From Verrucomicrobiota bacterium (GTDB lineage: Bacteria; Verrucomicrobiota; Verrucomicrobiia; Limisphaerales; UBA9464), in contig JAPLUF010000283.1 of the NCBI GenBank assembly GCA_026397755.1, positions 1 through 45,168 of the forward strand: 45,168 nt of DNA. Direction: 5' to 3'. The translations under genes and the position numbers were made by a program. A model generated the notes under the pieces. It was not told the origin of the DNA, made no database searches, and worked only from the letters and a program-made list of their open reading frames with translations. Of the stretch, positions 1-45,168 are shown one piece after another (positions within the stretch are counted from its first letter, which is position 1; every line of letters starts with the position of its first letter).

Positions 1-690
1 GATCGCGGGGTGGTGTTCCAGAATTACAGCCTGCTTCCCTGGATGACTGTGGCCGAGAACATCCGGTTGGCCGTGGACTCGGTCTTTCCGGATTGGAGCG
101 AAACCCGCCGCTCCGAGCAGGTGGATCGGTATATCCACTTGGTCAATCTGACTCATGCCCGGGATCGGCGTCCGAGCGAGTTGTCCGGAGGTATGCGCCA
201 GCGGGTCTCCGTGGCCCGGGCTCTGGCTATGGATCCTCAAATCCTCCTGCTCGATGAGCCGCTGGGCGCCCTCGATGCGCTGACGCGCGGAACCCTTCAG
301 GATGAAATTTCCGGCATTTGCCGCGCCTCCGGAAAGACCGTCGTGCTCATCACCAACGATCCCGATGAGGGGATCTTAATGGCCGACCGGATCATCCCGC
401 TGAGTGCCGGCCCAGGAGCAATTCTGGGGCCTTCGTTCTCGGTCGCTCTCGACCCCACGCGGGATCGCCGCGCCCTCAACCATGATCCTCGCTTTAAGGC
501 GCTCCGGGCCGAGGTTGTCGCCTGGCTCTTGGGCCCAGGGGCCCGTCCGGCAATTTCCGTTTCCCGAAAGCTGATCCTGCCGGATTTAGAGCCGGAGGAT
601 CTCGAAATTCCAAGACCTCTCATCGGGGGGCGTCGTCGGTCGCGTCGGCGATCCGAGGAGCGGCGGGAAACAGTGGATCTCACTCCCTAG
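1..690 (+). CDS. Nitrate/sulfonate-type ABC transporter ATP-binding protein (NrtC/NrtD-like), 5' truncated by window start
   Basis: Frame open from base 1 (DRGVVFQNYSLLPWMTVAENI); ABC signature LSGGMRQRVSVARAL, Walker B ILLLDEPLGALD. Followed by a paralogous ATPase and nitrate reductase genes. Confidence 0.85.
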   Translation, partial: DRGVVFQNYSLLPWMTVAENIRLAVDSVFPDWSETRRSEQVDRYIHLVNLTHARDRRPSELSGGMRQRVSVARALAMDPQILLLDEPLGALDALTRGTLQDEISGICRASGKTVVLITNDPDEGILMADRIIPLSAGPGAILGPSFSVALDPTRDRRALNHDPRFKALRAEVVAWLLGPGARPAISVSRKLILPDLEPEDLEIPRPLIGGRRRSRRRSEERRETVDLTP

Positions 691-696
691 GAACCC

Positions 697-1578
697 ATGT
701 CTGATCACGTCGAAATCTCCCACCTGAGCAAGGTGTTCCCGACGCCCAAGGGCCCGCTACGGGTGGTGAAGGACTTCAATCTCCGCATCCGGCAGGGGGA
801 GTTTGTTACCCTCATCGGCCACTCGGGATGCGGCAAGAGCACCGTGCTCTCTATTCTGGCTGGTCTGAGCGAGGCCTCGGCCGGGGGGATCGTGCTTGCG
901 GGTCGGGAGCTCACCGGGCCCGGGCCCGATCGGGGTGTGGTGTTCCAGTCCCCTAATCTTCTCCCATGGATGACCGCGCTGGAGAATGTGATGCTCGGGG
1001 TCGACCAAGTCTTCTACACCGCCTCGCGCGAAGAGCGCCGCCAAATCGCCGAGTACTATCTCACGGTAGTTGGCCTGGGCGAGGCCCTGCATCAGAGACC
1101 CTCCGAATTGAGTCAGGGCATGCGCCAGCGGGTAGGAATCGCCCGAGCGTTCGCGCTGTCGCCGAAGATGCTGCTGCTCGACGAACCCTTCGGGATGCTT
1201 GATTCGCTCACTCGGTTCGAGCTCCAGCAAGTGCTGCTCGACCTATGGAATCGCACCTGCCTAACGGCACTCATGGTTACGCACGATGTCGATGAAGCGC
1301 TCTTCCTATCCGACCGCATTGTGATGATGACCAATGGCCCAGAGGCTGAGGTTGGGGAGATACTCCAGGTGCCGTTTCCTCGACCTCGCCGCCGCCAGGA
1401 ATTGCTGGAGAATCCGGAATACTACCGGCTCCGCGAGCAACTTATCGAGTTCCTCCATGTGCGAGCCTACACCCTCAAGGGACAGACACCCAAGGGGGCG
1501 GCCTCGGGGGGGACTCAAGGTCTATCATCGACAGCTTCCGTCTTCCCGACCGCCTCGCCCGTGACCGTGGGCGCATGA
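697..1578 (+). CDS. nrtD: Nitrate ABC transporter ATP-binding protein
   Basis: Walker [10 protein letters not shown], signature [14 protein letters not shown], Walker [13 protein letters not shown]; context with nirA/nasA-type genes. Confidence 0.8.
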
Positions 1579-1639
1579 ACCCCGGGACAACTCTCCACTC
1601 TCCGCATCACCAACCCTGACCCAGACACCGAAAACAGCC

Positions 1640-3220
1640 ATGAAACCCTACGCAGCCGTCTCCTGCCTTGCCGGACTCATTGTGTCCCACGGTGCCGCCT
1701 TTGCCGCGGCCCCCAATCTCGACTGGGGTGTGACCACCCCTGTGGCCCCCTCGCCGGCCGGCTTCATTAATGACTGGCTCCGGCAGGACAATCCCTATCT
1801 GTCATCCTGGAACCTGGGGGCCTTGTACTGGAGCCGGTACGAGATGAAGCAGAATGGCGGATTCACCGGCCCGGGCTCACTGGCCGACTTCCGGACAGAC
1901 ACCGACAACGACAATAGCTACCTCCTCCAGCGAGTGCTCCTGCGCGGGGGCTACACCGGACGCTGGTTCGAGGTGTTCGCTCAGGGACGCTCGAGTACTG
2001 TTACCGGAGACGACCGCTCCAGCACGGGCAACAGCGTGACACGGGCTGCGACCCTCAATGGTGTGACGGTTCCGGCCTACCCAGCGGGACCTTCTGGCGG
2101 CGGCAGCAGCCCGGAGTCGGACGGTCCGATGGATTTGCAGCAGGCCTACCTCTTTCTCGGAAACCACAAGGAGTTCCCCGTCTCGCTCAAGGTGGGTCGC
2201 CAAGAACTGCTCCTGGGTGATCAGCGCATCGTGGGCCCGTTGGCCTGGAACAATATCGGGCGCCAATGGGATGCGGCGAAGGTGCGCTGGCAGAACCCCT
2301 ATTTCGCCCTAGAGGGTTGGAGTTCGATGGTGGTGATGCCTGATGACAATGGATTCAACCGGTCTAACCCAGATGAGATCTTCTCGGGCCTTCACCTGAC
2401 CACCAAGGCTGTCCCCAAGACGTGGACTGAGTTCTACCTCTTAAGCCGCAATGTGGGTCGCGATGCCAATGCGGGTAATAAGGGGTTGGTCCCGGCACCG
2501 TTTCGTCCGCCGGAGGCCCAGGACATCTACACCGCAGGAACCTATTTCCGCAGTTCCACCAACGATTGGGTGAATGTCGATTGGGGTGCCCAAGCCTACT
2601 ACCAGTTCGGCAACTTTGCCGACGCACGGGAGGCCGCCGGAATGGGGCCACGCCGAGAGCATCGGGCCTGGGCGGGGGTGCTTTCGGGTGGCTACACCTG
2701 GAAAGAATCGGAGCTCCAGCCGCGCCTGGGTCTCGAATACAGCATGGCCAGTGGTGACAACAATCCCAACGACGGCACGCACAACACCTTCGTTCACCTT
2801 TATCCCACCGGGCATCTTTTCTATGGCTATGCCGATTTCGCCTCGTTCCAGAATTTGCACAACGTGCGCCTCCGGAGCTCGCTGCTGGCCACGCCGCGGG
2901 TTCGGGTGCAACTCGAGGGACACATGAAGTGGTTGGCCACGGCCAATGACAATTTTTACAACGTTGCCGGCCTCCCGCGGGGTGGGATGACCTACCAGGG
3001 GGCTGCAGCCCGCGGAACCGGTTACGGAATCAATCCCGATGCTGGAACCTTCGTGGGCTCCGAGATCGACCTTGTGGCCACGTGGCAGGCCAACAAGTAC
3101 CTAGTGCTTGAGGCTGCTTATTGCCGATTCCTGCGGGGTGACTACATCCAGGATTCGCTGTCCAAGGTGGGTTCGCAAGACGCCGACTATGTCTACGTTC
3201 AGGCACAGTTGAACTTCTGA
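1640..3220 (+). CDS. Alginate-export-family outer membrane beta-barrel porin
   Basis: Signal peptide; repeated amphipathic strands; alginate_exp-like pattern (LQQAYLFLGN, LKVGRQELLLGDQRIVGPLAWNNIGRQWD); ends in ...YVYVQAQLNF, a barrel-type C-terminal aromatic. Confidence 0.7.
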   Translation: MKPYAAVSCLAGLIVSHGAAFAAAPNLDWGVTTPVAPSPAGFINDWLRQDNPYLSSWNLGALYWSRYEMKQNGGFTGPGSLADFRTDTDNDNSYLLQRVLLRGGYTGRWFEVFAQGRSSTVTGDDRSSTGNSVTRAATLNGVTVPAYPAGPSGGGSSPESDGPMDLQQAYLFLGNHKEFPVSLKVGRQELLLGDQRIVGPLAWNNIGRQWDAAKVRWQNPYFALEGWSSMVVMPDDNGFNRSNPDEIFSGLHLTTKAVPKTWTEFYLLSRNVGRDANAGNKGLVPAPFRPPEAQDIYTAGTYFRSSTNDWVNVDWGAQAYYQFGNFADAREAAGMGPRREHRAWAGVLSGGYTWKESELQPRLGLEYSMASGDNNPNDGTHNTFVHLYPTGHLFYGYADFASFQNLHNVRLRSSLLATPRVRVQLEGHMKWLATANDNFYNVAGLPRGGMTYQGAAARGTGYGINPDAGTFVGSEIDLVATWQANKYLVLEAAYCRFLRGDYIQDSLSKVGSQDADYVYVQAQLNF

Positions 3221-3241
3221 GCCGGTGTCCGGCTTCCTTCC

Positions 3242-5062
3242 ATGAACATCGTGCCGGAGACCGCTCCCTTCAGCCGAGAGCAGCGCGCATGGCTCAATGG
3301 GTTCCTGGCCGCATCGCTCTTTGATCGGTTGGGGGCCTTGCCGTCAAAGGTCGCACCCTCCGGGTCGCAGCCGCCCGCTCCGCCCCGCTGTTTGTGGGTT
3401 GGATACGGGTCCCAGTCGGGTTCGGCGTCGGGGTTGGCCAGAAAACTGGCTAAGTCGGCCGAATCCAAGGGGTTCGTGGTCACCGTCCGTGAACTCAACC
3501 AGATCACCCAAGAGGAACTGGCCGCACAGGAGCGTCTGCTGGTGGTGACATCCACCTGGGGCGATGGTGAACCCCCGGACAATGCCAGCGCGTTCTGGTC
3601 CCGGCTTTCGGAGGAGTCGGCTCCTCGGCTCGAATCTCTTCGGTATTCGGTGCTCGGTCTCGGGGATCGGAACTACGCCGATTTCTGCGGTGCCGCTCGC
3701 CGCATCGATGAGCGTCTGGCGGCACTGGGAGCCGGGTGTCTGGTGGCACGTGCCGAATGCGATGGGGGGGATCAGACACCCTTCGCGGCCTGGGCCGATG
3801 CTGTGTGGCTATCACTCGCCACGAAATCAGCGGCATCCGCAACGGAGGTCTCAGTCATCCCGGTCCCTGGGCCGGTCACCGCTTGGGTCACGGCTCAAGA
3901 ATCGGAGGTGGCACCCCCAGCCTGCCTCTGGACCCGTCGCAATCCCTACCCAGCCCGGTTGCGGATGGCCCGTCGCCTGAATGGCGCTGGCTCGGCCAAG
4001 GACACTCGGCACATCGAACTCGTGCTGGGGGATTCATCCCTCGCCTACGAGGTGGGAGATGCCTTGGGGGTGCAGCCCTCGAACGATCCCGCGTTGGTGG
4101 CCGAGGTGGTGGACGCGCTCGGTTTGGGTTCGATGGGTTCTGAGTCGCTCGGCACGCCGGTCTTGGAGGATTCCGTGAGTCTCCAAGAGGCCCTGATGAC
4201 CCGTTGGATCCTGACCCAGCCCTCGCCAGCCCTTCTGAAACGGTTGGCGGAGCGAGCCCCAGGCTCGCTCCTAGCCGGTTTGTTGGAATCTTCGCGGCGG
4301 TCAGATCTCGAGTCCTGGTTAATGGGGCGCGATGTGGTCGATGCCCTAAAGGCGGCCCCGGGCGCCCGTATCGAGGTCGCGGAGTTGGGTTCATTAATGC
4401 GTCCGCTTTCGCCGCGATTGTATTCCATCGCCTCCTCGCTGAAGGCCTATCCCGGTGAGGTGCACCTCACGGTGGGAACGGTCCGTTACGAGGCCCACGG
4501 TCGATCGCGCCACGGAGTCGCCTCGTGCTGGTTGGCTGACCGTGTGGTTCCTGGGGAAACCCCGGTGCCGGTGTTTGTTCAGGTCAGCCGCCATTTCCGA
4601 CCGCCGACCGATTCGTCACGACCCATAATCATGGTGGGTCCGGGCACGGGGATTGCCCCGTTCCGCGCCTTCCTGCAGGAGCGCCGTGCCATCGGAGCTC
4701 CCGGAAAGAATTGGCTCTTCTTTGGCGATCAGCGCCATTCCTCCGACTACTTGTATGCATCGGAATTAGATCCCCTGCATCGCGATGGATTCCTCACCCG
4801 GTTGGACCTGGCATTCAGCCGCGATCAGGAGTCCAAAGTGTATGTCCAGGACCGCATGCGGGAGCAATCCCAGGCTCTGTGGCAGTGGCTAGAGGAGGGG
4901 GCTCATTTCTACGTGTGTGGCGATGCCCGACGCATGGCCAAGGATGTCGAGGAGGCCCTCCGGACAGTGATCCAGACCGCGGGCGGCCGCAGTGAGGATC
5001 AGGCCTTGGAATACCTCGAAACACTCCAGTCTGAAGGACGCTACCAGAAAGATGTGTATTGA
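3242..5062 (+). CDS. Sulfite-reductase-flavoprotein-like (CysJ-type) diflavin reductase
   Basis: Flavodoxin domain (VGYGSQSGSASGLARKLAKSAESKG), FAD domain (PRLYSIASS), NAD(P) domain (MVGPGTGIAPFRAFLQER), C-terminal YQKDVY as in CysJ. Confidence 0.88.
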   Translation: MNIVPETAPFSREQRAWLNGFLAASLFDRLGALPSKVAPSGSQPPAPPRCLWVGYGSQSGSASGLARKLAKSAESKGFVVTVRELNQITQEELAAQERLLVVTSTWGDGEPPDNASAFWSRLSEESAPRLESLRYSVLGLGDRNYADFCGAARRIDERLAALGAGCLVARAECDGGDQTPFAAWADAVWLSLATKSAASATEVSVIPVPGPVTAWVTAQESEVAPPACLWTRRNPYPARLRMARRLNGAGSAKDTRHIELVLGDSSLAYEVGDALGVQPSNDPALVAEVVDALGLGSMGSESLGTPVLEDSVSLQEALMTRWILTQPSPALLKRLAERAPGSLLAGLLESSRRSDLESWLMGRDVVDALKAAPGARIEVAELGSLMRPLSPRLYSIASSLKAYPGEVHLTVGTVRYEAHGRSRHGVASCWLADRVVPGETPVPVFVQVSRHFRPPTDSSRPIIMVGPGTGIAPFRAFLQERRAIGAPGKNWLFFGDQRHSSDYLYASELDPLHRDGFLTRLDLAFSRDQESKVYVQDRMREQSQALWQWLEEGAHFYVCGDARRMAKDVEEALRTVIQTAGGRSEDQALEYLETLQSEGRYQKDVY

Positions 5063-6896
5063 AGCGGACGACACCACCACTCCCATGCCCCTGCCTTTCC
5101 AGCAAATCTCCGGACAGCCAATCAACGCCGAACAAACCGCTTACCTCGAGGGTCTCTTCGCTGGACTCCACAATCGAGGCCTCGGTTTCGGGGACCTGGC
5201 CCCGACCGCGCTCCCGACCCTAGCGTCGCCCGACCTCTCCGACCTGACCGACCAAGAGCGCATTAAACGCGAACTCCATCCGCTGGATGCCTACTCGTTG
5301 CTCCTGCAGCATGCGGCCTCCGATCAGGCACCCGATCCGGACAACGCGTTCCGCTTCAAATGGCAGGGGCTCTTCTATATGAGCCCCATGAAGGAGGGCT
5401 ACATGGCGCGCCTGCGGATTCCCGGCGGCCAGTTGACTTCAGCCCAGTTGCGGGAGATCGCCGCCATCACCGAGGGACTGACCACGGGCTACCTCCAAAT
5501 CACCACTCGGTCCAACTTGCAGGTCCGGCATATTCGTTTTCAGGACGCGCCGGAATTCCTGCGGCGCATCCAGGCCATCGGGCTTCACACCCGTGGGGCC
5601 GGTGCCGACAATATTCGCAACCTCACCTGCGATCCGACCAGCGGCATCGATCCGATGGAGCGAGTGGAAACACTGCCGCTGACGTTGCAATTGGGTCAGG
5701 TGATTTTGAACCACCGGGAGTTCTATGACCTGCCACGGAAGTTTAACATCGCCCTCCATGGGGGAGGGTCGATACCCATCGTTGAAGACACCAACGACAT
5801 TGGTTGGAAGGCTGTCCGGGTTTGTTCTCTCGCTGAGTTCAAAACCCAGGGTCCCTGTGATTTCCGGTCTGGAGATCTACTGACGGATTCCGTGCCCCCG
5901 GGGCTGTATTTCCGCTGCCTGCTGGGTGGGGCCACCGGTCACAAATCCTTTGCGCGCGATCTGGGTGTTTTGGTGCCGCCTGCAGAGGTGGTCTCGATGA
6001 GTGCGGCGATGCTTCGGGTTTATCTCGCCCATGGAAACCGGACCGACCGCAAGCGGGCCCGACTCAAGCACTTGCTAGAGAATTGGACGTTGGACCGTTT
6101 CCGAACTGAGACGGAAACGCTTTTGGGTCGGTCCTTGATGGGCATACCTGAGGGCTCCGAGACGGCGGTGCCCTCTAGTGGGCCGGTCACCAGCGGCATG
6201 CATTCGCACCTAGGGGTGCACCCGCAACGGCAAGCCGGCCTTCACTGGATTGGCGTCGCAGTTCCAGTGGGGCAGATCACCTCAAAGCAACTGCGACGCC
6301 TGGCCGAACTGGCCGAACTGTACGGGAGCGGCGAGGTACGATTGACCGTTTGGCAGAACCTGATTTTACCGAACATCTCCGAGGCCTATGTCGAGACAGT
6401 CAAGAAGGCGCTGGTCAAGGCTGGGCTCGATTGGAAGTCGAGCGCCCTCCGGGGGGGATTCATTGCCTGCACCGGCAACCGTCATTGCCGCTTCGCCGCC
6501 TCGGACACCAAGCGTCATGCGTTGGAGTTAATCCAGTGGCTCGATTCCCGGGTCACCCTGGATCAGCCGGTGAACATCCATCTGACCGGCTGTCCGAATT
6601 CGTGTGCTCAACATTACATGGGGGACATCGGGCTCTTGGGGACTCAGGTCAAGCGGGGTGGCTCATCCCAGGAGGCCTATCACGTTTTTGTCGGGGGCGG
6701 ATTTGGTGGGCGGCAGGCGATTGGGCGAGCGGTCTTTCAAGGTGTGATCCTGGAGGAACTGGGGCCTCTCTTGGAGCGCATGCTCAAGGTCTATCTCCAG
6801 ATCCGGCATTCCGATGAGAACTTCCAGGCCTTCACGGCCCGTCATGACCTGGGGCGACTCCAGGAACTGTTCTCGGAGAACTTAATTCTCTCCTGA
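5052..6896 (+). CDS. nirA: Siroheme/[4Fe-4S] nitrite reductase, NirA type (start could be 5085; ORF-track start 4992 overlaps the upstream gene too far)
   Basis: CTGNRHCRF (CX5C) and TGCPNSCAQH (CX3C) siroheme/4Fe-4S motifs; GAGADNIRNLTCDP; LQITTRSNLQVRHI. Confidence 0.85.
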   Translation: MCIEADDTTTPMPLPFQQISGQPINAEQTAYLEGLFAGLHNRGLGFGDLAPTALPTLASPDLSDLTDQERIKRELHPLDAYSLLLQHAASDQAPDPDNAFRFKWQGLFYMSPMKEGYMARLRIPGGQLTSAQLREIAAITEGLTTGYLQITTRSNLQVRHIRFQDAPEFLRRIQAIGLHTRGAGADNIRNLTCDPTSGIDPMERVETLPLTLQLGQVILNHREFYDLPRKFNIALHGGGSIPIVEDTNDIGWKAVRVCSLAEFKTQGPCDFRSGDLLTDSVPPGLYFRCLLGGATGHKSFARDLGVLVPPAEVVSMSAAMLRVYLAHGNRTDRKRARLKHLLENWTLDRFRTETETLLGRSLMGIPEGSETAVPSSGPVTSGMHSHLGVHPQRQAGLHWIGVAVPVGQITSKQLRRLAELAELYGSGEVRLTVWQNLILPNISEAYVETVKKALVKAGLDWKSSALRGGFIACTGNRHCRFAASDTKRHALELIQWLDSRVTLDQPVNIHLTGCPNSCAQHYMGDIGLLGTQVKRGGSSQEAYHVFVGGGFGGRQAIGRAVFQGVILEELGPLLERMLKVYLQIRHSDENFQAFTARHDLGRLQELFSENLILS

Positions 6897-6913
6897 GCCT
6901 GCATTTCCCCCCT

Positions 6914-8383
6914 GTGAAAACTATCTCTGTATCGCCCATCGGCACTCAGGATGAGGAACGTCTCGAGACCCTGGTGGATGCCTTTATCGACGAGCAGCGC
7001 CAACTGAGTGCCGTGGAGCGTTTCAGTCAACGCCATGCCGATGTCAGCCACCCGTTGTTGGAGACGCACTACCGGGCCTTGATGCCAGCCTCGCCCCCAG
7101 GTCCGGGTGAGCAGTACGCCTTCGAGGTAGACCTCGACCAGTGCTCCTCCTGCAAGGCTTGTGTCGTGGCTTGCCATTCTCTCAACGGCCTCGATTCCGG
7201 TGAGTCGTGGCGCGAGATTCGGCTGCTAGTGGGTTCGCGCCCTAGAATCTCCTTGGGCGCGCGCGCAGAATCAGTGGCCTTGGCGGTCACCTCCGCCTGT
7301 CACCATTGCGTGGATCCGGGTTGCCTCAAGGGGTGCCCGGTCCTGGCCTATGACAAGGATCCAATCACCGGCATCGTTCGCCATCTCGATGACCAATGCA
7401 TCGGGTGCAGTTACTGCATCTTCACCTGTCCGTACGAGGTGCCCAAGTTCTCGAAGTCCCGGGGCATTGTCCGCAAATGCGACCTGTGCCATGGGCGACT
7501 CGAGGTGGGTGAGGCGCCGGCCTGCGTGCAGGCTTGTCCCAATGAAGCGATCCGAATCACTCGAGTCTCGGTGACTGCGACGACGGAGCGATGCCGTAGC
7601 GAGGCGTCCGGCAGTGACCACAGCGAGGCTGGCTGTGCCTTGCCCGGAATGCCCTCGGCGGCCATCACCGTCCCGACCACGGTGTATCGTTCGCGGCACA
7701 CACTGGCGGGTTTGGAGTCCCGGCCCGTCTCGGGCTCTGAGAGACCTCGGGAGGCTCACTGGCCACTCATCGCGATGCTGGTGTTGACCCAATGGGGCGG
7801 GGGAACACTCGCCGCGGTCGCCCTGAGGGTGGGGCTGGGTGATGGATTCCTGACAGTGCGGGATGCCGTGGTGGCCGCGCTGGGATGCCTGGGTGTTCAG
7901 GGAGGGTTGATCGCGTCGGTGTTCCACTTGGGGCGCCCGCTCCAAGCCTGGCGGATTGGCTTGGGTTGGCGGACCAGTTGGTTGAGTCGCGAGGCCATCG
8001 CTCTCGGGATCTTCTCTGCGGTCTCCATAATCTTCACGGGGTTGATCGCCCTGGATGTCTGGCTTTCGGCATGGCCTGTTCCGAGCCGTGTTCTCGCTGG
8101 AACGGCCGCAGCACTGCTTTTGCTGCTGCTCCTGGCGACGTTGGCGCAGGTTCAGGTGTATGCCATCACCGGTCGGGTTCCGTGGCGTTTGAGGCGTACC
8201 GTACCTCGGTTCGCTGGCACTGTCCTGATGGCGGTTGGCGTGGGTTGTGGTTTTTTGGTAGGCACAAATTGGGCTCCGCTTCTGGGCCTTCTTTTGATGG
8301 GTTTTTCGGTGGCGGAGCGCTGGCAATTCTTCACGGGAAGATCGGTGGTGGACGCCGTGTCCCGAGATGGAGGCAGGCAATGA
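6914..8383 (+). CDS. Fused DmsB-like four-cluster ferredoxin and DmsC-like membrane anchor (GTG start)
   Basis: N-terminal CSSCKACVVAC, CHHCVDPGCLKGCPV, CIGCSYCIFTCPY, CDLCHGRLEVGEAPACVQACP; C-terminal hydrophobic helices with DmsC-type SVFHLGRPLQAWRIGLGWRTSWLSRE and VYAITGRVPWR. Confidence 0.82.
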   Translation: MKTISVSPIGTQDEERLETLVDAFIDEQRQLSAVERFSQRHADVSHPLLETHYRALMPASPPGPGEQYAFEVDLDQCSSCKACVVACHSLNGLDSGESWREIRLLVGSRPRISLGARAESVALAVTSACHHCVDPGCLKGCPVLAYDKDPITGIVRHLDDQCIGCSYCIFTCPYEVPKFSKSRGIVRKCDLCHGRLEVGEAPACVQACPNEAIRITRVSVTATTERCRSEASGSDHSEAGCALPGMPSAAITVPTTVYRSRHTLAGLESRPVSGSERPREAHWPLIAMLVLTQWGGGTLAAVALRVGLGDGFLTVRDAVVAALGCLGVQGGLIASVFHLGRPLQAWRIGLGWRTSWLSREAIALGIFSAVSIIFTGLIALDVWLSAWPVPSRVLAGTAAALLLLLLLATLAQVQVYAITGRVPWRLRRTVPRFAGTVLMAVGVGCGFLVGTNWAPLLGLLLMGFSVAERWQFFTGRSVVDAVSRDGGRQ

Positions 8384-10641
8384 CATTTCCCGAGATACCA
8401 TGGAGGTCCTGGAACGGGCCGCTCACCGCCGACCTGGCTCGGGAGTCCGGAGGGTTTGGATTAGGCCAGGTGCCCGCCCGCCTGAAGCCCGATGCGACCA
8501 CGGGTCTGATTTGCGGTTTTTGCGCCACTGGTTGCGGATTGACGGCCCATTTGGTGGATGGGGAGGCGGTGAACCTGACTCCGGATCCCGCGTTTCCAGT
8601 TAATTTGGGCATGGCCTGCCCCAAGGGTTGGGAAGCGTTGGTTCCTCTAGATGCACCCGATCGGGCCACGACCCCTTGGTTGCGAAATCCTCTCACGGGC
8701 GTCATGGAACCGGTGCCGTGGACCCGTGCGTTGGAGGTGTTCGTTTCGCGAATGAAATCGGTGCAGCAGAAGCATGGGCCCCATTCCATCGCGTTCCTCA
8801 GCACCGGCCAGATTTGCACCGAGGAGATGGCCCTGCTGGGGGCTCTCTTCAAATTCGGAATGGGTGGCTTGCATTGCGATTCCAATACGCGTCAGTGCAT
8901 GGCCACGGCGCATGCCGCCTACAAGCAGAGCTTGGGCTTCGATGCCCCGCCCTATACGTATGCCGATTTTGAAGAGTCGGACTGCCTGGTGTTTGTGGGG
9001 TCGAATCCCGCGGTAGCCCACCCCATTCTGTGGCAACGGGTCCTGCGTAACCGGAGGCAGCCGGAGATCCTTGTGCTCGATCCCCGTCGGACGGAGACAG
9101 CGATGGCCGCCACCTTGCATGTGCCGCTGGCTCCGAAGTCTGACCTTGTTCTCCTCTACGGATTGGCCGCGGCCTTAATCCATAGAGGTGCGGTCGATCG
9201 CGCGTTCATCGAGGCCCACACACGGGGTTTCGCGGAGTTCGAAGTCTTTGTGCAGGAGTTTACCCCGGAGCGCGTGTGCGCCGAGGCAAAGATATCCGGC
9301 GAGCTCTTTAAGACACTCGTGGAGCGCATCGCGACCCGGGCCCGAGTCTCCTACTGGTGGACCATGGGCGTGAACCAGGGCCATGAGGCGACCCGCACCG
9401 CGCAGGCGATCATCAATTTGGCGTTGATGACCGGGCAGATCGGTAAACCCGGGACGGGTGCCAATTCCATCACCGGCCAGTGCAATGCCATGGGGTCGAG
9501 GATCTTCTCCAATGTGACCAATCTTTTCGGGGGTCGCGACTTCGGGAATCCGGCCGATCGGGCTGAGGTGGAGTCCTTGTTGCGGCTGCCTGCCGGCATT
9601 GTGCCTACGGAGAATTCCTGGGCCTATGACCAGATCGTGGACGGCATTGAGTCGGGTGCGATCCGCGGCCTTTGGGTCATTGCTACCAACTCATCGCACT
9701 CTTGGATCCAACAGAGCCGGTTCAATGACCTTCTGGGGCGTCTGGAGTTTCTGGTGGTCCAGGATCTCTACACCACGACCGAGACCGCGCAGCGTGCGGA
9801 TCTGCTGTTGCCGGCGGCCGGTTGGGCCGAGAAGGAGGGAACCTTTATCAACAGCGAACGCCGTCTGGGGTTAGTGAAGCGCATTCGTCGGGCCCCCGGA
9901 CAGGCTCTTTCCGATTTCCACATCTTCCGCTTGGTGGCGGAGGCTTGGGGATGTTCGGATCTTTTGGAGGCCTGGCGCACGCCTGAAGCGGTCTTCGAGT
10001 TGTTGAAGCGCTTGAGCCGCGGCCGGCCGTGCGACATCACGGGGATCGACGGATATCGGGCTATTGATGCACTGGGCGGGATTCAATGGCCGTTTTCGCA
10101 AGCGATGAGGGAGGGTGTCTTGGATTCTGCCTCCGGCGCTTTGCTGGAAACGTTACCCGAGACTCGGGTGGCTGAAATTCGGGAGCGGCGACTCTTCGCC
10201 GATGGTCGTTTCTATACCGCTGATGGGAGGGCTGTTTTCCACTGCTCGACCCCGCAGCCAGTTCCTGAGCCCACTGATGGTCACTACCCGTGGGTCTTGC
10301 TGACCGGTCGCGGAACGAGTTCCCAGTGGCACACCAATACGCGAACTTCCAAATCAGCGGTGCTGCGTCCGCTCTATCCGGAAAACTGTTATGTGGAGAT
10401 CCACCCGGAGGACGCCGCCCGAATCGGATTGCTCCCGGGGGGGCGGGTTCTTGTGCGTTCGCGCCGTGCGGAGTTGGTGGCCGACGCCTGCATCACACCC
10501 ATCGTCCAGCCAGGTCAGGTGTTCATTCCCATGCACTACCGTGAGGTGAACCCCCTCATAAAGTCCGTGGTGGATCCCCTTTCGCGGCAACCGAGCTACA
10601 AGTTCTGTGCTGTCACCCTCGAGGCGCTGCCGCCCTCTTGA
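8380..10641 (+). CDS. nasA: Assimilatory nitrate reductase, molybdopterin-guanine-dinucleotide family (start 8380 preferred over ORF-track 7885)
   Basis: CGFCATGCGL...GMACPKG N-terminal Fe-S motif; GSNPAVAHPILWQRVL; ATNSSHSWIQQS; TGRGTSSQWHTNTRT; ATGA overlap with upstream stop; adjacent to nirA and nrt genes. Confidence 0.85.
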   Translation: MTFPEIPWRSWNGPLTADLARESGGFGLGQVPARLKPDATTGLICGFCATGCGLTAHLVDGEAVNLTPDPAFPVNLGMACPKGWEALVPLDAPDRATTPWLRNPLTGVMEPVPWTRALEVFVSRMKSVQQKHGPHSIAFLSTGQICTEEMALLGALFKFGMGGLHCDSNTRQCMATAHAAYKQSLGFDAPPYTYADFEESDCLVFVGSNPAVAHPILWQRVLRNRRQPEILVLDPRRTETAMAATLHVPLAPKSDLVLLYGLAAALIHRGAVDRAFIEAHTRGFAEFEVFVQEFTPERVCAEAKISGELFKTLVERIATRARVSYWWTMGVNQGHEATRTAQAIINLALMTGQIGKPGTGANSITGQCNAMGSRIFSNVTNLFGGRDFGNPADRAEVESLLRLPAGIVPTENSWAYDQIVDGIESGAIRGLWVIATNSSHSWIQQSRFNDLLGRLEFLVVQDLYTTTETAQRADLLLPAAGWAEKEGTFINSERRLGLVKRIRRAPGQALSDFHIFRLVAEAWGCSDLLEAWRTPEAVFELLKRLSRGRPCDITGIDGYRAIDALGGIQWPFSQAMREGVLDSASGALLETLPETRVAEIRERRLFADGRFYTADGRAVFHCSTPQPVPEPTDGHYPWVLLTGRGTSSQWHTNTRTSKSAVLRPLYPENCYVEIHPEDAARIGLLPGGRVLVRSRRAELVADACITPIVQPGQVFIPMHYREVNPLIKSVVDPLSRQPSYKFCAVTLEALPPS

Positions 10642-10667
10642 GTCGAATGGGCCGCGGGCGTGTTCCC

Positions 10668-10750
10668 GCAGGGGGCTGCCTATTGTTACCTTTTGGCAAA
10701 GGTCTCAAGCAGTATTGGGGGTTGACGCGGTTGGAATTCCAGATTCAATC
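10668..10750 (+). repeat. Copy A of an ~83-bp intergenic direct repeat upstream of the first LamG/PA14 gene
   Basis: gcagggggctgcctattgttaccttttggcaaaggtctcaagcagtattgggggttgacgcggttggaattccagattcaatc; differs from 19801-19884 by one G indel and one substitution. Confidence 0.97.
10722..10749 (+). promoter_or_regulatory. Possible sigma70-like promoter TTGACG-N16-TTCAAT inside repeat copy A
   Basis: -35-like TTGACG (10722-10727) and weak -10-like TTCAAT (10744-10749); inverted repeat ACCTTT-TGGC-AAAGGT at 10688-10703 just upstream. Confidence 0.4.
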
Positions 10751-10909
10751 GCCCTCGAACACCCACCGTTTAGTTAACCGTTTTAGCGCTGCGAAGCGCT
10801 GACCTCTTGGAGGTTGGTTTCGCACATAGAATTTTTGTAACCAGGTAACTTGCCTTGTTGCATTTGTGTCGATTAAGCGGCGGTTCCATAACAAAAAAAC
10901 TCCTACCCA

Positions 10910-13900
10910 ATGAGAAACACACTGAATCGGGCCTTTTTAGTTGGCCTAGTATCGTTTCTGCCAACAGCAGCGTTCTTCACCGCAAGCCAAGCACAAGCGC
11001 AGACCAAATTGGTCGCGTGGTGGGACTTCGAAAAGGTTGAATCCGACGGAGTCTCAGTCAAATCAGTCGTCGGCGGTTATGCCGGACAAATCAACGAAGC
11101 TGCTGTTTTGACGGCTGCCGGCGGCGGACGCCCCGGTGGCGGCAAGGGCTTCGACGTGTCGATCGCCAACAAGGGCTACCTGCTGCACGAGTCTTCCGGG
11201 ACCGACAATCCGCTGAATGTCGCCGCGGCCGACGACAACATCACCATCACCCTGTGGCAGAAGAACTACTCGAATCCGAACTCCAGCACGTTCTGGGCCG
11301 TTGCTGATGACGCGGGTCGCAGCACCCAGGCGCACTTGCCTTGGTCCGACGGCACCATTTATTGGGACTCCGGTGGATGCTGCGGTGGCGATACTCGCCT
11401 CAACCAGAACCCAGGTGCGGCTCACGATTGGAATTCCTGGCACTTGTATTCCTTCGTCAAGCGCGGAACCACCAAGGAAATTTGGATCGATGGCACTCTG
11501 CTCAAGACCGCCGACGGCTTCAAGGCGCACAGCGTCTTGAACACCAAGCTCTTCATCGGTGGTGAGAACGGCGGCAATCCGCCTGACGCCGTCGTCGACG
11601 ACTTCGTCATCTGGCAGGGCGCCCTCAGCAAGGAGCAAATTGCCAAGCTCGCCGCCGGCGCCAAGCCGACCGATCTGGTGATCGATACTGACAAGGACGG
11701 CATCTCTGACGACTGGGAAAAGCAGTACGGCTTCAACCCGAACGACCCTGCCGACGCCAAGAGCGACTTCGACAAGGACGGGTTTGACAACCTGGCTGAG
11801 TACAATGCCGGCACCGATCCGAAGGATCTGACCCCGCCGACTTTGGTGGGCGCTGCTGCCTCCGCCTCGGGCACCACCCTGACGATCACCTTCAGCGAGA
11901 AGGTGGATCCGGTGACCGCAGGCGCCATGGCCAACTACAGCATCACCCCAGCTCTGGCGGTGACCGCTGTGGCCGTTAAGGGCAACACGGTGACCCTCAC
12001 CACAGCCAAACAGACCCTCGACGGCACCGAGTACACCGTCTCGGTCAGCAACGTTCAGGATCTCTCCAAAAAGACGATCGTGGCCGCCTCCAAGGTGAGC
12101 GCTTACGCCTTCGTTACCCTGCGCAACGGCATCGCTAAGTTCTCGGCTTGGTTGGGCATCAGCGGCGGGCTCCAGAACCTGTTGGATGATCCCCGTTACC
12201 AGGCTGGCACACCGGATGTGGTTGGAGCCATGTTTGGTATGAATAGCCGCGATGTGTTTCCTACCGATGCGAATGACAACTATGGTGCGACGATGGAGGC
12301 CATCCTGACCCCGGTTGAGAGCGGCAGCTACCGGTTCTTCATCTACAGCGACGATGCATCTCAGCTCTTCCTGAGCACCGACGACAAGGTAGCCAACTTG
12401 GCGCAGATCGCCGAAGAAACCGGATGCTGCAACTTCTTCACTGAGCCCGAAAGCCCCCGGACCTCTGATCCTATCGCGTTGACCGCGGGCAAGAAGTACT
12501 TCATCCGCCTGATCTATAAAGAGGGCGGTGGTGGTGACTACGGCCAAGTCGCTTGGCGTAAGGAAGGCGATGCAACCCCGGCGTCGGCTCTCAAGCCCAT
12601 CGACGGCAAGTTCCTGAGCGCCGAGGCCGTGGCCTCGCCCGCCGGCTTCATTAAGAGCGTCGCTCCGACGCCCAAAACGGTTCAGGCCGGCAACAACATG
12701 GAGATCGTCCACGTGGACGGCCGCACGGTGCAGACCGCGGCGACCACCAGCCTTGAGGTCGATGGAGCCAAGGTGAATGCCACCATCGAGAAGTCGGGCA
12801 TCTTCCTGACCGTGAAGTACACCGCCAGCTTCGCGCCGAACACCAAGCACACCGCGAAGCTCAACTACCTCGACGTCGCCGGCAAGCCGACCTCTTACGA
12901 GTGGTCGTTCAGCACCAACCCGCTCAATGACGCGAACGCGCTGTTCATCGAGGCCGAAGACTTTGACTTCGACGGCGGTCAGACGATCAGCGATCAAAAG
13001 ATTGGTATGAACGGCAAGTATCCGGGTGACGCCTTCAAAGACAAGTCGGGCATCCCGGGTGTCGACTTCAACAACCCCGGTGGTAACGCCGGCCAGAACT
13101 ACCGGCCTGACACCGGCGTGGCGGCGGGCAAGAGCCCGAACGGCGGCGGTCGCAACCGCGGTTTGTTCGACGTCGATGTGAACTACACCGTCGGCTGGAA
13201 CGACGCGGGTGACTGGCAGAACTACACCCGCACCTTCCCGACCCCGGCCAAGAAGTATTCGGTGTACGGCTTCGCCTCCTCGGGTGGCGATCCGATCCAG
13301 TTCACCCTAGATCAGGTGACCGCCGGTGTGGGCACCGAGGCCCAGACCCTGAAGCGGCTGGCCGAGCTGAAGCCCGGCCGTGCGACCGCGGGTTGGGACA
13401 ATCTGGAGCTCTTCGCGTTCACCGATCCGACCACCAAGGCTCCGTCCGTGCTGGAACTGGGTGGCAAGATGACCCTGCGTCTGACCTTGCCGGCCGGCGC
13501 TGGTGACATGGACTTCATCGCCTTCATCCCGGCGCCCCTCCCGAACAATGTGCTCAGCAAGGACGACACCATCGTTCCGAGCTCCGCCAATCATCCAGCC
13601 GGCGAGGCTTCTCCGAAGGTTATCGACGGTCTCAGCTCCACGAAGTACCTGAACTTCGACAAGCTGAACACCGGCTTCACGGTGACCCCGAAGGCGGGTG
13701 CCTCGGTCATCTCCGCGATCACCATCACGACCGCGAATGACGCTCCTGAGCGTGATCCGGCCACTTGGCAGATCCTCGGATCCAACAACGGCACCGACTT
13801 CGAGGCCATCGCCTCGGGATCGCTCGCTGCCAACTCGACGCGGTTCAAAGTCACCACGCTGGAGTTCTCCAACACCAAGTCCTACACCAGCTACAAGGTG

Positions 13901-14182
13901 GTCTTCCCGACCGTCGTGGACGCTGTCAAGGCCAACTCGATGCAAGTCGCCGAAATCGCCCTGCTGGGCACGGCTTCCGGTGGCAGTGGTGGTGGTGGTG
14001 ATGCGCGCTTCACTGGCATCAAGGCCAATGCCGACGGTACGGTCACCATCACCTGGACGGGTGCTGGCAAGCTGCAGTCCGCTGTCTCGCTCAGCGGTCC
14101 TTGGACCGATGTGGCGGGTGCCGCCAGCCCGCTGACGGTGCCGGCCAATCAGGCCGCCCAGTTCGCGCGGATCGTTAAATAA
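10910..14182 (+). CDS. Secreted multidomain protein: signal peptide, LamG, TSP3-like Ca repeat, Big_5/SwmB-like, PA14-like, CBM6-like, F5/8C-like
   Basis: MRNTLNRAFLVGLVSFLPTA signal peptide; DTDKDGISDDWEKQYGFNPND; SGSYRFFIYSDDASQLFLSTDD (PA14-like); FIEAEDFDFDGG...WNDAGDWQNY (CBM6-like); SPKVIDGLSSTKYLNF (F5/8C-like). Confidence 0.85.
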   Translation: MRNTLNRAFLVGLVSFLPTAAFFTASQAQAQTKLVAWWDFEKVESDGVSVKSVVGGYAGQINEAAVLTAAGGGRPGGGKGFDVSIANKGYLLHESSGTDNPLNVAAADDNITITLWQKNYSNPNSSTFWAVADDAGRSTQAHLPWSDGTIYWDSGGCCGGDTRLNQNPGAAHDWNSWHLYSFVKRGTTKEIWIDGTLLKTADGFKAHSVLNTKLFIGGENGGNPPDAVVDDFVIWQGALSKEQIAKLAAGAKPTDLVIDTDKDGISDDWEKQYGFNPNDPADAKSDFDKDGFDNLAEYNAGTDPKDLTPPTLVGAAASASGTTLTITFSEKVDPVTAGAMANYSITPALAVTAVAVKGNTVTLTTAKQTLDGTEYTVSVSNVQDLSKKTIVAASKVSAYAFVTLRNGIAKFSAWLGISGGLQNLLDDPRYQAGTPDVVGAMFGMNSRDVFPTDANDNYGATMEAILTPVESGSYRFFIYSDDASQLFLSTDDKVANLAQIAEETGCCNFFTEPESPRTSDPIALTAGKKYFIRLIYKEGGGGDYGQVAWRKEGDATPASALKPIDGKFLSAEAVASPAGFIKSVAPTPKTVQAGNNMEIVHVDGRTVQTAATTSLEVDGAKVNATIEKSGIFLTVKYTASFAPNTKHTAKLNYLDVAGKPTSYEWSFSTNPLNDANALFIEAEDFDFDGGQTISDQKIGMNGKYPGDAFKDKSGIPGVDFNNPGGNAGQNYRPDTGVAAGKSPNGGGRNRGLFDVDVNYTVGWNDAGDWQNYTRTFPTPAKKYSVYGFASSGGDPIQFTLDQVTAGVGTEAQTLKRLAELKPGRATAGWDNLELFAFTDPTTKAPSVLELGGKMTLRLTLPAGAGDMDFIAFIPAPLPNNVLSKDDTIVPSSANHPAGEASPKVIDGLSSTKYLNFDKLNTGFTVTPKAGASVISAITITTANDAPERDPATWQILGSNNGTDFEAIASGSLAANSTRFKVTTLEFSNTKSYTSYKVVFPTVVDAVKANSMQVAEIALLGTASGGSGGGGDARFTGIKANADGTVTITWTGAGKLQSAVSLSGPWTDVAGAASPLTVPANQAAQFARIVK

Positions 14183-14207
14183 CGGTTAACACCCGTTCTT
14201 GAATCAG

Positions 14208-14238
14208 GGGGACCGAGGACAACCTCGGTCCCCTTTTT
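14208..14238 (+). terminator. Rho-independent terminator
   Basis: Perfect 11-bp stem GGGGACCGAGG-ACAA-CCTCGGTCCCC followed by TTTTT, 26 bp after the LamG gene stop. Confidence 0.93.
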
Positions 14239-14298
14239 CAATTCGGGTCGGTGGTTGTCCAAGGAGCCGAAACGGATTCGGTGAAGAGAAACCCAGCC

Positions 14299-15921
14299 AT
14301 GGGATCACTGTTTTCGCATGGGATTTGGAAGAGCTTGAGACTTCCTGTCTCTCTCGTCGTCCTGCTCCTGGTGGCGGGCCTCAGTCATGCCGCGGACCAA
14401 CCGCAGGGGGCTGCAACAGCGCCGACGGCACCGCTTGTTGGGTCTGAATCTTCGCCCGAATTTTTGGTTCAGGGTCGTGAATTGGCCCGATTGCATTGTC
14501 AGGGATGCCACCTTCAGCCCGAGCCTGATCAACTCGACAAGGTCACTTGGTATGAACAGACCTTGCCTCGCATGTCCATCCGGCTGGGATTCATGCCCCA
14601 GTCCATCGATCGGCATCCTGAAGCAGATCTTCTGAAGGCTTCCGGCCGTTTTGCCACAACACCCTACATCCCTGTTTCCGACTGGAAGGCGATCACCAAT
14701 TACTACGTCTCCAGCGCGCCGGAGAAGCCGTTGCCGCAGGCGCGATCCCAGCCCATTCGGATGGGGTTAAAGTCCTTTCGGGTCGAGCCGGCCGCCGCCG
14801 CTGAGTCGGGTGGGCCGGAGACGACCCTCGTCCGGATCGATTCCCAGAATCGGCGTTTGTTTGTCGGCGACGCCCGGCGCAAGACCTTGGAATTGCGGGG
14901 TCCGGACGGATCTCTGCGCCAAACACAAACCATCGGAAATGTGCCGGTGGGTCTTTCCTTCGGATCGAGCATGGGCCTTCTCGCTTCGATCGGTAGTTTT
15001 ATGCCGTCCGACCGGCCTTTGGCGGATGTCCGGCGTTGGGACGGTACTTTGGGTTCACTAGCCACCGCCGCGCCGATCTTGACCAACCTTCCGCGGGTGA
15101 CCCAAGCGATCCTCGAAGACCTCAATGGAGACGGTCGGGAAGATTTGATCGTCTCTGCCTTTGGCAACGTGATGGGACGCTTCTCGTGGCATGAGAACCT
15201 GGGAGGCGGGAAATACACCGAACATGTGCTACTGGATCGTCCCGGAGCCATATGCGCCCAGGTTCTTGATTTTAACCAAGATGGTCGCCCGGATATCGGT
15301 GTGCTGGTGGCCCAGGAAACCGAATCCTTTTTCATTTTTCTTAACCGCGGAGCGGGGAAGTTCTCCATGCAGGTGGGATTTCAGCGATCTCCGCTCTTCG
15401 GTCATACCTCCTTTGATGTCGCCGACTTGGATGGCGATGGGCGTCCGGACCTAGTGGTCACCAATGGCGACAACGGGGAATATGCTTCGCCCATCAAACG
15501 CTATCACGGTATCCGGGTTTACATGGGTCGGCCGGATCTCACCTTCCGCGAGAGTTTTTTCTATCCGCTCAACGGGGCGTTCAAGGCTTTCGTCCGAGAT
15601 TTCGATCAAGATGGTCACCCTGAAATTGCCGCCATCTCGTATTTCCCCGACTACTCCAAGTCGCCGGAAGAAGGGTTCGTTTGCTTGGAGAACCGCGGCA
15701 ATTTCCGGTTCGCAGCTACCACCTTCAAGGAAAGCCTGGCGGGTCGATGGCTCACCCTCGACTGCGGCGACTTGGATGGCGACGGCGATGAAGACTTAGT
15801 CCTCGGATCCCACATTCATGGGCCAAGTCCGGTACCTGACAACCTCAAGGCCAATTGGGAGCGCGACCGCATCCCCTTCATGATCTTGCGCAACACCACC
15901 GTGGATCGAAAGGGGCCATGA
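14299..15921 (+). CDS. Exported FG-GAP/VCBS beta-propeller protein with N-terminal c-type heme motif (start uncertain: GTG 14251/14281 or ATG 14299)
   Basis: Signal peptide; CQGCH heme motif; repeated DLNGDGREDLIV, DFNQDGRPDIGV, DLDGDGRPDLVV, DLDGDGDEDLVL. Confidence 0.82.
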   Translation: MGSLFSHGIWKSLRLPVSLVVLLLVAGLSHAADQPQGAATAPTAPLVGSESSPEFLVQGRELARLHCQGCHLQPEPDQLDKVTWYEQTLPRMSIRLGFMPQSIDRHPEADLLKASGRFATTPYIPVSDWKAITNYYVSSAPEKPLPQARSQPIRMGLKSFRVEPAAAAESGGPETTLVRIDSQNRRLFVGDARRKTLELRGPDGSLRQTQTIGNVPVGLSFGSSMGLLASIGSFMPSDRPLADVRRWDGTLGSLATAAPILTNLPRVTQAILEDLNGDGREDLIVSAFGNVMGRFSWHENLGGGKYTEHVLLDRPGAICAQVLDFNQDGRPDIGVLVAQETESFFIFLNRGAGKFSMQVGFQRSPLFGHTSFDVADLDGDGRPDLVVTNGDNGEYASPIKRYHGIRVYMGRPDLTFRESFFYPLNGAFKAFVRDFDQDGHPEIAAISYFPDYSKSPEEGFVCLENRGNFRFAATTFKESLAGRWLTLDCGDLDGDGDEDLVLGSHIHGPSPVPDNLKANWERDRIPFMILRNTTVDRKGP

Positions 15922-18900
15922 GGCGTACTTTGGCCACCGGTGCGTATGCCCTATTACTGGCAGCACCCCGGCTACTGTTTCTCGGGTTAGCGGACGTGCT
16001 CATCATCCCCTTGGTTTTTGCGGAAAAAGCGTCGGTTTCATCGAGTGCGGAAGCCGGCGAGCCGGGCCCAGGTTTTCTGAGATGGCGTCTACCAGTGCGA
16101 ACTCCTTCGGGTGGTGGAGTGGGTGCAGGTTTTCGCGCCGTAGATTCGAGTCGTTCGGGCATTCAGTTCACCAACCGCCTCGAGGAAGCTTCGGCGGCCC
16201 GGAACCGCATCCTCGAAAATGGCTCGGGCTTGGCGTTGGGCGATGTCAATGGCGACGGACTGCCGGACCTCTACTTGTGCAGTTTGGAGGGCACGAATGC
16301 GTTGTACCTCAACCGCGGTGGATGGCGCTTTGAGGAAGCGGCAAAAATAGCCGGAGTGGATTGCTCAGGTCAGCGATCCTCTGGGTGCCTTTTGGTGGAT
16401 GTGGATGGAGACCGCGATTTGGACTTGCTGGTGAATGCCTTGGGCGGCGGCACGCGGTTGTTTCTCAACGACGCGTTGGGCCGATTCACGGAGTCGACCA
16501 ATAGCGGTTTTGCCCGGCGTCTGGGGGCGACTTCCATGGCCGCGGCCGACATCACCGGGGACGGTCTCCCGGAAGTTTATGTGACCAATTACCGCACCAC
16601 GACTTATCGGGATGGATTCGATGGGGCCAAGCCGTCCCTGCGGGTCGTGGACGGAAAACCGGTGGCGGTTCCGTCTTCGCGGTTTGGAGCCACGCGGGTC
16701 CGTGGAGGTGGCGTCATGGTCAATGAGCGTGGGGAAGTGGATGTCCTTTATCGCAACAAGGGAGGAGGCGTCTTCGGCCCGATTTCTTGGACGGCGGGAG
16801 CGTTTCTGGATGCCCGCGGCCAAGCTCTGACGGAGGCTCCGCATGATTGGGGTCTCAGTGTGGCCTTCCGTGATCTCGATGGGGATTTGCAACCGGAGAT
16901 CTATGTTTGCAATGACTTCCTGCTCTCGCGGGATGCCTTCTGGCGCAACACCGGCAGCAAGGGTTTTCAGGCCGTCATGCCCGAGGCCATCCGGCAAATT
17001 TCCATGTCCTCCATGGGGGTGGATTTCGCCGACATCAACCGGGATGGCATCGACGACTTCGTGGTGGTGGACATGCTCTCGGCCGATCCGGCGGCCCGCC
17101 AGCGTCAGCGTGCCAATCACCTCACCGCTTTCGACTGGCCGACGCATGATCCCGCGTTTCGACCGGAGATGTCGCGCAACACCCTCTTCTTGGGCCGTGG
17201 CGATGGCACCTACGCGGAGATTGCGCAAATGGCGGGAATCAGCGCCACGGATTGGTCTTGGTGCCCGATCTTCGTGGACGTGGATTTAGATGGGTTCGAG
17301 GACCTCATCGTGGGTACAGGCAATGACCATGACGTCCTAGATGCCGACCTCCTCCGGGCGGTGCGCGGAGCCGACGGCCGGGACGCCTCGGGCGATGCCG
17401 TGGAAAACCTGCGTCGTTTCCCCCGTCTGGAAACACCCATGGCCGTGTTCCGCAATCGCGGTGATTTGACCTTCCAGAACATGGCGGGGGCCTGGGGATT
17501 GTCCCTACCGGCTATTCGGCACGGCATGGCTTTGGCCGATCTCGATCAGGATGGCGATTTCGATTTGGTGGTGAACCGGCTGCAAGGGCCGGCCGAGATC
17601 CATGAAAACATCAGCACTGCGCCTCGGATTGCAGTGCGGTTGCGTGGCCTTGCACCGAACACCGGGGGCATCGGCGCGCGAATCCGTTTGTTGGGCGGGC
17701 GAGTGCCACTGCAAAGCCAGGAGATGATGAGTGGCGGTCGCTATCTTTCGTGTGACCAAGGCCTGCGGGTTTTTGCAGCGGCCCCCACCGGATCCATGAC
17801 CCTCGAAGTGCACTGGCGCTCAGGAAGATTATCCCGCATCAAAGAGGTTTCAGCCAATTACCTCTATGAAGTCGATGAAGCGGCGGCGAGTGCGTCGGTC
17901 CCGACTCCCCAGCCGGAATCCATCCAAAGCCTCTTCACCGATGCCAGCGCCGTGTTGGCTCATGTCCATGAGGATCCTCCCTTCGACGATTTCCAGCTCC
18001 AGCCGCTCTTGTCGCGCAAGTTGAGCGAGTTGGGTCCGGCATTGGCCTGGTTCGATCTCAATGGCGACGGAGCTGAAGACTTGTTGGTGGGAAGTGGAGC
18101 CGGGGGAATGCCGGCCCTCTTCTACGGGGACGGTCGGGGTGGATTCACCCGGCAGGCGGATTCCGTTTTGGCATCGCCGTCGACTTTGGACACGACCGGC
18201 ATTCTCGGGCTCCACCTGGGTGGTGGTCGGCGGGAGGTGGTGGTCGGAATTGCTTCTCAGGAGGATCCGGGATCGCAGCGGCCCCGTGCCCGCGTGCGGG
18301 TCATCGGCGCCCCAGATTCGGAACCGCTCCTGCCAGAAGCGGTGGCATCATCAGGGCCCGTTGTCGCCGGTGCGGTGGGAGGAGTTGGGAGCCTCGTTCT
18401 CTTTGTCGGTGGACGGTCCATTCCGGGGCGTTATCCCGAGGCGGCGGACTCGGCGCTTTGGGTCCGTGAAGGTGACCGATGGAAAGCCCATCCGGCTGCC
18501 AACGAGGTGTTCCGTTCGGCGGGCTTGGTCAGCGGGGCCGTGTTCACGGATCTCGATGGGGATGGGAACTCGGAGTTGGTGCTGGCCTGCGATTGGGGCA
18601 GTCCAAAAGTGTACGCCTGGGTTCAAGGAGTTCCGGTGGATCGGACCCGCGAGTGGGGACTCGAGGATTTGACCGGTTGGTGGAATTCGGTTCAATCCGC
18701 TGACTGCGATGGGGATGGGCGCATGGATCTGGTGCTCGGCAATCTCGGGCGCAATTCCCGATGGCAAGACCACTTGGCCCGGCCCGCTCGGGTGTATTAT
18801 GGAGAGGCCGACGGCGACGGCCGGCTGGAACTGCTCGAGGCCTTTTGGCATGCAGGAAGTCAGAAATGGCTGCCATGGCGAGATGCCGAGACCGTGGGCC

Positions 18901-19682
18901 GATCGTTTCCGGGGCTCTCGGAGCGTTTGCCTACGTTTCGTGCCTATGGTCAGGCTTCCATCGATGACATTCTCGGCTCCCGGGCCGCAGATTTTCGCCG
19001 TCGCGAAGCAGCCACTGGCGACTCGATGGTGCTGTTGAACCGAGGAGGTCGCTTTGAGCGTCGGCCTCTGCCCATCGAAGCCCAGATGGCCCCGGTGTTC
19101 GGGGTCGCGGTGGCCGATTTCGATGGCGATGGTCGCGAAGATCTGGCCCTGGCCCAGAATTTCTTTGGCGTGGAGCCAGAGACCTCCCGGTTCGATGCGG
19201 GTCGAGGGTTGATCCTGACGGGCCATGGGGATGGGTCCTTCCGCCCCCTCGATGGGACTCGCTCGGGCGTGATCGTTTGGGGAGAACAACGAGCCGTCGC
19301 CGCCGCGGACTATGACGGCGATGGGCGGACCGATTTGGCTCTCAGTCAAAATCGGGGTACGACGCGCCTGTTTCGGAACACCGGAGGTCGGCCCGGATTG
19401 AAGGTGCGGTTGGAAGGTGGAGCGGACAATCCATCAGCCATCGGTGCCCAAGTGCGATGGGGTCGGGAAGGTTGTTTCGGCCCGGCCCGGGAAATCCATG
19501 CGGGTGGCGGCTATGGGTCGCAGGATTCGTCCGCACTGGTGCTGGCATCGACCGAAGCCCCAGCGATTCTGAAGGTCCTTTGGCCGGGAGGGGTTTCAAC
19601 CGAGAGTGCCGTGCCTCAGAATGCTCGTGAGATTCGGGTGCGGCGCGAGGGCACCTCGGCAGTGCTCACTGTAGTGCGCTGA
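15918..19682 (+). CDS. Large CRTAC1/ASPIC-UnbV family protein, two propeller plus ASPIC-like modules in one chain
   Basis: ATGA overlap with upstream stop; DVNGDGLPDLYLCS, DLDQDGDFDLVVN; GGIGARIRLLGG...GGRYLSCDQGL and again SAIGAQVRWG...GGGYGSQDSS. Confidence 0.85.
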   Translation: MRRTLATGAYALLLAAPRLLFLGLADVLIIPLVFAEKASVSSSAEAGEPGPGFLRWRLPVRTPSGGGVGAGFRAVDSSRSGIQFTNRLEEASAARNRILENGSGLALGDVNGDGLPDLYLCSLEGTNALYLNRGGWRFEEAAKIAGVDCSGQRSSGCLLVDVDGDRDLDLLVNALGGGTRLFLNDALGRFTESTNSGFARRLGATSMAAADITGDGLPEVYVTNYRTTTYRDGFDGAKPSLRVVDGKPVAVPSSRFGATRVRGGGVMVNERGEVDVLYRNKGGGVFGPISWTAGAFLDARGQALTEAPHDWGLSVAFRDLDGDLQPEIYVCNDFLLSRDAFWRNTGSKGFQAVMPEAIRQISMSSMGVDFADINRDGIDDFVVVDMLSADPAARQRQRANHLTAFDWPTHDPAFRPEMSRNTLFLGRGDGTYAEIAQMAGISATDWSWCPIFVDVDLDGFEDLIVGTGNDHDVLDADLLRAVRGADGRDASGDAVENLRRFPRLETPMAVFRNRGDLTFQNMAGAWGLSLPAIRHGMALADLDQDGDFDLVVNRLQGPAEIHENISTAPRIAVRLRGLAPNTGGIGARIRLLGGRVPLQSQEMMSGGRYLSCDQGLRVFAAAPTGSMTLEVHWRSGRLSRIKEVSANYLYEVDEAAASASVPTPQPESIQSLFTDASAVLAHVHEDPPFDDFQLQPLLSRKLSELGPALAWFDLNGDGAEDLLVGSGAGGMPALFYGDGRGGFTRQADSVLASPSTLDTTGILGLHLGGGRREVVVGIASQEDPGSQRPRARVRVIGAPDSEPLLPEAVASSGPVVAGAVGGVGSLVLFVGGRSIPGRYPEAADSALWVREGDRWKAHPAANEVFRSAGLVSGAVFTDLDGDGNSELVLACDWGSPKVYAWVQGVPVDRTREWGLEDLTGWWNSVQSADCDGDGRMDLVLGNLGRNSRWQDHLARPARVYYGEADGDGRLELLEAFWHAGSQKWLPWRDAETVGRSFPGLSERLPTFRAYGQASIDDILGSRAADFRRREAATGDSMVLLNRGGRFERRPLPIEAQMAPVFGVAVADFDGDGREDLALAQNFFGVEPETSRFDAGRGLILTGHGDGSFRPLDGTRSGVIVWGEQRAVAAADYDGDGRTDLALSQNRGTTRLFRNTGGRPGLKVRLEGGADNPSAIGAQVRWGREGCFGPAREIHAGGGYGSQDSSALVLASTEAPAILKVLWPGGVSTESAVPQNAREIRVRREGTSAVLTVVR

Positions 19683-19800
19683 CAAGAAGACTCATGCTGT
19701 TAAAGGAGTCTCGAACCCAGCCGGGCGGGAACTCTTCAGCGCAGTCGGAGTCGCAGGCGGAAAGATCTCTGAGCGTCGGAGCTGCCTGTGAAGGTCCAGC

Positions 19801-19884
19801 GCAGGGGGGCTGCCTGTTGTTACCTTTTGGCAAAGGTCTCAAGCAGTATTGGGGGTTGACGCGGTTGGAATTCCAGATTCAATC
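19801..19884 (+). repeat. Copy B of the ~83-bp intergenic direct repeat upstream of the second LamG/PA14 gene
   Basis: gcaggggggctgcctgttgttaccttttggcaaaggtctcaagcagtattgggggttgacgcggttggaattccagattcaatc; nearly identical to 10668-10750. Confidence 0.97.
19856..19883 (+). promoter_or_regulatory. Possible sigma70-like promoter TTGACG-N16-TTCAAT inside repeat copy B
   Basis: Same hexamers and spacing as copy A; inverted repeat ACCTTT-TGGC-AAAGGT at 19822-19837. Confidence 0.4.
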
Positions 19885-20043
19885 GGTTTCGAATTCCCCT
19901 TTGCTGGATAGACCCTTTTGCCGACGTAACGAGCTTCGTTCTTGGAGCACAGTGGCGCGCGCAAAATTAGCAACAATGGCACTTTATTGTTACTTTTAGG
20001 CCGATTCAGTCGGGGGTACCGCAACATAATCACCTCCGACCCA

Positions 20044-23000
20044 ATGAGAAACACACTGAATCGGGCCTTTTTATTTGGCCTAGTCTCGTTCCTGCCAACA
20101 GCAGGCACGAATTTGTTGGCGCAAGCCATCGACCTAAAATCCGGCCTGAAGGCGTACTGGAATTTCGACGCCAAGAATTTCAAGGATTCCGCTGGAATAT
20201 TTGATGGCACGGAGAGCGGCAGCGCACCGATCGCCTTCACGGCGAGCAAGGCGGGACTCGGTCAAGCCCTTCAGCTCGACGGTGTCGACCAGATGGTTGA
20301 GATCACGGGTGGTGAACCTGATGACCTCGCCTTTCAGGGTGGGTCCATGACCGTCGCCGGTTGGTTCAAAGTGGGAGCATTCGACAAATCTTGGCAGGCG
20401 TTGGTTGCCAAGGGTGAGGGCAGCAGCTGGCGTATTCATCGCCGCGGCGGTGAGCCCGGCTTTGCTCATGCCGGTGGTACCGGTGAAGGCCCGGCCATGG
20501 CTGAGCCAGTCAATGACGAGAATTGGCATCATTTCGCAGCCATCTCCGATTTGAACGCCGCCAACTTCGGTACCGCGTTGTACATCGATGGTGTCCAAGC
20601 GACCTCCTTTGCCGGCGCGCCGAATCTTGCGGCCAATGGCAAGCGAATGATGATCGGTGATAATCCGGACGCCCGTGGCCGTTACTGGAATGGTTTGGTT
20701 GATGATATTGCCCTTTGGGACCGGCCGCTGACCGAAAAAGAAATCGGCGCGCTCTACAACAAGGGTGCGGGAGCTTCTTTGAGCAGCCTTTTGGGATCCG
20801 GTCCGGCGGACACGGACAAAGACGGCATGCCCGATGATTGGGAAACCGCGAATGGACTGAACCCCAATGACGCCAGCGATGCAGCCAAGGATCTGAACGT
20901 CAACGGGATCTCCAACCTCGACGAGTTCAAGGGCGGTTTTGACCCCCGTGATACGGTCAAGCCGACGATCGTCTCTGTATCCACAACGGGAACGTTTGAT
21001 AAGGTTACCATTACCCTTTCAAAGGCTCTGGATCCCGCAACCGCGACCAATGTGGCCAACTACGCCATTACTCCGGCGTTGGCGATCTCCAGCATCAGCC
21101 TCAAGGGCTCTGTGGTCACCCTCTCTGTGGCCAAGCAGACCCCCGGTGCTACTGGTTACACGGTGACGCTCAATGGCGTGAAGTCGGTGAACCAGCTCGC
21201 CATCGCGGCCAACAGCAAGACGATCTTCTACTCGTACTTGCTGAGCAAAGACGGCGTCCTGAAGTTCTCGTACTGGGGCGCCATCAATGGCACGCCCGTG
21301 GACAACCTCTATCAGGATCCCCGTTACCCCGCCGCCCCAGACCTCGTTGCTGCAGTCAGCTCATTCAGCAGCCGCGATGCGTTCCCGGATGATTCCCACG
21401 AGAACTACGGTGCCACCATGGAGGGTTATTTGACCCCGACGGAAACCGGGAGCTACCGCTTCTTCATCCATAGCGATGACGCCTCGCAGTTCTTCCTTAG
21501 CTCGGACGACAAGGAAGCCAACTTGGCTCAGGTCGCAGAAGAAGCCGGTTGCTGCAATAACTTCACCGAGCCCGACAGTGCCCGGACTTCCGAACCGGTC
21601 GCCCTGACCGCTGGCAAGAAGTACTTTGTCCGCCTCGTTTACAAAGAGGGTGGCGGTGGTGACTACGGCCGTATTGCTTGGCGTAAGGAAGGTGACAAAA
21701 CCGCTGCCGGTGCACTGCCAGTGATTCCGGGCAAGTTCCTGTCTGCTGCGGTGGATCTACCGGTTCCTTCCGAGGGCAGCTTCAAGACTCAATCTCCCGC
21801 TCCGGGAGCCAAGAATGTTGCAGCCAACGCTTCAGTGACCATTGCTCATGCTGACGGAAAGACTCCGTGGACTGCCGCTAATGTGACCTTGAAGTTCGAT
21901 GGCAAATTGATCACTCCGACGCCGCTGATCAAGGATGGCGCTCTCGCCACCATCAGCTATCAGCCCCAAGGGTTGCTCCCGAGCAAGACCAAGCACGTCA
22001 TCACCCTTGGGTACAAGGATGCCGGCAACAAAGATCAGGTGTTAGAATGGACCTTTGAAGTCGGGCCCTACAGCGGATCAACGGCGGATAAAGTGGGTGG
22101 ATACCCCGGTCTGCTGTTGGGTTCTTCGGTGTTTACCGCCGACGGCGCAGGCGCCACTGGCAAGGCGGGTGACCGTGCTATTAACACGACCATGAAGGGT
22201 GGCCCCGTGGTCAGCTTCAACAGTGCATTCTTGGCCAAGGTCAACGCAGCCACAGCCAACGACGAGCTCACAGTTGCCTTCTGGCAGAAGAAGCTGGATA
22301 CCGCTGATAGTTCGGCGTTCACCATGAACTCCCCGGGAAGCGGCAACAACCGTGGTTTCCATGCGCATGCGCCGTGGAGCAATCAGCACATCTACTTTGA
22401 CACCGTGGGCTGCTGCGATGGCGCGACCCAGCGTATCGAAGCGGGAATCGACACCTTCTCCGGTTATTCCGGCGAGTCGTCCTGGTGGACCAATGCGTAC
22501 CATCTGTTCGTGTTCACCAAGAAGGGTGCATCCAAGAACATCTGGGTTGACGGTAAGCTGTTCTTGTCTGGTGAGAGCACCGCCAAGTTGCCGGTGGACA
22601 TCGACGCCTTCTACATGGGCTCCGGTGCCAACGGTGGTGAGCAGAGCCACGCCATCATCGATGACTTCTCTGTTTACGGTAAGGAGTTGGTCGAGGCCGA
22701 CATCGTCGCTTTGTCCAAGGGCACCTTGCCGACGGCTCTCCCAGCTGCCAAGGGCCTGATCGCTTACTGGGACTTCAATACCCCGAGCGGTGACACGACC
22801 TCCCTGACTCAGGGTCTGGTGGCTTACTGGAACTTCGACGGAACCTTGATGGATTCCGTGAAGGACTTCCACGGTACGGGTCGCGGCGCTACCCCGGTGG
22901 CTTTCGGAGAGGACCATGCGAACTTCGGCAAGGCCCTCCAGCTCAACGGTAAGGATCAATACGTTGAGATCACCGGTGGCAACGAGGATGAACTCGAGTT

Positions 23001-23664
23001 CCCGAATGGCAGCATGACCATCGCTGGATGGTTCAAGGTGGGTGCCTTCGACAAGAGCTGGCAGGCGCTGCTCTCCAAGGGTGAAGGCTCTAACTATCGC
23101 ATCGCCCGTCGCGGTGATGGCAATGCCGTTGGCTACGCCGGTGGTGTAGGTGAAGGTGCTGACGACGTGGGTTCTGTGAACGACGGCCAGTGGCACCATT
23201 TTGTCGCTGTCAGCGATGCGACCGGTGCCGCCTTCGGTACTGCGTTGTATATTGATGGTGTCCTCCACGGCATCAACGCGACGAAGCCCGTGCTCACCGC
23301 GACCACCAAGCGCCTGTTCATTGGAGAGAACCCGGATTCACTCGGCCGTCAGTGGAATGGTTCGATCGACGATTTGGCGATTTGGAAGCGTGTCCTGACT
23401 GGTGGCGAAGTCGCCACTCTCTGGAACTCAGGTGCGGGCCTGCCCTTGAGCACGCTCCCCAGCATCAAGCCGCCTTCTGAGCCGCTCAAGGTGGCCATCT
23501 CTGCGGCTGGTGGCAATGCAACCATCTCCTGGGCTCCTTCCGGGGGTACCCTCGAGTCCTCCCCGACGCTCGGCGCCGGTGCTGTGTGGACTGCAGTAGG
23601 AACAGCCAACCCCGCGACGATCACGGTTGGGAACGCCAACGTGTTCTACCGAGTTCGCAAGTAA
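20044..23664 (+). CDS. Secreted multidomain protein: signal peptide, LamG, TSP3-like, Big_5-like, PA14-like, two further LamG domains
   Basis: MRNTLNRAFLFGLVSFLPTA matches the 10910 gene; three LamG segments (GLKAYWNFD..., FAKVNAATANDELTVAFWQKK-like..., GLVAYWNFDG...); DTDKDGMPDDWETANGLNPND; SGSYRFFIHSDDASQFFLSSDD. Confidence 0.85.
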   Translation: MRNTLNRAFLFGLVSFLPTAGTNLLAQAIDLKSGLKAYWNFDAKNFKDSAGIFDGTESGSAPIAFTASKAGLGQALQLDGVDQMVEITGGEPDDLAFQGGSMTVAGWFKVGAFDKSWQALVAKGEGSSWRIHRRGGEPGFAHAGGTGEGPAMAEPVNDENWHHFAAISDLNAANFGTALYIDGVQATSFAGAPNLAANGKRMMIGDNPDARGRYWNGLVDDIALWDRPLTEKEIGALYNKGAGASLSSLLGSGPADTDKDGMPDDWETANGLNPNDASDAAKDLNVNGISNLDEFKGGFDPRDTVKPTIVSVSTTGTFDKVTITLSKALDPATATNVANYAITPALAISSISLKGSVVTLSVAKQTPGATGYTVTLNGVKSVNQLAIAANSKTIFYSYLLSKDGVLKFSYWGAINGTPVDNLYQDPRYPAAPDLVAAVSSFSSRDAFPDDSHENYGATMEGYLTPTETGSYRFFIHSDDASQFFLSSDDKEANLAQVAEEAGCCNNFTEPDSARTSEPVALTAGKKYFVRLVYKEGGGGDYGRIAWRKEGDKTAAGALPVIPGKFLSAAVDLPVPSEGSFKTQSPAPGAKNVAANASVTIAHADGKTPWTAANVTLKFDGKLITPTPLIKDGALATISYQPQGLLPSKTKHVITLGYKDAGNKDQVLEWTFEVGPYSGSTADKVGGYPGLLLGSSVFTADGAGATGKAGDRAINTTMKGGPVVSFNSAFLAKVNAATANDELTVAFWQKKLDTADSSAFTMNSPGSGNNRGFHAHAPWSNQHIYFDTVGCCDGATQRIEAGIDTFSGYSGESSWWTNAYHLFVFTKKGASKNIWVDGKLFLSGESTAKLPVDIDAFYMGSGANGGEQSHAIIDDFSVYGKELVEADIVALSKGTLPTALPAAKGLIAYWDFNTPSGDTTSLTQGLVAYWNFDGTLMDSVKDFHGTGRGATPVAFGEDHANFGKALQLNGKDQYVEITGGNEDELEFPNGSMTIAGWFKVGAFDKSWQALLSKGEGSNYRIARRGDGNAVGYAGGVGEGADDVGSVNDGQWHHFVAVSDATGAAFGTALYIDGVLHGINATKPVLTATTKRLFIGENPDSLGRQWNGSIDDLAIWKRVLTGGEVATLWNSGAGLPLSTLPSIKPPSEPLKVAISAAGGNATISWAPSGGTLESSPTLGAGAVWTAVGTANPATITVGNANVFYRVRK

Positions 23665-23685
23665 GACTCGCCTTACACTCTGCAC

Positions 23686-23723
23686 GGGCCGGACAGGAGA
23701 CATCCTCTTGTTCGGCCCTTTTT
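23686..23723 (+). terminator. Rho-independent terminator
   Basis: GGGCCGGACA (23686-23695) pairs with TGTTCGGCCC (23709-23718, one G-T), followed by TTTTT. Confidence 0.88.
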
Positions 23724-23936
23724 GTGGGTCGAGTGGGTCTTGGGATGAGCGCTTTTGAGCAGCGTGGATCCAACGAGTGGGCTCGTTGTGCGCCCCTCCC
23801 TTCGTTGTCGGAGACCTCAGAGAGGGGTGAGACTCACGGGGCAACCGTTACTTGTCCGGAGCCAGCCAAAGTTGAGTAGCTGAAACCCGCTCGCGGACCC
23901 TTCAGCCAGGACCTGAGCGCATTGGGTTTTCTTGGA

Positions 23937-25649
23937 TCAGGGACGAGCGCTGGGCTCCGAGATCTCAAGGACTTGATCGGCCTGAACTCCTTGGATGGAT
24001 TGCAGTGTTCCGTCCGGCCAACGGACTTCGACCCGGTCCACTGAAGTGCGTTTTCCTAATCCAAAATTGGGGTGGAGACCAAAATGGCTCTGATAACCCC
24101 GTCCGCTATGCACCTCATCCATCCACTTGAGATCGCCTGCGAAGACGCGAATCGTCGCCCCAATCCCATCTCTGTTGTTCCGCTTGCCGCGAAGTCGGAC
24201 CCGAAGCCAATGGTTTTGAGGGGTGGAATCATTGCGTAGCAAGGTGGCTTCTCGCCGGGAATTGAGAACAACGACATCGATGTCGCCATCGTTGTCCAAG
24301 TTGTCAAAGGCGGCCCCGCGACTGCTCCGCTGAACCGCCAGGCCGTCTCCAGCAGACGCTGAGACGTCCGTGAATCGACCCTTTCCGTCATTAGCCAAGA
24401 GGAGGTTGCGCGCTTCATAGGGGCTGGTGTCATCCCATTGCCCGATGTTGTCCTGAAGATGACCGCAGGCGATGAACAAGTCCCTATGTCCGTCGTTATT
24501 GAAATCCACCAGGCCATTTCCCCATTCCACTTGATGATAGGTTCCAGTGCCCGCACCGGTTCTGGCCGTGACGTCTGTGAAGAGTCCTTTGCCGTCGTTT
24601 CGGTAGAGCAGCGCCCACTGCTTCTGGTAGGAGGTCATGTGAAAGTCCAGGAGGCCGTCATTGTCGAAATCGGCGCAGTCCACTCCCATGGTTCCTTGAC
24701 CCACACCATGAGAGTCATACGCCAACCCAGAGAGTAGGCTCACTTGTTTGAACTGACCTTTGCCGTTGTTCTCCCAGACAAAGTTCATCATCGCATCATT
24801 GCCGACGATAATGTCCGTATCCCCATCCTGGTCATAATCGGCGCAAACAACTCCCATGGCCGTTCCCGGGTGGGCAGCAATGCCCGATTCGATGCTCACA
24901 TCCGTGAACGTGCCGTTGCCATTGTTGCGGAACAAGGTGGATGCCACAGGGCCGAATACCATCGGGCCTTCATAGGCCGGGAATCCGTTGACCCTCCGTG
25001 ACTTGTGTTTTTCGAAGGAGAAATCGATGTAGTTGCCCACAAACAAATCCAAATCCCCGTCCGCATCCATATCCAGGAAACAGGTTCCGGCTCCGACATG
25101 CTTCCCGACGGCGACACCGGCTTCACGGGTGACATCGGTGAAGGTTCCATTGCCGTTGTTGCGGTACAGAATGTTGGGGCCGAAATTGTTCAGGTAGATG
25201 TCTAAGTCGCCATCCCCATCGTAATCTCCGACGCAGACCCCCAGATGGTAGGCGCTATCCATGAGGCCCGCAGCTTGGGTGACATCTTTAAATTTCCAGT
25301 TCCCCTCGTTTCGGTACAACGCATTGACGGGTGGCGGACCCTTTGAATTGGAACCCGGTAGCGGGGCTCCATTTAGAAACAAGATGTCGGTTTTACCGTC
25401 CCCATCGAAGTCGAAGGTCGCCAACCCAGACGCCACCGTCTCAACGATATACCGTTGACCGGAACTGCCATCGGTATGAAGAAATTGGATTCCGCTGTGG
25501 GCGGACATGTCTTTGAACCGGATACCCGAACCAGACGGTGACGGAGACTCCGCCCCCAACGCGACCCCGGTGAGCATGCTCATGAGGGGAAGCACGCAGG
25601 TTGGCGCAAAGAAACCGATGAGTCGGTCCGGCATGGGTGGAATCGTCAC
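23937..25649 (-). CDS. CRTAC1 family (FG-GAP/VCBS plus ASPIC-UnbV) exported protein
   Basis: DFDGDGKTDILFLNG, DYDGDGDLDIYLNNFG, NGNGTFTDVT repeats; C-terminal RDGIGATIRVFAGDLKWMDEVHSGRGYQSHFG...RVEVRWPDG. Confidence 0.9.
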   Translation of the reverse strand: MTIPPMPDRLIGFFAPTCVLPLMSMLTGVALGAESPSPSGSGIRFKDMSAHSGIQFLHTDGSSGQRYIVETVASGLATFDFDGDGKTDILFLNGAPLPGSNSKGPPPVNALYRNEGNWKFKDVTQAAGLMDSAYHLGVCVGDYDGDGDLDIYLNNFGPNILYRNNGNGTFTDVTREAGVAVGKHVGAGTCFLDMDADGDLDLFVGNYIDFSFEKHKSRRVNGFPAYEGPMVFGPVASTLFRNNGNGTFTDVSIESGIAAHPGTAMGVVCADYDQDGDTDIIVGNDAMMNFVWENNGKGQFKQVSLLSGLAYDSHGVGQGTMGVDCADFDNDGLLDFHMTSYQKQWALLYRNDGKGLFTDVTARTGAGTGTYHQVEWGNGLVDFNNDGHRDLFIACGHLQDNIGQWDDTSPYEARNLLLANDGKGRFTDVSASAGDGLAVQRSSRGAAFDNLDNDGDIDVVVLNSRREATLLRNDSTPQNHWLRVRLRGKRNNRDGIGATIRVFAGDLKWMDEVHSGRGYQSHFGLHPNFGLGKRTSVDRVEVRWPDGTLQSIQGVQADQVLEISEPSARP

Positions 25650-27382
25650 GGTGCGGTTGGTGGATGTTTGATCGGGGCGCTCGCTGAGGGCACGCGGTGG
25701 ACCCCTTCGGTGATGAGTATCCGTTGGTTCAACGCAGGGTTCAGAAGGACCTCATTGCCCCCGCCAACCCACTTCACTTCGATCCGGTCGATTTTTTTTA
25801 CACTTCCCAATCCAAAGTGAAGACGTCGTCCAAAATCGCTTTGGTAGCTGCGGCCGCTATGGACTTCATCGATCCATGTCATTGCCTCGGTGACGACTCG
25901 CACTCGGGCTCCGATCCCGTCCCGGTTGGTGCCGGTTCCCCGGAGTTCCACCTGAACCCAGGAGTTTTGGCTCTTGGAATCGTTCCGGAGCACAGTCGCT
26001 GCAGCCCTTGAATTGAGAATCACAGCGTCAACATCGCCATCATTATCGAGGTCATCAAAGGCCGATCCACGACTGCTCCAACGCGCTTGCATGCCGTCGC
26101 CGCCTTGAGCCGAGACATCCACAAATTTTCCCCGGCCGGTGTTCTGAAGGAGGATGTTTTTGGCGCGGTAGCTGGTGGTCGCGTCAAATTGGTCCACGGT
26201 ATCAATGAGATGCCCGCAGGCGACAAAGAGGTCTCGGTGTCCGTCATTGTTGAAGTCCACGATCCCAGCACCCCATTTGACGTGGGGGAAAGATCCCAAG
26301 CCAGCGCCGGTCGCTCGGGTCACATCGTCGAAGTACTTTCCGGACTGGTTCTGGTAGAGCGTGGACAACTGTCGTTGGTAGGTTGTGACGTAGAAATCGA
26401 GCCATCCGTCGTTGTTCCAGTCGGCGCAATCCACACCCATATTTCCTTGGGCATTGCCGAACGGGTCGTAGGCAATGCCGATGAGCGCTCCGATTTCTTT
26501 AAATCGTCCCTGACCGTCATTCACCCAAAGCGCATTGGCTCGGAGGTCGTTGGCGACGATGAGGTCTGAGTCGCCGTCGTTGTCGAAGTCGGCGGCGACG
26601 ACCCCCATTCCGGAGGATAAAAACTTAGCGATCCCCGACTCTTTGCTCACATCACTGAAGGTGCCATTCCCATTATTGCGGAAGAGGTGATTGGCAGTGG
26701 GTGGGTACTGCAACGGACCGACGTACGTCGTGAATCCATTCATGACGGAGGTCTTGTGGTTCTTCAGGTTGAAGTCGACGTAGCTCGCTGCAAATAAATC
26801 CAGGTCGCCATCGCCGTCCATGTCGAAGAAGCAGGCGCCGGCTCCAACATGTTCCCAACCCCCAACCCCGGCCACGGCTGTCACATCGGTGAACGTTCCG
26901 TTGCCGTTGTTCTTGTAGAGAATATTCCGTCCGTAATTGCTGAGGTAAATGTCGGTGTGGCCGTCGTTGTTGTAATCGGCGGTGCATACCCCGAGGTGGT
27001 AGGCCGAGTCGGTCAGTCCGGCTGAAACGGTGACGTCGGTGAATTTCCAACCGCCTTCATTTCGATAGAGGGCATTTCTTGAAACCGCACCCGGTTTCTC
27101 CGTGCCGGGAAGGGGGGCTCCATTCAACAGAAGAATGTCTATCTTCCCATCCTTGTCGAAATCGAACGTCGCCAAGCCTGAGGCCACTGTCTCGACGATG
27201 TAGTGCTTCCCTGAATTGCCATCGGTGTGGGTGAAGTGGATCCCGGTCTCCAGCGTGATGTCCTTCCACTGAATTGCTGAAGGTTGGGCGGTTTCTGCAA
27301 GCCCACTCAGGCTGAATCCCAAAGACAGGAGGAAGAGGCATCCCCGCATCCCTGCCCACCCACGGTGGCGTGAGGTTCTCAT
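25646..27382 (-). CDS. CRTAC1 family (FG-GAP/VCBS plus ASPIC-UnbV) exported protein, paralog of the 23937-25649 gene
   Basis: Collinear similarity to the neighbour (HTDGNSGKHYIVETVASGLATFDFDKDGKIDILLLNGAPLPG); C-terminal RDGIGARVRVV...EVHSGRSYQSDFG. Confidence 0.9.
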   Translation of the reverse strand: MRTSRHRGWAGMRGCLFLLSLGFSLSGLAETAQPSAIQWKDITLETGIHFTHTDGNSGKHYIVETVASGLATFDFDKDGKIDILLLNGAPLPGTEKPGAVSRNALYRNEGGWKFTDVTVSAGLTDSAYHLGVCTADYNNDGHTDIYLSNYGRNILYKNNGNGTFTDVTAVAGVGGWEHVGAGACFFDMDGDGDLDLFAASYVDFNLKNHKTSVMNGFTTYVGPLQYPPTANHLFRNNGNGTFSDVSKESGIAKFLSSGMGVVAADFDNDGDSDLIVANDLRANALWVNDGQGRFKEIGALIGIAYDPFGNAQGNMGVDCADWNNDGWLDFYVTTYQRQLSTLYQNQSGKYFDDVTRATGAGLGSFPHVKWGAGIVDFNNDGHRDLFVACGHLIDTVDQFDATTSYRAKNILLQNTGRGKFVDVSAQGGDGMQARWSSRGSAFDDLDNDGDVDAVILNSRAAATVLRNDSKSQNSWVQVELRGTGTNRDGIGARVRVVTEAMTWIDEVHSGRSYQSDFGRRLHFGLGSVKKIDRIEVKWVGGGNEVLLNPALNQRILITEGVHRVPSASAPIKHPPTAP

Positions 27383-28755
27383 TTTTTGGGCGCCTGGAGT
27401 AACTGTTCGCGAAGCTTCTGATAAGACGCCTCATTCGGCCTGAGTTTTATCGCCTGTTGAATGGCGTTGAGAGCTCCTTGAGGGTCGTTGTTTTTGGCAC
27501 AGGCGATCGACAGCAAGTAGAAATGAGGCGGAGAAGGGTCGAGCTCGACGCTAATACTCAGTTCAGCCAATGCCTCGGGCAGCTTGCGGTTGGCGCGCAA
27601 GTAGAGTTCACCCAAGGCTCGATGGCCCTCAGGTAGGCCCGGAACAAATTTTTGCACCGTGAGCAACGATTTCTCCGCGGGCTCAAACATCCCAGACTTC
27701 GATTGAAGGCGGCCCAGAAAGAGATGGTTGAGGTAGTTGGTGGGGTTGGCCGTTGTCAGTCCCTCGAAGAGCCGTATGCCTTCCATGGGCAGTTTGCGCT
27801 GAAGAAAGAGGGACTCCAGTGAGGCTCGATAACTGGGGGTTGAGCCATCGAGGAGTGCCGCTTTATGGAACTGCTCGGTCGCCTGCTCCAGCTTGCCGTG
27901 GGCTCGGTACAGTTGACCCGCCCCAGCGAAGGTTCGGGCCACCGTCTCCCGAACAAAGCCCACGCCGGAAAGGGAGTCGGGTTGAATGCTGCTGTCGGTC
28001 AGAGATTTTCGGTCGGATCCCTCCAAACGAACAAATTCTTTGCGATAGCGGTCCGCATCGTCGCTCAAACCCAGGCGCGTGGAGGCGGTGAAAAGTCCAA
28101 AAAACGCCTGGGTGTGGTCAGGGATTTGTTGGATGACCTCCTGGAAGCATTCGCGGGCCTTCGTAAAAGCTCCGGCCTGAAGGTAGGATTGTCCGAGCAG
28201 GAAACGGCTTTCACCCGGCGCATCCGGTCGTTGGACGGCCTGTTGAAGGGTGGCTTGAGCCTCCTCAGTTTTCCCAAGGTCGAGTTGGGCACGTCCCAGG
28301 CGATTCAATAAGTCGGCGTTGGGAGATCCTCTCTTCAATGCCTCCTGAAACAAACGGACGCACTCATCGATCTGACCTTTGTCGTAGGCAATCCGAGCTT
28401 GAATTTCGTAAACGTCTGCCTGATTGGGATTGAGTTCGATGCAATGCCGGAGATGCCGGAGCGCTTCATCGGCCTGACCGATATTGAAGTGAGCCGAGCC
28501 CAGGAGAGCGTAAACCAACGGATCGCCGGGATACTGGGTGGCCAAATCATTGGCGACCGCAACGGCGTCCCGTTTTAGAGTGGCTGTTTCTAATTCCGGC
28601 TCAGGCTTTCCAGTCGGTCCCTTGGCTGGGCTGTTGGTCGGGGCAGCGCCGAGGATGAGAGTTAAACCGATGCCCAGAATGGGTTTAATCCACGCTGAAA
28701 GCACCCAGGCCCTGAATGGTTTCCGCAAGTTAGGTCTGGCGAGCGCCAAGGGCAT
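27379..28755 (-). CDS. Tetratricopeptide repeat protein
   Basis: Repeated TPR-like helices (DEALRHLRHCIELNPNQADVYEIQARIAYDKG, GNAIQQAIKLRPNEASYQKLRE-type); ATGA overlap with downstream CRTAC1 gene. Confidence 0.85.
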   Translation of the reverse strand: MPLALARPNLRKPFRAWVLSAWIKPILGIGLTLILGAAPTNSPAKGPTGKPEPELETATLKRDAVAVANDLATQYPGDPLVYALLGSAHFNIGQADEALRHLRHCIELNPNQADVYEIQARIAYDKGQIDECVRLFQEALKRGSPNADLLNRLGRAQLDLGKTEEAQATLQQAVQRPDAPGESRFLLGQSYLQAGAFTKARECFQEVIQQIPDHTQAFFGLFTASTRLGLSDDADRYRKEFVRLEGSDRKSLTDSSIQPDSLSGVGFVRETVARTFAGAGQLYRAHGKLEQATEQFHKAALLDGSTPSYRASLESLFLQRKLPMEGIRLFEGLTTANPTNYLNHLFLGRLQSKSGMFEPAEKSLLTVQKFVPGLPEGHRALGELYLRANRKLPEALAELSISVELDPSPPHFYLLSIACAKNNDPQGALNAIQQAIKLRPNEASYQKLREQLLQAPKK

Positions 28756-28790
28756 TCAAGTGGCGTGTTAGAAGGGCGGTGGTAACCGTT

Positions 28791-28816
28791 TTAGCCTTCT
28801 GCGTTAGCCTTCTGCG
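28791..28816. repeat. Two perfect tandem copies of TTAGCCTTCTGCG upstream of the TPR-CRTAC1 operon
   Basis: Read directly: 28791-28803 and 28804-28816 are identical 13-mers. Confidence 0.9.
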
Positions 28817-28927
28817 ACCGACTACCACCCGTCAAGGGAATTGCCTTCGCTCAGGCTACGACGCGGGCACTTCGGCCGGCTGATTTGAAAGTGCGTCGAT
28901 AGCAGACAAAGATACCAGGAGGGGTTC

Positions 28928-31900
28928 TCAGCGCAGACGGAGTCTCAGCCGGAAATATCCCTGAGCATCGGTGCTGACAGGGACCGTCCAGCGGAGCGTT
29001 TCGAGGCCATCGCCAAAAACCGGAATTCCCGAACCACTGGTCATCGGGATGGGCTGCCACTGTTCCAGATTGCTGGACTGTTCCCAAAAGGCGTCGGCCC
29101 GGTCGGCCGACAGGGGATGGGCGAGGGACAGACTGATAGCACCGTCGCTGTCCAATCGGAAGGAGGGTCGATGCAGGGTGGGTTGGTCTTGGGGGTCGGT
29201 GTCGCTGGTTCCTTGGAAGTATTCCTCCAGAGCATTCCATCCGTCACCGTCGCCGTCGGTCGTTGGGGAACCGAGGAAAGGCCGGGAATCCGAGGTACCG
29301 GGAGTGCCGCCGGTGACCGTGCTGGGGCGCCATTGGGTAGCTTGGGCGGGGTCGCGGCCTTCGGTGGAGGTTCGCAGAGTGAGCGATGAGCCACGTCCGT
29401 CCGCTTCGGTGGGCCACGGCGGCGAATCGTCGTAGGGGATGCGTACAATCAATCGGCCTGAGGGGGCCAGCAGACGCACGGTTCCGCCGCCGTGGCTCAG
29501 GCTTCCGGAGAAGGGGGCGAGGACTCGAGGGAGTCGACCGTAGCGTGCCTGGAATGCCACGGGGTCGGCGATGAACACGGCCCGCTCGCCGGGTCTGAGG
29601 ATCGCGCCATTCGGGACCACGGCGTCGATGTCGCCCGACAAGCGGCTCCCGCCGATCAGGGCCCAACGGTTCGTGCCCCGATGGCCAATTTCGACGAAGG
29701 ACTCGGCGTCGTTGGTGCTCGGGTGATAGTGGATCTCGCTGACCTCCAGGTCGGTCTCGGCCGCGACGGTTTCCGGGGTCAGAAAGAGTGCTTCGCTCCC
29801 AGCGGAGGCGCCTGAGCCGATGCGGCGTTGGGCTCGGATTCGCAAGGGATGTTCGAGGGGAATGGGTTCCGTGTAGGCAAGGGCGGTGGGGGTGAGTTCG
29901 CCGTTTGAGGTCAGCGGATCCGAGCCGTCGGTGGTGTAGAAAAGGTCGGAGCCTCCGCTCAGGATGATCCGGGTTCCGGTCGGCAACACACCGCCGGCAG
30001 GATTTAAGGTCACGGCCGGGGTTGGGATCGGTGTCTCGAGGCCGACCCGCCGGAAGCGGGCCAGGGCGATGGCGTGGATCCGGGGCCAATAGGTGGTCTT
30101 CATCCAGGCCATTTCGGTGATCCAGTCGCTGCGTTTGAGGGGCGTGGACTGTCGGCTGTCGCCCCAGCGGGCCGACTCGGCGACGATGCTGAGGTCGATT
30201 TCGGCCTGGCGACGCTCCCAACGAGCGCTGTTTTGTAATGGGGTCAGCAGACCGAAGCCTTGCGTGAGTTCGGAGACGCGCGCGGCGAATCGGGCGCGAA
30301 AACGGGCGTTCTCGCGGAGCTTGGAGTAGAGGAAGGCGGGGGAATCCTTGGGTCCGCTGACCGACTCAAAGGCTTCGCCAGTGTAGGTCTTGGTTTCGGT
30401 CAGGGAGAGGTTTGAGATTTCTTGGTCCCAGGTGAAGAAGCGGAATCCGCCGCGGGTACCGTCGCGACCGCGGGCGCTCCACCAGTTGTGGTTGGGCCAA
30501 TCAATGGCGCCCGAATAAATGTGCAGAATCATGTAGTCGATGAGGCTGTCCACATCCAGATGGACCGGCATGGCTGGGTCGCGAGTGCCGTCGATCCGTC
30601 GACCCTGAAGTTTCCAATAGGCCGCATCGGAGCTGAACCCGGATGTAGCCAAGGTCATCATGGCGTCCCACGCCGTGCGATGACCGCTCTCTACTTCACC
30701 GACATCCTTGATGATGTCGTAGTCGTCCGGACTTCCGCCGAAGTTTTCCGACAACCAGGCCGCCTCGGTCCGCTCGGCCAGATTGTATTGCCCCCAGTAA
30801 AGTCCGTTGAGGAACAGATGCACGTAGCGGCTGTGTCCGCATGGCCAACCCAGAGCCTGCTGGGTATCTTTCATCCAGACATCTCGGAGGTAGGTGGCCT
30901 TCTTGCGGTTCCAAGGTGTGGCATCTTCGACGGCCCAACTATCGGTGGATGAGGCACGCAAGGTGAGTTCGTCGGACGAGGTAACCCGGGTGTCGTCAAA
31001 CAGCGGGAATCGGAGTCGGGAGGGACCGTACTCGCGGGAGAAATTGAGGCGGAAGCTGTGTTTGCGTGCATGCCAGTGTTGTCGGCTCAGACCGCCGTGG
31101 ATCCGCAGTCCGGCGTCGATCTGGAAGCCGGGTCGTGGGCTCGACTCAGAGCCCGCGGGCTCGAGCCACTCGGCCGACGCGGGTCGAACCCACTGCGACC
31201 CTTGGCTCGCGCTGTTGGGATAAATCCCGGTGGCAGCGTCAAACAGGTCGTTCACGTCGGCGGTGATGCACACCGACGGCAAGGACCGAATCGCCTCGGT
31301 GATTCCGTAGCCCGGCGAGGTGGTCCGGATCACGTCTGGGTCCATTTCGTAATCGGCCGGGACCGGTTGGCCGGGCGAGGGACCATAGGCGCCGTAGACC
31401 CCCCAAGTAGTCGGGTAGCCGGGCGGTTGCGCCGATTGGCGTTCGACTTGGTCGGCGAACAAATAGGTGTGGGTTTGGACCGGAGAGGGTTCCTGGTCGG
31501 CTGCAAAGGCCATCGCTCGGACGGGGCCGCTGCGGGAAACCAGGATCTCGACGGAGGCCACGCCGGAGGCAGGATCCGGATCGACCCGGGTGCCATGGTT
31601 GGCGGTGGGTGTGCTGCCATCCAGGGTGTACTGCAGCCGAGCTCCCGGGGTGGGGCTAGTTAGGCCGATCCGGACGGGCCCGGCATAGAATCCGCGCCCC
31701 TTCGAGAAGGTTGGTGCGGCGGTGAAGCCGGAGATGCCAGCGCCGTTGGGTTCACTCGGGCTGGGAGTCGTGAAGAAACGATGACCCAGAGACTGGCCCA
31801 TGCGCAGTTCCGCCTGGATCAAGAAATCCGATCCCGCTGCGCGGTCGTTCAGCCCCTCGAGTGCCAAGAGATTAGGGCCGGTCTGTAGCGGCAATGGGGG

Positions 31901-33496
31901 TGATGCCGACAGGTGCCAGGTGACCCGTCGCAGTCCCTCGGCTTTCGAGCGGGACCGCTGGACCGGCACATTATCGCGAGCCACCTCGTGGCCATTGATC
32001 CATGCACGGATTCCGTCGTCGTATCGCAAGTTCAGTTGTAGCCAGTCAGGAAGCCCCCCGTCTGGGATCGTGAATGGGATGCGCAAGCGGGCTTGCGGGG
32101 TCACGCCTTGCATCGCTCTTGCCAGATCGGTTCGGATCCACGGGCGGTAACTGCCGATCGAGGTCGCCGGCAGGCCCGCGGCCAGGGCCTGGATGTCCGT
32201 GCCCGAAAGGGCTCCGGCCCAGATGGCCATCTCGTCGAGCTTGCCCGGGTAGGAACCACTGCCGTTGGCTCCACTACCCAACCACAGCGATCGGATGTTC
32301 TGGAGTGGGATCGCTCCCGCGCCGCTGTGCCATAGGGTTCCATTCTGCCAAATCTCCTTTCGAGGCCCGTCCTTGAGGAAGACATAATGGTTCCATTGGC
32401 CGCGCCAGCGGGAGGAGTCCAGTTCCTGGCGCGAGATGCGGGTATCGCCGGCACAGCATCCGGAGGTGTCGAAGTAGATGACGTTGTCGGACCAGGGCAG
32501 GTGGACTTGGATGCTGCGCGAATCGCTGGAACCAGTTCCGCTGTCGAACCAGAACACACTGTGGTTCATCGGGAGCTTCGGGCCCCCAAAGGTCCACAGG
32601 CTGATCGTCACGCGGTCTCGGGCTTGCAGCAGATCGAAGGCCCCTCGGGCCGCGGCGTCCACCCGGACGGAGGCTCCAGTGCCGCCCGAACCCAAGTCCA
32701 ATGCCCGGTCGCCAGGCTTACCGGATCGCCCGCCGCCCGAGGCGGTGAACCCGGCCGGGCCGATGAGTGTTCCGTGGGCCTTGCGCCCGCTGGAGTCGAA
32801 GGCGGTCCGCCCTTGCGAGATGTCGTTGAAAGTCCAGTACCCGAGCAAGGTCTCGCCAAGATCTTCAGACAAGTCGTCGTAGCCGACAGCGGCGGTGGTT
32901 GGTAACCAACCGGAGTCATCAAAGGGCTCTTGGATACCGTTCCAATCGACGTCGTTGGCGGGGGGCGATGGCAGGCTCAGGCGGGACGCTCTCGAATCCT
33001 CTAACCGCAGTGCCGCTGTTTCCCGAAGCCCGGTACCGAAAGAGACATCCGGACGCTGCGCTGGATAGCTGGGGGCAAAGGCCGTGGTAGGGGTATTACC
33101 TGTGGGCGGAAACAGGGCGAGGTATTCTCCACTGGCGTTGAGTTTGAAATTGGTGTGCAACGGGCGCCCGGCAACGACGCGGTTTTTGCCCGAGGCGAAG
33201 ACCACCAGACGCCCCCCACCCTGCAACACCACCCTTTCCGGAAAACGCCATTGTCCCGGGGTGTTCGCTCGATCGGTCAGACGCCAACCGGCGAGGTCCA
33301 AAGCCTCTGGCCTCGAGTTGCTGATCTCGATCCAGTCGGAGGTATCGCCGTCTTCGTCGCGCAGTCCGGTGTCGTTATCGGCCAAGAATTCTGAAAGAAC
33401 CGCCTGGGTGCGTGCAGTGAAGGCCCACCCGCTCACCAGGCCAGCCAAGACAATGCGGCCGAGTCGCGACAGAACTCCTGGGATAACCGGGCGCAT
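28928..33496 (-). CDS. Large exported CotH-kinase-like protein with lamin-tail (LTD), LamG and chitobiase/FN3-like domains
   Basis: LSEFLADNDTGLRDEDGDTSDWIEISN (LTD); CotH-like RIHGGLSRQHWHARKHSFRLNF...LFLNGLYWGQYNLAERTE; LamG HLPWSDNVIYFDTSGCCAGDTRI. Confidence 0.85.
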   Translation of the reverse strand: MRPVIPGVLSRLGRIVLAGLVSGWAFTARTQAVLSEFLADNDTGLRDEDGDTSDWIEISNSRPEALDLAGWRLTDRANTPGQWRFPERVVLQGGGRLVVFASGKNRVVAGRPLHTNFKLNASGEYLALFPPTGNTPTTAFAPSYPAQRPDVSFGTGLRETAALRLEDSRASRLSLPSPPANDVDWNGIQEPFDDSGWLPTTAAVGYDDLSEDLGETLLGYWTFNDISQGRTAFDSSGRKAHGTLIGPAGFTASGGGRSGKPGDRALDLGSGGTGASVRVDAAARGAFDLLQARDRVTISLWTFGGPKLPMNHSVFWFDSGTGSSDSRSIQVHLPWSDNVIYFDTSGCCAGDTRISRQELDSSRWRGQWNHYVFLKDGPRKEIWQNGTLWHSGAGAIPLQNIRSLWLGSGANGSGSYPGKLDEMAIWAGALSGTDIQALAAGLPATSIGSYRPWIRTDLARAMQGVTPQARLRIPFTIPDGGLPDWLQLNLRYDDGIRAWINGHEVARDNVPVQRSRSKAEGLRRVTWHLSASPPLPLQTGPNLLALEGLNDRAAGSDFLIQAELRMGQSLGHRFFTTPSPSEPNGAGISGFTAAPTFSKGRGFYAGPVRIGLTSPTPGARLQYTLDGSTPTANHGTRVDPDPASGVASVEILVSRSGPVRAMAFAADQEPSPVQTHTYLFADQVERQSAQPPGYPTTWGVYGAYGPSPGQPVPADYEMDPDVIRTTSPGYGITEAIRSLPSVCITADVNDLFDAATGIYPNSASQGSQWVRPASAEWLEPAGSESSPRPGFQIDAGLRIHGGLSRQHWHARKHSFRLNFSREYGPSRLRFPLFDDTRVTSSDELTLRASSTDSWAVEDATPWNRKKATYLRDVWMKDTQQALGWPCGHSRYVHLFLNGLYWGQYNLAERTEAAWLSENFGGSPDDYDIIKDVGEVESGHRTAWDAMMTLATSGFSSDAAYWKLQGRRIDGTRDPAMPVHLDVDSLIDYMILHIYSGAIDWPNHNWWSARGRDGTRGGFRFFTWDQEISNLSLTETKTYTGEAFESVSGPKDSPAFLYSKLRENARFRARFAARVSELTQGFGLLTPLQNSARWERRQAEIDLSIVAESARWGDSRQSTPLKRSDWITEMAWMKTTYWPRIHAIALARFRRVGLETPIPTPAVTLNPAGGVLPTGTRIILSGGSDLFYTTDGSDPLTSNGELTPTALAYTEPIPLEHPLRIRAQRRIGSGASAGSEALFLTPETVAAETDLEVSEIHYHPSTNDAESFVEIGHRGTNRWALIGGSRLSGDIDAVVPNGAILRPGERAVFIADPVAFQARYGRLPRVLAPFSGSLSHGGGTVRLLAPSGRLIVRIPYDDSPPWPTEADGRGSSLTLRTSTEGRDPAQATQWRPSTVTGGTPGTSDSRPFLGSPTTDGDGDGWNALEEYFQGTSDTDPQDQPTLHRPSFRLDSDGAISLSLAHPLSADRADAFWEQSSNLEQWQPIPMTSGSGIPVFGDGLETLRWTVPVSTDAQGYFRLRLRLR

Positions 33497-33582
33497 GGCT
33501 ATGTCAGCTTTTTACCGAGAGCTCGGCATGATGTCTTGCCCCAACTGGGGTGAAGCGCCATGGACTGCGAATGAGCCCGTTA

Positions 33583-34356
33583 TTAGGCTGGCGGAAGAGC
33601 GGCCAGAATCGCATCCCAAAGCCGGATTCGTTCTTCGATGGCGGCTGTGGCTGCGGCTGCGGCCTCCTCCCACTTTTTGGAATCGTCTCCGCACAGCCGT
33701 TCCATCATCCGGCGAGCCAGTTGCCCGTGATGCCCTCCGTCGAGCGCGATGTGCCGCTCCAGGTAGTAGCGCAGTAGCCCGAACTGGGACTCACCGGAGC
33801 CGACCAGCGTGTTGACCAAGGGCAGAAACATTTCCGGGATCACATCCTCGCGTCCATAAGTGAACGCGGCGGCCGTCTCATGAATTTGGCCGGTGCAGGC
33901 CAGCGTTAAGGTGAACCCTGTGAATTCGCGGACTCCGGCCGGCAGACCGGGCTTTGCGAGGACGGACTCGGGTGATTCTCCGGCCTGGATGGACCCGAGA
34001 AATGCATCGATGGCCGAAGTGTCGGCACCCGCCTCCCGCATGGCCCGGTGATAGAGTTCGAAGTGGCTAGAACGGACACCCTCCGGTCCGAGGTCGGATT
34101 CTTCGCCACAGACAATTTCGTTGATGAGGAATCGCACTTCCGGATCTCCCACCGGCATCCAGGGAAGAGTCACGCAAGTCAGGTCTCGTTGCAGACGCTT
34201 GAGCAACGACATGAAATCCCAGACGGCGAAGACATGGGACTTGAGGAACGCGCGAATCGCAGCGGGTCGGTCCACACGTTGGTAGATGGGGTGCTGCAGC
34301 AAACGCAGGCGCACCGCTTCTGTGCGGGAGTGAATGAGGTCAGGATGAGTATCCAT
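33583..34356 (-). CDS. DUF3050 family protein (heme-oxygenase-like fold)
   Basis: HPIYQRVDRPAAIRAFLKSHVFAVWDFMSLLKRLQRDLTCVTLPWMPVGDPEVRFLINEIVCGEESD; LRYYLERHIALDGGHHG. Confidence 0.85.
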   Translation of the reverse strand: MDTHPDLIHSRTEAVRLRLLQHPIYQRVDRPAAIRAFLKSHVFAVWDFMSLLKRLQRDLTCVTLPWMPVGDPEVRFLINEIVCGEESDLGPEGVRSSHFELYHRAMREAGADTSAIDAFLGSIQAGESPESVLAKPGLPAGVREFTGFTLTLACTGQIHETAAAFTYGREDVIPEMFLPLVNTLVGSGESQFGLLRYYLERHIALDGGHHGQLARRMMERLCGDDSKKWEEAAAAATAAIEERIRLWDAILAALPPA

Positions 34357-34457
34357 GGATGATGCGACGAACTAAACCAATGCCTCGAAAGTTCACCCGG
34401 GTCAATGCGGTCGAGAACTGCGGTCACCGACGGACCGTGTCTGCCGACGCGGCGCTT

Positions 34458-34626
34458 TCGGAGAAATCGCCCCACCAAGGAGGTGCTCGGGTAAGGTGGA
34501 GTTTGCAGCAGGAACCCGGCATGCAGCCCGATGAGCCTCCTAGTCCGATCCTGCTCCTAGGTAGGGACCGATCTCCGAGCGGTCCGGCACCGCAGACGTT
34601 GGTGTTTTCGGAGATATCGCCCTACC
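34458..34626. repeat. Intergenic palindromic repeat cluster: two direct copies and one inverted copy of a ~19-bp unit
   Basis: 34458-34476 TCGGAGAAATCGCCCCACC; 34560-34578 GGTAGGGACCGATCTCCGA (inverted); 34608-34626 TCGGAGATATCGCCCTACC; direct copies continue into similar AAGGAGGTGCTCGGG / CGGAAGTGCTCAGGG. Confidence 0.75.
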
Positions 34627-34820
34627 ACGGAAGTGCTCAGGGAAAGCTCAGTCGGAACGTTTTTTAAAGATGGATCGGTCGTGCTGGCTGGGTCGTCTTC
34701 CGAAAGAGCAGGGTTGGTCGCTGGTTACGGGCCTCAGCCGGGCCCTCGCTCTCGCCTCGTCTGGCCAAAGAATCGGCTGCGTCGTCCCGTTTCCTCCCAA
34801 CAGAAATCGTTTCTGCTCAG

Positions 34821-36350
34821 TCAGCGGTGGCCTTGGATGGATGCACGGGGCGATCCTCCGAACCGCACCTGGGAGCGGGGAGTGAGTGTTAAATCCTGGT
34901 CGGTGAACTTTAGGGTGTAGGTCGTTTGGTAAGGGGTGCCGCGGGCACAGATCTTAACGGTCCACGTGTCGTCTGAGGTCCATGCAGCGCTGGCACCCAG
35001 GGCTTCGTCCCCGAAGGAGCCGATGGTCCCGCGCGGAGCGTCGCCCAAATGCCCATACCCGGTCATCCACCGGGCATGACCGCAGCGAAGCGACTCTGTC
35101 TTGCCAGAAAAAGTGCGGGTCAAGAGCCACCCCTCGGGCCCGGAGGTCTCCAGGGTGAGCGAATCAAGACCGCTGTCATTGGTCCCGAATCGGAAGGTCT
35201 TGCCCAGCACGGCCGCCGCGACGGGTGAGGTGGTGCCGCCCGAGGGCATGCGGACCTGAAGGCCGAGCAATCGCCGCTCGAGGCGTTCCCGGGCGGAGGC
35301 ATCGCTTTTAAGAGGGCCCTTGTGGAAGGCCGGCAGCAGGGTGTCCCAAAGTTGGTTGAGCAGGCCCGCCATGTCGCTGACGCCGCTGGTGACCGCGATG
35401 ACCGCGTCCTGTTCTGGCAAGACAATGCAGAACTGACCAAAAGCCCCGTCGCCGCGGAAGGCCCCGTGCCGACACCGCCAGAACTGGTAGCCGTAGCCTT
35501 GTTCCCAATCGCTCTCCGGGTTGCTGCCGTTGGACATTTGCCGAGACGTCGCGGTGCGGACCCACTGGGTGTCGATTCGTTGTCGGCCCTCCCACTTCCC
35601 GCCTTGCAAGTAAAGTTGCCCGAACTTGGCGATGTCTTCAGTGCGCAGGCGCAAGCCATAGCCGCCGAGGTTGATTCCCTGGGAATTAGTGTCCCAACGC
35701 GCCCCGGTGATGCCCAAGGGAGCAAAGAGGCGAGGTTGTAAGTATTCGAGCGTCGTCATCCCGCTGACCTTCTGGACCAGGGCTGACTGCATGAAGGTGG
35801 CCGGCGTATTGTATTTGAAATGGGTACCCGGCTTGTGGGGAACCGGTTGGGCTAGAAAAGACCGTGCCGAGAGCTGACCGGGAGCGATTGTAGGCTCGTC
35901 TTGATGACCCGTGCTCATGGTCAGGAGGTCCTGGACTCGCATGGCTTGGAGATTTCCGCTGGGTTTTTCCGGGCCCTCCGATCCCAAGTGCTTCAGCACG
36001 GGATCTTCTACCCGCAGCAATCCCTCTCCGACCGCCAGGCCGACTGCGGTCGAGGTGAAGCTCTTACTTAGCGAATACAACTCGTGCGGGGTTTCCGCGT
36101 CATACGGCCCCCACCAACCTTCGGCCACCACATGCCCGTGTCGGATAATCATGAGGCTGTGCACCTGTTCCACCTGGTCGAGGGTCTCGATGGCCGACAA
36201 CAGCGCGGCCGAAGAAACCCCCTGACGCTCCGGAGTGCTGCGCGGCAGGTGGGCTGTGGCCGCCTGAAGGCATGGGCCCGAGTGCAGAATCCAGGCGACC
36301 GTTGCGGCCGCCCAAGCCTGAAACAGCCTGCTGACCTGGGGGATTTTCAT
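34821..36350 (-). CDS. Exported serine hydrolase, beta-lactamase/class C family (start at 36350 or 36443)
   Basis: SLSKSF (SxxK) nucleophile motif, HELYSLSKSFTSTAVGLAVGEG; MKIPQVSRLFQAWAAATVAWIL signal-like N-terminus. Confidence 0.85.
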   Translation of the reverse strand: MKIPQVSRLFQAWAAATVAWILHSGPCLQAATAHLPRSTPERQGVSSAALLSAIETLDQVEQVHSLMIIRHGHVVAEGWWGPYDAETPHELYSLSKSFTSTAVGLAVGEGLLRVEDPVLKHLGSEGPEKPSGNLQAMRVQDLLTMSTGHQDEPTIAPGQLSARSFLAQPVPHKPGTHFKYNTPATFMQSALVQKVSGMTTLEYLQPRLFAPLGITGARWDTNSQGINLGGYGLRLRTEDIAKFGQLYLQGGKWEGRQRIDTQWVRTATSRQMSNGSNPESDWEQGYGYQFWRCRHGAFRGDGAFGQFCIVLPEQDAVIAVTSGVSDMAGLLNQLWDTLLPAFHKGPLKSDASARERLERRLLGLQVRMPSGGTTSPVAAAVLGKTFRFGTNDSGLDSLTLETSGPEGWLLTRTFSGKTESLRCGHARWMTGYGHLGDAPRGTIGSFGDEALGASAAWTSDDTWTVKICARGTPYQTTYTLKFTDQDLTLTPRSQVRFGGSPRASIQGHR

Positions 36351-36590
36351 GCTGAAGGGTGGCCGTAAACCGATTCCATCGACAAGAACATGAGCGCATT
36401 TGCCCGTCGCTCTAAGGGGTCCTTGAGCCTCGTGCGGCGTCAACCGCGAGGCATGAGCATCCGGCTCAGCATCCCGGTCACTCCTGGAAAAGAGGTTGCC
36501 GTTGTTTGTTCTGATTCTTCGGGCGACGTCGCTCAGTGAGAGTGGCTCCCCGGCCTTGGCGGCTGAAAGGGAGCTGAGAGCCTAGACCCT

Positions 36591-37813
36591 TTAATGCTGC
36601 TTCCAGACAATCCGCGCCACGCTGTCGTTGGTGGAACTCTTGGCGCCGCCACCATGAGTGATGAAGTAAACAGCGCCGTCCTTGCCGAGTTGCATGGCCA
36701 AGGGGCCCGCCGGCAGACCTTGCAAGAAGGCCTCGCCCGGACCGGTCTTTCCGGTCTTGGGATTCACTGAGGCTGTGCGTATCGATTTGCGGCTGAAATC
36801 GGCATAGAAGAGCGCTCCGCGGTACTTCTCAGGGAAGCCCTTGCCCGAGGCGCTGGCCCGGTAAATCAACGCCCCAACGCAGGAGGCTCCGGTGTTCCGC
36901 GGGTAATGGAACCAAGGGTCAGTGAAGCCGTCCACGTGGTTGGTACGGGTGAGGGTTTGCAAGCCGGGTCCAAAGACCTTCGGCCAGCCGAAGTTAGCTC
37001 CGGAACGATGCTGTTCACTTCATCGAAGTCATCGGTCAGGTCGCCGCCGTTCTCAGCCTCCAAAACAAGGCCGGTGGGTGCGTCGTAGGTCAGAGACCAC
37101 GGTTGACGGTGTCCGCGGGTGAAGACGCGCGGGTCGGCACCGGCGGTATGCACGTGCGGGTTGTCCTTGGGCACCGAGCCATCAAAACCGATGCGGAGGA
37201 CCTTCCCGCGCGGGTCGCCCAACGATTGAGCCTTGTTGTTCGGGTCGTCGCAGTACTTGCGGAGATTGGCGTTTTGGTTGTTCTCGCCGGTGGTGATGTA
37301 GAGCACCCGTTCCTTCGGATGGGCCAGCAACGCGCCGCCCACGTGCTGACCGGCTTGATCGCCTTCCCATTCCACCAGGGACTTCTCGCTGGCCGGGTCA
37401 ATCCGCGACGCGGCCCCGCTGCCGGTCACAGTCCAACGCGAAACCCGAGCCACGTATTTGTCCTTCGGGGCATTGGTGAGGTGGTAGGCCAGGAAAAGGT
37501 GAGGGGTGCGCGGGAAATCCGGATGGAACGCGATTCCGTGCAGTCCGCGATCGCCGCTGACTTCCGTTGCCACCGAGCCGACCGAGTGCGCGGCGCGCGT
37601 GGTGGTGTCGATGCGCCAGAGTTGGCCCGTGCGGCCGGTCACCCAGGCCGCACCGTCCGGGGCAAAGGCCATTTCCATCGGTTCGCTGACCACCTCAGGA
37701 CCGGCGACGGTTTCGATGCCGAAGCCGGCGGGAAGATTCACCTCGGCCAGGGCGGCAGAAGAGAACGTCAGGGCGGCGACGACAGCCGCGAGGATGTGAG
37801 TGCGGTAAGACAT
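36591..37813 (-). pseudogene. PQQ-dependent sugar dehydrogenase (glucose/sorbosone type), interrupted by a 1-bp frameshift near 37000
   Basis: N-terminal ORF 36866-37813 (GIETVAGPEVVSEPMEMAFAPDGAAWVTGRTGQLWRID) continues in another frame as 36591-36962 (NHVDGFTDPWFHYPRNTGASCVGALIYRASA). Restoring one base gives IVPGANFGWPKVFGPGLQT. Confidence 0.85.
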
Positions 37814-38052
37814 AATGTTCGGGGAACTTCCAAATATTGGAGAGCCAATGGATCGGAAGCAACCCCCACAGTGGGCTCGTGATCAGGAAATTCGGACTCC
37901 GGACCGAGGGCCGCCGAGATTCCTTGGTTGAGGATTTTGCAAAAAATCACACCGCCATCGTTGACGAACCCATGTCGTGAGAGGCATCACGGTTTGAAGT
38001 TCTCCCCCGTGTCCTGTTGTTGCCTTCAATTTCGAGCCCTGATTCAGATTCT

Positions 38053-39285
38053 ATGAGACTTCCAACCTGGTCCCCACTTTCCCTGTTTCTGATCTCAGTT
38101 CCCACGGCTGCTCTGGCCGCCTCGGGCACGGTGATGCGCACGATTCATTCCCAACCCAGTTATGTCGTGGCCACCAAGCAGGTGGAGGTGGCGATCACCC
38201 GCCGCGGCGCTCACATGGCACCGGTCACGTTCTTCCGCGACAGCGACCGACCTGTGCGACCTTACCACATCACGCCGTGGCAGGATGAAAAGCCTTCGGC
38301 GATGCCCGCTCCCGTGCTTGTGACCCTGCGTGGTGATTTTTTCTGCCTACCCTTCGGAGGTAATTCGGAACTTGTCGCCGGTGAGAAGCACCCGCCCCAC
38401 GGAGAAATCGTTGGCGAACCGTGGAAGGTGTTGGGAACGCGGCGCACCGGAACGGTCACGACCTTGACCCTGGACATCGAGACCCATGTTCGTGCAGGGC
38501 GTGTGACGAAGGAGTTGTCATTGGTAGACGGTGAGAACGTGGTGTACACCCGGCATACCCTTCAAGGATTCGCCGGGCGGGCTCCGTTGGGACATCATGC
38601 CACGCTGGCCATGCCGGAGAAGGAAGAGTCGGTGCGCATTGCCACCAGCGCCTTCCGGTGGGGAATGACCTGTCCCTCCGTCTTCAGCGATCCGAAGCAG
38701 CGGGAATACCAATCGCTCCTTCCGGGTGCCCAGTGGACGGATTTGACGCGGGTTCCTGTCGCCTGGAAGGGGGCGCCCGATGCCGACCTGACCCGATTGC
38801 CCGCCCGATACGGCCACGCCGATCTCGTCCAACTCTTCAATGAACCGTGGGATAAGACCGGAGGCCCTGCCTGGACGACCGCGACCTTCACCGAACAGGG
38901 GTATTTGTGGTTCGCACTCAAGGATCCGGCGGTGCTCCACAGCACCGTCCTCTGGATAGAAAACCATGGGCGTCACGGGCATCCGTGGAAGGGTCGCAAC
39001 AACTGCCTGGGTCTGGAGGATGTGACGGCCTACTTCGCCGATGGCCTAGCCGCTTCAACTCAGGACAATTTATTGACCCGACAAGGCATACCGACCTCCC
39101 TCGCATTGAATCCGACCCAGCCGACCTTTGTGAATTACATCCAGGGGGTCGCGAGAATTCCGTCGGGATTCGACGTGGTTCAGAAGCTTGAATTTGCTCC
39201 CGGTGCTGTGACGTTCTTCTCGGCCTCCGGCCAGCGTGTCACCATTGCGGTGCATCATGAATTCGTGAGGACCGGAACGCTTTGA
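38053..39285 (+). CDS. Secreted protein of unknown function, possibly mutarotase-like beta-sandwich
   Basis: Signal peptide MRLPTWSPLSLFLISVPTAALAAS; ENHGRHGHPWKGRNNCLGLEDVTAYFADG; adjacent to sugar transporter operon. Confidence 0.65.
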   Translation: MRLPTWSPLSLFLISVPTAALAASGTVMRTIHSQPSYVVATKQVEVAITRRGAHMAPVTFFRDSDRPVRPYHITPWQDEKPSAMPAPVLVTLRGDFFCLPFGGNSELVAGEKHPPHGEIVGEPWKVLGTRRTGTVTTLTLDIETHVRAGRVTKELSLVDGENVVYTRHTLQGFAGRAPLGHHATLAMPEKEESVRIATSAFRWGMTCPSVFSDPKQREYQSLLPGAQWTDLTRVPVAWKGAPDADLTRLPARYGHADLVQLFNEPWDKTGGPAWTTATFTEQGYLWFALKDPAVLHSTVLWIENHGRHGHPWKGRNNCLGLEDVTAYFADGLAASTQDNLLTRQGIPTSLALNPTQPTFVNYIQGVARIPSGFDVVQKLEFAPGAVTFFSASGQRVTIAVHHEFVRTGTL

Positions 39286-39317
39286 ATTCACTCTTCCATC
39301 CCGCACCACCCCCTCTC

Positions 39318-40292
39318 ATGAAGCACTTCCAACGCGTTCTCATTGCTTGCCTCCTCACACTCTTGGGCGGATGCGGAGACAAGGCGGCCGATTCTAGCCA
39401 CCCGGCCGCATCGACTTCAAAGGCACAGGGAGTTATTGGCGTCTCGCTGCTCACCCTCGACAACCCCTTCTTCAAGGTCATCGGCGACAGCATCACGGCC
39501 GAGGGTAAGAAATACGGCTACGAGACGGTCGTGGTCAGCGGTGACAAGGATGTCGCCAAGCAGGGGAATCAAATTAAGGACTTCATCGTCAAGAAGGTTA
39601 GCGCCATCGTGCTGAGCCCCTGCGATTCCAAGTCGATCATCCCGATCATTCAGGAGGCCAATGCGGCCGGCATTCCGGTGTTCACCGTGGACATCCCCTG
39701 CAATGAACCGGGCGTGAAGATCGTCACGCAAATCGCCACCGACAACGAAGGCGGCGGACGAGAGGCGGGGCAGGCCATGATCGAGGCTCTCGGCGAGGCC
39801 GGCGGCAAGATCGCGGTGCTGCATTTCAAGCAGGCCGAATCCTGCCAGTTGCGAGTGAAGGGGTTCATGGAGGTGATTCGTGCGCACAACGCGGGTGGCA
39901 AATCGAAGATCGATGTGGTCACCGAGTTAGAGAGCGGTGCGGCCAAAGATTTGGGATACAAGGCGGCCGAGGATGCTTTGCAGGCCCACCCGGATCTTCG
40001 CGGCATCTTTGCCATCAACGATCCCGCCGCACTCGGTGCCCGCGCAGCGTTGGAAAAGGCGGGCAAGACCCAAGTGATCATCATCGGTTTCGATGGTCAA
40101 CCCGAGGGCAAGCAGGCCATTAAGGACGGTAAGATCTACGCCGATCCGATCCAGTTTCCTGACCAGATGGGAGTCCGCATGGTCGATGCGATTCTGCGCC
40201 ATTCCAAGGGTGAGACGCTGCCGGCTCAAATGCTCATTCCGACGCGCCTCTACCGGAAGTCCGACGCCCAAAAAGACCCCACTTTGCACTAA
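39318..40292 (+). CDS. Sugar ABC transporter substrate-binding lipoprotein (RbsB/FrcB-like, CUT2 family)
   Basis: Lipobox LTLLGGC; IGVSLLTLDNPFFKVIGDSITAEGKKYGYE; AIVLSPCDSKSIIPIIQEANAAGIPVFTVD. Confidence 0.9.
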   Translation: MKHFQRVLIACLLTLLGGCGDKAADSSHPAASTSKAQGVIGVSLLTLDNPFFKVIGDSITAEGKKYGYETVVVSGDKDVAKQGNQIKDFIVKKVSAIVLSPCDSKSIIPIIQEANAAGIPVFTVDIPCNEPGVKIVTQIATDNEGGGREAGQAMIEALGEAGGKIAVLHFKQAESCQLRVKGFMEVIRAHNAGGKSKIDVVTELESGAAKDLGYKAAEDALQAHPDLRGIFAINDPAALGARAALEKAGKTQVIIIGFDGQPEGKQAIKDGKIYADPIQFPDQMGVRMVDAILRHSKGETLPAQMLIPTRLYRKSDAQKDPTLH

Positions 40293-40313
40293 TCCAAATC
40301 CCTCCATCGACCC

Positions 40314-41168
40314 ATGAGCCAATCCCAACATTTCCTGCACGAACTCGTCGGATCCATGTCCCAGGGGGCCGACGGTAATCCTACTGTGGCGATGGTCGAG
40401 GCGGCCTTCTGGCACCACGGGCTGCACTGGCGCTACATCAACATGGAGGTCTCGCCGGCGGACCTCGGAGCCGCCGTGAAGGGGGCCAGGGCCATGGGGT
40501 TCCGGGGCTTCAATTGCAGTCTCCCGCACAAGGTGAGTGTCATTGCTCACCTCGACGGCCTGGGGCAGTCCGCCGCGGTGATGGGTGCCGTGAATTGTGT
40601 GGTGCTGCGGGACGGTCGCCTCATTGGTGAGAACACCGACGGAAAGGGCTTCCTGAAATCTCTGCAGTCGATGATCGATCCTCAGGGCAAATCGGTGGTG
40701 CTGTTCGGGGCCGGTGGTGCCGCACGGGCCATCGCCGTGGAACTGGGTCTGGCGGGAGTGCGCCACATCACCATCGTTAACCGCTCCGAGCAGCGCGGGG
40801 CCGAATTGGTGAACGTGTTGCGCGAACAACTCCAACTCGATGCCCAACTCGTTGTCTGGGGTGGTGATTACACCGTGCCCGAAGGCACCGACGTGGTAAT
40901 TAACGGCACGTCCATTGGGCTCTATGACCCCGAGGCGCGACTGGCGATCGACCTCGGCTCGCTTCACCCGGGCATGATTGCAGCGGATGTGGTCTTTAAC
41001 CCGGTCCGCACACGATTCCTGACCGAGGCCGCCGCCCGGGGCTGCCGCCCGCTCGACGGGTTGGGTATGCTCGTCAACCAAGGCATCGTGGGCATCCAAT
41101 ATTGGACCGGCATCGATCCTCATCCCGAAGTGATGCGTCAGGCCCTGGAGTCCGCCATGGGCGTATGA
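40314..41168 (+). CDS. Shikimate dehydrogenase-like oxidoreductase (AroE superfamily, divergent)
   Basis: GFNCSLPHKVSV (catalytic Lys), GENTDGKGF (Asp), NADP-site FGAGGAARAIAVEL and NRSEQRG. Confidence 0.85.
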   Translation: MSQSQHFLHELVGSMSQGADGNPTVAMVEAAFWHHGLHWRYINMEVSPADLGAAVKGARAMGFRGFNCSLPHKVSVIAHLDGLGQSAAVMGAVNCVVLRDGRLIGENTDGKGFLKSLQSMIDPQGKSVVLFGAGGAARAIAVELGLAGVRHITIVNRSEQRGAELVNVLREQLQLDAQLVVWGGDYTVPEGTDVVINGTSIGLYDPEARLAIDLGSLHPGMIAADVVFNPVRTRFLTEAAARGCRPLDGLGMLVNQGIVGIQYWTGIDPHPEVMRQALESAMGV

Positions 41169-42697
41169 GCCTGCCGAGTCCGTCCGTGCTACCGCTGAGT
41201 TCGACGAATCCGACGAACCCACCTCTGTTGTCACTGACCGGGATCGTGAAGTCCTTTCCCGGTGTGCGGGCCTTGCGTGGCGTAGACCTGCGACTCGATG
41301 CCGGAGAGGTCTTGGCCGTGCTCGGTGAAAACGGCGCGGGCAAGAGTACCCTAATGAAGATTATCGGAGGGGCCCACTCCGCCGACGCGGGCACGTTGGC
41401 GATCGAAGGTCAGGAGCAACGATTTCAATCCCCGCAAGAATCCCGCGCGGCCGGCGTGGCGGTCATTTATCAGGAGTTCAATCTCGTTCCGGCGCTCACA
41501 GCGGTGGAGAACATTTTCCTAGGCCAAGAAGTGACCACCGGTGGCTTCGTGGCCCGCCGCCGCGAACGGGAGCAGGTGGCGGCCCTCTTCCGACGGATGG
41601 GAGTCGAAGTGGACTTGGATGAGCCCTGCCGCCGGCTCAGCACCGCTCAGCAGCAGTTGGTCGAAATTGCCAAGGCCTTAATCCACAAGGCCCGGATCTT
41701 GGTCATGGACGAACCCACCGCCGCGCTGACATCGCACGAAGTGGAGAAGCTCTTCGCCCTCATGCGGGAATTGCGGCGTCAAGGCATGGGGATCCTCTAC
41801 ATCAGCCACCGGCTGGAGGAGGTCTTCACCATCGCCGACCGTGTGACCATTTTGCGCGACGGGGGCAATGTCTCCGACTGCCCCATCCATGCGATCACCC
41901 GCGATCAAATGATCGAACGCATGGTGGGACGACCGCTGGACCAGGAGTTTCCGTCCCGCAGTGCAAAACGGGGCGGTCCGCGGTTGGAGGTGTCGGGCTT
42001 GCGCCGGGGAAAGGCCGTCCAAGGTGTTTCATTTCAGGTTCACCGAGGTGAAATACTGGCGCTGACTGGATTAGTTGGGGCAGGTCGCACCGAGACAGTC
42101 CGGTTGGTGTTTGGGGCTGATCCCAGGGACGCTGGAGAAATTCGGCTCGATGGCCAGGTGCTCGATATCCGCTCGCCCCGCGACGCCATCGAGGCCGGAA
42201 TGGGTCTCCTGACCGAAGATCGCAAACTACAAGGCCTGGTGCTGAGGCATCCGGTCCGGGAAAATTTTAGCCTACCCAACTTGCGTCGGTGGTGCCGTCG
42301 GGGCTTTGTGCAGCGTCGGCGAGAGCGTTCCGAGTTGGATCGCTACATCGCGGCCCTCCGCATTCGATTGTCTGACCCGGAGGAGCGTGTCGGCAACCTC
42401 TCGGGCGGTAATCAGCAGAAGGTGGTGTTGGCCAAGTGGTTGGCCCGCGACTGCGAGGTGCTGATCTTCGACGAGCCGACCCGAGGGATCGATGTCGGCG
42501 CGAAGTACGAGATTTACCTGCTCATGAACGAACTGGTGGCCGCTGGAAAATCCATTCTCATGATTAGCTCCGAATTGCCGGAGGTGCTGGGGATGGCCGA
42601 CCGGATTTTGGTCCTGCACGAAGGCCGGATCACCGGTGAAATTACCGATGTGGCCCACGCGACCCAGCAGCAAATCCTCCAATTGGCCCATGCCTGA
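41165..42697 (+). CDS. Sugar ABC transporter ATP-binding protein, duplicated ABC domains (RbsA/FrcA-like)
   Basis: GENGAGKST, LVMDEPTAALTSHEVEKLF; second domain LSGGNQQKVVLAKWLARDCEVLIFDEPTRGIDVGAKYEIY. Confidence 0.93.
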   Translation: MSLPSPSVLPLSSTNPTNPPLLSLTGIVKSFPGVRALRGVDLRLDAGEVLAVLGENGAGKSTLMKIIGGAHSADAGTLAIEGQEQRFQSPQESRAAGVAVIYQEFNLVPALTAVENIFLGQEVTTGGFVARRREREQVAALFRRMGVEVDLDEPCRRLSTAQQQLVEIAKALIHKARILVMDEPTAALTSHEVEKLFALMRELRRQGMGILYISHRLEEVFTIADRVTILRDGGNVSDCPIHAITRDQMIERMVGRPLDQEFPSRSAKRGGPRLEVSGLRRGKAVQGVSFQVHRGEILALTGLVGAGRTETVRLVFGADPRDAGEIRLDGQVLDIRSPRDAIEAGMGLLTEDRKLQGLVLRHPVRENFSLPNLRRWCRRGFVQRRRERSELDRYIAALRIRLSDPEERVGNLSGGNQQKVVLAKWLARDCEVLIFDEPTRGIDVGAKYEIYLLMNELVAAGKSILMISSELPEVLGMADRILVLHEGRITGEITDVAHATQQQILQLAHA

Positions 42698-44018
42698 ACC
42701 CATGAAACCTGCACGATGGCTGGCCGACTACGGCATGATTTTGGTTCTGGTGCTGCTGTGCGCCTTTTTCAGCGCGGTGACTTACAGCGAGCAGTCGCCG
42801 ACCGGTGAGGCCGCCGCGCGTCAGGTGGTTGAGGCGGTGTTGAAGGCGGTGCCCAAAGGAGCCCGCGTTTTAGTTGTAGCCAGCGATCAACCCGGAGATG
42901 CGGTTTTCGCCGCCCGCGTTGAACGTGATCTCACGGCCGCCGGCGCGCGGGTTCTCGCGACCGTGACCGGTGAACCGCGCAACGCCCGCGAGGCCTTACA
43001 GAAAATTCAGTCAGCGGGTGGGTCGATGGATGCGATCGCTGCCACCCGTGTGGCCGGAGGTTGGCGGCTTATCACGGACCTCGCCTCCGATTTCTCGTCG
43101 CTGGGATCGCCCCGGGTCATCACACCGGCCAGCTACCGGTGGCCCAATTTTCTGAAGTCCGAAAACCTTCTCAATATCGCCAACCAAATTGCCGTGATCG
43201 CCATCGTGGCCATTGGCATGACTTTGGTCATTATCACCGGCGGCATCGATTTATCCGTGGGGAGCCTTATCGCGCTGTCGGCCGTGCTGGCGGCGGGATT
43301 TATTCGTGACCAGGCCGGGGGTATGAGCGCCTCCACCGGCGGCATGGTGCTCGGGTGTTTGTTGGCCATTGTGGTGTGCGGGGCGGTCGGAGGTTTCTCA
43401 GGCCTGATGATCACCCGATTTGCCATCCCACCCTTCATCGTGACGCTGGCCATGATGCTCGTTGGCAGTGGCTTGGCCTACATTTTGGCCCAGGGACAAT
43501 CGATTTATCAAATTCCCGATTCCTTTGTCTGGCTCGGGCGCGGTGCGGACCTCTTCGGGCTTCCCAATGCCGTGGTGCTCCTGCTGGTGCTGTACGCCCT
43601 GGCCCAGGTGCTCATGTCGCGCATGAAGCTCGGACGTTACTTGTACGCCGTCGGTGGCAATGCGGAGGCGGCGCGGCTTTCGGGCGTGCCGGTTCGGCGC
43701 GTGCTCCTCTTCGCTTATGTGGCCAGTGGGTTGCTTGCGGGACTGGGGGGCGTGATCATGGCTTCGCAGCTCAAGAGCGGATCACCCACGTATGGCAACA
43801 TGTACGAGTTGTACGTGATTGCCGCCGTCGTCGTGGGCGGTACGAGCCTGAGCGGAGGCGAGGGCCGGATGCTGGGGACGTTGACCGGAGCCTTCACCAT
43901 CGCCGTCATCCAGAATGGCATGAACCTCACCAATGTGGAGAGTTACACCCAGAAGGTGGTGCTCGGGTTGGTGATCTTGGGAGCGGTGCTCCTCGACAAG
44001 CTGCGCCAAGCCCGTTGA
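42690..44018 (+). CDS. Sugar ABC transporter permease (RbsC/FrcC-like) with an inserted extracytoplasmic domain after TM1
   Basis: IAIVAIGMTLVIITGGIDLSVGSLIALSAV; GGNAEAARLSGVPVRRVLLFAYVASGLLAGLGGVI; about 114 extra residues between TM1 and PNFLKSENLLNIANQ. Confidence 0.9.
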   Translation: MPEPMKPARWLADYGMILVLVLLCAFFSAVTYSEQSPTGEAAARQVVEAVLKAVPKGARVLVVASDQPGDAVFAARVERDLTAAGARVLATVTGEPRNAREALQKIQSAGGSMDAIAATRVAGGWRLITDLASDFSSLGSPRVITPASYRWPNFLKSENLLNIANQIAVIAIVAIGMTLVIITGGIDLSVGSLIALSAVLAAGFIRDQAGGMSASTGGMVLGCLLAIVVCGAVGGFSGLMITRFAIPPFIVTLAMMLVGSGLAYILAQGQSIYQIPDSFVWLGRGADLFGLPNAVVLLLVLYALAQVLMSRMKLGRYLYAVGGNAEAARLSGVPVRRVLLFAYVASGLLAGLGGVIMASQLKSGSPTYGNMYELYVIAAVVVGGTSLSGGEGRMLGTLTGAFTIAVIQNGMNLTNVESYTQKVVLGLVILGAVLLDKLRQAR

Positions 44019-44136
44019 GTGATCCGTCCGTCGTTCCTATGCCCGCGCCTCTTGATTTTCCGTCTCTATTCTCAGGCTCGAACTGCGATCCCGAATCGCA
44101 TCCTATTCCGACTTCGATCTAGCCAATTCCTGTCCC

Positions 44137-45168
44137 ATGAAATCGATCATCCAGTCCGCTCTCCTTGCCGTGGTGCTCGCGACCGTCGCCGGTGCCCGCG
44201 CGGCCGACGACCTCCTCATCGCCGACTTTGAAGGCGTCGACTATGGCGCGTGGAAGGCCACCGGCGAGGCGTTTGGCAGCGCCCCAGCCCGCGGCGCACT
44301 AGCCGGGCAGATGCAGGTCGAGGGTTTTCTCGGGAAGGGGTTGGTCAACACGTTCCGCGGCGGCGATGACGCGACCGGTGCCTTGAGTTCACCGCCCTTC
44401 AAGATCGAGCGGCGCTTCCTCGCCTTCCTCATCGGCGGGGGCCACAACGAGCAGAAGCTCGCCCTGCAATTGCTGGTGGATGGCCAGGTGGTCCGTTCGG
44501 CGACGGGCCCGAATGACCGCAGTGGCGGCAGCGAGGCGTTGGCTCCTGACTCGTGGGACGTCTCCGAGTTGGCCGGTCAGACGGCCTCCATTCGCATTGT
44601 CGACGAGGCCAAGGGCGGTTGGGGACATCTTAATGTCGATCACCTCCGGCAAACCGACGCCCGACCGAAAGGCTTGCAGAAGAACGTCGAGCAATCCATC
44701 CCGGTGACGGCTCGTTATTTGCACCTGCCCATTCGCAACGGGGCCCCGAAGCGCGTGGTGACCTTGATGGTGGACGGGAAGCCCGTCGTTCGGAATGACA
44801 TCGAGTTGGCCGATGGCGCGGCCGATTGGTGGGCGCCCATGGACGTGTCGGCCTGGCGGGGAAAGACCGTCACCCTCCGTGTGGACGCATTGCCTGCCGA
44901 TTCCACGGCGTTGTCGGCGATCGAACAGGGCGACGGATTTAAGGACGAGGGATCGCTGTACCGCGAGCCGTTGCGCGGGCAGTTCCATTTTTCGCCAAAG
45001 CGCGGTTGGAACAACGATCCGAACGGCATGGTCTTCTACAACGGCGAGTACCACTTGTTCTTCCAGCACAATCCGTACGGTTGGGATTGGGGCAACATGC
45101 ACTGGGGTCATGCCGTCAGTCGCGATCTCGTCCACTGGGACGAGCTCGGAGACAAGCTCCTGCCCGAC
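44137..45168 (+). CDS. GH32 beta-fructosidase/levanase-like enzyme, 3' truncated by window end
   Basis: Open frame from ATG 44137 to window end with no stop; signal peptide; GQFHFSPKRGWNNDPNGMVFYNGEYHLFFQHNPYGWDWGNMHWGHAVSRDLVHWDE (GH32 NDPNG motif). Confidence 0.92.
   Translation, partial: MKSIIQSALLAVVLATVAGARAADDLLIADFEGVDYGAWKATGEAFGSAPARGALAGQMQVEGFLGKGLVNTFRGGDDATGALSSPPFKIERRFLAFLIGGGHNEQKLALQLLVDGQVVRSATGPNDRSGGSEALAPDSWDVSELAGQTASIRIVDEAKGGWGHLNVDHLRQTDARPKGLQKNVEQSIPVTARYLHLPIRNGAPKRVVTLMVDGKPVVRNDIELADGAADWWAPMDVSAWRGKTVTLRVDALPADSTALSAIEQGDGFKDEGSLYREPLRGQFHFSPKRGWNNDPNGMVFYNGEYHLFFQHNPYGWDWGNMHWGHAVSRDLVHWDELGDKLLPD

Follow-up and report, generated by a model that had tools for sequence, protein, structure and literature searches.

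Homology-facilitated illegitimate recombination combines homology on one side with a microhomology junction on the other, with several kilobases of DNA gained. The term is used in PMC6382021. Natural transformation, as described for Bacillus subtilis, has outcomes that include short discontinuous patches (PMC13344027), and 'switched' upstream regions of divergent sequence form a recognised type of variation linked to differences in expression (PMC5890482). A literature search on LamG/PA14 proteins in freshwater Verrucomicrobia returned nothing. The locus considered here lies in a window of 45,168 nucleotides, the whole stretch of DNA that was analysed, which belongs to a MAG-like draft genome of a Verrucomicrobiota bacterium (3.79 Mb in 410 contigs, 80.6% complete). 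Two genes for exported proteins in this window, genes A and B, are each preceded by a nearly identical block of about 83 bp (Table 1). These paired blocks are probably a recombination scar at which two versions of a variable locus have been joined in tandem in a lake bacterium, a reading to which a probability of roughly 0.8 is assigned.

The original prediction placed the two blocks at the coordinates in Table 1, separated by one G indel (GGGGG against GGGGGG) and one A/G substitution, and a check of the letters bears this out, as it does the equal distance of 159 nt between block end and ATG (10910 and 20044) in both copies. The similarity between the copies is far above chance (E = 1.7e-35). 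Also present in both, as described, are the sequence TTGACG-N16-TTCAAT and the inverted repeat ACCTTT-TGGC-AAAGGT (second copy at 19822-19837). The mosaic character of the similarity is equally well founded: of the 57 mismatches in the 298 aligned positions that run from the block to the signal peptide, 52 fall inside one tract of 144 positions, and the maximum chi-square for non-uniformity is 42.0, whereas none of 200 permutations gave more than 15.8. The roughly 150 nt between block and ATG, noted earlier as only loosely alignable, are about 60% identical between spacers A and B, which are nevertheless homologous (z about 9.9 relative to mononucleotide shuffles). Divergent sequence thus lies between near-identical flanks at a single locus, the pattern of a switched intergenic region or recombination mosaic.

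Table 1. Features of the window discussed in the text (window coordinates)
Feature	Position	Strand	Description
Backbone-like stretch	10617..10755	+	3' end of nasA and block A (10668-10750)
Inverted repeat ACCTTT-TGGC-AAAGGT, copy A	10688..10703	+	In left half of block
Putative promoter TTGACG-N16-TTCAAT, copy A	10722..10749	+	
Spacer A	10756..10893	+	Divergent leader allele
Gene-B-type start at head of gene A	10900..10970	+	Start and n/h region of signal peptide
Gene A	10910..14182	+	Exported; LamG (Laminin_G_3), TSP3-like repeat, Big_5 and PA14 domains
P3	14251..15921	+	FG-GAP protein; CxxCH haem-binding motif (read by eye); part of extra 9.1 kb
P4	15855..19682	+	FG-GAP/UnbV_ASPIC protein; part of extra 9.1 kb
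C' stump	19736..19806	-	Last 22 codons of a convergent gene-C homologue, LRWTFTGSSDAQRSFRLRLRLR then stop; ends at microhomology junction with block B
Block B	19801..19884	+	Left edge joins C'; rightward it leads without a break to spacer B, then gene B (likewise in G023, G031 and G028)
Putative gene B promoter TTGACG-N16-TTCAAT	19856..19883	+	
Spacer B	19885..20043	+	Gene B leader; middle part 87-99% identical across four species
Gene B	20044..23664	+	Exported; three LamG stretches and PA14
Gene C	28928..33496	-	LTD/CotH/LamG exported protein; intact relative of C' stump

The locus that separates the nas (nitrate/nitrite assimilation) genes from a DUF3050 gene is variable in this group of freshwater Verrucomicrobia species. 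Its order is nas-block-spacer-gene B-UnbV-UnbV-TPR-DUF3050 in one version and gene A-P3-P4-gene C (or a gene-C remnant)-DUF3050 in another, and the two stand in tandem in the window. In genomes G023 and G031 the nas gene or genes, block, spacer and gene B run on as a single uninterrupted stretch, and gene B directly follows the block in G028 as well (79% amino acid identity over the first 924 residues of an open frame of 980). The window is collinear with G023 up to 10970 and again from 19800, and amounts to the G023 order plus about 9.1 kb (about 9.13 kb) between the two block copies, comprising gene A, P3, P4 and the 22-codon stump C' of a gene-C homologue; gene C itself is absent from the corresponding place in G023. 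The body of gene A is orthologous (81-83% nucleotide identity) to genes in G029, G022 and G021, where it likewise adjoins P3 and lies beside P3 and P4 orthologues, and no gene A orthologue above about 60% identity was found in G019, G023, G028 or G031, two short stretches of 61-65% in a 9588-aa protein of G028 aside. The P4 orthologue in G019 (contig C105) is 94% identical in amino acid sequence and stands in the order P3-P4-C' remnant-DUF3050, without gene B. In G019 there is a contig end on either side of where gene A would lie, which leaves the second locus version only partly visible in this genome. The neighbour of P4 in G022 is a convergent gene with a similar 3' end (read by eye), and in G019 it is a remnant. 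Readthrough of TGA in P4 paralogues was also considered and set aside, the TGA of the one paralogue checked being its normal terminal stop.

The 83-bp block is evidently bounded on either side by a recombination breakpoint. At its left edge copy A runs into nasA, as in G023, G031 and G019 (there the left half), to which the whole backbone-like stretch is joined without a break, and copy B meets the C' stump in a short microhomology that resembles CAGGnGnGCTGCC. The stump reads as the truncated C-terminus of a gene-C product, the intact protein ending LRWTVPVSTDAQGYFRLRLRLR, and at the join with block B the window has CAGGGGGGCTGCC where G019 has CAGGCGTGCTGCC. At its right edge the sequence passes into spacer A in copy A and, in copy B, into the version of spacer B present in G023, G031 and G028. 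With a left edge set by the C'/block B junction and a right edge set by the spacer switch in copy A, the 83 bp are where two longer homology tracts overlap, and no separate unit. An artefactual origin of this arrangement, with contigs from two coexisting strains fused during metagenome assembly where they share the block, would be in keeping with the fragmentation of the draft into its 410 contigs, with the derivation of its close relatives from lake MAGs and with an identical run of about 69 nt between the blocks. Yet the odd join is the one between C' and block B, where only about 13 nt of imperfect microhomology with the left edge of the block are available, too short for a k-mer join; the block copies moreover differ from each other, and the gene-B-type signal peptide continues in frame into gene A. 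Given the short, imperfect homology at this critical join, a chimera is unlikely.

Comparison among close species places the near-identity of the blocks in perspective. The window and G023, G031, G028 and G019 share a common backbone that is roughly 95-98% identical, broken by abrupt tracts of 60-80%, among them the nas genes of the window and the gene B body of G031 and G028. The window's nas genes (about 3000-10600) form such a divergent tract relative to G023, to which G019 is 97% identical there. The backbone-like stretch is about 95% or more identical to G023, whereas the nas genes to its left reach only about 75%; the return to the backbone level takes in the last 25 bp or so of nasA together with block A. 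Since block A stands at the level of the backbone in the five close species, the near-identity of the blocks is the background of these species. Among gene-B orthologues the block core is 87-96% identical and the middle of the spacer 87-99%, with the first 40 nt or so of the spacer less conserved (73-88%). The middle of the spacer is therefore about as conserved as the core, and the proposal that constraint bears specifically on the block does not hold.

These data weigh against the alternative that the block, as a constrained promoter/operator or structured leader element, governs a family of exported LamG/PA14 proteins and is held near-identical by selection as the spacer drifts. The fixed distance of the block from the ATG appears to speak for it, but an equal distance in both copies follows from the homology of the whole leader. 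A dispersed family of copies, as such a regulon would have, was likewise not found. BLAST recovered no third copy in the window's genome, at the stated completeness of the draft, and neither BLAST nor a profile built from five block copies gave a secure match at any other locus in 50 family genomes. Secure matches were confined to the close species G023, G031, G028 (right half) and G019 (left half), with no more than one copy in each, always at the nas-to-DUF3050 locus, and an exact scan of the GTDB contig collection for the block core returned three records. Weak profile matches (E 0.04-0.8), considered as extra block sites, were at chance level. The block was originally proposed as the promoter/operator module of co-regulated exported proteins, to be supported by multiple genomic matches ahead of secreted LamG/PA14 genes; there are two copies, both at one locus, and the module fails for want of a third genomic copy or another secure locus in the family. 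Of the interpretations first offered, it is the mosaic produced by local gene conversion or recombination, as opposed to a simple recent duplication, that stands, and the constrained regulon module that does not.

Within the block, the geometry TTGACG-N16-TTNAAT is kept in all gene-B orthologues (TTTAAT in G023, TTGAAT in G031 and G028), which favours constraint, although a stricter consensus scan found no promoter in either copy and the -10 element is weak. Even in G028, which lacks the left half of the block, the right half accompanies gene B. Its retention, along with the geometry in every genome, suggests that the right half may contain the putative gene B promoter. The inverted repeat, perfect in three of the genomes (with a TGAT loop in G023 and G031), is a further point in favour of constraint, but it has been lost ahead of gene B in G028, and as gene B is kept there, retention of the gene does not depend on the repeat, which therefore seems dispensable. 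Its loss in G028 occurs beside an element whose ends resemble those of a repeated element that, in G019, cuts the inverted repeat at nearly the same place; the repeated element has several occurrences in G019, G023 and G035, and the G035 copy begins a DruA-family frame. A role for the inverted repeat as the regulator site of a gene family, suggested earlier, is thus at odds with this loss and with its lack of dispersal, and as a dispersed operator it has only one site beyond this locus, unrelated, in G020. A structured RNA leader or riboswitch fares no better: the block region has no Rfam match, and the folding of the blocks is ordinary (z -0.9 and -0.7). Spacer A folds better than shuffles (z -2.8), whereas spacer B does not (z -1.1). 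Taken with the conservation of the spacer, control of the family by a constrained block is highly improbable.

The sequence to the right of block A is itself composite. Spacer A is the sole outlier among the spacers, about 47-66% identical to spacer B and to the spacer of each gene-B orthologue, and no close relative of it was found in 19 genus genomes. It was also considered as a remnant of the native leader of gene A, and this was rejected on a z of 2.7 to the G029 leader as compared with 9.9 to spacer B. The first 20 or so codons of gene A are of gene-B type, with an in-frame junction to gene-A-type sequence near 10965-10972, and the orthologues in G029, G022 and G021 have different signal peptides (MKSQRVAFSALGAAAFFAAAQAQAQTK in G022, for example) and an unlike upstream region that has a GTTGACA of its own; the block is absent at the gene A-P3-P4 orthologues of all three. 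Gene A is therefore chimeric at its start, a gene-B-type leader and signal-peptide start having been fused to it in frame. The three GC-rich relatives (0.69-0.71) are ruled out as sources of a fresh import of the segment by the GC of gene A, P3 and P4, which at 0.58-0.62 is the same as that of the window.

The best-supported explanation is that a divergent haplotype imported by homologous recombination gave rise to the tandem state, the left side having been resolved by homologous recombination and the right side closed by a microhomology junction at the CAGGnGnGCTGCC-like sequence. Patchy gene conversion would then have kept or restored resident-like patches, the block and the signal peptide, around the divergent spacer. 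Gene A would now use the promoter and leader of gene B, an instance of regulatory-region switching, and genes A and B may be expressed alike as a by-product of events at one locus and not as members of a dispersed regulon. Neither spacer A nor the exact fused haplotype of the window was found in any genome searched, so that both the donor and the order of events are inferred. For that order there is a serious competitor, a variant of the recombination reading which differs in the sequence of events: an ordinary insertion of gene A-P3-P4 that duplicated a target of about 300 bp, the block through the signal peptide, with spacer A alone replaced afterwards. The flanking copies do cover exactly one stretch (10667-10970 and 19800-20104, about 300 bp with a divergent middle), and the two blocks have letters in common that are absent from G023 and G031, which could reflect simple duplication of the block before spacer A was replaced. 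This order, though, requires a second event limited to the spacer, and the gene A-P3-P4-C' segment has neither a recombinase gene nor element-type terminal repeats, and so does not present as a mobile element with its target-site duplication. Divergence from G023 extends to the nas genes on the left, an indication that a longer divergent haplotype was imported. Insertion with duplication is accordingly regarded as possible, and less probable than the import of a divergent haplotype.

A recombination scar of this kind would illustrate that a conspicuous 'conserved module' can arise purely from overlapping recombination tracts, and that a relative at about 97% identity suffices to tell such a scar from a regulatory element. 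A broader and rather doubtful extension is that the nas-to-DUF3050 interval is a cassette locus, at which freshwater Verrucomicrobia species exchange sets of exported LamG/PA14/FG-GAP proteins through recombination that has its anchor in the common promoter-leader-signal-peptide segment, incoming proteins coming automatically under the resident promoter and secretion signal. If this were true, genes for exported proteins in a little-studied freshwater lineage would gain a promoter and signal-peptide start by recombination.

Parallels with the described systems are instructive. As in horizontal regulatory transfer and switched intergenic regions, highly divergent upstream regions alternate at one locus by recombination and a gene acquires a different one (PMC5890482); here the exchange also includes the start of the signal peptide and ends with two versions in tandem. 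The multiple short donor segments, close together and interspersed with recipient sequence, that are seen in Bacillus subtilis transformation mosaics (PMC13344027) have their likeness in the patches around spacer A, a pattern that in this case is drawn from genomes of different species. There is also a resemblance to homology-facilitated illegitimate recombination, with homology at nas and the block, microhomology at the C'/block B join and a gain of several kilobases, the event in the window and its polarity being deduced.

Within gene B, which encodes an exported LamG/PA14 protein, identity to the close species G023 falls sharply from about 97% to 64-74% and then returns to about 97%, and the divergent stretch, as judged from this identity profile, is a replaced tract. 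A similar switch in gene B is seen past about the first 800 bp when two other close species, G031 and G028, are compared with G023. A second segment missing in G023 holds gene C (LTD/CotH/LamG), with the TPR gene on one side and the DUF3050 gene on the other.

In G031 (L010, G031:C14) the nas operon is largely missing, but a piece of about 0.7 kb from the 3' end of nasA is retained ahead of the block, the near-identical stretch upstream of genes A and B. Short intergenic repeats lie downstream of the DUF3050 gene and are also present in G019 and G023; in G028, repeats of this type occur at both ends of the nas-to-DUF3050 locus. The likeness of TTGACCGGTTGGTGGAATTCGGTTCAAT, within the coding sequence of the FG-GAP/UnbV_ASPIC protein P4, to the promoter-like core of the block is probably coincidental.

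Coordinates of the features discussed
Feature	Window	Relatives
Replaced tract (from identity profile), gene B	22000-22750	
Gene C segment	28846-33575	
Short intergenic repeats	34421-34653	
TTGACCGGTTGGTGGAATTCGGTTCAAT	18669-18696	
Dispersed CAGGGCTGATTCATCTGCAT element		L012:5756-5933; L011 (G028:C131) about 9632-10532; L111 from 1502

A dispersed element starting with CAGGGCTGATTCATCTGCAT is located in G019 at almost the identical position of the block's inverted repeat as in G028, where the copy is shortened, its inverted ends matching. The copy in G035, another genome compared, carries a DruA-family (PF14236) frame.
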